A stretch of DNA of 48,248 nucleotides from Phycisphaeraceae bacterium (GTDB lineage: Bacteria > Planctomycetota > Phycisphaerae > Phycisphaerales > Phycisphaeraceae). The notes below the pieces were generated by a model. It made no database searches, was not told where the DNA came from, and saw nothing but the letters and a program-made list of their open reading frames with translations. Shown one piece after another: positions 1-48,248 of this stretch (positions are counted from its first letter, which is position 1; every line of letters begins with the position of its first letter). Location: positions 1 to 48,248 of the forward strand of contig JAFIFY010000107.1 in assembly GCA_020831765.1 (NCBI GenBank). Reading direction: 5' to 3'. The position numbers and the translations under genes are program-made.

Positions 1-113
1 TAACGCAAACCATGTACGAGATGACCTTTACACTGCCCGACGACCCCCAACCCCAGAAAATCCTCCTCAAACTCGACCCCGAACAGCAGATACTCCATGA
101 ACTCATCTGTTGA
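1..113 (+). CDS. IS1634-like transposase, C-terminal end only
   Basis: The reading frame encodes the last 36 or so residues of the transposase, ending in the same HELIC-stop as the full ORF at 342-1412. The 5' part is beyond the window edge, so it cannot be told whether this copy is intact or carries the internal deletion of its neighbour. Confidence 0.75.
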   Translation, partial: TQTMYEMTFTLPDDPQPQKILLKLDPEQQILHELIC

Positions 114-139
114 CTGGGTGTCCCAATGTTGAAGTCAGG
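1..139 (+). mobile_element. Right end of an IS1634-like element (partial, cut by window edge)
   Basis: This stretch matches 1300-1438 base for base except one position (T at 115, C at 1414). It carries the last codons of the transposase (stop TGA at 111-113) and the right terminal repeat, TGTTGAAGTCAGG at 127-139. The rest of the element lies outside the window. The copy is in the same orientation as the second copy and separated from it by 108 bp. The single mismatch argues that this is a real second copy rather than a duplicated assembly end. Confidence 0.85.
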
Positions 140-284
140 AAAGTATCGACGCGAGGGGCGGCCGTTTTTCTCGGTGGCCCTGGAGAAGGCGCGGCGATAG
201 CTGTTTCGCTTCGGTTGGCTTCTTGGCAGGCGTTGCCATGGCCTTCACCTGACTTCAACACACGGCTAAAACGCGTTCATAAGT

Positions 285-299
285 CCTTGTTTTACAAGG
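285..299 (+). repeat. Small hairpin in the IS leader
   Basis: CCTTGT, a three-base loop TTT, then ACAAGG form a perfect 6-bp stem 42 bp before the transposase start. Hairpins in IS leaders can limit read-in translation or transcription; that role here is inference. Confidence 0.35.
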
Positions 300-341
300 G
301 GTGGATTCTGGAAATGGGTGTCCCGCGCGTAAAATGGGGCG

Positions 342-1412
342 ATGTTCGTGCGCCAAAAGGCCAATCGTTCGGGCTCCACCAGCGTGCAGGTGATCAGCAA
401 ATCCGGGGGTTATCACGTGGTCAAGACGATGGGCTCGGCAAGTGATCCGCAGGAGATCGCCCGTTTGGTCGAACTGGCCAAGCTGTTCATCGCCAGACGA
501 CGGGCTCAGCCTTCGTTGTTCCCCCTCGACCAGCAACGCAACGCCGCGGTTCTGGATGTGGTCCGCACGCTTCAGAACGCTTCGATCCGTACTGTGGGCC
601 CGGAGTTGATCCTCGGCCGACTGTTTGATGGGATCGGCTTCAACGCGATTGATGAACCGTTGTTCCGCGATGTGGTACTGGCCCGACTGGCTTATCCAAC
701 AAGCAAGGCGAAAACCGTGGACTATTTGTTCCGCTATCGGGGCAGAACCGTCAGCGTTCAGGAGATTTATCGCTTCCTGGACCGCCTGAATCAGCGTTAC
801 GCCGATCAGGCCCGGCGGATCGCCTATCACCATTCACGCGGGATTCTCGGGGCCATCACCGTGGTCTTCTACGACATGACCACCCGAGAGCGGGGTCTGC
901 GGCGCCTGCGTCGCCAGATTCGTAGCGGCCGCTTGACCAAGAGCAGTCTCAATCAGCGCGGCTACAACAAGTTCCTGCGGATGGAAGGCCAGATGAACAT
1001 CTCGATCGACGAGGAAAGCATCGAGCAGGCCGCGCGATGGGATGGCCTGAAGGGCTATCGGACCAGCACCACACTTCCACCGGATGAGGTGATCGAAAGT
1101 TACGGCCAGTTGTGGCGGATCGAGAAGGCATTCCGCATCTCCAAGACCGACCTGCGCATCCGCCCGGTCCATCACTATCGGCGACGGAGAATCCAAGCCC
1201 ACATCCTCGTCGCCTTTGTCGCCTACACCATCCACAAGGAACTGGAGCGACGGCTGGAGGTCGCCGGACGGCCCATGAGTCCGTCAAGAGCCATTGAGCT
1301 AACGCAAACCATGTACGAGATGACCTTTACACTGCCCGACGACCCCCAACCCCAGAAAATCCTCCTCAAACTCGACCCCGAACAGCAGATACTCCATGAA
1401 CTCATCTGTTGA
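342..1412 (+). pseudogene. IS1634-family transposase with central in-frame deletion
   Basis: The 356-residue product starts like IS1634 transposases (MFVRQKANRSGSTSVQV, then KTMGSASDPQEI). It reaches the first catalytic Asp in FYDMTT (about residue 179), but then jumps straight to the late region RERGLRRLRRQIRSGRL and continues normally through the C-terminal DDE-fold motif with the catalytic Glu (LWRIEKAFRISKTDLRIRP). Family members normally have some 150-200 residues between these parts, including the second catalytic Asp. The frame is kept across the junction, so a shortened protein could be made but should not catalyse transposition. ATG at 342 was chosen because it gives the family N-terminus. 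The missing segment is inferred from family knowledge. Confidence 0.8.
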
Positions 1413-1438
1413 CCGGGTGTCCCAATGTTGAAGTCAGG

Positions 1439-1622
1439 AAATAATGGCTTTCAATTCTCCGTAGGGCGTTGAATCAGGGTTTCCCGGCCTCAATGCGCTC
1501 GGGTGCGGGAGCTGCATGCACCGCTTTGCGCACCACCTTTGAATCGTCGGCTTTTTCACTTACCGCCCGGGCGGGGTGTTCATCGGTGACGCTTCGATAA
1601 AGACGATCGGCGATGGCTTGAC
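1439..1622. other. Gene-free flank between IS and sulfatase remnant
   Basis: I see no gene, RNA or clear repeat here. It may contain further decayed sulfatase sequence, but no sulfatase motif can be read in any frame. Confidence 0.4.
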
Positions 1623-2342
1623 CACTATCGGGACGCCGATACTCCGCTGCCGAGGATGAATGAATCAGAGCGTAAACACCTGGGACTGAGCGGTGTCGAG
1701 TAGATTTTCTCCGCCGCGCTTATGCAGCGCTGGTGAGCCACGTGGCTGAGCAGGTCTGGCGCAATCTGCACCCACTTGTTGGGACCGGTCCTACCCACGA
1801 CACGCTGATCATCTTCACCTCGGATCACGGCGAGCATTTGGGTGATCTTGGTCAGGTTCGGAAGGGGCCGCCGGGCTTGGGAAGCTGTGCGCGGAGCCCC
1901 TGATCTTCTCGCTGCCCGGCCGAGCGCCAGCCGGTCATCGGCGCGATGAGTTGATCGAACGGGTCGATGTGATGCCGACGATGCTGGATGCGGCGGGAAT
2001 GGAAGATTTCGGCCGGTGTGCAGGGCCGGTCATTCTGGCCGCTGCTGACCGGCGGGGAATACCAGCCGCGCACAAGCGCTTGGTTTGAGTACCGCATGCC
2101 ACACGGCCGAACGACCAAGGCGATCCGCACTCGCCGATATTGATACATCATGGCGAATGCTGGTGGCCAGTGGCTGTTTGATCTGGAAACCGATCCGGGC
2201 GAACTGACCAATCGGGTCAAGGAACCTTTCCACAGCGAAGCGCATGAAGCATTGCGCCTTGAGCTTCTCCGCCGGACGTTCGATACCGGCCGACAGAACC
2301 TGAACCGCACCGGTGATCACCGACCTCGACCGGCACCGATCA
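1623..2342 (+). pseudogene. Sulfatase remnant (3' third, several frameshifts)
   Basis: Sulfatase-like sequence can be read only by changing frame. It runs from HYRDADTPLP (from 1623), to RRAYAALVSHVAEQVW with LIIFTSDHGEHLGD (frame starting at 1712), to EPLIFSLPGRAPAGH and DVMPTMLDAAG (frame starting at 1894), and finally to PLLTGGEYQPRTSAWFEYR (frame starting at 2036). An in-frame TGA at 2141-2143 interrupts the last frame, before WLFDLETDPGELTN. SDHGE and DLETDPGE are signatures of the C-terminal half of the alkaline-phosphatase-superfamily sulfatases. The N-terminal part with the formylglycine motif (C/S-x-P-x-R) is absent. The decay and the IS just upstream suggest loss of a polysaccharide sulfatase. 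It runs tail to tail into the sugar dehydrogenase gene. Confidence 0.85.
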
Positions 2343-3554
2343 TGACCCGGACTCATCGTTTTCCGCCTGATCGCGATCCGGCACGATGCGGAACAGACGG
2401 CCATTGATCTCGTCGGTCAGAACGTAGATCCCGCCATCGGGCCCTTGGCCAAGCCAACGGATGCGTTCCCGGAATTGCAGGTTCGTCTGGCCAACGACCT
2501 TGCCATCCTCCAAGTGGATTCTCCTGATCTGCTGGCTCGCGAGGCCGCCGGCCAGCAAGTCGCCGCGCCAGTCGGGAAACTCATCGCCGGTGTAGACCAT
2601 CAGGCCCGAGGGTGCCAGGGCGGGAGTCCACACCGCCTTGGGATCGACCATGCCTTCCTTGGTGGTTTTCTCCGAGATGCGGGGGCCGAAATACTCGCGG
2701 CTGTAAGTCACTTCCGGCCAGCCGTAGTTTTTGCCCTTTTCCAAAAGATTGAGTTCATCACCGCCCCGTGATCCGTGTTCGGTCGCCCAGAGTTCGCCGG
2801 TCGTGGGGTGCCGGACCATGCCCTGGATGTTGCGATGGCCCCAGCTCCAGATGAATGGATCGATATCCGGATCATCATCGTTGAAGGGGTTATCCTCCGG
2901 CGCTTCGCCGTCAGCATCCATGCGCAGGACTTTACCCAAGTGAGAAGCGAGATTCTGGGCGCGCTCACGGATCAGCTCACCGTCCAGTCGCGTCGGCGGG
3001 TTACCCCCATCGCCAATCGACAAGAGCAGCGTACCATCAGGCAGCCACACGATGCGCGAGCCAAAATGCTGACCACCGGGCTTGGCATCGTTGACCTGGA
3101 AAATCGTCTCGACATCTTCAAGCTTGGTCAGATCATCGTTGATGCGGGCTCGCGTCAGCACGGTTCGATTCGCTCGATTGTTCCCGACCGAATGGGTGAA
3201 GTAGATCAGGCGGTTCTTCTCGAACTCCGGATGCAGCACAAGGTCCATCAGGCCACCCTGACCCTGCGCCAGAATATCCGGCAGACCCTCGACTTCATCG
3301 CCGCGAAGCCTGCCGTTCTCGATGACACGAAGCCTTCCTTCACGCTCGGTCACCAGCATGGTGCGTTGATCCGGCAGCCAGACCGCCGCCCATGGCCGCA
3401 TCAGACCGGCCGTCACCGTTTGGTCGCGCCAACCGGTTTCCGCCGGGGCTCGGCCCACAGGCTCCACCGGACCGGACAAATCCGCGCGACACGACATGGC
3501 CCATCCCAAGACCATCACGATGCATAGACCCATGAAGCTGATTGATCTGAACAT
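2340..3554 (-). CDS. Secreted PQQ-dependent sugar dehydrogenase (soluble aldose dehydrogenase type)
   Basis: The 404-residue protein belongs to the soluble glucose/sorbosone dehydrogenase family (like E. coli YliI), six-bladed propellers that oxidise aldoses with PQQ. It begins with a signal peptide (MFRSISFMGLCIVMVLGWAM, then SCRADL). Family signatures follow: RPWAAVWLPDQRTMLVTER, GQGGLMDLVLHPEF, LLLSIGDGG, WSWGHRNIQGM and LWATEHGSRGGDELN. The last two hold the usual catalytic His region and the Ca/PQQ ligands. A start at 3554 is preferred over an upstream ATG at 3620 because AAGGAG lies 10 nt before it and the signal peptide starts there. The gene is divergent from the aldo/keto reductase. 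The real substrate cannot be told from sequence; no PQQ synthesis gene is in the window. Confidence 0.88.
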   Translation of the reverse strand: MFRSISFMGLCIVMVLGWAMSCRADLSGPVEPVGRAPAETGWRDQTVTAGLMRPWAAVWLPDQRTMLVTEREGRLRVIENGRLRGDEVEGLPDILAQGQGGLMDLVLHPEFEKNRLIYFTHSVGNNRANRTVLTRARINDDLTKLEDVETIFQVNDAKPGGQHFGSRIVWLPDGTLLLSIGDGGNPPTRLDGELIRERAQNLASHLGKVLRMDADGEAPEDNPFNDDDPDIDPFIWSWGHRNIQGMVRHPTTGELWATEHGSRGGDELNLLEKGKNYGWPEVTYSREYFGPRISEKTTKEGMVDPKAVWTPALAPSGLMVYTGDEFPDWRGDLLAGGLASQQIRRIHLEDGKVVGQTNLQFRERIRWLGQGPDGGIYVLTDEINGRLFRIVPDRDQAENDESGS

Positions 3555-3706
3555 GCCTATAACGCTCCTTATCCGAAACCTGCGATTCAATACGCGATTT
3601 TGCGCCCCATACTCACACACTTTCCAATCGCGAGCCAGTCACGTGAGCCTGGCCTACCCCTATCCTAGCCGCCATGGAGTGGCGAGGGCCATTCTTCACT
3701 TTGCTG

Positions 3707-3712
3707 GATAAT
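3707..3712 (+). promoter_or_regulatory. Possible -10 box upstream of the aldo/keto reductase
   Basis: GATAAT lies 46 bp before the reductase start, in the 203-bp divergent intergenic space. No convincing -35 box is seen 16-18 bp upstream, so this is only a candidate. Confidence 0.22.
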
Positions 3713-3757
3713 GGATTGTGTTACCATCCGGTCATCGCATGATCAAGGAGTCATCTG

Positions 3758-4816
3758 ATGGAATATCGACTTTTCGGCCGAACCGGCGTCCGTGTCAGCC
3801 CACTATGCCTTGGGTGCATGATGTTCGGCGGCAAGACCGATCTCGACGAATCCTGTCGCATGATTGACCGGGCGATCGATGCTGGGATCAATTTTCTGGA
3901 TACCGCCAATGTCTATGGAACCGGACGCAGCGAAGAGGTGACCGGCGAAGCGCTCCAGCGCAACGGTCATCGCGATTTCATCTTCCTGGCCACCAAGTGC
4001 CATGGAAACATGCACAAAGCGCCCGGCGAGGACCAGACCGGGCCAGAGGCGGAGCGCAAGCGCCTGCATGCGCGGCTCAACCCCAATCAGTGGGGCAACT
4101 CGCGCCGCCAGATCGTCGAGCAATGTGAAGCGTCGCTCAAGCGTCTGAAGACCGATTGGATCGATCTTTATCAGATACACCGGCCGCACCCGGACTGTGC
4201 GATCGATGAAACACTGCGCGCGATGGATGACCTGATCCGGTCCGGCAAGGTGCGCTACATCGGAACGAGCACATTCGCCGCCTGGCAAGTGGTTGAGGCC
4301 CACTGGATGAGCGAGCGTTACGGCCTGTCACGCTTCGTCTGTGAGCAACCTCCCTACCACCTGCTTGACCGCCGTATCGAGCGCGAACTGATTCCGATGT
4401 GCCGATCCTTCGGCATGGCGATCATTCCCTGGTCACCCCTGGCCGGCGGATTCCTGACCGGCAAGTATCGGCGCGGCGAGAAACCGCCGGAAGGGGCGCG
4501 GATCAATCCCGATAACCACCGTGCCGCCATGCTCACGGATGAACGGGCATACGATGTCGTCGAAACCCTCGACCGACTGGCCGCGACCAAACGCCGCACC
4601 CCCGGACAGTTGGCCCTGGCCTGGTGCATGAACCAGCCGGGCATCACCAGTCCGATCATCGGGCCGCGAACGATGGAACAGCTTGAAGACAACCTCGGTG
4701 CCGTGGAGGTTGCGATCACCGACGAAGACCGCGCGGCACTCGATGCGGTGTCATCACCCGGCGGGCATATCGCCGAGTTCTATAACGCCAACTTCGGTCC
4801 GAATCCCCACCGATAG
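3758..4816 (+). CDS. Aldo/keto reductase
   Basis: The product (352 aa) is a typical NAD(P)H-dependent (beta/alpha)8 aldo/keto reductase of the voltage-channel-beta/YghZ-like branch. The catalytic tetrad is visible: Asp48 and Tyr53 in DTANVY, Lys80 in LATK and His141 in LYQIHRPHPD. GTS (about 264) and the late IIGPRTMEQLEDN contribute to cofactor binding. CAAGGAG sits 8 nt before the ATG. No signal peptide is present, so it acts in the cytoplasm. Lying head to head with a sugar dehydrogenase it may handle sugars or sugar-derived aldehydes, but the substrate is unknown. Confidence 0.93.
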   Translation: MEYRLFGRTGVRVSPLCLGCMMFGGKTDLDESCRMIDRAIDAGINFLDTANVYGTGRSEEVTGEALQRNGHRDFIFLATKCHGNMHKAPGEDQTGPEAERKRLHARLNPNQWGNSRRQIVEQCEASLKRLKTDWIDLYQIHRPHPDCAIDETLRAMDDLIRSGKVRYIGTSTFAAWQVVEAHWMSERYGLSRFVCEQPPYHLLDRRIERELIPMCRSFGMAIIPWSPLAGGFLTGKYRRGEKPPEGARINPDNHRAAMLTDERAYDVVETLDRLAATKRRTPGQLALAWCMNQPGITSPIIGPRTMEQLEDNLGAVEVAITDEDRAALDAVSSPGGHIAEFYNANFGPNPHR

Positions 4817-4855
4817 GTCGATGGCGGCAGGATCAACACCATCACCGAATAAAAC

Positions 4856-5641
4856 TCACCCGCCCGGCGGACGGTAGAAATACCAGAGCTGATTCGGAAA
4901 GTACTCGGGTTCCAGCGGCCGCGATTCGACATGGCCATCGAAGAAGCTGACTCCGGTTCTGCCTCGATGGCGCTTGTCATTGGGATGGATGGCGCGTGAA
5001 CCGGCAGGGTTGCCGTTGTTGAAGGGCGTATGGTTGGGCGAGTGCATGTCAAAGAAGCCGAGTTGAAAGCCCACCGCCCGCCCCTGTGCAATCTCGATAT
5101 TGAATCCCACCGAGGAGGGGCTGTAGTCGATCTGATCAAGGTGGACAAGGCGAATCTCATACGTGCCGCCATAGTCGCGCCTCGCCCAACCATCCGGCTC
5201 CCGCTGAATGCCGTTGTTCGCGGTGTAGTGGATGACGCCATCATTCAGCGACAGGGCGGGACAGCGGTAGATGCGATGATCCTGGAAAAACTCGTGGAGC
5301 CGATCACGACTGCGCAGTTCATCGGAGCTGAGCGCATCGAGTCCGAAATATGGCCCAAACAGCGGCGCCCAGAAAGCCTGCCCCGCGCCGAAGGAGCCGC
5401 CGCTGAAATCATCCAGCGGCACAATGTTTCGATGGTCAGCACTGTAGCTATAGGCGGCCTGGGCGAAATTGCGCACACGCGTCGCGCAGATGGTCGCATG
5501 AGCAGCCGTACGCGCGGCCTGCAACGCCGGCAATAATAACCCGATCAAGAGCGCGATGATGGCGATGACCACCAGCAGCTCAATCAGCGTGAAGGCGTTG
5601 GGTGGACGCACGTTTCCAGTACAGCCTGAAGTCGCCGGCAT
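4856..5641 (-). CDS. Prepilin-type N-terminal domain protein (type II secretion pseudopilin-like)
   Basis: This 261-residue protein opens with a short basic leader followed by NAFTLIELLVVIAIIALLIG, the class III prepilin signal in which a peptidase cleaves before Phe and methylates it. The conserved Glu at +5 is present. The hydrophobic helix runs to LLPALQAARTAA. The C-terminal part ends with VSFFDGHVES, the H/DGHV-type motif usual in the large planctomycete/Lentisphaerae families of prepilin-like proteins. GAGGAG lies 9 nt before the ATG. Planctomycete genomes hold many such paralogues, usually without a neighbouring secretion operon, as here. Whether it joins a pilus or is an exported structural or binding protein is unknown. 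Confidence 0.88.
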   Translation of the reverse strand: MPATSGCTGNVRPPNAFTLIELLVVIAIIALLIGLLLPALQAARTAAHATICATRVRNFAQAAYSYSADHRNIVPLDDFSGGSFGAGQAFWAPLFGPYFGLDALSSDELRSRDRLHEFFQDHRIYRCPALSLNDGVIHYTANNGIQREPDGWARRDYGGTYEIRLVHLDQIDYSPSSVGFNIEIAQGRAVGFQLGFFDMHSPNHTPFNNGNPAGSRAIHPNDKRHRGRTGVSFFDGHVESRPLEPEYFPNQLWYFYRPPGG

Positions 5642-5860
5642 GATTCACTGCTCCTCGACCCCCTACCGCACACGAACGTCGCGGTGTGAATTCGACGGAT
5701 AAGTCTATCGCCGCTGTTGACTTCAGACTACCTCGATTTACGTCCATCTTGCCACAGGGACAATCCATCCGACAGGAGACTTGGATTCCCGGTCGGCAAC
5801 CCACCTCAATCCCGACACGGATTCCGATCGGCAGTCGCCGCACCGGTGCAATGTACTGGT

Positions 5861-6748
5861 CTATACCAATTTCTCGCGGGATAGATGTTCCCGGATCGCA
5901 TCGCGGGTATCGTGCCGTTTCATGGCGAAATCGATGAAGCACTTGGCGTATTCGATCCGGTTGCCGATATCGTAACGCCGAGCCCGCCAGGCCAGGGCAT
6001 ACATGGGCTTGCGCTGGGCCAGCAGGTTCATGGCATCGGTCAGTTGGATTTCACCGCCCACACCCTCGCGCGTCTGATCGATGCATTGGAAGATGTCGGA
6101 TTCGAAGATATACCGCCCAGCGATGGCCAGGTCGGTGGGAGCTTCATCCACCGCCGGTTTCTCCACCAGTCGATCAAGCCGGTACAGATTCGATCCCTCA
6201 CTCACCGGCGCGCCGTCCACCACACCATATCGAACGACCCATTCACGCGGCACGTGATGCACGGCCACGACGCTCGAACCGGTGGTCTGGTAGGCCTCGA
6301 CCAGTTGCCGCAGCCCGGGTCTGGTCTCGTCCGAAGGTGGCGCGATGATGGTATCGCCCAGCAGTACGGCGAACGGCTCATGACCAATATGGTCCGCGCC
6401 CAGCCGAATGGCATCGCCCAGGCCCCGTTGCACTTTCTGTCGAATATAGAAGATGCGGCATTTGTCGCCGATCGACTGGACCGAATCAACCAGGTCTTCT
6501 TTGCCGTTCTCACGGAGGAACACCTCCAGGTCCGGCGAATAATCGAAATGATTCTCGATCGATTGCTTGCCGCGCCCGGTGATGATCAGGATGTCCTCGA
6601 TGCCGCTCTCCACCGCCTCCTCGATCACATACTGGAGCACGGGTTTATCGATGATCGGCAGCATCTCCTTGGGCATGCTCTTGGTCGCCGGGAGCAGGCG
6701 GGTGCCGAATCCGGCGGCGGGGATGATGGCCTTCTTGACCTGATGCAT
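5861..6748 (-). CDS. galU: GalU-type UTP-sugar-1-phosphate uridylyltransferase
   Basis: The protein (295 aa) is a full-length GalU-family nucleotidyltransferase. The N-terminus KKAIIPAAGFGTRLLPATKS holds the nucleotide-binding signature, followed by KEMLPIIDKPVLQYVIEE and the typical LLGDTI region with the metal-binding Asp. The family makes UDP-glucose from UTP and glucose-1-phosphate. The start at 6748 is preferred to the ATG at 6772 because AGAGGAG stands just upstream and the family begins there. The gene follows the GHMP kinase by 74 bp in the same direction, so they are probably co-transcribed. That pairing leaves open that its substrate is glucuronate-1-phosphate instead of, or as well as, glucose-1-phosphate. 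Confidence 0.92.
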   Translation of the reverse strand: MHQVKKAIIPAAGFGTRLLPATKSMPKEMLPIIDKPVLQYVIEEAVESGIEDILIITGRGKQSIENHFDYSPDLEVFLRENGKEDLVDSVQSIGDKCRIFYIRQKVQRGLGDAIRLGADHIGHEPFAVLLGDTIIAPPSDETRPGLRQLVEAYQTTGSSVVAVHHVPREWVVRYGVVDGAPVSEGSNLYRLDRLVEKPAVDEAPTDLAIAGRYIFESDIFQCIDQTREGVGGEIQLTDAMNLLAQRKPMYALAWRARRYDIGNRIEYAKCFIDFAMKRHDTRDAIREHLSREKLV

Positions 6749-6822
6749 CGCGGTGAACTCCTCTGGTTGCATTCAAGGGTTGGCATGGGCCCACCCGGCC
6801 GTGGCGTCCCGAATGGTCAGGA

Positions 6823-7821
6823 TTACTGAACCTCGGGAATCAGAAACTGGGCCCCGAAGGATTCATAGGCCTGGCACATCTTTTCCTGGCGATCCGGATC
6901 GCCATCCCAGGTGCCGATGACCGCGCCGCCACTACCGGCGAACTTCACCGAAGCGCCCAGTTGACGACCGGTCTCGACCAATCGCTTGTTGCCAGGGCTG
7001 ATGCGCACCAGTTTCGAACGAAGATTGAAGTTGGCGTCCATCAGCGGGCCGATCTCGGTGCCGCGCCCGGCGACGATCAGGTCACGGGACTCCTGGGCGA
7101 AACCCGCGAAGTCCCGCATCGCGGCGACCACCGTGGGGTCGCCCCGGTTGAAACGGCTCCGCAGGTCGTTGTGCGTCACCTCGGTGCCCTCGGCCAGGTT
7201 GTCATGAAAAGCGATGAACAGGGGCGGCAGGAGCGCGGGATCGAGACTTTCGTAGTGACCGTGGCCGTCACGCTCCATCCGTGTCCGGTCGAAGTCCATG
7301 AAGACGACGCCCTCGTAGGCCTGAATGACCCGATCCTGAAGACCAGCGCCGATGCCAAGTTCATCGAGTTCAACGCTTAGGATCAGATTCGGCAGCACGG
7401 GGCGCGGCACATGGACGCCATAGAAGCTCATCAGGGCGCGCATCACCGCGGTGATGATGCCGCTCGAGCCGGCAAGCCCCACACGCACGGGAATCGTCGT
7501 CTCGTATTCGATCGTGAAGTTGCGGTCGTCCAACTTCTGGCCGTTCTCGCGGCAATAGGAGTAGAACCGCTTGATCGCGGCCTTGATGAGGCGAATGCCC
7601 CCGTAGTAGCCGTTGAGTTCCACATCATCCACCAACGCCTTGAGTGAGGGAAACTCAAGCATGTCACGCCGACGCGGCACGATGCTCAGGCGCGGCGATT
7701 CATAGCATGTCACCTCAGCCCAGTAATTGCGAACGATCAGCGAAATGGTCTTGCCGAAATAGCCGTCCGACGGGTTCCCAATCAAACCCGCACGGGCGTA
7801 GGCTCGTGTCTTGATGATCAT
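6823..7821 (-). CDS. GHMP kinase, glucuronokinase-like
   Basis: The 332-residue protein has the three GHMP-kinase motifs: an N-terminal substrate motif (ARAGLIGNPSDGYFGKTIS, residues 9-27), the glycine-rich ATP loop PVRVGLAGSSGIITA (111-125), and a C-terminal motif KFAGSGGAVIG near residue 300. The start GNPSDGYFGKT and the sequence ELGIGAGLQDRVIQAYEG most resemble plant-type glucuronokinase (D-glucuronate plus ATP to glucuronate-1-phosphate). The start at 7821 has AGGAGG 12 nt upstream and begins with the family N-terminus; the upstream ATG at 7887 lacks support. The neighbour is a GalU-type enzyme able in principle to convert the product to a UDP-sugar, and a uronate-releasing lyase lies upstream. 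A related uronate kinase activity is possible. Confidence 0.8.
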   Translation of the reverse strand: MIIKTRAYARAGLIGNPSDGYFGKTISLIVRNYWAEVTCYESPRLSIVPRRRDMLEFPSLKALVDDVELNGYYGGIRLIKAAIKRFYSYCRENGQKLDDRNFTIEYETTIPVRVGLAGSSGIITAVMRALMSFYGVHVPRPVLPNLILSVELDELGIGAGLQDRVIQAYEGVVFMDFDRTRMERDGHGHYESLDPALLPPLFIAFHDNLAEGTEVTHNDLRSRFNRGDPTVVAAMRDFAGFAQESRDLIVAGRGTEIGPLMDANFNLRSKLVRISPGNKRLVETGRQLGASVKFAGSGGAVIGTWDGDPDRQEKMCQAYESFGAQFLIPEVQ

Positions 7822-8290
7822 GATTGAATCGCTCCTCCTGCCCCGCCTGACCAGCGGCTTGGCGAGCAGCCCCGCAGGGTATCGCATCGCCGGGGTGACT
7901 GGTTAGCGAATCGTGCCTGACTCCGCGGGCGAGCCTGATTCGGCGATTCTACGTTGGAACGCCGGGGCTACCCGCGGCGCGACCAAAGCGGGCTGGCGAA
8001 TGGCCTCAAGTCCGACCCACAACGTCACCGCTACCGGACTCAAGCAACTCTGCTTCATGCAATGGAATATGACAAGCCAATCCGGCCCGGCTCAAACCAA
8101 ATCCTGCCCGGGCCGATTGTGCCAACGCTACAAACCGCGCCGACGGACCTGCCGACCGAGCCAACCAAGGCCAGGCTCGAGACGATCCGGGCGATCGCGG
8201 CACCATGTCACCAACCTGAAGCGCGGCCATGCGCCTCCAGCCAACGAATCGGGACCGCTGAATCCAGATTTCATCGTGCCGCCCGCCGTC
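7822..8290. other. 469-bp gene-free stretch upstream of the GHMP kinase
   Basis: No supported gene is seen; open frames here are on the wrong strand and antisense to the lyase. The region should hold either the promoter of the kinase-galU pair or a long spacer in an operon with the lyase. No clear sigma-70 boxes, riboswitch or terminator could be identified by eye. Confidence 0.4.
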
Positions 8291-10198
8291 TCACCGGCCG
8301 GCGGCCGCGGGCTGGTGGATGATGCGGTTTTCCTCGACATCGTATCGGAGCGCCGCCCGTCCGAGCTGGAAGCGGGTGTCCATGCCGGAGCCGGCGATCC
8401 GCGCGGCGGGCGGGTTGCCGGTACCAACGGTCATCACCACCCAGATATTGGCATCGCTGCCTCGTGTGTGAATCTGCAGCGCATCCTTGCCGGCACCTTG
8501 ATCCACGGCCTCGACGACCTGAGCGTCAGCAGGATGCAGCACCCAGCCTTTGACGTAGCTGTTGTGTCGGCCACGCAGTATGAATGTCGGACGCCCTGCC
8601 TCATTGCCGATGATGACCCGCTCGATGCCATCGCGACCACCGGCATCAGCAAGCGCCGCGTTCCATGTGTAACGGTTCTCGCGCTGGGATTTGATCACAT
8701 CCAGGGTGCTCATCAGGGCATCGGTGCCGGTCGCGCCGGAAAAGTCCACGAAGTAGTGCCGCTGGATGTCGTCAACAGGATCAGGCCGGTAGACTTCGCC
8801 GCCACCGACGATGACATAACCACCATGATCGTGTGCCTGACGGTGGATGGACTGGCCACGGCGGTGCTGGGGATTGCCACCAGAGCTACGCTGATCGTTG
8901 ATCAGTGGAGCGCTGTAATGGTGTGGCTCGCGGCGGGTGGCCGGGCCGGCGATGAAGGTGGTGTCATAGGCGTGCAGAGCGATCTGTAGAGCCTCGGGCT
9001 GGTCCCATGCGCGACCGTGACTGTTGGTGTCGGCCATGATCGATGTCATGATGTCATCGCCCACACCCCAGCGGTTCCGGAAGAAATAGTAACCTCGCCG
9101 GTCATAGGCGAAGCGACCGTACTTCTCGACCGGGTCGCGCGGCTGAACATCGAACGGATAGTAGAGCAGCGCCCAGACCGTGCCGGCGCGCGTGCTGTCA
9201 TAGCGGAACTCGACCGGGCGGCGATTTTCCGGTCCGGCGTGACGATTGTAGAAGTAAAGGAAGTAAGGCATTTCCTCGGCGGGCACAAGACCGAGCAGCG
9301 AGCTGACCCAGCCTTCATCCATGAAGCGGACGTTGGAAACGCCATTGGGCAGGAATTTCTGATGGCCCATCTGCGCTGTATTGCCCGTGGCGCCGGTGAA
9401 CATCGGAAAGACCCATGCCGATCGCTCCCGCAGCATGTCGGCCAAAGAACTGTCGCCGGCCACCTGTTCCAACGCCAAGGCCCCGGGCACAAGGAACGCC
9501 CCGCCAAAACTCATGTACCCCACGCCTTCCTGCGTGTAGCCGATCGAGCCGATCGCCGACTGGATATGGCGCTGCAGTTCACGCACCAGAAAGCGCAGGC
9601 GGTCCGCCCGCTCCTCGTGCTGGCCGGAAGCCAACAGCATGATCAACTCACCTCCTCGACTGACCGACACCCAGTTCGACCCGCGATCCTGACCGAAGTT
9701 GTGATGCGATACGCGCGGCCAGAAATCCAAACCTTCTGTGATCCGCTGCTCGACCCAGCGACGGTCTTCCGCGCTCATCGCATCCTTGCACCAGGCATAC
9801 ACCAGGCCGAAGGCGACACTGTGAAAGGCATTGTTCAGGCCGCGCGAATGCGTGGCATTCTGCACACCCTCGCGCAACTCACGCACGGCCGCGGCGACGT
9901 ATCGGCGATCACCGGTGATCTGATACATCATCGCCGCTTCACGCGCCAGCCAACTGCTCTGATAAGTCCGACGGCCCGGTCCGAATCCCGGCCGATACCC
10001 ATCCTCCCACCCCTGCTCGATGCGCGTCCGCATGCCCTCGATCATCTCAGCGGCCGGGCTCCCCCGCCGCTCAGCCTGCCGGCGAATTTCAGCGAGGCGC
10101 TCGGGCGTGAGCAGGAAGGTCGCCTCCGCGGCGAAAGCGGGTATCACACTGGTAACAATCAGTAAAAGAACGACAAACGACAGAAGGCGATTAATCAT
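8291..10198 (-). CDS. Secreted heparinase II/III-like polysaccharide lyase (putative)
   Basis: The 635-residue protein has a signal peptide (MINRLLSFVVLLLIVTSVIP, then AFAAEA). An alpha-helical toroid-like part follows (about 25-330, with RGLNNAFHSVAFGLVYAWC and SHHNFGQDRGSNWVSVSRGG). The C-terminal half is a beta-rich heparinase II/III-like domain with TSIMADTNSHGRAWDQPEAL and HAYDTTFIAGPATR. This architecture is that of lyases cutting uronate-containing polysaccharides by beta-elimination; Asn/His/Tyr residues in the helical part could be catalytic. The start at 10198 is fixed by CAGGAG 9 nt upstream and by the signal peptide. The downstream glucuronokinase fits a uronate-rich substrate. 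The exact polymer cannot be assigned, and the family match is from memory of the fold pattern. Confidence 0.7.
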   Translation of the reverse strand: MINRLLSFVVLLLIVTSVIPAFAAEATFLLTPERLAEIRRQAERRGSPAAEMIEGMRTRIEQGWEDGYRPGFGPGRRTYQSSWLAREAAMMYQITGDRRYVAAAVRELREGVQNATHSRGLNNAFHSVAFGLVYAWCKDAMSAEDRRWVEQRITEGLDFWPRVSHHNFGQDRGSNWVSVSRGGELIMLLASGQHEERADRLRFLVRELQRHIQSAIGSIGYTQEGVGYMSFGGAFLVPGALALEQVAGDSSLADMLRERSAWVFPMFTGATGNTAQMGHQKFLPNGVSNVRFMDEGWVSSLLGLVPAEEMPYFLYFYNRHAGPENRRPVEFRYDSTRAGTVWALLYYPFDVQPRDPVEKYGRFAYDRRGYYFFRNRWGVGDDIMTSIMADTNSHGRAWDQPEALQIALHAYDTTFIAGPATRREPHHYSAPLINDQRSSGGNPQHRRGQSIHRQAHDHGGYVIVGGGEVYRPDPVDDIQRHYFVDFSGATGTDALMSTLDVIKSQRENRYTWNAALADAGGRDGIERVIIGNEAGRPTFILRGRHNSYVKGWVLHPADAQVVEAVDQGAGKDALQIHTRGSDANIWVVMTVGTGNPPAARIAGSGMDTRFQLGRAALRYDVEENRIIHQPAAAGR

Positions 10199-10580
10199 GT
10201 GAACAACTCCTGAACATCGAGTTCCATAAACTGCGCAGTCCAGCAACCAATGCACTGCGCGTTGATTCCCCGCCATACTATGACGAACTCCACCGTTCGT
10301 TTCATGCCCGTTGCGGTGGTTCGCAATCCGCTTCACCAGAGGGCGGCTGAGCCGCGATGCTCATAAGACTATATCGCAGAAAGGCTAAGGACAACCGTCA
10401 CGGGGCAAAAGCGTCTCGGTGGGGGTAAAAGCCCGATCCGGCCACCGTGCAAACGCAGCCGGATGAGGGGGCACTGCCGGTTTGAGACCGCACTCGCCAA
10501 CCCTTGCCGCTTGATGCGGGGTAGAACGGCAGGGCTTGGGTCACCGGTGGCATGACATGCGCGGAACCGAGGCGATGCGA
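10199..10580. other. 382-bp spacer between PQQ/TPR gene and lyase gene
   Basis: No gene is seen. On the minus strand TATAGT (10368-10373) could be a -10 box for the lyase gene, about 170 bp from its start; the best -35-like hexamer (TTGTCC, 10389-10394) is only 15 bp away, so support is weak. GC-rich partial inverted repeats around 10430-10560 suggest RNA structure in the 3' region of the upstream gene, but no known RNA family fits. Confidence 0.3.
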
Positions 10581-13500
10581 TCAATCGTCTATCGAGTCCT
10601 CATCCTTTGGAGCAAAGGCGTAAATGCCACCTCGACACTGGATAACCGCGCCATCCCTTCGGCTGAAAACCAGCATCACTGACCGGAATCGTCCTTCCTC
10701 AGGGCCGACCAATTCCGGCCCAATCGGCTTGGCGTCGCTTTTGCTTACCATGCGCACCACGAACACGTTTCCATCCTCCACAGCTTTGGCCTGCGGGATC
10801 AACGGGCCGGCATTCATGATGCTTCGTACGGCTCCTTCCATTCCCTGGATGAAGTGAGGGGCTTGAACTGAGTTGATCGGAACCATCTCATCGGCATCCG
10901 CATCGGACCACAATCCAACGAACAGATTGAAGTCGCGGTTGTGGCCGACGAGCACCATCCGACCTTCCGCATTCACGTCACCATGCAGATATCCCCGCAC
11001 AAGTGGCCCCATCACACTCCGTTCCAGCCTGCGCACAATCGCTCCAGTGCGAACATCGATCATCTCATAGTCCAGAGCCCTCTGGAATTGACTCAGGCTC
11101 AGGACAACATTCTGATCACTGTTCAACAGCCAAGTACCGCCGCGATACCCACGTGCCGACCATCGGATGCTCCCGTTCTCAATATCCAACAACGTGATTC
11201 CATCGTCGGCATTCCCATAGAGAAGACCTTCATCATGCAAGATCAGCTTCATCCGCGGTGAAAGGTCGTCAAGCTCAACTTGAGCGACGACACGACCGTC
11301 GGTGCGCTCCAGAACCGATACCACATTTCCTTCACCAAGTACCCAGATGCAACCCTGTCCGTATCCGACGGCGATCGGCTGCCAGAATGGAACATACCTC
11401 TCCCAGACAACATGACCATTGAGGGTATCGAATGCCCGGAGGACGACGCGGTTCGTCCGGGCATCCCGGACCAGCAGGGCGAATATCCCTTCACCCGCAA
11501 CGGCAGTGTCAAGATCGTGACGACCCTGAGCCGGTGTCCAACCCGGAAACTGGTGGACATGATGCATCCACGATCCGCCCAGGGGAACTCGCCAGAGAGG
11601 CTCGACTTCCCCACCTTGATCCGCCGCGCAATTGACGAGCCCGTATGCGATCAGGTGGTCCGTACCGACGGCAAAGCCGATATGCCCGTCTCGAAGCAAC
11701 GATGCGTCGGCATGGGTCAAGACCATCTCGTGCATATGGATGATCCCACGTCGATTCTGCATCGGGGCAGGACCATCGGCACCTTCGATCCGATCACTTA
11801 ATCGCACACGCCATGCCGATGAACCATCAGTCTGCCGTCCGTGAATGAACGGTTCAGATGATCTTGGCGAAGCCATGACCACCAATCCCTCCAGATGATC
11901 GGAAGCGTGCCTCCCATGCGTATCCAGGATCACCGTCGCAGGCACCTCATGGACCCATGATTGCCGATATTCGTAATCGCCCGGCTGGGGCTTGCGGTCT
12001 TCGGCAAGGGGTTTGGAAAGGCTCGCAAGCGCTTCACGGGCTCGTTGGGCAAGCCTTTCCGCTTGAGCCGGTGCGACGCCGTCCATAGTCCGAGCATCGA
12101 TCTCATCCCTGATCCACCGCCATTGCCGCGCGGCGGCCGTCTCCCATCTCATGCTCGTGTAGAACTCGGCCACCAGAACACCGTAGGAAATAGCATGCTC
12201 CGATTCACTGTCGAACATCTCCAGAAGTATGCGTTCAGCTTCTTCGATGCGGTTTTCGGCGACCAGCCGGTCCACCAGCTTAGAGGTCAGTTCCGGACCG
12301 ATCGGAGTCCGGCCCACGGTTCGTACCCAGGCAACCCAGTCCGCAACATCCGCATCCTCACCGATCTCCGAAGACCAGGCGCGGGCTGCCTCAACAACCC
12401 GCTCAATCGTCAGAGGATTCTTCAAGAGAAGCTCACTCAGGTGACGTCTGGCCAACACAACGGCTTGAACCCGATTTTCGACGTTGTCGCCAAAGTCGGC
12501 CAACAGTGAACGCGCCGGCTGGCGCCCGATCGGCAACAGATGATCGACCGCGGCTTCAATCTCTCCAAGACTTTCAAGAAGCCTGGCTTGTACCAATCCC
12601 AACTGCATCCGTCTTGCTTCATCGATCGGCAACGTGGCGGCTTCATCAAGCCATCGCCTGGCCTTGGCCGGATGCTGATCGGCCTGTTGCAGCAAAAGAT
12701 CAAAAAGGCGATCCACCACAGCCGTGCCGGCGGCATCCTCGACGTCATCTGGAAGTAACCGGCCAAGCTGCTCGATCGCCTGCACCGGGCGACCGGCAAC
12801 CGTCAGCAAATCGGCCATTTGCAGCCGAACTTCCTTTTCTCGGTCTGGCCGCTCCAAGATCGATCGCTTCAGGACCTGAAGTTGCCGATCGGTTTCGACG
12901 AGACGGCTGATTCGTCCGGGCTGATAGACAAGCATCCCGTCGTCAGATGCGAAAAGATTGCCAACCGGAAAACCGCCGTTTGGGCCCGCATGGGATTCAG
13001 CGATTGGCATGTCGTTGAGCGTAAGGCCATCTTTGGGATCAAGCTGGAAGATGGTCACATCGGACGGGATATAGATCGCATCTCCGGTGATCGCACCTCG
13101 GGCCGATTTGCCATTAATCGCTCGTGTCCATATCTGTCGGATGCGGCCACCGCCAACGTCATAACGGGCGGCCCTGCCCGGACCACCGAGTATCACACCC
13201 TGGTCGGCGGCGCCGATGGCATAAGTCAGGCCCGCGACGGCACGGTGATCCAACAGGCGACCGGTTGTGCGATCAAAAAGATGGATGGCCGCCGCATCCG
13301 ATGGCAGGACAACGACGTAGTCTCCGACGGGTATCACGGTGTCTTCGGCGAACCCGTAAGGAGGCGGATTGCGACCTCCCATCACCATCATCTGCCGTTC
13401 ACTGTCTCTCATTGATGTGTTGTCCGCCCGATAGGCAGTGGTCCATAGTGTTCGACCGTCCAAGGAAGATACGGCCGTCACGATGCCGCGTCCGGTCGCA

Positions 13501-15173
13501 ATGAAAAGTTCCCCGCTGTCCGAGGCCATCCCAACCGTACGATTGATCCTCCCGATCATCTGATGAGATGACACGATGTGTCGCCTCCAGAGTTCCCGCT
13601 CTCCAAGTCCTCGGGTGACCGTATCCGGACGGTCATCAAGGGCGATCAGATAGATGGTCTGGTGAATCTCGGCGACCACCAGCAGGTTCTCCCCGATGCG
13701 CATCGGAGCTGAGAGAAAATTGGTCGGGGTCGCTTCCGGGCCGGAGTGACGGTCCGCGGCGATTCGCCATCGAAGTCGACCGGTCCGGGCATCCACGGAT
13801 ATCAGGCGATGCCCGATAAGCAATTGACTGGTCACGCCGAACTGAGTCTCCGGGACGCGAAGACCGACCGCCCATTCATGCCCCTCTACAGCATAGATCA
13901 CGCCATCATCAAGGGTAATCTGCTGAGCGATCGAATCATCAAACAACAGTTGCTCTTCGGCCGATGTGGGTATCCGAGACGACAGAATATGATTGATCCT
14001 CGTCATCATCGGTGAGACCTGGGCCGCCGCTGTGATGGTTGGCGGAGGAGTCGCCTCGATGAACCACTTCAACTCTCCGGTTTCGATTTTCACCGCGACC
14101 AATGCCGGAACCTGTTTCGAACCGGGACGGAGGGGGTTGATGAAGTGATGAGTGCGAAAGTAGACGGTATCCTCATCAAAGAACAACTGACTTGTCGGAA
14201 TCCATTGATGCTGACGCCATCGTCGCGTGATCTCATGTGGTTGGCTGGTCCGATTGCGTACTTCTTCAAACGTTGTGAACTGCCGCATGTTGGGCAGCAG
14301 CCAGAGTGGCGCCGCAACGCCGATGAAATCGTCGGTTGTCCAGAGAGAGGCCCAAGACGGTGACTGCCCGGCTGAGCCTCCAAGGGGCATCGCGACCGCA
14401 CGCCGGCTTATATCTCCGAGGGCCGCAGAGCGATCCCGTATCACCCGCGGACTTGTGGCCAGAGATGCTTCTCGATCGGATATTTCCCTGAGCTGGTCGA
14501 TGATGGCGGGCTTGAACGCCTGCTCCGTTCGCCGCAGACGTTCCAGCGCGGCCGCCAGTTCCTGTTCCTCTCCCAGAAAAGCGTGAACCGCCGCGAGCCT
14601 TCGATCGATCATCCCGGCATCAAGCGACGGATTCGGATGCCTGCTTGCTTGCATAAGCAGCCTTCGCGCCATTCTGAAGTTCCGCTCATCGAGCAACATG
14701 CATCCCAACTCGAACGCGGCCCGATCGCCCTCGGACGAAAGAAAATATCGGGCCACGATCTCTTCCAGAATCGCTCTCCGATCCGCCTCGGAGGCCCGAT
14801 CCGTCCGGGCCCAAAGAGATCGAGCTTCCCGGTCCGCTGCCAGCGTATACGCCCGGCGCAATCGGGCATTGGCAAGTATCCGCTGTTCCACAAGATCCGC
14901 AACGGGAACGAAGCGGCCGTCCTCCGACGGGATCACCAGGCTCCGTTGTTCGAAAGCACGATCAAGAATCTGCTGGACGGTCATCGCGGCCAGATCGTAT
15001 TCATCTCCACGCAAGAATCGGTCCAGGTTCCGCAGCCACGTATCGACATCCAGATCGTGATCAAGGCCGCGCCGACTGCGCTCATCCTCCATTGCCTCCG
15101 AATCGGCCCAGGCGGTCACCGGAACGGCCGTCAAAACACCCAAGACCAGCAGAAACGCCAGTAAAGCGCTCAT
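10581..15173 (-). CDS. Large exported TPR / PQQ-like beta-propeller protein
   Basis: From the ATG at 15173 the protein is 1530 residues long with a signal peptide (MSALLAFLLVLGVLTAVPVT, then AWADSEA). The first 300 residues are helical TPR-like repeats (ALERLRR, MLLDERNFRMARRLLMQ). They are followed by a first PQQ-like propeller with blades such as LVAVKIETGELKWFIEA, LISVDARTGRLRWRIAA and TAVSSLDGRTLWTTAY. A second helical region (about 780-1050) and a second propeller (ALLVRDARTNRVVLRAFDT, LLDIENGSIRWSARGYRGG) close it. Such BamB/quinoprotein-like propellers paired with TPRs are common in planctomycetes, with unknown roles at the envelope. The frame stays open to an ATG at 15509, adding 112 residues without a signal or clear ribosome site. 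The chosen start also lacks a strong Shine-Dalgarno, so it is uncertain. Confidence 0.85.
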   Translation of the reverse strand: MSALLAFLLVLGVLTAVPVTAWADSEAMEDERSRRGLDHDLDVDTWLRNLDRFLRGDEYDLAAMTVQQILDRAFEQRSLVIPSEDGRFVPVADLVEQRILANARLRRAYTLAADREARSLWARTDRASEADRRAILEEIVARYFLSSEGDRAAFELGCMLLDERNFRMARRLLMQASRHPNPSLDAGMIDRRLAAVHAFLGEEQELAAALERLRRTEQAFKPAIIDQLREISDREASLATSPRVIRDRSAALGDISRRAVAMPLGGSAGQSPSWASLWTTDDFIGVAAPLWLLPNMRQFTTFEEVRNRTSQPHEITRRWRQHQWIPTSQLFFDEDTVYFRTHHFINPLRPGSKQVPALVAVKIETGELKWFIEATPPPTITAAAQVSPMMTRINHILSSRIPTSAEEQLLFDDSIAQQITLDDGVIYAVEGHEWAVGLRVPETQFGVTSQLLIGHRLISVDARTGRLRWRIAADRHSGPEATPTNFLSAPMRIGENLLVVAEIHQTIYLIALDDRPDTVTRGLGERELWRRHIVSSHQMIGRINRTVGMASDSGELFIATGRGIVTAVSSLDGRTLWTTAYRADNTSMRDSERQMMVMGGRNPPPYGFAEDTVIPVGDYVVVLPSDAAAIHLFDRTTGRLLDHRAVAGLTYAIGAADQGVILGGPGRAARYDVGGGRIRQIWTRAINGKSARGAITGDAIYIPSDVTIFQLDPKDGLTLNDMPIAESHAGPNGGFPVGNLFASDDGMLVYQPGRISRLVETDRQLQVLKRSILERPDREKEVRLQMADLLTVAGRPVQAIEQLGRLLPDDVEDAAGTAVVDRLFDLLLQQADQHPAKARRWLDEAATLPIDEARRMQLGLVQARLLESLGEIEAAVDHLLPIGRQPARSLLADFGDNVENRVQAVVLARRHLSELLLKNPLTIERVVEAARAWSSEIGEDADVADWVAWVRTVGRTPIGPELTSKLVDRLVAENRIEEAERILLEMFDSESEHAISYGVLVAEFYTSMRWETAAARQWRWIRDEIDARTMDGVAPAQAERLAQRAREALASLSKPLAEDRKPQPGDYEYRQSWVHEVPATVILDTHGRHASDHLEGLVVMASPRSSEPFIHGRQTDGSSAWRVRLSDRIEGADGPAPMQNRRGIIHMHEMVLTHADASLLRDGHIGFAVGTDHLIAYGLVNCAADQGGEVEPLWRVPLGGSWMHHVHQFPGWTPAQGRHDLDTAVAGEGIFALLVRDARTNRVVLRAFDTLNGHVVWERYVPFWQPIAVGYGQGCIWVLGEGNVVSVLERTDGRVVAQVELDDLSPRMKLILHDEGLLYGNADDGITLLDIENGSIRWSARGYRGGTWLLNSDQNVVLSLSQFQRALDYEMIDVRTGAIVRRLERSVMGPLVRGYLHGDVNAEGRMVLVGHNRDFNLFVGLWSDADADEMVPINSVQAPHFIQGMEGAVRSIMNAGPLIPQAKAVEDGNVFVVRMVSKSDAKPIGPELVGPEEGRFRSVMLVFSRRDGAVIQCRGGIYAFAPKDEDSIDD

Positions 15174-15511
15174 GGCGTTGGAACAGGTCAGCCCTGGTCG
15201 AGGCGAACTCAACTCGGTTGCATTGTCCGAAAGTAGAGGATCGACAGCGCGCTGTTGTCTGAAAAACATCATTTGTCCCATCTTTTTGGCGGCCTGCAAC
15301 CATCCATGCGCTTTGCTCTCGGAGGAAGATTCGATACACTTGGCCAAGCTTGGATTCGGCCCGTCCGAACCCATCAGCATACCCACAAAATTTACCAGGC
15401 AGCAGCAATTCTTTGGCCGGTCGTTGTACCAACGCCCTCCAGCGGTAGACGAGGCATCTTTGGGCGACGCTTTCAGAAAATGCTCTTTCGACACGACATT
15501 CACCTTCACAT

Positions 15512-15527
15512 GACTCGAAATTGAGTC
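15512..15527. promoter_or_regulatory. Inverted repeat GACTC-N6-GAGTC
   Basis: Two 5-bp arms around GAAATT lie at the edge of an AT-rich stretch in the divergent region. It could be an operator half-site pair, but short arms like these also arise by chance. Confidence 0.22.
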
Positions 15528-15696
15528 GCGGCTTAGCCGACCCTCGTATTTAAATTACGGCATGAGATGTATTTAAGAGTCGATTGGGCCACTTTAATTG
15601 CCGAAGAAATGCGGGCAACGGGGAGGCCTGGCCATCGACTCGAGCACGCCACATCGGTGCGTTGGCATAGCCACACGCTCGACCGCGTTATGCTTG

Positions 15697-15714
15697 CATT
15701 GCCGCGAAGCAATG
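15697..15714. promoter_or_regulatory. Inverted repeat CATTGC-N6-GCAATG (operator-like)
   Basis: A perfect 6-bp dyad with a 6-bp spacer sits about 170 bp before the glycoside hydrolase start. Its size and symmetry fit a dimeric regulator site, for example of LacI or GntR type; no such regulator is in the window, so the role is inference. Confidence 0.3.
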
Positions 15715-15884
15715 GTCAGCGATAACCGGACCAGGAACGCAGGCCCCCGACACGGCCAGTCGTGCCCAGCCTCACCACTCCGGCCGATCTGGTTCCGAAC
15801 CAAAGCGGAGGCGGCTCATTCGAATCCAGATGCCGGGTACGATACTCGCCAACGATGATGGCCATCATCACACGGAGCCTGCTG

Positions 15885-17363
15885 ATGCATGATTTGAAGC
15901 GACTCATCCCGATCTCTGTATCGCGGTTTGGAGGCCTGCGAGTTGCCGTCCTCTTGCTTGTCGCGTTTTGCCCGCTCCTGGCCGGCGGTGCGACGGCCGA
16001 CCCCACGCCCGAAGCGCAGGCCAACCCGCTTGCCGATGTGCGAATCGACGCCAAGACCATGCGCGGCAATGAAGGGTTCTTCCGTGTCGGTCAATGCACG
16101 AACGGCCGATGGTGGCTGGTCGACCCCGACGGCAAGCCGTTCCTGTACCGCGGCGTGTGCGGGATGAATCGGGCGGGGAGCATGGGTGGCCGCCGCGCGG
16201 TGCCCGGTCCGTATGCCCAGGCCGTCGACCGCAAGTATGGCTATCGGGAAAGTCCGGATCGCTTTGTCGAGGCGACCATCGAGCGTCTGCGTGAGTGGGG
16301 CTTTAACGCCATGGGCGCGTGGACGACCGAAGAGTTCTTCGATCGCGGCATGCCCTATACCGAGGATCTGGAATTCGCCTATCTGGGCCGGCGGATCAAT
16401 GTCTCGGGCGTCAACGTCCCTGATGTTTACGATCCGGAATGGATCAAGGCCGTTGATGAGCATGCGCGGAAAATCTGCACGCCGAGGCGCGAGAGCCGGG
16501 AGCTGGTGGGTTACTTCACGGACAACGAACTGGGCTGGGGGCAGCCGGGTACCGATCACGTCTGGGGTGAGCCGCTGCCGGAGCGTGGCCGCGCTCGGTT
16601 CACGCTTTTGCAGGCCTGCCTGAGCCTTCCGGCCGACCGGCCGGCGCATGAAGCGGCCTGGCGCTTCATCATGGAGCGCCACGACAACAGCTTTGAGAAG
16701 CTCTCCAAAGCGTGGGACGTGGAGATCGCGCAGCGCGATGATGTCCGCCGGCTCGTGCGCGCCGGGACATCGCTCAACAGCGAAGGCTATGGCAAGGACC
16801 ACGATGCATTCACCGCCGACTTTGTCGGCCGCTATGTCCGCATCACCAGCGAGGCGATCCGTCGGCATGACCCCAATCACATGATCCTGGGCGCCAGGTT
16901 CGGCGCGCCGCCCGGCGAGGTGGTCCTTCGCCAGTTCGTGCCGCCACACATCGATGTCGTTTCAGCCAACAACTATCGCGACTACATGTACGAGCGGGTG
17001 GACATCTATTACCGCGTCACACAGATGCCGATCCTCAATGGCGAGTTCGCCTGGCATTCGGGGTATTTCACGCAGGTTCCGGTTCCGCCGGGTGCCGATC
17101 GCGAGCAGGTCCTGATCGATCACATCTCCGTCGCCGGGCCGCGCACGCTCGAAGAAGCCTTCAAGCACCCGGGACTGGTGGGTTACACCTGGTATCGCTG
17201 GGTCCACAATCCGCGCGGCCCGTTCAGCTACGGGCTGGTGCATCGGGCGGATGATTCGGTCAACGAGTTGAATATTCGACTGCTCAAGCAGGTCAATCCA
17301 CGGCTTGAGACGATTGCAGCGCAGCGTTGGCCGTATCCGCTGGACAAGAATCCAGTGCCCTGA
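15885..17363 (+). CDS. Secreted glycoside hydrolase, agarase/beta-galactosidase-like (clan A fold)
   Basis: The 492-residue protein has a hydrophobic export signal (LRVAVLLLVAFCPLLAGG, about 18-35). It has the agarase-type opening in which a small beta region is followed by GRWWLVDPDGKPFLYRGV (74-91), then a TIM barrel (RLREWGFNAMGAW). Two acidic residues in the expected places stand out: Glu215 in GYFTDNELGWG as likely acid/base and Glu387 in ILNGEFAWHSG as likely nucleophile. The pattern resembles GH50/GH86-like beta-agarases and GH42-like enzymes; the exact family is not certain. ATG 15885 was chosen over upstream ATGs (15762, 15855, 15858) because CGGAG stands 8 nt before it and the signal then has a normal N-region. 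The TIM-barrel isomerase gene follows by 78 bp. Confidence 0.78.
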   Translation: MHDLKRLIPISVSRFGGLRVAVLLLVAFCPLLAGGATADPTPEAQANPLADVRIDAKTMRGNEGFFRVGQCTNGRWWLVDPDGKPFLYRGVCGMNRAGSMGGRRAVPGPYAQAVDRKYGYRESPDRFVEATIERLREWGFNAMGAWTTEEFFDRGMPYTEDLEFAYLGRRINVSGVNVPDVYDPEWIKAVDEHARKICTPRRESRELVGYFTDNELGWGQPGTDHVWGEPLPERGRARFTLLQACLSLPADRPAHEAAWRFIMERHDNSFEKLSKAWDVEIAQRDDVRRLVRAGTSLNSEGYGKDHDAFTADFVGRYVRITSEAIRRHDPNHMILGARFGAPPGEVVLRQFVPPHIDVVSANNYRDYMYERVDIYYRVTQMPILNGEFAWHSGYFTQVPVPPGADREQVLIDHISVAGPRTLEEAFKHPGLVGYTWYRWVHNPRGPFSYGLVHRADDSVNELNIRLLKQVNPRLETIAAQRWPYPLDKNPVP

Positions 17364-17441
17364 CGATTGTCCGGGGCGATATCCAGCCTGCTCAGCCATC
17401 AGAAACGATGATTTTCCGGTTTTAGAAAAGGAGAAACATTC

Positions 17442-18308
17442 ATGAGCGAACTAACCCGGCGCAGGTTCATGGCATTTGGCGCTGCGGCCCTGGCGGCGGC
17501 CACATGCCCGTTTGGCGGCCGCCCGTTGTTCGGCGAGGATCACTCGCCCGTGGATCGCTCGATCGAACACTACAGCGGCTTCAAGATGGGCATCCAGAGC
17601 TACTCGCTGCGCCATTTCAACTTCGCTGATACGGTCGCCCATACGGCTGATCTGGGGCTGCACTGGATCGAGTTCTTCCCGCGCCACTTTCCCGTCACCG
17701 ATGACCGGGAAAGGATCGCCCAGGTTCGAGAGTCGCTTGGCAAACATCAGATCAGGACGCATGTGCATGGCGTGCATAATTTCGGAGGCAATGCCCAGGC
17801 GATCCGACGCGTGTTCCAGTTCGCGCAGAGGGCCGGCATTCCGGTGCTCTCGGCACATCCCAGTGACGCCTCCTTTCCCATCCTCCATGATCTGGTCCAG
17901 GAATTCGATATCCGCATCGGCATTCACAATCACGGACCGCGCCACCGATGGGATCGCGCCGAGCAGATGCTCGAAGCCGTGGAACGCTGGGACAAGCGGA
18001 TCGGATTCTGTCCGGACACCGGTCACAGCATGCGCTCGGGCGAGAACCCGGTCGAGGTGGTCCGACAGCTTCGGGAGCGACTTTACGGCATGCATCTGAA
18101 GGATCACCGCCACATCGGTCGCGATGAGCCGCCGGAAACGATCCTCGGCGAGGGAGCGATCGACCTTGAAGCCCTCTGCCGCACCATGCGCGAGATCAAC
18201 TTCACCGGCCCGATCTCGCTGGAATATGAACTGAACCCGCGAAACCCCATCGCCGACATCCGCAAGGGGCTGGACAATTTCGCCCAAGCCGCGCGTAAGA
18301 CCCGGTAA
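17442..18308 (+). CDS. Tat-exported sugar phosphate isomerase/epimerase-like TIM-barrel protein
   Basis: The product (288 aa) starts with a twin-arginine signal (LTRRRFMAFGAAALAAATCP), so it is probably exported folded. The rest is a xylose-isomerase-like / AP-endonuclease-2 TIM barrel: GIQSYSLRHF, LGLHWIEFFPRHF, IRIGIHNHGP, IGFCPDTGHSM, LYGMHLKDHR and TGPISLEYEL. The Glu/Asp/His residues in these strands are the usual divalent-metal ligands. AAAAGGAG lies 8 nt before the ATG. Position behind a secreted glycoside hydrolase suggests a role in periplasmic sugar processing. Family members include isomerases, epimerases and dehydratases, so the reaction is unassigned. Confidence 0.87.
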   Translation: MSELTRRRFMAFGAAALAAATCPFGGRPLFGEDHSPVDRSIEHYSGFKMGIQSYSLRHFNFADTVAHTADLGLHWIEFFPRHFPVTDDRERIAQVRESLGKHQIRTHVHGVHNFGGNAQAIRRVFQFAQRAGIPVLSAHPSDASFPILHDLVQEFDIRIGIHNHGPRHRWDRAEQMLEAVERWDKRIGFCPDTGHSMRSGENPVEVVRQLRERLYGMHLKDHRHIGRDEPPETILGEGAIDLEALCRTMREINFTGPISLEYELNPRNPIADIRKGLDNFAQAARKTR

Positions 18309-18314
18309 GATCAA

Positions 18315-18372
18315 AGCCCGGATCCACAGCGCCGTTCGGCGGCCCAGTAGCTCGGGCTGTCTGGTCTTTTTT
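18315..18372 (+). terminator. Possible Rho-independent terminator after the isomerase-like gene
   Basis: AGCCCG (18315-18320) can pair with CGGGCT (18353-18358), with an inner hairpin GCCG-TT-CGGC (18331-18340), and a run of six T follows at 18367-18372. The T run is a few bases beyond the stem, which weakens the call. Confidence 0.35.
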
Positions 18373-18534
18373 CCACATTCAGCAGATGCAATCAAGGGCA
18401 CGAACAGGGCGTTTTTCCTCGCGGCAGGCCCGTCTCAGCGGGCTGAAGTCATACGTGTTTTCATGATCGAAGCTTATGGCGATTAAGCATTCAGTGACCC
18501 AGACGTTTTCAAACCCCGGATGAGGATCGTGCCC

Positions 18535-19785
18535 ATGAAGACCTTGAACCTTTTATGGATCCTGACCGCACTGGCGATTCTGGCGACGCCTGCGGCTAGC
18601 CGCGCCGACGAAGCCGACGCCAAGGATTGGGAGAACATGGCAGAAGGCGATATCTGGCCGATCGGGATGCGGCTGTCCGACGAGATGGTCGGCGAGCGTA
18701 CGGCCAGGCGGCAGAACCGGCCGGCCGATGTCCTGATCTGGACGCCCCCCGGGGTCGAACGCATTCGGGCGATCGTGTACGTGCCCAACAACACCGACTC
18801 GAAAATCTTTCTCGAACATGAAGAACTCCGCCGCGTGCTGACCAGGCACAAGGTCGGCATCGTCTACATGAGGGCGTACTTCACCGGCATCGAGTACCAC
18901 CACCGACAACCGGTCGAGACCCCGCCGCAGGCCCCGGAGAACCCGCTGAAGCTGCTCAAGCTGATCGCCGAGCGGCTGGACCAGCCTGAATTCGAGCACG
19001 CTCCGTGGGTCACGCTGGGCAAGAGTTCGCGCGGCGAGTTCCCGTTCCGCATGGGCTGGATTTATCCCGAGCGAACCATCGCGGGCATCACCTGGCACGG
19101 CGAAACCCCCACCTGGCCGATCCCGGCCTATGCCGCCAAGCAGGATCAGAGCATCCTGTACCTGGCTGTCAACGGTCAGGAAGAGTGGGACGGCACGTGG
19201 TATCGGCATGTCCGGCCGAGCATGCTCAACTACCGGGCGACCAATGCATGGCTTCCGCATCAGGCGGTCAGCCACGGTGTCGGGCACGGCAACTACGTCG
19301 ATATGCATGGCAGCGCCGGCTGGGGCAAGCCGGTGCCCGAAGGCCGGATGAGCGTCCTGCGCATGTGGGATTACATGTCGCTCTTTGTCGACAAGGCCCT
19401 GGAGCTTCGTCTGCCCGAGGAAGGCTACCCCACGGAGAAACCACTGAAGCTGCGACAGATCGATCCCAATACCGGTTATCTCGTTCATCCGCGCGCCGTC
19501 GAAGAAACCATCGGCATGCGATGGAAGGCGTTCCGCCATGTTGATGGCCAATATCGCAACATTCCCTGGCCGGATGAACGCCACCCGGTGATCGACACCG
19601 AGCAGGGCACCGTCAAGCCGGAGTTGCTGATCCGCCCGGCCAAGGGAGTGCCCGAAGACGAACGCCGCAAGCACTTCTGGATCGCCGATCGCCAGATGGT
19701 CGAAGCGTGGCTGGACCTGCACAACCTCAAGGAACTGGAAATCCCCCTGCCGGCCGACGACGACAAAGACGCCCGGGCCGAATAA
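18535..19785 (+). CDS. Exported alpha/beta-hydrolase-like protein
   Basis: This 416-residue protein has a signal peptide (LNLLWILTALAILATPAASR, then ADEADA). The body looks like an alpha/beta-hydrolase: a strand-turn opening RIRAIVYVPNN, a nucleophile-elbow-like GKSSRGEF (162-169, Ser165 or Ser164 as candidate nucleophile), AGITWHGETPTW, and a late SHGVGHGNYV with a possible catalytic His. The usual G-x-S-x-G is altered to G-K-S-S-R-G, so activity is not certain. Planctomycete homologues of this type are common near glycan-degradation genes. ATG 18535 (GAGG 9 nt upstream, signal peptide start) is preferred to the in-frame ATG at 18520. Acyl or aryl ester cleavage on polysaccharides is a guess. 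Confidence 0.6.
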   Translation: MKTLNLLWILTALAILATPAASRADEADAKDWENMAEGDIWPIGMRLSDEMVGERTARRQNRPADVLIWTPPGVERIRAIVYVPNNTDSKIFLEHEELRRVLTRHKVGIVYMRAYFTGIEYHHRQPVETPPQAPENPLKLLKLIAERLDQPEFEHAPWVTLGKSSRGEFPFRMGWIYPERTIAGITWHGETPTWPIPAYAAKQDQSILYLAVNGQEEWDGTWYRHVRPSMLNYRATNAWLPHQAVSHGVGHGNYVDMHGSAGWGKPVPEGRMSVLRMWDYMSLFVDKALELRLPEEGYPTEKPLKLRQIDPNTGYLVHPRAVEETIGMRWKAFRHVDGQYRNIPWPDERHPVIDTEQGTVKPELLIRPAKGVPEDERRKHFWIADRQMVEAWLDLHNLKELEIPLPADDDKDARAE

Positions 19786-19950
19786 CTCGCCGCAAGCGGT
19801 TGCGGTCGAAATCGTTGCCGGTCACAGCATCGTGGGAACCTGGCCTGTTGATCGCGCGGGGGGACAGGCCGTGACGGTTGATTATGCGATCAGCGGGACC
19901 GATGCCGCCTGCACCGCGGGCATGCCGCTTTATCAATACCGGGAGCCGGG

Positions 19951-19970
19951 CGATCCCGATTCCAGGATCG
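19951..19970. terminator. Hairpin between convergent genes
   Basis: CGATCC and GGATCG form a 6-bp stem around an 8-base loop, between the ends of the hydrolase-like gene and the first LEPR-XLL gene. There is no T run, so it is only a possible terminator. Confidence 0.25.
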
Positions 19971-20007
19971 GCACGTCGATTCCAGAGCGATCAACGCCCG
20001 TGCCCGC

Positions 20008-23000
20008 TCAATCAGCCAGTCCATCCTCATCATCCTCACCATCGTCCCACAAGCCCAGCAAGCCGCCGGCGGGCGTCGAAGCGAGAACGCCGCCCGACGG
20101 ACGCGAAGTCAGAAGTCCGGCCAATGCCCCGGGCATGCCCGCGTTCGGGCCGGGAACCTCACCGGCAGCGCCTCGAGCGAACACCGGAACAGGACTCAGT
20201 GCCCCGGCGTTGTCCGGGATCGGCCCTGGGATGGGGTCCGATGCCCAGTCGCCCGTGCCCGTGAGGCTTGTGGCCGAATTCGATTCTTCACTCAAAACCG
20301 GTAACAATATCGGTGATGAAGTGGCCTGAACTGCTTGCGATCCATGCGACCCAGGTTCATCACTCGATGCCGCCAACAGCGCCGGCGGCGACGAGGCCTG
20401 GCCATCGTCCGCATCGCCCAACCCAACCATCAACGCCGCGGGCTCGGGCGGAACGACGCTCTGGCCGTGATGCTCCAACAGCAGGAACGAATCGCGAAGC
20501 CCCACGCGGCCGTCACCGGTAAAGTCGCCATCGGTGAAGCCCGCGCCGCTCATGCCAAGGTTCGCCTGCACGATCGCGAGGTCCGCATCGTCCACCACGC
20601 CATCCAGATTCGCATCGCCGGGCAACGCGACCAGAACGTCAGGCTGGACGAAGTCACCGCCGTTGCGGCCATCACCGTTGCCGTCCATCAGGTTGCCGAT
20701 GCCATCAAAAACCATCTGGTCATCGAGCGTGATGGTATAGAACGCCGGCACCAGGGCCAGGGAAGTGAGATCCCAGGTCGCGGTCCAGGTCGACTGGTCG
20801 TAGCTGAAGGATGACCCGGACAGGTCCGCCGCCTCATCGAGCGTCTGGTTCCAGATCGTCATGCTCTGGAGCTGGATCGAGTCGATGACATCCTTGCTGA
20901 ACTCGATGCTGATGGTGTTCAACTCATCGGGCCGACCGACGCCGCCATCACGGACAACCTCGACCACCTCGGGCCCCCGATTGTCGCCTTCCTCGATCCG
21001 GAATCGGTTGAACTCCAGCCAGTGCCGACCGGCATCGCCGTTAAAATCCTTGTCGCTCAGGAAGCCGGCCATGCGCACATCGATGGCATCAATCGGGATG
21101 TCAAAGATCGCCGAGGCGGCATCAAAGTTGATGTTGTCCGCCTCCGGGGTGAAGACCGCCCACATCGAATCGGCAAGCGATTGGCCCTCCCACGCCTTGA
21201 GACCGGAGCCCGAGAACGTCTGCTCCGAAACATGAAGCAGATCACCATCGCCGAGCACCCAGCGTCCTTCGGCCATGCGCTCCCAACGGTTGATGTTCAG
21301 TTCGATGCGGCGGTTGCCGCCCAGCCGCATGGGGCTGCCCTCGAGGAGGAAGTCATCCTCGGGCCAGAGCCAGATGGTGTGCAACTCGGCATCATCGGCC
21401 CCCGAGGGCTGCATTCGCAGGGAGACCCGATCCTGGTCCGCGTTGTTGGTTACCGCCCGAGTCTGAAAAGCGGCCGAGGTGCTGCCCAGGACGGTTCCGA
21501 TCGCGCCACCGTAGAACGTCGGATTGTCGCCGTCGTAGCTTGGGCCGACGTTGGGGGACATGGGCGTATCAAGGCTGAACGCATAACTGACGCGTGAATC
21601 ATCCTCGAGCTCATTGCCCGAATAGTCACCGACGGTGACCGTGGGATTCGTCCCGCCGCGCAGCGTCTGGTTGGAGCTGACATAGTCACCGCCCCAGTCG
21701 ATGAACGGAAGCGAGTAGTCCTCGATGAAGACCGTCAGGGTGGGATTGTCGGGCGGCTCGATGTGGTAGTTCCCCGATTCGGTAAGCGTCAAGGTCACCG
21801 TCTCAGTGGGCTCGCGGAAGTCGTCGGCGATCGGGGTGACCACCAATTGAGCCGTGCTGTTGCCCGGAAGGAAATTGATCCAGCCATCGCCGAGAATCCC
21901 ATCCGGCGAGCTAAGCGTGAAATCACTGAACCCCGCCGTGCCGCCGATCTGGAAGAATGCGGTCAGGGGATCATCATTCGGCCCGGTGCGGTTGAACTGG
22001 AAGATGGCCGGGGAAAGGTCTTTTTCCTTGGCGACCGATTCGATCACTTCGATGTCCACGCGGGGCGTGGGCGCAACGACGGTCACGGTGGTCGAAACCG
22101 GCGCTGTAAGTGCGGTGGCGGTGAACCCGGCGAAGTGATACCAGATGCGTCCGTTGCCGCCGACCAGCCCATCCTGCTCGGTCAGAACACCCAGAGCCCG
22201 AATATCGTTGAACACGCGAGGCTCAAAGACCGCGCTATCCTGGTCGAAATCCATGCCGCCGAAGACATCGGTGCGCGGCGAGTACGGCGCCCAGTCGGTA
22301 TCCGCCGGGTTGATCGAATGCGTGGCGATGCCGCTGAAGGTCGCCTCCGAGACGAAATATTGATCGCCGTCCTTGATCAGCCATCGACCCACTCCGGTAT
22401 TCTCCCAGCGCAGGTAAGTGACGGTCAGCTCACTATCGACATCAAAGTAGACCCGCTGGGCATGGGCCCCGGCGAGAAAGTCCTCCTTGATGAAGAGGAA
22501 TGCCGCGCGATGCTGGAGTTCGGCCGCGCCGCTGGGCCGCTGATCGCGGATGTTGATGTAATCCTCGGCTCCGCTGTTGGTGAACTGATGCGTCGGAAAG
22601 CCGCCCATGGTCAGCGCATCGATGGCGATGCTCTCGATTCCGCCATAGACGCGCCCACTGGGCACGTTATTGCCGGCATTGGCCAGGAAGCCGCCGGGTG
22701 TGGTGCCAAAGGGGGCAGCGCGTACCGAATCGTCATCAAAGCCGTTGCCGGAGGCATCCACACCCGAGAGCCGCAGCAGCCCGGGCAGCGACTGATTGTT
22801 GGAGATCATGTCGCCGCCGAAGGAAACGATCGTGTCACTCGACCCGCCGCTCACCGTCAGGCTCACCACGTAATCGCCAGGTTCATCGTAGAGGTGGTCC
22901 ACCACCGCGCCGCTGCCGAACTGGCCATCGCCAAAGTCCCATGCGTAGTTCAGGCCGGTGTCATCGAAGCCGGTGGCGGTGAACCGCACCAGCAACGGCG

Positions 23001-25569
23001 ATTCACCGCTGACCGGGTCCGCACGAAAACTGCCCGTGGCATCGGGCTGGTTGGCCGGACCGGTATCGAACACCTCGATGCCCGAGATGACCCAGTACGG
23101 CGGCATGAACGTCAACTCAAGCTGACCATCGGTCACGTTCACCTTGAAGTCATACACGCGGCGGCCGTTGTTGAGCGTGTTGGCGTTGGAAACCACCCGC
23201 TCACCATTGGCCAGGATGCCCGGATAGGTTGGGTTGTCGTTGTGGCTCAGACGAAGAAGCACCTGATACTCCCCGTCGGGCAGATCGACCAGGAATACGC
23301 CGGCCTGATCCGGCCCACCGGGGTACTTGCTGAACTGGTGCCAATCGTTGTACAGATCGCGGCCATACCAGCTCACCGAGTTGCGATTCGAGCCCGAGGC
23401 GAAGTCAGGCCCGATCTCCCGCCAGCCGAAACCGGTCTCCGGCGAGTAAAGGGCATTTGCCAGAGTCAGCGGGATATATCCCGGCTGGATGTAGTTGGCG
23501 TTGGAGTTAAGGTCCAGTCGGACACTGACCCCGTCCCGTTGCGCTACACCGATAATCTCTTCATACGTCGAGACTCCACCGAAATCATCGCTGACCGTCA
23601 GGCGAACCTTAAACACCCCGCCCCGGTCGAAGCGATGGTTCACGATCATGCCTTCGGCCGTCTGACCATCGCCAAAGTCCCATTCATAGGTCAGGCCGGA
23701 GGTGTCGCCGGACGGCGTCGTGGTGCTTGAAGCATCGAAAGTCAGGTCCAGAGGCGCCACGCCCGCGAGGTTGCTGATCGAGTAAGAAGCGTTGGGCGGA
23801 CCGACGACCTGGGTCGTGGTCGACCAGCCGCCGCGCCCATCGGTCACCACGAGCGTCAGCGATGCGTTGGCCAGAAGGTTGAACGTGTGCTCAATGGTCT
23901 GGCCACTCTGCTGGGTGCCGTCGGAAAAGACCCAGGTATAGGTCAGCGAATCATCATCGGCATCAAAGGACAAACTTGCATCCAACTCCAGCAGAACCTG
24001 TCCGCCCCCAAGATTCTCGATGACCGTGCTTTCGAACTGCGCTACCGGCGCGGAATTGAACGGATCACCGGCCGAATCGGCGATGACCGAAAACCATCCG
24101 GTATTGCCCGGCCCGGCCGTGCCCTGCACGGGATCGACCAGGTAGAGTTGATTGTTGCTGCTGCCGCCAATGACGATCTGCCGCGCATCGCCGCCAAGTT
24201 CGCGCACGGCGATCGTCCGCGTGATACCGCCGGTCGGGCGGAACGTGTATTCCCTCACCGTCAGGTCCGACTCCATGATCATCAGATAGGAGCCGCCCAG
24301 ATAATTGTTGTTCACACCGGGATTGAATCCCGTCTGGGCTGAACTGTAGGCGGGATGGGTCGGCAGCGGAAGCCCCCATGCCGTGCTGCCCGCGATATAG
24401 ACCCGGCCCTCGCTGTCGGCATGGATGGCGCCGTTTCGCACACCCACCGTGTTACCTTCACCCCCACTCAATCGCGTCAGAAAGTGGTTTCCATCGACGA
24501 ACGCGCCGGTTTCCGGTTCGTACTTACCGAAAAAGCTGATGTGGTTGGCGCCGGTATTGAAGGGCGAATGGAAACTGTCGCCGCCGGAGAGCGAAACCGG
24601 GGTATCGATATCGAACGGATCATATCGGAAGAGGTTGTTGCCGCCCGCGGATTCAAAGAACAGATAGAGGTAACCATCGTCACCGATCGTCGCCCGGTAA
24701 CCCCGCGTGTCGGCCATGTTGTTGGTCGGCGAGTTCAGGTATCGATCGGAGTTCTCGTCACCCACCCAGTCGTAGCCGGTGTACTTGACCACACCGTTGT
24801 AGTCCCGTCCTTCGTAGTAGGATATCTGCACCGGCAGCCCGCTTGCCGAATCAAAAGCGTTCTTGAACCCCAGGTGGATCAGGGTCTGGCTATCTTCGTG
24901 CAGGGCGATGTCGTTGGTCCACCGGCCGGTGGTGAAGCCGCCGAGCTGATTGCCCGCCGAGTCAAAGACCCGCATGTCTCCACCCAGCGACGTCACCGCA
25001 TCGATGCCGCCTCCGCCCAGAACCGCAACGGTCCCACCCGACGCCGCATCAACCCGCTGGACGTTGCTCATGCTCAGCGTCGTTGTGTCCTTGCTCCACA
25101 GCAGTTGATCGGCATCGGGATTGAGCTTGGCAAAACCCTCACCCGCCATGGCGACATAGAGATTGCCTGCATCATCCGAGGAAAGATCAAGCACCATGTT
25201 GGCCAGGCGCGTGACTGAAAGAACTTGCGTGCCGTCGGAGGAAAGCCGAACGATCGAGCCCGATGAGTTGGCCGTCGCGCTACCGAGAATGGTCGGCGTG
25301 AGTCCGCCGGGCAGCGCATCACTGATGTTGGCCGCCAGCACCACGGTGCCGTCCGATTGGATCACCGCGCCGCGAACCGCATCATTGGTGCCCGATCCAC
25401 CCAGCCACGAGGAGGCCGATGGATCAAACCCCATTCCACTGACCGACAGGAGCAGGCGCGGCTCAAGAGTCTCCAACCCCCGCCATGTCGGACCGGAGAT
25501 GCGGTCGCGCATCGATAAAGCCTGAACGAAGCCACGGAGACAACGCGATGCAACGGATCGACCAACCAT
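20008..25569 (-). CDS. Giant LEPR-XLL protein with propeller, PKD, Calx-beta and dockerin modules (paralogue 1)
   Basis: The protein has 1853 residues. Near its N-terminus it has LETLEPRLLLS (33-43), the planctomycete LEPR-XLL motif of secreted or surface proteins. A propeller-like region follows to about 500. Then come PKD domains (about 505-590, 594-670 with YEWDFGDGQT, and 845-912), a malectin-like carbohydrate-binding domain (682-835), an unrecognised domain (914-1153), a Calx-beta domain (1165-1283) and a second copy of that unrecognised domain (1288-1526). A type I dockerin follows (1648-1700, PGDANLDGVVDDADLAIVQA and FTGDGRVGLRDSFLLLEHHG). The last 145 residues are low-complexity and end in a conserved tail GGLLGLWDDGEDDEDG. 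AGGAGAAGG precedes the ATG. A large extracellular adhesin, scaffold or sugar-binding protein is likely. Confidence 0.92.
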   Translation of the reverse strand: MVGRSVASRCLRGFVQALSMRDRISGPTWRGLETLEPRLLLSVSGMGFDPSASSWLGGSGTNDAVRGAVIQSDGTVVLAANISDALPGGLTPTILGSATANSSGSIVRLSSDGTQVLSVTRLANMVLDLSSDDAGNLYVAMAGEGFAKLNPDADQLLWSKDTTTLSMSNVQRVDAASGGTVAVLGGGGIDAVTSLGGDMRVFDSAGNQLGGFTTGRWTNDIALHEDSQTLIHLGFKNAFDSASGLPVQISYYEGRDYNGVVKYTGYDWVGDENSDRYLNSPTNNMADTRGYRATIGDDGYLYLFFESAGGNNLFRYDPFDIDTPVSLSGGDSFHSPFNTGANHISFFGKYEPETGAFVDGNHFLTRLSGGEGNTVGVRNGAIHADSEGRVYIAGSTAWGLPLPTHPAYSSAQTGFNPGVNNNYLGGSYLMIMESDLTVREYTFRPTGGITRTIAVRELGGDARQIVIGGSSNNQLYLVDPVQGTAGPGNTGWFSVIADSAGDPFNSAPVAQFESTVIENLGGGQVLLELDASLSFDADDDSLTYTWVFSDGTQQSGQTIEHTFNLLANASLTLVVTDGRGGWSTTTQVVGPPNASYSISNLAGVAPLDLTFDASSTTTPSGDTSGLTYEWDFGDGQTAEGMIVNHRFDRGGVFKVRLTVSDDFGGVSTYEEIIGVAQRDGVSVRLDLNSNANYIQPGYIPLTLANALYSPETGFGWREIGPDFASGSNRNSVSWYGRDLYNDWHQFSKYPGGPDQAGVFLVDLPDGEYQVLLRLSHNDNPTYPGILANGERVVSNANTLNNGRRVYDFKVNVTDGQLELTFMPPYWVISGIEVFDTGPANQPDATGSFRADPVSGESPLLVRFTATGFDDTGLNYAWDFGDGQFGSGAVVDHLYDEPGDYVVSLTVSGGSSDTIVSFGGDMISNNQSLPGLLRLSGVDASGNGFDDDSVRAAPFGTTPGGFLANAGNNVPSGRVYGGIESIAIDALTMGGFPTHQFTNSGAEDYINIRDQRPSGAAELQHRAAFLFIKEDFLAGAHAQRVYFDVDSELTVTYLRWENTGVGRWLIKDGDQYFVSEATFSGIATHSINPADTDWAPYSPRTDVFGGMDFDQDSAVFEPRVFNDIRALGVLTEQDGLVGGNGRIWYHFAGFTATALTAPVSTTVTVVAPTPRVDIEVIESVAKEKDLSPAIFQFNRTGPNDDPLTAFFQIGGTAGFSDFTLSSPDGILGDGWINFLPGNSTAQLVVTPIADDFREPTETVTLTLTESGNYHIEPPDNPTLTVFIEDYSLPFIDWGGDYVSSNQTLRGGTNPTVTVGDYSGNELEDDSRVSYAFSLDTPMSPNVGPSYDGDNPTFYGGAIGTVLGSTSAAFQTRAVTNNADQDRVSLRMQPSGADDAELHTIWLWPEDDFLLEGSPMRLGGNRRIELNINRWERMAEGRWVLGDGDLLHVSEQTFSGSGLKAWEGQSLADSMWAVFTPEADNINFDAASAIFDIPIDAIDVRMAGFLSDKDFNGDAGRHWLEFNRFRIEEGDNRGPEVVEVVRDGGVGRPDELNTISIEFSKDVIDSIQLQSMTIWNQTLDEAADLSGSSFSYDQSTWTATWDLTSLALVPAFYTITLDDQMVFDGIGNLMDGNGDGRNGGDFVQPDVLVALPGDANLDGVVDDADLAIVQANLGMSGAGFTDGDFTGDGRVGLRDSFLLLEHHGQSVVPPEPAALMVGLGDADDGQASSPPALLAASSDEPGSHGSQAVQATSSPILLPVLSEESNSATSLTGTGDWASDPIPGPIPDNAGALSPVPVFARGAAGEVPGPNAGMPGALAGLLTSRPSGGVLASTPAGGLLGLWDDGEDDEDGLAD
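20046..20112. repeat. 67-bp exact repeat shared by the ends of both LEPR-XLL genes (copy A)
   Basis: The sequence is identical to 25980-26046. Identity extends through third codon positions, which points to recent duplication or gene conversion of the tail. Confidence 0.9.
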
Positions 25570-25938
25570 GTTTCCTTCTCCTGCCGGAACCTGAAATCGC
25601 CACGATGAATATCGGGGCCATTCGCAATCGAGAGCCCAAGCGCGGCAGCTTGAATACCACTCGCACGAGACGCTAAATCTAACCCCACAAACCGTATCGC
25701 GTCAACAAAAGATCACAACCAACGCCAGCGCGCAGGGTCCGGCGACCATGCCGCCAGATCGATTCAGTCTCAAGCACTTGCAAGGGTGTGACTTACATCA
25801 GATTCGATCGGCCCAATGGGTGCAAAAATTAAACAGAACTGAGACAGACGCCCTTCCTCGTTGGGCGGTTTCAACCACCACTTGACCACGTGCCAGGGCC
25901 AGGCGGGGGCGATTCTCCACCGACGCCCGAGCTCGATA
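25570..25938. other. 369-bp gap between the two LEPR-XLL genes
   Basis: No gene is present. The end next to paralogue 1 carries its likely promoter (listed separately); the stretch 25800-25850 is locally AT-richer. No terminator with a T run was found behind paralogue 2. Confidence 0.4.
25676..25705 (-). promoter_or_regulatory. Candidate sigma-70 promoter of LEPR-XLL paralogue 1
   Basis: On the minus strand TTGACG (25700-25705) is followed after 18 bp by TAGATT (25676-25681), about 107 nt before the start codon. The -35 matches consensus at five of six bases and the -10 at four of six. Confidence 0.35.
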
Positions 25939-28900
25939 TCACAGGCTCAGGCGCTCATCCTCATCATCCTCGCCATCCTCCCACAAGCCCAGCAAGCCGC
26001 CGGCGGGCGTCGAAGCGAGAACGCCGCCCGACGGACGCGAAGTCAGCAGTCCGGCCAAAGCCCCGGGCATGCCCGCGCTGGGGCCGGGAACCTCACCGGC
26101 CGCGCCTCGGACGAACACCGGAACTGGACTCAGCGCCCCGGCGTTGTCCGGAATCGGCCCTGGGATGGGATCCGATGACCAGTCACCGGTGCCCGCGAGG
26201 CTTGTGGCCGAATCCGATTCCTCATTCACGACCGGCATCAACACCGGCGATGAAGCGGTCTGGACAACTTCCGATTCACTCAACCCCGCGGACAACGCCG
26301 ATTCATCCCCCATCACCAACGCCGAATCATCACTCGATGTCGCCAACTCCGTTGGCGGCGAGGCCTGGCCATCGTCCGCATCGCCCAGCCCAACCATCAA
26401 CGCCTCGGGCTCGGGCGGAACCACGCTCTGGCCGTGATGCTCCAACAGCAGGAACGCATCGCGAAGCCCGACGCGGCCGTCGCCGGTAAAGTCGCCATCG
26501 GTGAAGCCCGCTCCGCTCATCAGAAGGTTCGCCTGCACGATCGCAAGGTCCGAATCGTCCACCACACCATCCAGATTCGCATCACCGGGCAACGCGACCA
26601 GAACGTCTTCGAGCAGGAAGTTGCCGCCGGGAGCCCCATCGCCATTGCCATCCAGGTTGTAGCCGGTCGCACTGACGATCAGGTCGGCATCGAGCTCGGC
26701 GGTATAGAAGCCCGCGCCCAGGCCCAAAGCCGCCAGGTCCCATGTCGCCTCAAAGCTCACCGGATCGTAACTGAAGACCACACCGCTGGACAGATCGACA
26801 GGCGATCCGGTGGTCTGATCGATAAGGGATAGAGCATCAGCCGTGATCGTCGGCACATCCACATTGAACGTGAAGCGGAGGCTCTCCAGGGTCGCGGGCG
26901 TCACCTGCCCATCATCGCGCAAGACCCCCGTGACCACCGGCATGCTGTAGATCGGCGAGATGGGTTGAATCGAATGCGCATCGCCCGCGGCGAAATACAG
27001 ATCGTCAATAAAGACGCTGGTGAAATTGGGATGGTTGGCGTGCGAGACGTTGAACATCGTCAACGGCATCGGGTTGGCAAAGCCCGAACCCGTGCGGAAC
27101 GGGCGATCGGTGGCGACCACTTGTTGCTCTGAATACGCCGGATCGTCATTGCTCTGCATGTAGACCGAGTAGCGGTTGGTCGAGCTATCGGCCACCACCC
27201 AGACGTTGTACCAGGTGTCGAGTTGATAGGGCTGGCCTTCGATGCCGTTGATGTTGATGATCGGCCCGGCCACGGTGGTCTGTGTGTATGTTCCGGCATG
27301 GAAGCCGATGTAAGTGGCCTGCGATGCCGCCTGATCGACCAGCATGCGGAAGAACATGGTGCCGACCTGGTTGTCCCCGATCCAGATCATGTCATCAATG
27401 CTTCCGGCGCGCTGGGTCCGATCGCGGCTGAAGAGCGTGAGGTTGCCTTCATCCAGCGGATCGTGCAGGACACGCGCATTGGAATCACCCAGCCACGTCC
27501 AACTGTCACGCACGGGCATCTGGTGGTGGTAGTCCTCGAAATCGTCGATCAGCACATAGTTGAGCGGCACCTCGCTGTCGAAGATCACCACGCGCGTCTC
27601 GTTGAAACCGCCGATCACATAATCCGGGCCGAGCCGGTCCACCGTCACGATGACCCATTCAAAACCCTCTTCCAGCGCATCATTGATGGGCGTGATGGTC
27701 ATCGATGCCGAGTCCTGACCCGCGGGAATCAGGATCGTGCCGACCTCCGGCGTGGAAACGGTGTAATCTTCACCATGGGTCGCCGCGCCCGAAAGCACAT
27801 AACGCACGACCATGTCATACGTGGTCGGACCGGTACGGAAAAACGTCACTTCGCCGGGCGGGAAGCCTTCTTCTCCGGTGTTGGGCTGCGTGGCCAGCAC
27901 CGTCACCGTCGCCGGTGTTTCGTCATCAACCAGGATCACGGTTGAATCAATCCGCGTTCCCAGGTTGTACGCGCTGTCGGCCTGCAACTGAAGCGTGACG
28001 GCCCGAAGACCATCGGCAATGTCGTTATCGATCGCCCTGATCTGCAGCTTGGCGAATGGATCGCCGGCGGGAATCACCAGGATTCCGGGCGTCGCGGTCA
28101 GCAACTCATAATTGGACGCCGGCGTGTCGGTCTGGATGGTGTAATGGACCACCAGATCGCCCGTCGTGTCACCATCACGAAGGATCGTCCACTCGGCGGT
28201 ATCCAACGCGTCTCCCTCATGGGCCAGCGCATCCGTGGTGACCACCTCGACGATCGGCAGTTGCGACGTGGCATCGCCGACCGGCCGGATCATCGTGAAG
28301 TCATCCATGTGGACGAAGTGCTGGCTGGGATGGTTGTTGTAGCGGACGTAGAACGTATCCAGCGCGCCCGTGACCGTACCGCCCTGGAAATTCCGTGATC
28401 CGAGCAATCGCCGCTCGGCGTAATAGCCGTCATCGTCACTCTGCAGGTAGACCGAATACCGCTTCTGCTGATTGTCGATCTCGATCCAGATGCGATACCA
28501 GGCGCCGGCTTCAGGCGCGTGGTGTACCTGGTTGGATGCTGGCCCGATCGCAACATGCCCCTGGCCGATGAAGACGCCGGCGTTGACCTGATTGGTTCCG
28601 GCCACCCCCATGCCGAAGTTGCCGCCCGAGCCGGTATTGGGGCCGACGTAAGCGCGGAAGAACAGCGTCGCCTGTTCATCAGCATCGATCAGGAATCCGG
28701 GGTCGCTGTTGCTTGACTGCGTATCGCGGTTGATCACAAAGCCCACGAGATTGTCCGCCCCCGATGGGTCCTGGACCACCGCCGCCGCGCCCTGACTGGT
28801 CCACGACCCGGAACCGTGCAGCGGCTGACCGGCCGTGTAGTTTTCAAAATCTTCAACCACCGTCACCGAAGCCAGATGCTGCGGCACGAGGAATAGCGAT

Positions 28901-31791
28901 GTCCGGTTGGAGGCGACCAGGCCGTCATGGACCTGAATCTCGATGACCCGCTCACCCCCGCTGGGCGTCGCCTGCACGTTGTCATACTGCACACTGCGCA
29001 ACACCGCCTGGTAGTTGGCCGCGCTGTCCTCGCCCCAGAGCGTCAGGGTGCCGGTCCGGACATCCCAATCCGCGCTGATGTTGCCCTGGGTCTGGACAGT
29101 GAGTACGTCTTCGGCCGAGAGATAGCCTTGGGCGATGCGCACCGTCGCATGCTGGAGCGTCGCGGCCGGGTCGCCCGCGATCAACAGACCGGGAGCAAGA
29201 GTCTGAGCCGCGCCGGTCATCATCGCCGGGCCACCGGGCATGCCGGACAAGCGGGCCGCCTCCTGTGTCTGATCGCTGAGTTGATGAATCTCCAGTCCCG
29301 ACCATTCCCAACGACCATGGCTGCCGGCACCTGACTGAGCGTGCAGGTCCAGGGTCAACTGGCCATCTTCCACGACGACCTCGAAAATCGACTGATACAT
29401 GGAACTCGAGCCGACCGACCGGTACTTATCCCGCAACTCGCCCTCGGCCTCGATTCCCAGAAAGGTGTAACCGTGGTTGGCCGCGGTCAGATAGGCCACC
29501 ACCCGGTAGGTTCCGTTGGGCACATCCACGAGGAACGTCGCCGGGATATGGGTCTGATACGAGGTCCCGGCCAGGTGAGCCTCGCGCAGCATCAGATCGG
29601 AGAAATGCGAGGACTGTTGGCGAACCCGGTATTCGCTGTGAATGGATTCATAACCAAAACCGCGCTCGGAGTCATATTCCTCGAGGAAAGCCGCCGTCCA
29701 GCCCGGCGCAACCGTCGTGAACGGCTGATCGAAATCCTGGAAGTCCAGTCGCAGGTTCCAGGCATTCGGGTCGGCGACAACGATGGTTCGGCTCGTGGTG
29801 CTCTGCAGCCCCAGATTGTCGGTCACCGTCAATGTGACCTGATAGACGCCGGCTTCCTCGTAGGTGTGCCATGGCGTGATGCCCACGCCGGTGTTGCCGT
29901 CGCCAAAATCCCAGACATAACCGAGCGTGGCCGGGTCCTGGCTCAGGTGCGAGCTGGCCGACGCATCAAAATCGACCGTGACCGGCGCATCGCCGTAGAA
30001 GGCCGAGACATTGAACGATGCGTTGGGGGTGCCCAATCGATATTGGGCGTGGCTCCAGCCGCCTTCACCATCCAGAACCGTCAGAGTGATGGTCCGCGTG
30101 GCCCCAAGCTCGAACGTGTGCTCAACGATCAGACCTTCGGCGCTCGTTCCATCACCAAAGTTCCAGAGATACCGCAAGGTGTCATCATCCGGATCGCTCG
30201 AAGCGCCCGCATCCATCCGCAGCGTCATCTCCGTCAGCGTGGTATCGACGACCGTCACGCTGAACGCGGCCGTCGGCGCCTGGTTGCCGGGAGTCGGTGC
30301 GCTGTCGGCGATCACGGCGAACCATCCATTATGGCCGGTGCCCGGCTGGCTCTGGATCGGGTCGAGCAGGTAAAGATCGCCGCCGGCCCGGCCGCCGGTC
30401 ACGATCTGGGCCGATCCGCCCGGCAAGACCCGCGCGGCGACGGTGTGGTTCATGCCGCCGGTCAGGCTGCTGATGTGGGCACGCGTGGTCAGGTTCGGCT
30501 CCATCACCAGCAGAAACGATCCGCCCAGGTAGTTGTTGTCCACGCCGGGATTGAATCCCGCGCTGCCCGAATAGCTCGGGTGCGAGGGAAGCGGGAGCCC
30601 CCACGCCGATTGTCCGACCACGTAAACCCGGCCCTCACTGTCGGCGTGGATGTCGCCGCGCCGCATGAAGGCCGTATTTCCCGATCCGTTGGTCAGGCGA
30701 GTCAGGAAGTGGTTGCCGTTGACGAATTCGCCCGTCGCCGGCTCGTACTTGCCAAAGAACGTGATGTGATTCGCCCCGGTATTGAACGGCGAATGGAAGG
30801 AATCACCGCCGGCCAGCGACACCGGCGTGTTGATATCAAACGGATCGTATCGGAAGAGGTTGTTGCCGCCCGCCGACTCGAACGCCAGATAGAGGTATCC
30901 ATCATCGCCGATCGCGGCCCGGTAGCCGCGCGTATCGGCCATGTTGTTGGTCGGAGAATTGAGATAGTCCGGACTGTTGGGATTGCCCGACCAGTCGTAG
31001 CCGGTGTACTTGATCGTGCCGTCGTAGGCGATGCCCCGGTAGTAGCTGATCTGAACCGGCAGGCCGCTGGCACCATCGGTGGCGTTTCGATAGCCCAGGA
31101 AGACGACCGTCCCGCTGGGCTCGTGAATGGCCACATCGTTCTTCCACTTGCTGTCACTCACCCCGCCAAGATGGATGCCGGTCGGATCAAAAACCTGGAC
31201 ATGACCGCCCAGCGTCGTCCCCGCGTCCAATGAGCCGCCGCCCAGCACCGCCACATATCCATCCGGCCCGGCATCGATCCGCTGCACATTGGCGAAACCA
31301 AGATCCATGGTCGACTTGGACCAGAGCACACTCGTCGCGTCCGGATTCAGCTTCGCGAACCCCTCGGTCCACATGGCGACATAGAGATTCCCAGCCGAGT
31401 CCGCCGCCAGGTCCATCACCTTGCCCGCCAACCGGGCCACCGAAAGCACCTGAGTCCCATCGGCCGAGAGCCGGATGATGGCCCCCGACGAACTGCCCGT
31501 GGCGCTGCCCAGCAGGTCCGGTGTCAATCCGCCGGGCTGGGCATTGCCGATGTTGGCCGCCAGCACCACCGTGCCGTCCGACTGGATGATCGCCCCGCGA
31601 ACCTCCTGATCGTTGCCCGCCCCGCCCAGCCACGAGGAGGTGGAGTAGTCAAAGCCCAGCCCCGACCCTGAAAGCAGGAGGCGGGGCTCAAGCATCTCCA
31701 ACCCACGCCACGACAGCTCCGACCCGGACTCAATGGCGGAAAGTTGACGAACGGATCGAACAGCACGACAGACGGACGGCGTGTACTTCAT
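25939..31791 (-). CDS. Giant LEPR-XLL protein with propeller, PKD, ConA-like, Calx-beta and dockerin modules (paralogue 2)
   Basis: The product has 1950 residues. After a basic leader comes LEMLEPRLLLSG (about 31-42), then a propeller-like region closely similar to paralogue 1 (shared LNSPTNNMADTRGYRA, GDSFHSPFNTGANHI). PKD domains lie at about 504-580 and 587-660 (YVWDFGDGNTG) and a malectin-like domain at 674-835. The middle then differs: a cadherin-like stretch (880-957), two concanavalin-like domains opening with EDFENY (about 977) and DDFEDY (about 1414), and two Calx-beta domains between them (1180-1400). The dockerin (1732-1785) and the C-terminal tail match paralogue 1 again. ATG 31791 is chosen because GAGGAATAC precedes it; the frame extends to 31881 without support. 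It probably works outside the cell, like its twin. Confidence 0.92.
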   Translation of the reverse strand: MKYTPSVCRAVRSVRQLSAIESGSELSWRGLEMLEPRLLLSGSGLGFDYSTSSWLGGAGNDQEVRGAIIQSDGTVVLAANIGNAQPGGLTPDLLGSATGSSSGAIIRLSADGTQVLSVARLAGKVMDLAADSAGNLYVAMWTEGFAKLNPDATSVLWSKSTMDLGFANVQRIDAGPDGYVAVLGGGSLDAGTTLGGHVQVFDPTGIHLGGVSDSKWKNDVAIHEPSGTVVFLGYRNATDGASGLPVQISYYRGIAYDGTIKYTGYDWSGNPNSPDYLNSPTNNMADTRGYRAAIGDDGYLYLAFESAGGNNLFRYDPFDINTPVSLAGGDSFHSPFNTGANHITFFGKYEPATGEFVNGNHFLTRLTNGSGNTAFMRRGDIHADSEGRVYVVGQSAWGLPLPSHPSYSGSAGFNPGVDNNYLGGSFLLVMEPNLTTRAHISSLTGGMNHTVAARVLPGGSAQIVTGGRAGGDLYLLDPIQSQPGTGHNGWFAVIADSAPTPGNQAPTAAFSVTVVDTTLTEMTLRMDAGASSDPDDDTLRYLWNFGDGTSAEGLIVEHTFELGATRTITLTVLDGEGGWSHAQYRLGTPNASFNVSAFYGDAPVTVDFDASASSHLSQDPATLGYVWDFGDGNTGVGITPWHTYEEAGVYQVTLTVTDNLGLQSTTSRTIVVADPNAWNLRLDFQDFDQPFTTVAPGWTAAFLEEYDSERGFGYESIHSEYRVRQQSSHFSDLMLREAHLAGTSYQTHIPATFLVDVPNGTYRVVAYLTAANHGYTFLGIEAEGELRDKYRSVGSSSMYQSIFEVVVEDGQLTLDLHAQSGAGSHGRWEWSGLEIHQLSDQTQEAARLSGMPGGPAMMTGAAQTLAPGLLIAGDPAATLQHATVRIAQGYLSAEDVLTVQTQGNISADWDVRTGTLTLWGEDSAANYQAVLRSVQYDNVQATPSGGERVIEIQVHDGLVASNRTSLFLVPQHLASVTVVEDFENYTAGQPLHGSGSWTSQGAAAVVQDPSGADNLVGFVINRDTQSSNSDPGFLIDADEQATLFFRAYVGPNTGSGGNFGMGVAGTNQVNAGVFIGQGHVAIGPASNQVHHAPEAGAWYRIWIEIDNQQKRYSVYLQSDDDGYYAERRLLGSRNFQGGTVTGALDTFYVRYNNHPSQHFVHMDDFTMIRPVGDATSQLPIVEVVTTDALAHEGDALDTAEWTILRDGDTTGDLVVHYTIQTDTPASNYELLTATPGILVIPAGDPFAKLQIRAIDNDIADGLRAVTLQLQADSAYNLGTRIDSTVILVDDETPATVTVLATQPNTGEEGFPPGEVTFFRTGPTTYDMVVRYVLSGAATHGEDYTVSTPEVGTILIPAGQDSASMTITPINDALEEGFEWVIVTVDRLGPDYVIGGFNETRVVIFDSEVPLNYVLIDDFEDYHHQMPVRDSWTWLGDSNARVLHDPLDEGNLTLFSRDRTQRAGSIDDMIWIGDNQVGTMFFRMLVDQAASQATYIGFHAGTYTQTTVAGPIININGIEGQPYQLDTWYNVWVVADSSTNRYSVYMQSNDDPAYSEQQVVATDRPFRTGSGFANPMPLTMFNVSHANHPNFTSVFIDDLYFAAGDAHSIQPISPIYSMPVVTGVLRDDGQVTPATLESLRFTFNVDVPTITADALSLIDQTTGSPVDLSSGVVFSYDPVSFEATWDLAALGLGAGFYTAELDADLIVSATGYNLDGNGDGAPGGNFLLEDVLVALPGDANLDGVVDDSDLAIVQANLLMSGAGFTDGDFTGDGRVGLRDAFLLLEHHGQSVVPPEPEALMVGLGDADDGQASPPTELATSSDDSALVMGDESALSAGLSESEVVQTASSPVLMPVVNEESDSATSLAGTGDWSSDPIPGPIPDNAGALSPVPVFVRGAAGEVPGPSAGMPGALAGLLTSRPSGGVLASTPAGGLLGLWEDGEDDEDERLSL
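25980..26046. repeat. 67-bp exact repeat shared by the ends of both LEPR-XLL genes (copy B)
   Basis: The sequence is identical to 20046-20112 in the same orientation and encodes part of the conserved C-terminal tail. Similarity continues for about 200 bp upstream in the gene with scattered differences. Confidence 0.9.
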
Positions 31792-32262
31792 GTATTCCTC
31801 GCTCCTGGCATCATGCGGCTTGAACAAGCCCATGATCGATGGCGAATCGGGTGAGGGGGATGAACCCTCGCGGCGGCACACCCATAAGGATATCCGTGCC
31901 GGTTCGAATCCGTCAATCGGCTCTGGCGGAGGGGGTCCGGGGTCCGGGGTCGATCGTCAGGGCCCGTGGGGCACGTGCAGGCTGCGCCGCCCGAGCGTCG
32001 CGGGGCACCGTTCCCCATCCCGCCACGTCCGGGGCGCGGCCACATCTGCCATGCCGGTCAGCGCTTACACCCGGCATGCCGCTTTCCGAAGGATGCGGCA
32101 GACCGACGGCAAACCGATCCGGTCGGCGGCGGGCGGGTTGTCGATGGCAACCGATCGGCGTACATTATTAAGGAGACCGACCGCAATCGGTTCCCGCTCG
32201 GGCGGCCCGTTGGATGTTCGCTTCGGGTTCCGCCTCGCCCCGATCAATCTGGAGCTAAACCC
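31792..32262. other. 471-bp divergent region between LEPR-XLL paralogue 2 and the HTH protein
   Basis: No supported gene. It holds a GTCCGGG-rich repeat patch (31935-31950) and the dyad CGGCAC-N16-GTGCCG (31874-31901) followed by a T-arm-like GGTTCGAATCC, which does not fold into a full tRNA (see rejected items). Promoters for both flanking genes should lie here but were not identified. Confidence 0.4.
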
Positions 32263-33159
32263 ATGGCTCGAATGTTTTACACGCTCGAAGAAGCCGCCCA
32301 GGTGCTTGGCATCGAAGAGGAACAGGTGCGCGATCTGGCCGCCAGCGGCAAGGTTCAGCAGTTCCGAGACCGCGATAAGCTGATGTTCAAGCGCGATCAG
32401 ATCGATTCGATGGCTCGATCATCGGCGAGCGGTTCAGGCACCTCGATGCCGGCGACGGAAAGTATCAACGAGGACACCGACCAGATCGAGCTGGCTGAGG
32501 AGCCGAGCCTGGACGATGGCGGCAAGTCCAAGGGCCGCGCCGAAGACCCTCGCCACGCCACCGGAATCAGCGTGTTCGACGCCAGCGAGATCGATGCCGC
32601 CGACCCGATGGCCCAGACCCAGGTCAGCGAGCCATCGATCGACGATGAAGACCTGGCACTGGAAAGCGTTGGCTCGGGCTCAGGCCTCCTGGACCTGACC
32701 AAGGAAAGCGATGACACCAGTCTGGGCGCGGACCTGCTGGATGACTTTGCCCCCGCCGATCAATCCGCGGCTGGCGGCAGTGCGGTTCCCGCTTCATCGG
32801 GCGTTTTCGATGGCATCCTCGCCGAGCAGACCGGGGCGGGCCTCGAGCCCCCCGAGCAGGGCACCTACGCCGCCCATGACGACGAATATGGCGATCTTCA
32901 ATCCGTCGGCGCCGCCGAGGAACCGTACGATCCGGGCGGAAGTTTCATGAGCTTCGGCTTTCTGCTCGGTGCCATGGTGGCCGTGGTGCTCGCGACCATC
33001 GTCGGCATTTCCCTCATCATGGATGCGCCGCTGGAGTTGACCCGAACGCTTGCCGGGGATCCAGGTTCCAACACCGCGCTCCTGGTCGGTGGTGGCCTGC
33101 TGCTGGCCAGCATCATCATGGGCGTGGTCGGCTTGCTGGTCGGCAAGGCCCAGGGTTGA
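32263..33159 (+). CDS. MerR/excisionase-type HTH protein with C-terminal membrane anchor
   Basis: The 298-residue protein starts with an excisionase/MerR-like winged helix (MFYTLEEAAQVLGIEEEQVR, then DLAASGKVQQFRDRDKLMFK, 4-45). A long acidic, Ser/Asp-rich and probably disordered linker follows (50-225). Two transmembrane helices close it, FLLGAMVAVVLATIVGISLI and a glycine-rich LLVGGGLLLASIIMGVVGLL. GGAG stands 9 nt before the ATG. The combination of a DNA-binding-type domain with membrane helices is found in planctomycetes and its function is not known to me. The phosphatidylserine decarboxylase gene follows by 70 bp in the same direction, so the two may be co-transcribed. Confidence 0.8.
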   Translation: MARMFYTLEEAAQVLGIEEEQVRDLAASGKVQQFRDRDKLMFKRDQIDSMARSSASGSGTSMPATESINEDTDQIELAEEPSLDDGGKSKGRAEDPRHATGISVFDASEIDAADPMAQTQVSEPSIDDEDLALESVGSGSGLLDLTKESDDTSLGADLLDDFAPADQSAAGGSAVPASSGVFDGILAEQTGAGLEPPEQGTYAAHDDEYGDLQSVGAAEEPYDPGGSFMSFGFLLGAMVAVVLATIVGISLIMDAPLELTRTLAGDPGSNTALLVGGGLLLASIIMGVVGLLVGKAQG

Positions 33160-33229
33160 GCGTGGCGACGATCCGAACCATCGGCCGCCACCGGCTGGGC
33201 AAGGGCGATGGGCCAGGAATTGGTTTTTC

Positions 33230-33967
33230 ATGTTGAGTCGATACGGTCGAAACGAATGTGTGGCCGTGGCGGTGGGCTGCCTGCTGCTGCTGGCGCTACT
33301 GGCCTATTTCCATTGGTGGATTCCCTTGGTCCTCGTGGCATTGCTGGGATTCGCCCTGCTGGCGTTTTTCCGTGACCCACGCCGTGAGATTCCGGCCCAA
33401 CGCAGCATCATGGTCAGCCCCGCCGACGGGAAGGTCACGCTGATCGATCGGCTGGAACACTTCGAGCCGCTTGACGGCCCGGCGATCCGCATCCGCATCT
33501 TTCTCTCGGTGTTGGATGTGCATGTGAACCGCTCACCATGCCACGCCATGGTCCGGTCGATCACGCCATCACCGGGAACCAGACGCAACGCGCTTTATGC
33601 CGATTCGGCCCAGACCAACGAGAGCGTGCTGATGGTCCTGGAGCATCCAGCCCGGCGCGTGGCCCTGGCCGCGGTGAAGCAGATCGTCGGTGCGATCGCC
33701 CGACGCATCGTCTGTGATGTCGAACCGGGGAAAATCCTCCAGCGCGGCCAGCGCTACGGCATGATCAAATTCGGCTCGACCACCGAGTTGTACATCGCCG
33801 CGTTTCTCGAACCGGAAATCACCGTCAATCAGGGCCAGCGTGTGTACGGCGGAAGCACCGTGCTGGCCGTACTGCACGCTTCAGTGGCGGATAAGGCGAT
33901 CGATCAGGAGTCGGCCCAAAACACCGCCTCCACGCCCGAACCCGAATCGGTGGCAACTGAATCCTGA
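33230..33967 (+). CDS. psd: Phosphatidylserine decarboxylase (short, archaeal-type)
   Basis: The 245-residue proenzyme has two N-terminal membrane helices (13-48), then the family motifs FRDPRREIP, VSPADGKV and LDVHVNRSPCHAMV. The self-cleavage site is FGST at 181-184; cleavage between Gly182 and Ser183 gives the alpha chain with a pyruvoyl group from Ser183. The enzyme makes phosphatidylethanolamine at the membrane. It belongs to the short class found in archaea and many bacteria. The start is ATG 33230 with a weak AGGAA about 10 nt upstream. Its usual partner, phosphatidylserine synthase, is not adjacent. The C-terminal tail of about 30 residues is Ser/Glu-rich and family-atypical. Confidence 0.93.
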   Translation: MLSRYGRNECVAVAVGCLLLLALLAYFHWWIPLVLVALLGFALLAFFRDPRREIPAQRSIMVSPADGKVTLIDRLEHFEPLDGPAIRIRIFLSVLDVHVNRSPCHAMVRSITPSPGTRRNALYADSAQTNESVLMVLEHPARRVALAAVKQIVGAIARRIVCDVEPGKILQRGQRYGMIKFGSTTELYIAAFLEPEITVNQGQRVYGGSTVLAVLHASVADKAIDQESAQNTASTPEPESVATES

Positions 33968-34013
33968 ACATCGCAAGGCGGGATTCCGACGGACCGCGAT
34001 CCATTCACAGACA

Positions 34014-35294
34014 TCAATCACCATCACCCGTCACCGCCGATCCTGTCTCACCCGCCTGGTTCCGTTGGGCCAGAACCTCCCGCGCCGTCCGCCGTGTCAA
34101 CTCGCACGGATTATCCGAATCGGCCAGCGCACGCAGCCGCTCAAGTAACGCATCATCCCGACGACCCTTGAGCACATGCCCCGCGTTGATGATGGCGTTG
34201 CGCTGAATCATCGGCAGCTTCATGCGCATCAACGCCGACCCGGCCAGATTCGCCTGACGATCCGCCTCCGTCCAGTTGAGCACTTCAAGAAGGTCCAGGC
34301 TCAAAGCCCACTTGCGCGGCAGGCTGTCGGCATCCAGCGGCGAATCACGCCGAGTCCGCCGGGTCACCGGTCTCGATGGCTGATTGAACGGACACACCTC
34401 CTGACAGACATCGCATCCGGCCAGCCAATCGCCCATCGGCGCGAACATGGCCGGATCGATCGCCGAACGGTGCTCCAGGGTCAGGTAACTGATGCATCGC
34501 GAGGCATCGATTCGATATCCAGCCGGATCGATGCATCCGGTCGGGCACGCATCAATGCACCGGGTGCAGGTGCCGCAACCTTCAAAGCCCGGCTGTCCGA
34601 GCGCGTTGAAGGTTCGACCCTCAGCCTCGGTCTTTTCCCCACTGACGGCTTTTTCACCTTGACGGACTTCCTCCGCTTGGGGCCCGCGTACCATCGGGTG
34701 ATCGCCCAGCAGGTCGAGTGTCGTCACGATGCAACCGATCAGGAACCATGAACCCAGATGCGGGTGGATCAACAGCGTATGCTTGCCGATGAAGCCCAGC
34801 CCGGCCCGACGGGCGTGTTCCCGCTCCATCAGCGGCGCGGTATCGACGGTGGAACGGAATTCATGATGGGGAAACCGCGATCGAAGCCCATCACTGATGC
34901 GATGAAGCCGAGTGCGGATCGCCCGATGGTAATCGCGGCCCCAGGCGTAGCGGGCCACTCGGCCGCGCGGCCGCTCGGCTCCATCGCCGCCGCGCAATCC
35001 AAGCTCATCAGCATCGTCGGCATGGCGTTGGATCAATGCGATGATGCTCCGGGCTCCGGGGACAAAACGGCGCGGGTCCAGCCGCACTTCCGGCGAGCGG
35101 GCCAGATAAGCCATCTCGCCATGCCGGCCCTCCTCCAGCCAAAGCAGAAACCGATCCGGCTGATCCACTGGCTCCGCGGGGGCGAACCCGGCGGCGAAAA
35201 ACCCCAGTTCACGGGCAAACTCCTGAATCCAGGCGTGCAATGCCTGGGATTCGGCGGCGGTGAGCGTGTGCTTGGTCCGGGTGGGATGGGACAT
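34014..35294 (-). CDS. queG: Epoxyqueuosine reductase QueG
   Basis: The enzyme (426 aa) reduces epoxyqueuosine to queuosine in tRNA with cobalamin and two 4Fe-4S clusters. Typical parts are present: DTAPLMEREHARRAGLGFIG with the catalytic Asp, the first ferredoxin motif CGTCTRCIDACPTGC (about 237-251), the second CDVCQEVCPFN (about 292), and C-terminal HEAT-like repeats (MIQRNAIINAGHVLKGR). It is longer than usual (about 350-390) because of a hydrophilic insert of about 35 residues before the first cluster (around 200-235) and an extended C-terminus. ATG 35294 gives the family start; no strong ribosome site is visible. Divergent from lemA. Confidence 0.93.
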   Translation of the reverse strand: MSHPTRTKHTLTAAESQALHAWIQEFARELGFFAAGFAPAEPVDQPDRFLLWLEEGRHGEMAYLARSPEVRLDPRRFVPGARSIIALIQRHADDADELGLRGGDGAERPRGRVARYAWGRDYHRAIRTRLHRISDGLRSRFPHHEFRSTVDTAPLMEREHARRAGLGFIGKHTLLIHPHLGSWFLIGCIVTTLDLLGDHPMVRGPQAEEVRQGEKAVSGEKTEAEGRTFNALGQPGFEGCGTCTRCIDACPTGCIDPAGYRIDASRCISYLTLEHRSAIDPAMFAPMGDWLAGCDVCQEVCPFNQPSRPVTRRTRRDSPLDADSLPRKWALSLDLLEVLNWTEADRQANLAGSALMRMKLPMIQRNAIINAGHVLKGRRDDALLERLRALADSDNPCELTRRTAREVLAQRNQAGETGSAVTGDGD

Positions 35295-35452
35295 GACAAC
35301 GGCGGCGATGATCGGGCACCGGCGACGTGTGCCGAAACCCGATTGGCTGGACACCACAAGCGCGGGCGGCCTGGTCGATGGCGATTTACGGCCGGGGCGG
35401 TTACCTTTGTATTCTATCGCTGGCCGCGCATTCCGGTTAAGGAGACCCGAAA

Positions 35453-36064
35453 ATGGAACCGTTCGTCCTTGTGCTCATCGTCCTCGGCATACTGCTGGTC
35501 ATTGCGATCGTCCTCGTCGTGATCGTGGTGGGCATCTACAACAACCTCGTGACACTGCGCAATCGTTTCAAGAACGCCTTCGCCCAGATCGATGTCCAGC
35601 TCAAACGCCGCTATGACCTGATCCCGAACCTCGTCGAAACGGCCAAGGGCTACATGAAGCACGAACGGGAAACACTCGAGGCGGTGATCGCCGCGCGAAA
35701 TCAGGCCCAGCAGGCCGCCAAGGCCGCGGCGGGCGATCCGAGCGATGCCTCCGCGATCAAGGGCCTCATGGGCGCCGAGGCCGCGCTGGGTGGCGCCATG
35801 GGCCGCCTGTTCGCCGTCATGGAGGCATACCCGGACCTCAAGGCCAACCAGAACATGATGCAGCTCAGCGAGGAGCTGACCAGCACCGAGAACCGCATCG
35901 CGTTCGCCCGGCAATCCTTCAATGACAGTGTCATGACGTACAACACCAAACGGGAGGTCTTTCCCAGCAACATCATCGCCGGAATGTTCAACTTCAACGA
36001 AGCCCAGCTCTTTGAAATTGAAGACAAAGCCCAGCGCGAGGCCGTGAAGGTTTCCTTCACCTGA
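35453..36064 (+). CDS. lemA: LemA family protein
   Basis: The 203-residue protein has one N-terminal transmembrane helix (5-27, rich in Val/Ile/Leu). The LemA core follows: YNNLVTLRNRFKNAFAQIDV, LKRRYDLIPNLVETAKGYM, and a coiled helical body ending with FNEAQLFEIEDKAQ. TAAGGAG lies 7 nt before the ATG. LemA proteins sit at the membrane facing outward and have no settled biochemical role. The next gene, 79 bp on, is an M48 metallopeptidase; LemA-M48 pairs occur in many bacteria, so a joint membrane quality-control role is likely. Confidence 0.94.
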   Translation: MEPFVLVLIVLGILLVIAIVLVVIVVGIYNNLVTLRNRFKNAFAQIDVQLKRRYDLIPNLVETAKGYMKHERETLEAVIAARNQAQQAAKAAAGDPSDASAIKGLMGAEAALGGAMGRLFAVMEAYPDLKANQNMMQLSEELTSTENRIAFARQSFNDSVMTYNTKREVFPSNIIAGMFNFNEAQLFEIEDKAQREAVKVSFT

Positions 36065-36143
36065 ATCGGCTCGATCACCCGGCCATCGGTGCCGATCATT
36101 ACCGCTTGGAACGCCCTCGGGTAGTGATTCAGGAGGGATTCCC

Positions 36144-38165
36144 TTGAGTCATGGTTCACCCCAACCGGCATCCCCGCCCGCCGAGGGCGTCCGGATGACC
36201 ATGGACTTCTTCCAGCATCAGCAGGATGCGCGATGGCGCACCACGCTCCTGGTGATCGGCTTTGTCATCGGCGTCATCTCGATCGTCCTGCTGCTCTATA
36301 CGCTGACCGTCATCACCCTGATGTTCGCGGCTGAGGGTTCGGGCGCGGGCACGGACTGGCTGTTCCATCCTGAGTTGTTCCTGGGCATCCTGCTCTTCAC
36401 CACCGTTGTGGTCGGTGGCACGACGTTGTTCAAGATCAGCCAGTTGAGCTCCGGTGGCAAGGCGGTTGCGGAAATGATGCGCTGCAGGCTTGTGCAGCCC
36501 AATTCCACCGATCCGGATGAACGCAAACTATTGAACGTCGTCGAGGAAATGGCCATCGCCTCGGGCACACCCGTCCCCCCGGTCTACCTGATGGCGGATG
36601 AGACGGGCATCAACGCCTTCGCCGCCGGGTACTCGAGCCAGGATGCGGTGATCGGCGTGACGCGCGGCTGCATGGTCGCGCTGAATCGTGATGAGCTTCA
36701 GGGCGTGGTGGCCCATGAATTCGCCCATATCCTCAACGGCGATATGCGATTGAACATCCGTCTGATGGGTGTGATCTACGGCATCGTCATGCTCTCTTCC
36801 ATCGGCCTGACACTCTTTCGCACCGCCCTGATCATGGGTCCATCCCGGCCGGTCCGCTCGTCCGGCCGAGGCGATCGCGGCGGCGATCCACGGGCGGTTC
36901 TGTTCATCATCGCCGGCATCCTGATCGTCGTCGGCTGGATCGGCTATCTGATCAGCAGCATCCTCAAATCCGCGATCAGCCGCCAACGCGAGTATCTGGC
37001 CGATGCCGCCGCCGTGCAGTTCACGCGCAATCCATCGGGCATCGGCGGAGCCCTGCGCAAGATCGGCGGCATGAGCCGGGGATCGACCCTGTTGCGCGGC
37101 GAAGGCTCGGAAATCAGCCACATGCTCTTCAGTCAGGGCTTTACCGACAGCATGAGCCAGCTCTTCTCGACCCATCCCCCCCTGCCTGAGCGAATCCGTC
37201 GCATCGACCCTTCATTCGATGGGCGGTTTCCGAAGGTCGAGCCGGTTCGTCTTGAGCCGAAGGTGCGCCAGGATCAGGCCCCCGACCGCAAGCGGGCGTT
37301 CATGGGCACCGTGGCGATCGGTGCGGTCAGCGCCCAGCAGATCGACGGCGCGGTGAAGATGATCGGCCAACCGACACAGGCCCATATCGGTTATGCCAGG
37401 GAGTTGATCCAGGGCCTGCCCGAGTCGGTCCTCGATGCCGTCCACTCCCCCGATGATGCCCGCGCGGTCGTTCACGCCCTGCTGCTGGATCAGGATGAAT
37501 CGATCCGACGCACCCAACTCGACCGCCTGGCAAGCCATTCGGACGCCCATACGCGCCGCATGGCCGAGAAACTCCATGCCCTGATCGGGCAGATCCCCGA
37601 AGAAGCCATGCTGATGACCGTGGACCTGGCGATCCCTGCGCTTTCGAACATGACGGTGGAGCAGTACCGGACTTTCCTGGCCAATGTCGATGTGCTGATC
37701 GCCGCGAATAAGAAGATCACGCTGTTTGAGTGGTCGCTTCGCCGGGTGCTGGTCCATCACCTCGAGCGCCGCCTTGGGCTCCGGGCCGCCCCACGCGCTT
37801 CGATCTACAACCTCAATGGCGTTCGAGGCCCCCTATGCACGGTGCTGTCCACGCTGGCAAGGGTTGGTTCGAGCCGGTCCGATGAAGTCAACAAGGCATT
37901 CGCCGCCGGCTGCGTCTTCCTGCAGACGCGGGGCATCGAGCTTCTGCCTGCGTCCGAGTGCGGCCTAGGCCAGCTCGACCATGCCCTGGATAGCCTGGAG
38001 CAACTCACCCCCCGGGCCAAGCAGCGGGTGGTCGGCGCCATGGCCGCCTGCATCAGCGCGAATCTTCAGGTTAATCGCCGCGAGGGGGAATTGCTGCGGG
38101 CCATCTGTGATACACTGGATTGTCCAATGCCGCCGTTGCTGCCGGGTCAGAAACTTGGCCAATAG
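36144..38165 (+). CDS. M48 family membrane metallopeptidase with long C-terminal extension
   Basis: The protein (673 aa) has transmembrane helices near 33-62 and 76-97, a HtpX-like zinc protease domain with VVAHEFAHILNGD (HExxH at 191-195) and the third ligand Glu283 in REYLADAAA, plus helices at 208-230 and 250-275. After the protease domain about 330 more residues form a mainly helical, cytosolic-looking region ending in a TerB-like segment (RREGELLRAICDTLDCPMPP). It starts with TTG at 36144, supported by AGGAGGG 6 nt before it; the first in-frame ATG (36195) has poor spacing and would shorten the protein by 17 residues. It is probably co-transcribed with lemA and degrades damaged membrane proteins. 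Confidence 0.92.
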   Translation: MSHGSPQPASPPAEGVRMTMDFFQHQQDARWRTTLLVIGFVIGVISIVLLLYTLTVITLMFAAEGSGAGTDWLFHPELFLGILLFTTVVVGGTTLFKISQLSSGGKAVAEMMRCRLVQPNSTDPDERKLLNVVEEMAIASGTPVPPVYLMADETGINAFAAGYSSQDAVIGVTRGCMVALNRDELQGVVAHEFAHILNGDMRLNIRLMGVIYGIVMLSSIGLTLFRTALIMGPSRPVRSSGRGDRGGDPRAVLFIIAGILIVVGWIGYLISSILKSAISRQREYLADAAAVQFTRNPSGIGGALRKIGGMSRGSTLLRGEGSEISHMLFSQGFTDSMSQLFSTHPPLPERIRRIDPSFDGRFPKVEPVRLEPKVRQDQAPDRKRAFMGTVAIGAVSAQQIDGAVKMIGQPTQAHIGYARELIQGLPESVLDAVHSPDDARAVVHALLLDQDESIRRTQLDRLASHSDAHTRRMAEKLHALIGQIPEEAMLMTVDLAIPALSNMTVEQYRTFLANVDVLIAANKKITLFEWSLRRVLVHHLERRLGLRAAPRASIYNLNGVRGPLCTVLSTLARVGSSRSDEVNKAFAAGCVFLQTRGIELLPASECGLGQLDHALDSLEQLTPRAKQRVVGAMAACISANLQVNRREGELLRAICDTLDCPMPPLLPGQKLGQ

Positions 38166-38255
38166 CGCGCCGGAATCGGCCTCAACGCTTCCCCGGTTCG
38201 TGTCCGGAAACGGTCGTACGGTCCAGCGTTGGCGCCCGCCGATCGGGAATCGAAC

Positions 38256-38930
38256 ATGGCCCTGAGCGACCAATTTCTCTTCTTCAAGCGGTTCATGCAG
38301 CATCCGCTGCAGGTCGCGGCGCTGGTTCCCAGTTCGCGGGGCCTGGCGCGCCTGATGGTTGAGGGGCTGACCTTCGAGCCGGGCGAAGGCGTCGTTGAGT
38401 TGGGGCCGGGAACCGGGGTCTTTACCGAACGTCTCGTTCCGCTTCTGCCCGATCCATCCTGCTATATCGGCATCGATCGCGATCCGGTGTTCGTTCCGCT
38501 TCTCCGCAAGCGATATCCTCAATTGAACTTCGTCCAAGGCATGGCCGAGGAAGTCGATCGCCATGTCCGCGAGGCCGGCATCAGGCGAATCAAGGCCGTG
38601 GTGTCCGGCCTCCCCTGGGCCAGCATGCCCGAGCAGATGCAGCGTGACATCGTCGGCTCGCTCAACCGGCTGATGCAGCCCGGCAGCGAGTTCAGGACGT
38701 TCCAGTATCTGCATATCTACAAGTACCGGACATCGACGCGGTTCCGAGCCATGATGAGCGAATGGTTCGGGCCGTACCGGGTCAGCCGGGCGATCTGGTT
38801 CAATGTCCTGCCGGCCGTGGTCGTCAGTTGGCGTCGAGCGGAAGAGACTTCAGCCGTCACGGCCGCGCCGACCACCGACGACTCATCACCTCCGGCGTCG
38901 GCGACCGAAGCTCAGCCGCAATGCGAGTGA
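38256..38930 (+). CDS. PmtA-like SAM-dependent methyltransferase (possible phospholipid N-methyltransferase)
   Basis: The product (224 aa) is a class I methyltransferase of the Rhodobacter PmtA / KsgA-like group. The N-terminus FFKRFMQHPLQVAALVPSSR is characteristic of phospholipid N-methyltransferases, followed by the SAM loop VVELGPGTGVFTERL (46-60), the acidic YIGIDRDPVF, and VVSGLPWASMP, the (N/S)xLP(W/F) motif IV. The C-terminus RVSRAIWFNVLPAVV also fits that group. PmtA methylates phosphatidylethanolamine; the psd gene 4-5 kb upstream makes that lipid. Function on lipid is inference; rRNA or other substrates are less likely. The start at 38256 follows CGGGAA and begins at the family N-terminus. 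The gene ends 59 bp from the convergent regulator gene. Confidence 0.82.
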   Translation: MALSDQFLFFKRFMQHPLQVAALVPSSRGLARLMVEGLTFEPGEGVVELGPGTGVFTERLVPLLPDPSCYIGIDRDPVFVPLLRKRYPQLNFVQGMAEEVDRHVREAGIRRIKAVVSGLPWASMPEQMQRDIVGSLNRLMQPGSEFRTFQYLHIYKYRTSTRFRAMMSEWFGPYRVSRAIWFNVLPAVVVSWRRAEETSAVTAAPTTDDSSPPASATEAQPQCE

Positions 38931-38989
38931 GCTGCCTGTGCGGGACGCGATGAATCGCCCAAGCCGCGGATTGGGACTCCACGCCACGA

Positions 38990-40600
38990 TCAATCATCCG
39001 TGGCGGTGATTTCCAGGTCCTTCACCTTCTTGTTCAGCGTATTGCGGTTGATACCCAGGAAGTCGGCCGTCCGGGTTTTGACGCCGCCGTTGTATTCCAG
39101 CGCGTGAATGATGAGCTGTCGCTCGATCTCATGGATGACCAGCTCGTGAATCCGGCCTTCCTCGGCGGCGAGATTGCGGATGGCATGGGCCGCGATATTC
39201 TGGGCCAGCGCTTCAAGCGATTCATCCTGGCCATCGCCCCGAACCTGCTGGGCGAAAAGGCGAATGGAAAGCGGCAACAGGTCTTCGGTGAAATCCTCAC
39301 CCTGGGAAAGCACCACCGCCCGCTCGACGCAGTTCTCCAGCTCGCGAACGTTGCCCGGCCATGGATATCGAAGAAGATTGTTCAGAACTTCGCGACTGAT
39401 CTTACGGAGATTGCGTGCGTTCTCCTTGTTGTAGCGATCCAGGAAGAAATCAATCAACTTCGGAATGTCTTCGCGACGCGCGCGCAGCGGTGGAATATTG
39501 ATCGTCACCACGTTGAGCCGGTAATAGAGGTCTTCCCGGAACGTGCCCTTGCGTATCTCCTCTTCAAGATCGAGATTGGTCGCCGCGATCACGCGGACGT
39601 TGGTCCGCAATGTTCGGTGATCACCGACCCGCTCGAACTCCCGTTCCTGCAACACGCGCAGCAGCTTGACCTGCAACTGCATGTCCAGCGTGCCGATCTC
39701 ATCCAGAAAGATCGTGCCACCCTCCGCGGCCTCGAATCGACCCACCTTGTCCCGAACCGCGCCCGTGAAAGCCCCCTTGACATGGCCGAACAGTTCTGAT
39801 TCAAGCAACTGGGGCGACAAGGCCCCACAGTTCACCCGGATCAGCGCTTTCTCCCGTCGGTCGGAGTTGTAGTGGATCGCCTTGGCCACCAATTCCTTGC
39901 CCACACCGGTCTCGCCCAGAAGCAATACCGTGGCGCGGCTGACGGCGACCTGGGCGATCGTGGCCAGCACATCCATCATCGCCGGGCTGCTGCCGATGAT
40001 GTTGTCGAACTTGTACTTGCTGTGCAGATTGTCCAGCAGCTCCTGCCGCTCGGCCAGCATCTGGTCCTTCTCAACCTGCACAAGATTGTGAATCCGGATC
40101 GTCTGGCCGATGGAGCCGGCGATGATCGTCAGCAGCCGCGCATCGGCGGCCAACGTCGCTTCATCCACGAATGCCTTGTCGGCGCTGATCGCTCCAACGA
40201 TGCGGTCACCGTCTTTCACCGGCACGCAGATGAAGCTGATCGGACCGCCATCCCCCTCGCCCTCACGGATGCGCCGGCTGCCGGTGCGATTGAGAAACTC
40301 AGGGAACTGTCTCACATCAGGGATGATGCGCGGCTGACCGGAAGCGACCACGGCCCCGGTCACCCCTTCGCCGGGCGCGTATCGGCCACGCTGCATCTCC
40401 TCCCGGGATAGGCCGATGGCCGCCGCCGTCCGAAGTTGGTCGGTGGTGTCATCCCACAGAACCAGCGCCGCCCGCTCGATCCGAAGCCGATCGCTGAGCA
40501 CGGCCATAGCCCTCTGGAAGACCTCCGTCAGCTCCAGCCCATCGCCGAGAATCTGGCTGATTCCCTCAAGAATGTCTAATTCTTGCTCAGTTCTGTCCAT
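38990..40600 (-). CDS. Sigma-54-dependent activator with GAF sensor (NifA/NtrC type)
   Basis: The 536-residue regulator has an N-terminal GAF domain (about 15-175), an AAA+ domain (about 198-430) with Walker A GETGVGKE (229-236), the sigma-54 contact loop GAFTGA (276-281), Walker B GGTIFLDE (294-301) and the arginine-finger region. A Fis-type helix-turn-helix closes it (about 495-530, [20 protein letters not shown]). It should activate sigma-54 promoters in response to a small ligand or signal bound by GAF. No receiver domain is present, so it is not a two-component regulator. The ribosome site is weak (TAGG). It lies downstream of fkp in the same direction, separated by a G-rich block. Its targets are unknown; no nitrogen-fixation genes are nearby. 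Confidence 0.94.
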
Positions 40601-40800
40601 CAGTTGCCTATTTTATCGCCAACAAATCCATTTGGCAAGCCATCGCTAAGCATAGACACCATCGCATGCACTTTTGTTAGTCAAATCGGAATTTTCCAGA
40701 AATTGCTTATCTCCAGGCCGGATCGAGCGCAAAGGCACGCCCGGGCAACACCGACCCCCGACGCGCCAGCCTCCAGCCCGATCGATCCGGCCGGCCGAGG
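40601..40800. other. Remaining spacer upstream of the sigma-54 activator
   Basis: No gene. The 90 bp nearest the regulator start are relatively AT-rich and probably contain its promoter. A -24/-12 promoter with correct spacing was not found. Confidence 0.35.
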
Positions 40801-40894
40801 GCGAAGTTCCGGGGGCGGAGTTCCGGCGGCGGAGTTCTGCGGGCGGGGCCGAATTCCGGGGGTGCCCGGGGGCCGGGGGCCGGGGCCCGGGGGG
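40801..40894 (+). repeat. G-rich tandem repeats and G-quadruplex-like block
   Basis: Three 14-bp units similar to GCGGAGTTCCGGCG stand in a row (starting 40801, 40815, 40829), followed by another GAATTCC unit. Then G runs of 5, 5, 5, 4 and 6 with 2-5 base loops follow (40858-40894), a strong quadruplex pattern on the plus strand. The block touches the stop codon of fkp and fills most of the 295-bp gap to the regulator gene. It could slow or end transcription, or just be a simple-sequence expansion. Confidence 0.65.
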
Positions 40895-40895
40895 C

Positions 40896-43800
40896 TTAGA
40901 GCACAGTGATCTTCATGCCGACCGGGTCGATGCCGAACTCAAAAAATCGCGCAAACCGATTCGGCGGCTTACTTTCCAGCACATTGCGGATGGCCCTTGC
41001 CGCCTCCGCGTCACGAGCGATCATGAAGATGAACCCGCCGCCCCCAGCGCCGGGTAGAACCTTGCCGGCCAGCAGCGGCTCAATCGGGCGCAACAGTTTC
41101 TCGATCGCCGGATTGGTCGAGCCTGGATCGATCCGCTTCTTCATCGACCAGTAATCATCAATGCCCCGTGCAAAGGCCTCGACATCACCCCGGTCCAGGT
41201 GGTCCTTCATTCTCTCAGCGCCATCCTTCAGTTGACCGATCAGGGCCACCGTCGCCGGATCGCGCCCCAGGTACCGCCCCACCACATTCTGCAGGATGTT
41301 CCGCGCCAGCCGCTTCTGTCCAGTGAAATACAGCAGCATCCGGTCGCGCAGGGCGTCTCGCATCGACATATCCATCCCCGCCCAGTGAAGCGATAGCGCC
41401 TGCTCGGGCCCGGGAGAGGAGCGGATGATCTTGACACCCGGCGTCATACCACCGACCTGGTCCTGCCATCCTCCCGCCGTGGTCATCATCTGCTCGAGGA
41501 TCGATGTCCGGGCGATCAGCTTGGGGGCACCGCTGCCGGCCATCGGCTCGCCGGTGATTCTCGCCAGGCATGCCAGCATTGCCGCGCCCAGGATCGAACT
41601 GGTTCCCAGCCCGGAACCCTTGGGCAGGGCACTGAACAGCGTGACATCGAGGCCGCCACCGAGCACATTGAGCCAATCCTCGAGCTTCCGCTTCGGATCG
41701 CGCGGACAGATGCCGGCCAGGACCAGGGCCGCCTTGGGCAGCGCTGCCCAGTCGGCCGGATCGGTGTAGGTCAGGGCATCACGCGTTGAACGAATCTCGA
41801 TGCGACGGCCCAGATCGATGCTGGACAAGGTAATCCAGGGGTTCTCCGAAAGCTTGGCCATGACCTGGATCGGATACTGGCCGTTCAGGGTGACCGCGGC
41901 GTTGATCACGGTGCCCCCCAGCTCGGTGCAGATTGGTGGTGTATCTGACCATCCCCCGGCGAAATCCAGCCGCGCTGGGGTTGTCACCCAACAGGCCTGA
42001 TCGTGCAGGATCGCCGCCGGCTTGGGCTCGGTCACCGCTGGGGCCTGCTGAGCGACAGCGCGGGCCACCGCGGCCAGGGAATCTGAAAGCGGATCGGCCC
42101 CAGAACCAGCCGGCAATACCTGGCCAAGTTTGGGATACGCCTTGAGAATGACATCCACCAGTTTCAGCAGACGAGCTTCCACCAAGGGCTGGTCGTTGCG
42201 CTTGAGAACTCCCCGAATCTGGCTGAGGGCTTCCCGCGCTTCGGTCTGGTCCTGAAGCTGGGCCACGATGTGCTCGGCCGGCAGCCAGGGATGGCGAAGC
42301 AATCGGGTACCCAGGTGTTCAAGCTCGCCTCGCCGCTGAATGTCCAGCCGGTGCTCGATCAGCCGGGCGTGATCCACTCGCCGAAGGATTTCGGCCATGT
42401 TCAGCTTTCCCGCCGCCGACCATTTGGCCCGCCGGGAAGATTGATCGAGGAATCCTAGCGCATGATCCACCACCTGCGAAAGTGACCCACTCGACCACAG
42501 ACGGGCTTCCCACAGCGTTCGCCCGGACTCGGCTCCCTTCGGCCAGAGTCGCCCCGGCTCCCAGCCTCGCCGGCTCAGCATCCGGTCCATCGGCTCATGT
42601 AGAAACGTCCCGCCACGCTCCAGCGGCGTCTTGAAATCATCTTCAATGCCAAAGAGTACCGCCGTCCATCGCCCGCGCGGCAACGGAAAACACGCCAGGC
42701 CCACGCCCTCGGGCAACACCAGCTTCCGCTTGAGCTTCGAGGGAAGCCCCACCAGCACATTCCGACCCTCCAGGACCAGGTCCACACCTTGAAGGTGGCA
42801 CGCCTCGATATAGACGTTCGGGCCGGTGCGGATTGCGCAATCAGCGAGGATCGAGTTGAAAATGAACGCACCTTCGATCGAAGCATTGGCCGGAAGGCTG
42901 CTGCGGTCCAGATTGCGGAACTGGAAGTGCTGGGCGGTGCGGTTCAGGCCGCTCATGTTGGTGAGCAGCTCGCGCGTCGCCCCGATATGGAAGAACTCGC
43001 ACCATGGAAGCACATTGGCGTGAAACGGAATCCCGTTGAGTCCTCCATGAATCTTCTTGAGAATCGCCTCGGTGCTTCGGCTCGATGCCGTCCCGGTTGT
43101 GTGGGCACCACCCAACCGCTTGAGGTAGGACCGCTGATCGATCCCGCCCGGCACGGCGATAAGCAGTTGCTCATAGAGGTCGATCGTCGGGCACCCGCCC
43201 TCTTCGAGTTGCTTGAGGATACTCACTCCCCTGACCGGCCGGCCGCGCGATATCCTCGCTCCGGCCATCCGCAGCATCTTTTCCACGGTCGGAGGATCAA
43301 GGCTGATGATCCCTGTATCGATCAGTACGCGTCCGACATCATCGACCGCACCGCTCGCCCGCGCGGCGGCCTCATCCGGTTTCTGAAGGAAGTCCACCAC
43401 CCGATGGCCGGCATCGGTCAGGTAAACCCCATGCTTGGTGCCTCGCTCCAGCGGCCCGGGATAAGCAACGCCGGTGATGCCCGGCCGGTCGAATCGCGTC
43501 GCCGATGAATCAAAGGTCAACAGCACATCGCCGGCCGCCAGCAGCACCTGACCATCCGGAGCCGCCGGAAGCTCCAGCAAGTCCCGCAGAATCAGATCGA
43601 ACAGCGTCGCCGGCTGATCGCTGCGACCCGGCACATCACAAGGCAGCGGTGCAAAGACCTTACCCTGCGCCGCGTATGCACAAAGCCGGCGACTGTCTCC
43701 GCCGGAGTGAATCACCACGATGCGTTGACCGGCAAATAACGATGCCAAGTCGCGGATCCCCGGCCGCCGGGCCGACAACTCCCGGGCAAGCTGCCAGAGC

Positions 43801-43976
43801 ACCCAGAGCGTCGAACCACCGGACCCCACACGCTGTCCTCGGGGGTCGGCCAGAATCCGCCAACGGTTCACCGGGTCGAGCAGCCCCCGCTTCCGCCTTG
43901 ATTCAAGCTGAGCCTTATAACCACGCGCCTGTACCGGATTGGCGGCCGTCAGTACGAGCCAGTCGCAGCCATTCAT
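40896..43976 (-). CDS. fkp: Bifunctional L-fucokinase / GDP-L-fucose pyrophosphorylase
   Basis: The 1026-residue protein has the two-part layout of Bacteroides Fkp and plant FKGP. The N-terminal pyrophosphorylase part includes ILADPRGQRVGSGGSTLWVL and IVVIHSGGDSRRLCAYAAQG with a left-handed-helix-like stretch after it (about 380-440). The C-terminal GHMP kinase (about 660-1026) has TPARLDFAGGWSDTPP, the ATP loop LPKGSGLGTSSILGAA (about 782) and LPGAGGGGFIFMI (about 975). Together they turn L-fucose into fucose-1-phosphate and then GDP-fucose in the cytoplasm, a salvage pathway for fucosylated glycans. Full length matches the family. D-arabinose or related sugars may also be used. It is divergent from the exchanger-like gene and upstream of the sigma-54 activator. 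Confidence 0.92.
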   Translation of the reverse strand: MNGCDWLVLTAANPVQARGYKAQLESRRKRGLLDPVNRWRILADPRGQRVGSGGSTLWVLWQLARELSARRPGIRDLASLFAGQRIVVIHSGGDSRRLCAYAAQGKVFAPLPCDVPGRSDQPATLFDLILRDLLELPAAPDGQVLLAAGDVLLTFDSSATRFDRPGITGVAYPGPLERGTKHGVYLTDAGHRVVDFLQKPDEAAARASGAVDDVGRVLIDTGIISLDPPTVEKMLRMAGARISRGRPVRGVSILKQLEEGGCPTIDLYEQLLIAVPGGIDQRSYLKRLGGAHTTGTASSRSTEAILKKIHGGLNGIPFHANVLPWCEFFHIGATRELLTNMSGLNRTAQHFQFRNLDRSSLPANASIEGAFIFNSILADCAIRTGPNVYIEACHLQGVDLVLEGRNVLVGLPSKLKRKLVLPEGVGLACFPLPRGRWTAVLFGIEDDFKTPLERGGTFLHEPMDRMLSRRGWEPGRLWPKGAESGRTLWEARLWSSGSLSQVVDHALGFLDQSSRRAKWSAAGKLNMAEILRRVDHARLIEHRLDIQRRGELEHLGTRLLRHPWLPAEHIVAQLQDQTEAREALSQIRGVLKRNDQPLVEARLLKLVDVILKAYPKLGQVLPAGSGADPLSDSLAAVARAVAQQAPAVTEPKPAAILHDQACWVTTPARLDFAGGWSDTPPICTELGGTVINAAVTLNGQYPIQVMAKLSENPWITLSSIDLGRRIEIRSTRDALTYTDPADWAALPKAALVLAGICPRDPKRKLEDWLNVLGGGLDVTLFSALPKGSGLGTSSILGAAMLACLARITGEPMAGSGAPKLIARTSILEQMMTTAGGWQDQVGGMTPGVKIIRSSPGPEQALSLHWAGMDMSMRDALRDRMLLYFTGQKRLARNILQNVVGRYLGRDPATVALIGQLKDGAERMKDHLDRGDVEAFARGIDDYWSMKKRIDPGSTNPAIEKLLRPIEPLLAGKVLPGAGGGGFIFMIARDAEAARAIRNVLESKPPNRFARFFEFGIDPVGMKITVL

Positions 43977-44099
43977 CCTTGCACTCCGGGTTCGGGGCCA
44001 ACATGCCCGCGCGAGACAATCCCCCTAACCATACCATGAGCGTATCCGTTCCAACCAAGGCCGCCCGGGACACAAAGCACCCTGCGCGGGCTGTGAGCC

Positions 44100-45167
44100 A
44101 TGTCGGTCATCGTCGATGTTCGCGCCACCAGTTATGCTGTCGCGACCAAGCACTTGTTCGGAGTGTTCCCGTTGGATGCATGGTTCGTGAGTCTCTATGA
44201 AGTGACCGGCGCGGCTGTCTTCAGCGTGGTCGCGATCGGGATCGGGCTTCTGCTGTGCATCTGGATGATTCCGAAGACGACCGAGGTGATGGTCAACGCC
44301 TCGGCCGGCCTGACCGCACGCTATCTGGGCAGACGCCATCGAACCCTGGTGATCAACTGCAGCACCAACAACCCCGAGGCCGTCTCCATGCTGGTGGCGA
44401 TGGGGCTGGGTCGTATCGGGGGCATCGCCAACCCACTGGGCAGCAACCTGGCCAATATTTACCTTATTTTCCTGCTCGCGCCGCTCTATGTCATCATCAA
44501 GCTCGGTGTCCTGGGCCGGTCCGGTGAAGCCCTGGCTTTCATCAGGCTCTTCCGGCGGAACTGGAAACTGGTGGCCTGGCATATCGGCCTGGCGGCGCTG
44601 ATGTGGGGTTTCGCCGTGGTGGCCTACGCGATCCTGCTCGGCCAGCCGACGGGCGATTTCGATACGACCCCTGAACCCGGATCGATGCCCTCGGTGACGC
44701 TACTCGCCATGCTGGCCGTCTTGGCGATCGGCGCGGTGGGGGTGCTGATCTTTGTGCGGCTCGATCGCTGGCTGCAACTTCGTAAGCCCCATCTTTATGA
44801 TGACATCAATGAAGAGGGCCATAGCGCAAGCTGGATGCGGTTTTTTCTGGGGTCGGCGGGACTGGTGGCGGCGTGCTACGTGATGAACAGCCTGTTTCTT
44901 GCCTTCAGCCAACTGTTCGCCGACTCCCTCTCCCTGTGGATCGGCGCGGCGGTCTTCGCGGGGCTGCATTATTTCGTGGGCGCACTGATCACCAGCCTGC
45001 CGGAACTGACCGTGGCCGCGCGCAACTACGCCCGAATCAATCAACCGGACCTGAACACCGCGATGGCTTCGGCTTCGGTCTCGAACATGACCAACCTCGC
45101 CATCGCCACGATCGGTGCCGGCGTCTCGGCCATCATCCTGCTTCTGGGCGCTCGCCTGCTGGTCTAA
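44100..45167 (+). CDS. Cation/Ca2+ exchanger-like membrane protein (divergent CaCA family)
   Basis: The protein (355 aa) is very hydrophobic with about 9-10 membrane helices in two halves joined by a loop (about 195-260). Each half has a sequence resembling the alpha repeats of sodium/calcium exchangers: STNNPEAVSMLVAMGLGRIG with NPLGSNLANIYLI in the first, and GALITSLPELTVAARNY with ASASVSNMTNLAIATIG in the second. The first repeat has Asn-Asn-Pro-Glu in place of the usual Ser-Leu-Pro-Glu, but the key Glu and the Gly-Ser-Asn are kept. Ion exchange is thus likely, but ion choice is unclear. No strong ribosome site precedes the ATG; a start slightly elsewhere is possible. Confidence 0.75.
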   Translation: MSVIVDVRATSYAVATKHLFGVFPLDAWFVSLYEVTGAAVFSVVAIGIGLLLCIWMIPKTTEVMVNASAGLTARYLGRRHRTLVINCSTNNPEAVSMLVAMGLGRIGGIANPLGSNLANIYLIFLLAPLYVIIKLGVLGRSGEALAFIRLFRRNWKLVAWHIGLAALMWGFAVVAYAILLGQPTGDFDTTPEPGSMPSVTLLAMLAVLAIGAVGVLIFVRLDRWLQLRKPHLYDDINEEGHSASWMRFFLGSAGLVAACYVMNSLFLAFSQLFADSLSLWIGAAVFAGLHYFVGALITSLPELTVAARNYARINQPDLNTAMASASVSNMTNLAIATIGAGVSAIILLLGARLLV

Positions 45168-45236
45168 CCGTCTCGGTCCGGCCAACACACAGGATTCACG
45201 TCACGTACGGATAAACCACGGGCCGGCGGGTTCCGC

Positions 45237-45926
45237 TCAACGTCGGCGCAACAGAACCAACCCGCCCAAGGCCGCGAGTGCAAGTGAAGCGGGCTCGGGT
45301 ATCTGGTAGCTGTAAACCGCCTGAAACCCCGAGGGGGTGACACCGAAAAAGTCCGGACCGGCCGGGGAGTTCATGCCATCGCTGAAACCGAAGCCACCGG
45401 CGAAGAACTCGGATTCCGATGGCGTTGACACCCAGTCCTCGCCGTTACCATTGAGGATTGATGTCACCAATGTCCATGGGCTGACTCGATCGGGATCCTC
45501 GACAATGAATGCGAACAGGGAGAAGCTGATCCCATAACCGGTGACCGTCCCATCAAAGTCCGGTTCGACCATGTCATCGACATCGGACTCTTGAAAGATT
45601 GCCCCACCGTCAATCGTTTCCAGTCGCACGACGATGCTTCGCTGATCACCGACGGTCTCAACCGAACTGCTTACCCGCATGGGTGAACCCAGTGAACCCA
45701 GCGGGCTGAGATCGAGCGGAGGATCGCCAAGCTGATACGGCACCCATCCGAAGACAGGAAATTCCATCATGTCCTCGTCCGGATCATCGGTCGGCTCAAA
45801 GCTCACTTCCAGCGTGACATCGATCAACATTGAAGCGCCGATCGGGGCCGCCGATGCCGTCCCGATCAGACCCAGACTCATCGCCGAGACCAAGAGAGGG
45901 GTCACACCCCTGTTCAACTCAAGCAT
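45237..45926 (-). CDS. PEP-CTERM sorted exported protein
   Basis: The 229-residue protein has a signal peptide (TPLLVSAMSLGLIGTASA). It ends with IPEPASLALAALGGLVLLRRR, the full PEP-CTERM signal: Pro-Glu-Pro, a hydrophobic helix and an arginine cluster. It is thus cut and handled by an exosortase, probably at the cell surface or in a matrix. The middle is acidic beta-type sequence with no recognised domain. AAGGAG lies 7 nt before the ATG. No exosortase gene is in the window. Confidence 0.92.
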   Translation of the reverse strand: MLELNRGVTPLLVSAMSLGLIGTASAAPIGASMLIDVTLEVSFEPTDDPDEDMMEFPVFGWVPYQLGDPPLDLSPLGSLGSPMRVSSSVETVGDQRSIVVRLETIDGGAIFQESDVDDMVEPDFDGTVTGYGISFSLFAFIVEDPDRVSPWTLVTSILNGNGEDWVSTPSESEFFAGGFGFSDGMNSPAGPDFFGVTPSGFQAVYSYQIPEPASLALAALGGLVLLRRR

Positions 45927-46296
45927 CGCTCTACTCCTTCCCTGCCAAAAAACTCAACACTCTCACAACAAAGCCGCGGGAGACCGCACATGGATTCCAC
46001 ATGGCACAATATCGCCGCCGGCCATCACCATGACCAGCGCCAAGCTTACAAATACCGTTGAAATAATTCTCTCAATTACCCTGATTCCCCATCTTCCCGA
46101 GGATTCGAGCTCCTGACGAGCTTCCCACGCATCGATCTGTACAACTATGCGCACGATAGGCAGTTTGTCAACCTGGCGGTCCGCTATTCAAGCGAACATT
46201 CAACAGCCCGACACCCCGCGCCTCCGCAAGCGGTCGGAGATCCAGCTTGAGTGCGTGGATTACCATGCCCCCGGACGCCGTGCTTGCCCTGAAGCC
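45927..46296. other. 370-bp gap between PEP-CTERM gene and metallophosphoesterase
   Basis: The first part (45940-46090) is AT-richer and probably contains promoter sequence of the PEP-CTERM gene. An open frame allows the metallophosphoesterase to begin as far up as 46147, so part may be coding. No RNA gene or repeat seen. Confidence 0.35.
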
Positions 46297-47265
46297 ATGG
46301 CACGGGATAATGGACACTTTCAATGGCCATCCAGCGATACCGGCATGCTTGACCCGATTGCCCTGAGTTTTCCTCGATTGCCCGGCTCATGCCAGGGGCT
46401 GCGGGTGGCTCATCTTTCGGACCTGCATCTGCATCATCCTCGCCGCGCTCGCAGGATGATCAACCTGATCATCGATCGCCTGGCGCCGACGAAGCTCGAT
46501 CTGGTGGCATTGACCGGCGATTACATGGACAAGCCGGGTGATGAGCCTCTGGCCCTGGAGTTTTTCGAAGCCCTGGAACGACGGGTTCGGCCACGGTTGG
46601 GCTTCCACGCGGTGCTGGGCAATCATGATTCGCCTGAACTTCGCCGGCGCCTGATCGCCCAATGCCCGTGGCTGAACATTCTGGACAACCAGGCCAAGCC
46701 GCTGATCGAAGGCTCTTCGATGATCATTGCCGGACTGGATGGCGACATCACCCGCGAGGCCGACCCGATGGCACTGATGGCGTCGATGACCGGGCTGCCA
46801 AGCCACACGGAGCGGGAACCGGGAGCGACCCCACGTCGCGAGTCCGGTCCCCCGTCGCTTTCCACCGGTCCGGACCCGCAGTCCGGGCGTGAGCAGATCA
46901 TGCCCACCGCGCAACGGCCAGATGCCCGGCGCCATTCCTTCATCCTGCTTCTTGCCCATCATCCCACCTGGCTTCCCATCGCCGCCGATCTGGACATCGA
47001 TCTGATGCTCAGCGGTCACACCCACGGCGGGCAGATTCGCTTTCCCGGCAAGCGGGCGATCTACAACTCGACTGACTTTCCCCTGCGCTTCTCGGCCGGC
47101 CTGCTCCGACACCAGAACACCCTCGCCGTGGTAACCCGGGGGATCGGTGAAACCGCGCTGCCCATGCGAATCTTCTGCCCTCGCCAAGTACCCATGCTGA
47201 CCTGCAATCACGGCCCATTACCGGGGCAGTTCACCCACCAGGTGGTCAACCTCCAGCCTTGGTGA
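46297..47265 (+). CDS. Metallophosphoesterase (YaeI-like, calcineurin-type)
   Basis: The product (322 aa from this start) has all motifs of calcineurin-like phosphoesterases: HLSDLHLHH (D-x-H, about 39-47), LTGDYMD (about 73), GNHD (about 107), LLAHHPTW and SGHTHGGQIRFPG. These residues bind a two-metal centre that cleaves phosphomono- or diesters. The ending, RGIGETALPMRIFCPRQVP, resembles the E. coli YaeI / UDP-diacylglucosamine phosphodiesterase-like group, but no signal anchor is seen at the N-terminus. A hydrophilic insert of about 50 residues (PSHTEREPGATPRRESGPP and on) lies before the His motif. The start is uncertain: ATG at 46147, 46297 and 46345 are all possible and none has a good ribosome site. 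Confidence 0.83.
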   Translation: MARDNGHFQWPSSDTGMLDPIALSFPRLPGSCQGLRVAHLSDLHLHHPRRARRMINLIIDRLAPTKLDLVALTGDYMDKPGDEPLALEFFEALERRVRPRLGFHAVLGNHDSPELRRRLIAQCPWLNILDNQAKPLIEGSSMIIAGLDGDITREADPMALMASMTGLPSHTEREPGATPRRESGPPSLSTGPDPQSGREQIMPTAQRPDARRHSFILLLAHHPTWLPIAADLDIDLMLSGHTHGGQIRFPGKRAIYNSTDFPLRFSAGLLRHQNTLAVVTRGIGETALPMRIFCPRQVPMLTCNHGPLPGQFTHQVVNLQPW

Positions 47266-47331
47266 TCGCGCCGGATGCATGCCCACACGCACCCGGTCCA
47301 TGAACTGAACCATCGAGCGGATCGAAACGTG

Positions 47332-48126
47332 TCATTCATGCCGCGCTGCGCTGGATTCGGCACCCCACGGATATTCCCGCTGATTGAGAAGCGCCGTTAG
47401 CAGCGCTTCACGACGATACGGCACCATCTCCTCGAGCATCCTCGCAAAACCCCGCCACTGTTCAAGCGCAAAGGCGATCGGCGAGGTTCCACAACGGCGG
47501 ATCAACGCGCCCCGGCAAAGCAGATGGACACTCAGGAGCGATGCGAACATCAGCCTCAGCCGCCAACGTCGAAGATTGCGGCGAACGAAGTTGAAGTCGG
47601 CGAACTCAGCGGTCAGCCATTCGCTGAGAAACTGTCGATGGCCGTCCAGTTCGCGACGCAGGTCGCGCATGAGCGTTCGGGTCAGATCATCGTCGGCGGC
47701 GCTGTACCTTTCCACGGCTTCCATCAATCCCGATCGGATCAGACCCAACAGCAGAACCCGGGACAGTTCGAAGCGAACGCCCAATCGGCAACGCAATGCC
47801 CGAAACCGAACCCTGAGATTCCCTTCAGGCTCCCGGACACGCGCGGTACCGCTCCACTTGCCCAGCAGATGCTCGTGGTGATCGGCTTCGCGCACCATCA
47901 GGCGGACGGCCTGAACCCAGGCCGGATCGCATCGGGCACGATCGGCCAGGCGACGAGTCAGCCAGGCGCGATCCTGACTGCTCCAGGCGGGCAAAGCCAA
48001 CGCAAGCGCCTGGCTCAACCGCGTACCGATCGCACGCGGCGGCCAACGGAACTTCGGGCGCAGGTGACGGCTCTGGAGGAAGTGAAACAGCCAGTAACGG
48101 CTACGGCTCCATTCCTTCTCACTCAT
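47332..48126 (-). CDS. Unknown helical protein, possibly ferritin-like
   Basis: The 264-residue protein is not firmly recognised. It is rich in Arg, Leu and acidic residues and should be all-helical. Two helices carry acid/His pairs, VREADHHEHLLGKW and RRELDGHRQFLSEWL, with an acidic helix between (MEAVERYSAADDDLTR). That spacing is reminiscent of the four-helix di-iron ferritin-like fold, although the second pair is E-x3-H instead of the usual E-x2-H. ATG 48126 is chosen (GAGAGG about 9 nt upstream); the frame extends to 48171. The gene is convergent with the metallophosphoesterase. No neighbour explains it. Confidence 0.65.
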   Translation of the reverse strand: MSEKEWSRSRYWLFHFLQSRHLRPKFRWPPRAIGTRLSQALALALPAWSSQDRAWLTRRLADRARCDPAWVQAVRLMVREADHHEHLLGKWSGTARVREPEGNLRVRFRALRCRLGVRFELSRVLLLGLIRSGLMEAVERYSAADDDLTRTLMRDLRRELDGHRQFLSEWLTAEFADFNFVRRNLRRWRLRLMFASLLSVHLLCRGALIRRCGTSPIAFALEQWRGFARMLEEMVPYRREALLTALLNQREYPWGAESSAARHE

Positions 48127-48248
48127 GATCAGGCCTCTCCCCCGAGACCGGAATCGCCGCTGGGTAAACACATGGAAAGCGAGATCATTCTACGATGGTC
48201 CTCAGCGCCGCCCGGAAATGTCCCAAACCCAGGGCAAACGCATGTAGC

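Follow-up and report, generated by a model that had tools for sequence, protein, structure and literature searches.

Adhesin pairs that share their ends but differ in the middle are already known. In non-typeable Haemophilus influenzae, HMW1A and HMW2A are paralogous giant adhesins which have their secretion and anchor ends in common, the central binding domain being their most variable part, with 36% identity in the reference strain (PMC8262952). Similarly, the gingipains and HagA of Porphyromonas gingivalis combine adhesin modules in various ways with a common C-terminal sorting domain, and both rearrangement and gene conversion have been invoked in this family (PMC5266723). Among Planctomycetes, giant genes of more than 5 kb are frequent, and most of them reportedly code for surface proteins or PKS/NRPS (PMC5177795).

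Here, we analyzed a window of 48,248 nucleotides from a Phycisphaeraceae bacterium, namely the whole of contig C142 from a genome (G000) of 4.71 Mb assembled in 193 contigs and 98% complete. It carries two adjacent open reading frames, A and B, arranged head to tail on the minus strand and separated by ~370 bp; all their features described below lie on this strand. Gene A (20008..25569) encodes, as deduced from its reading frame and translation, an 1853-residue LEPR-XLL / dockerin-like surface protein, with its ATG behind AGGAGAAGG. The frame of its paralogue, gene B (25939..31791), is open to a GTG at 31881, and its likely start is the ATG at 31791, behind GGAGCGAGG, which gives 1950 residues; B residue numbers are counted here from the GTG at 31881. 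The two genes have separate ribosome-binding-like sequences and dissimilar upstream regions, and promoter and terminator scans gave nothing better than shuffled sequences. Both proteins follow a common frame, composed of a LEPR-XLL segment, a propeller, two PKD domains, a galactose-binding-like domain, a Calx-beta domain, an Ig-like domain, a dockerin-like domain and a tail. An earlier note on this DNA had described tandem LEPR-XLL paralogues of one layout, which holds for the propeller, PKD and dockerin-like domains and the tail present in both, one domain name excepted. A plasmid origin was rejected, the matches listed being only partial and covering at most 17% of the query. Elsewhere in the window, a further giant gene (10581-15509, minus strand) encodes 1642 residues with PQQ/BamB-type propeller repeats and displayed no kinship to A or B by the searches made, and a bifunctional fucokinase / fucose pyrophosphorylase-like gene, with PF07959 and GHMP kinase domains, lies at 40896-43976 (minus strand).

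We consider it very likely that A and B go back to an old tandem duplication, that they hold different modules at two sites, and that their last 616 bp at the 3' side were copied by gene conversion or an equivalent event. Their products are probably secreted, modular, putative polysaccharide-binding surface proteins of a Phycisphaeraceae-like planctomycete.

In a genome search with the NF012209 model (cut-off 17 bits), the LEPR-XLL segments of A (25444..25476) and B (31654..31701) scored 19.9 and 23.5 bits, respectively, and by this search both proteins would belong to the LEPR-XLL family; on the whole proteins, the same model gave 15.0 bits for A and 16.8 for B, slightly under this cut-off. 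The following domain (24070..25428 in A, 30298..31653 in B) is propeller-like, as suggested by weak matches of the B copy to beta-propeller models (SBBP, DUF5122) and by a tree of homologues. In the codon alignment, the two copies are 68.7% identical in DNA and 68% in amino acids, with a dS of 1.16; the DNA identity had been put at about 80% by eye and is 69% when measured. Since synonymous sites are near saturation (dS ~1.2), the propeller and N-terminus are kept alike by purifying selection. Conversion at the 5' end is unsupported, and we rejected it on the basis of this near saturation and of the dissimilar upstream regions. The same propeller occurs in a Verrucomicrobia MAG (L070:10001-11386), with 45% identity to that of B, inside a 4172-residue giant protein of fibronectin-type-III-like make-up. 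In genome G033 (L077, on the reverse strand of contig C97), a 616-residue protein has the propeller joined directly to a dockerin-like domain and PEP-CTERM, and thus resembles a minimal A or B devoid of a middle.

Downstream of the propeller, PKD domains 1 and 2 (23542..24069 in A, 29773..30297 in B; PF18911/PF00801) are ~51% identical in DNA in the codon alignment, and PKD domains number three in A and two in B. The next domain (23062..23541 in A, 29272..29772 in B) had been called malectin, a name we abandon, the best match being the galactose-binding-like AGA-YXIM_GBD model PF21254 (cut-off 27 bits), which is weak in both proteins, with 23.8 bits in A (E 4.5e-5) and 20.7 bits in B. The two copies of this domain are 28% identical in amino acids and 43% in DNA.

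The middles, which are 45% identical in DNA in the codon alignment, differ at two sites. Site 1, between the galactose-binding-like and Calx-beta domains, is occupied in A by a third PKD stretch (22834..23061) and an unnamed beta-sandwich domain, U1 (22075..22833), and in B by a domain with no Pfam match (28876..29271), a concanavalin/galectin-like domain, ConA1 (28267..28875), and an extra Calx-beta domain (27910..28266; PF03160 E 9e-4, below cut-off). Site 2, between the Calx-beta and Ig-like domains, holds U2 in A (20965..21711, from the alignment of A modules) and ConA2 in B (26962..27570, 30% identical to ConA1). Each protein contains its own module type twice, once per site: U in A and ConA in B. 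Between the sites, one Calx-beta domain is kept (21712..22074 in A, with a weak PF03160 match; 27571..27909 in B, from the alignment with that of A and the PF03160 scan), the A copy being 27% identical to this second Calx-beta of B and 40% to its counterpart in the B orthologue considered below. The modules are indeed different, as the notion of swapped middles had it, but the exchange was not whole, with two sites flanking a kept and alignable Calx-beta domain. The inventory of U1, U2, ConA1, ConA2 and Calx-beta modules is likewise retained, with the addition of the overlooked domain of B (~residues 871-1002), which recurs in giant proteins of relatives, with matches at ~888-993 in three genomes (G024, G025 and G053).

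Structural models suggest different affiliations for the two module types. ConA1 is predicted to adopt a concanavalin A-like / galectin-like fold, its model, of moderate confidence (pLDDT 53, pTM 0.59), matching legume lectins in Foldseek (E 1e-5) and galectin-8 with a Z-score of 11.6 (rmsd 2.6 over 130 aligned residues, 10% identity). U1 and U2, which are 33% identical, have no Pfam or NCBIfam match. The U domain is predicted to be a beta-sandwich (pTM 0.74 for the U2 model) with uncertain relatives: the best Z-score was 7.9, to CBM11, a value that ordinary beta-sandwich matches also reach, and Foldseek matches were weak. That U and ConA form one diverged family was rejected, as no profile relation was found between them (hhalign probability 0.2%) and their models retrieve different folds first; a shared beta-sandwich origin, if any, would be remote. 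The U domain is rare, occurring in 5 of 151 genomes of the order, and can be viewed as an unnamed domain family of ~250 residues. In the present genome, it also exists as a stand-alone 311-residue frame ending in PEP-CTERM (L095, C42:10714-11647), to which U1 is 32% identical, and in four other genomes it occurs within proteins of ~370-480 residues (L173, L174, L175, L176, L178).

The 3' ends have a distinct history. Upstream of the dockerin-like domain, the Ig-like domains (20641..20964 in A, 26608..26961 in B), so named by position and look, with no Pfam match, are 41% identical in amino acids and 56% in DNA, with a dS of 1.03 in the codon alignment, and lie outside the homogenised tract. 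The latter, which comprises the dockerin-like domain and the tail, was delimited by a change-point fit to 20022..20640 in A and 25956..26607 in B; its 616 aligned bases are 90.4% identical, against 53% before and 44% after. Borders are abrupt and fall at the start of the dockerin and shortly before the stop codon. In the codon alignment, the dockerin is 93.3% identical in DNA (dS 0.20) and the tail 87.4% (dS 0.24), and differences at 4-fold sites amount to 17% in the tract against 52% in the propeller (Fisher p = 7e-10). The sliding-window synonymous comparison which the earlier note had called for is sharply bimodal (dS 1.16 in the propeller against 0.20-0.24 in the dockerin and tail) and rejects a uniform divergence along both genes, the case which that note regarded as contrary to its reading. 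Nor is identity graded towards the ends, as previously thought: it passes from 53% to 90% to 44% across sharp borders. The long perfect run reported at the 3' ends exists, with a length of 68 bp (A 20112-20045 / B 26046-25979) rather than 67. Inside the tract, differences are scattered almost uniformly (longest run p = 0.047), so that a single event of moderate age fits as well as repeated events. Within the genome, this tail is common to A and B only, and a genome-wide homogenisation of tails was rejected.

An outgroup allowed these events to be placed in time. Among 51 genomes of the family, a B orthologue was found only in G033, on a 4722-bp contig (C195, PUMS01000168.1) from a Phycisphaeraceae MAG, the closest named relative in which the gene occurs; no A orthologue was found, including in G033, which is 71% complete. 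This contig aligns with B residues 218 to 1790 at 70% identity and contains all the middle modules of B, at 66-84% amino-acid identity. Its propeller is 76% identical to that of B and 65% to that of A, the tree A,(B,C), in which C is the G033 orthologue, having a support of 84/88, and its PKD domains, galactose-binding-like domain and middle likewise resemble those of B more than those of A. Since this orthologue sides with B and has the modules of B, the duplication and the B middle predate the split of the two genera. The earlier proposal of a duplication followed by module exchange is thereby retained as regards the different modules at two sites, with the exchange moved back to before the genus split.

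Site patterns uniting B with the orthologue outnumber those uniting A with B in the propeller (161 vs 96) and in the middle (612 vs 189), and this relation is reversed in the dockerin (0 vs 28), with Fisher p = 1e-11 against the propeller and 9e-9 against the adjoining Ig-like domain; this incongruence covers 33 codons, the outgroup contig ending inside the dockerin and leaving the tail beyond without an outgroup. As the dockerin groups A with B, against the rest of the gene, copying would have taken place in this lineage, after the genus split. Differences at 4-fold sites (17% in the A-B tail vs 47% across the genus split) similarly suggest a tract younger than this split. Even if the G033 orthologue had changed its own dockerin, a common copy of recent date would be needed to explain the low synonymous divergence between A and B. 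A low-dS tract with defined borders, younger than the species split and in conflict with the tree, is the pattern expected of gene conversion, so that conversion or an equivalent copy event is well supported at the 3' end by these comparisons. The view that gene conversion keeps both ends alike is upheld for this end alone, the 5' end having a dS of ~1.2.

The dockerin-like domain scored 23.0 bits in A and 27.3 in B against PF00404 (cut-off 22.9) in the genome search, and 19.9 and 21.9 in the whole-protein scan. By eye, it contains two EF-hand-like calcium loops, GDANLDGVVDDADL and GDFTGDGRVGLRD in A, with the same pattern in B. As no cohesin (PF00963) was found at E <= 0.01 in this 98% complete genome, we term the domain dockerin-like and claim no cellulosome. 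The tail of both proteins closes with an L-x-L-W-acidic motif (GLLGLWDDGEDDED in A, 20029..20100; GLLGLWEDGEDDED in B, 25963..26034), found by a C-terminal motif search. A and B end in these LGLW-acidic tails and lack the PEP motif, hydrophobic stretch and basic end that define PEP-CTERM, whereas PEP-CTERM-like tails are carried by the 15 other, non-LEPR dockerin proteins examined in this genome. The LEPR-XLL proteins whose end is known in this genome (A, B and one on contig C187) have LGLW followed by acidic residues, the third having its L-x-L-W-[DE]-acidic C-terminus at C187:7840-7911. The motif also terminates 8 of the 10 complete LEPR-XLL frames of genus g9 examined, L104 being left out (L103, L105, L106, L107, L108, L122, L123 and L125), against a chance expectation of 0.4% per protein, and none of the LEPR-XLL frames examined from other genera. 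A profile search across the family recovered the motif from this genome and from every one of the six g9 genomes, plus one marginal match elsewhere. Near-C-terminal matches in L102 and L104 (GLWDQRG) were set aside as probably unrelated sequence. No curated model of the motif was found, and the literature searched on LEPR-XLL, dockerin and PEP-CTERM in planctomycetes provided nothing useful. This putative alternative attachment or sorting end might, as a rather doubtful suggestion, be the cognate sorting or anchor signal of LEPR-XLL/dockerin proteins in this lineage, replacing PEP-CTERM, in which case occasional copying of the dockerin-tail cassette between the tandem giants would keep the diverged binding proteins on one attachment partner. 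In genome G049, three different giant LEPR-XLL genes (L116, L118 and L119, on contigs C31, C33 and C5) leave their contigs inside a common repeat module, 80-95% identical in DNA over 120-300 bp, which seems to break assemblies there.

Other explanations for the likeness of the 3' ends were considered. Strong constraint, whether imposed by codon usage, by an overlapping gene on the opposite strand or by an essential anchor, could in principle preserve them with no recombination, and we regard this as very improbable. Antisense open frames do overlap the A and B tails, but such frames accompany both genes along their length, which is usual for DNA of this GC content, and GC3 in the tract (0.70-0.74) is not above that elsewhere. 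Other LEPR-XLL proteins also have the C-terminal motif, yet the tails of g9 paralogues are dissimilar in DNA beyond the dockerin: the g9 orthologue pair L106/L123 matches at 79% over the last 900 nt and the post-dockerin tails of paralogues give no match, so that homogenised tails would be neither a general feature nor intrinsically frozen. In addition, the B orthologue has diverged freely in its dockerin (dS 1.8). By contrast, it is possible, if on balance unlikely, that one gene lost its old C-terminus and took the whole dockerin-tail cassette of its neighbor through a single unequal exchange or duplication, which would be a special case of the copy event. The borders, which match the dockerin start and the gene end, agree with such a capture, as does the variation of C-terminal types by gene, the other dockerin proteins examined in the genome ending in PEP-CTERM. 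The Ig-like domain is, however, homologous in A, B and the orthologue, and a homologous C-terminus therefore probably existed; the differences and indels of the tract fit conversion and capture equally.

Also very improbable is the reading of A and B as a device dedicated to diversification, with active swapping of middles between ends that stay fixed. Although the ends are fixed and the middles different, and although the genome also encodes the U module as an exported protein of its own, another genus has kept the B middle, identities among U1, U2 and the stand-alone copy are only 32-33%, and the N-terminal end is not homogenised. Furthermore, the search for the same tandem locus with other middles, suggested earlier as a check, returned none in 51 genomes of the family or ~390 of the phylum. 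Module replacement being older than the genus split, a fast device is not indicated.

Under the preferred reading of ancient duplication and late 3' copying, an old tandem duplication gave rise to A and B, which share one colinear frame and hold, at the two sites beside the kept Calx-beta domain, the U type in A and the ConA type in B. Long after the remainder of the gene had diverged, the last 616 bp, encoding the dockerin-like domain and tail, became alike, presumably when one neighbor was converted by the other or received its sequence through an equivalent ectopic copy event. The copied stretch would be limited upstream by the dockerin border and downstream by the point, shortly ahead of the stop codon, where homology ceases. 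The LEPR-XLL segment may serve in export or sorting and the common tail, with its L-x-L-W-acidic end, in display or attachment, and the middles of A and B may bind different carbohydrates. Rare copying of the tail could keep both proteins matched to one C-terminal partner as their binding parts drift apart. The locus would represent a clean natural case, in an uncultured planctomycete, of giant surface proteins in which concerted evolution affects a single functional end: the cassette which probably meets a common partner stays alike, and the binding middles do not. An apparently unrecorded C-terminal motif which travels with LEPR-XLL in place of PEP-CTERM may also offer a handle on the attachment of these common but unexplained planctomycetal surface proteins.

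Compared with the giant genes of planctomycetes, which are described by length in the accessible part of that report (PMC5177795), a tandem pair with a converted 3' end has no counterpart found in that part. Like HMW1A and HMW2A, A and B are paired proteins with common ends and different middles. However, the HMW1A and HMW2A loci are apart, their binding domains are of one kind and exchange takes place between strains, whereas A and B are in tandem, carry modules of different families, underwent an ancient exchange and had their C-terminal end copied, not a binding domain. Like the gingipains and HagA, A and B are paralogous surface proteins with combinatorial modules and a common C-terminus; unlike them, the P. 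gingivalis proteins include proteinases, rely on a type IX secretion CTD, and exhibit a much higher module identity and population-level variation.
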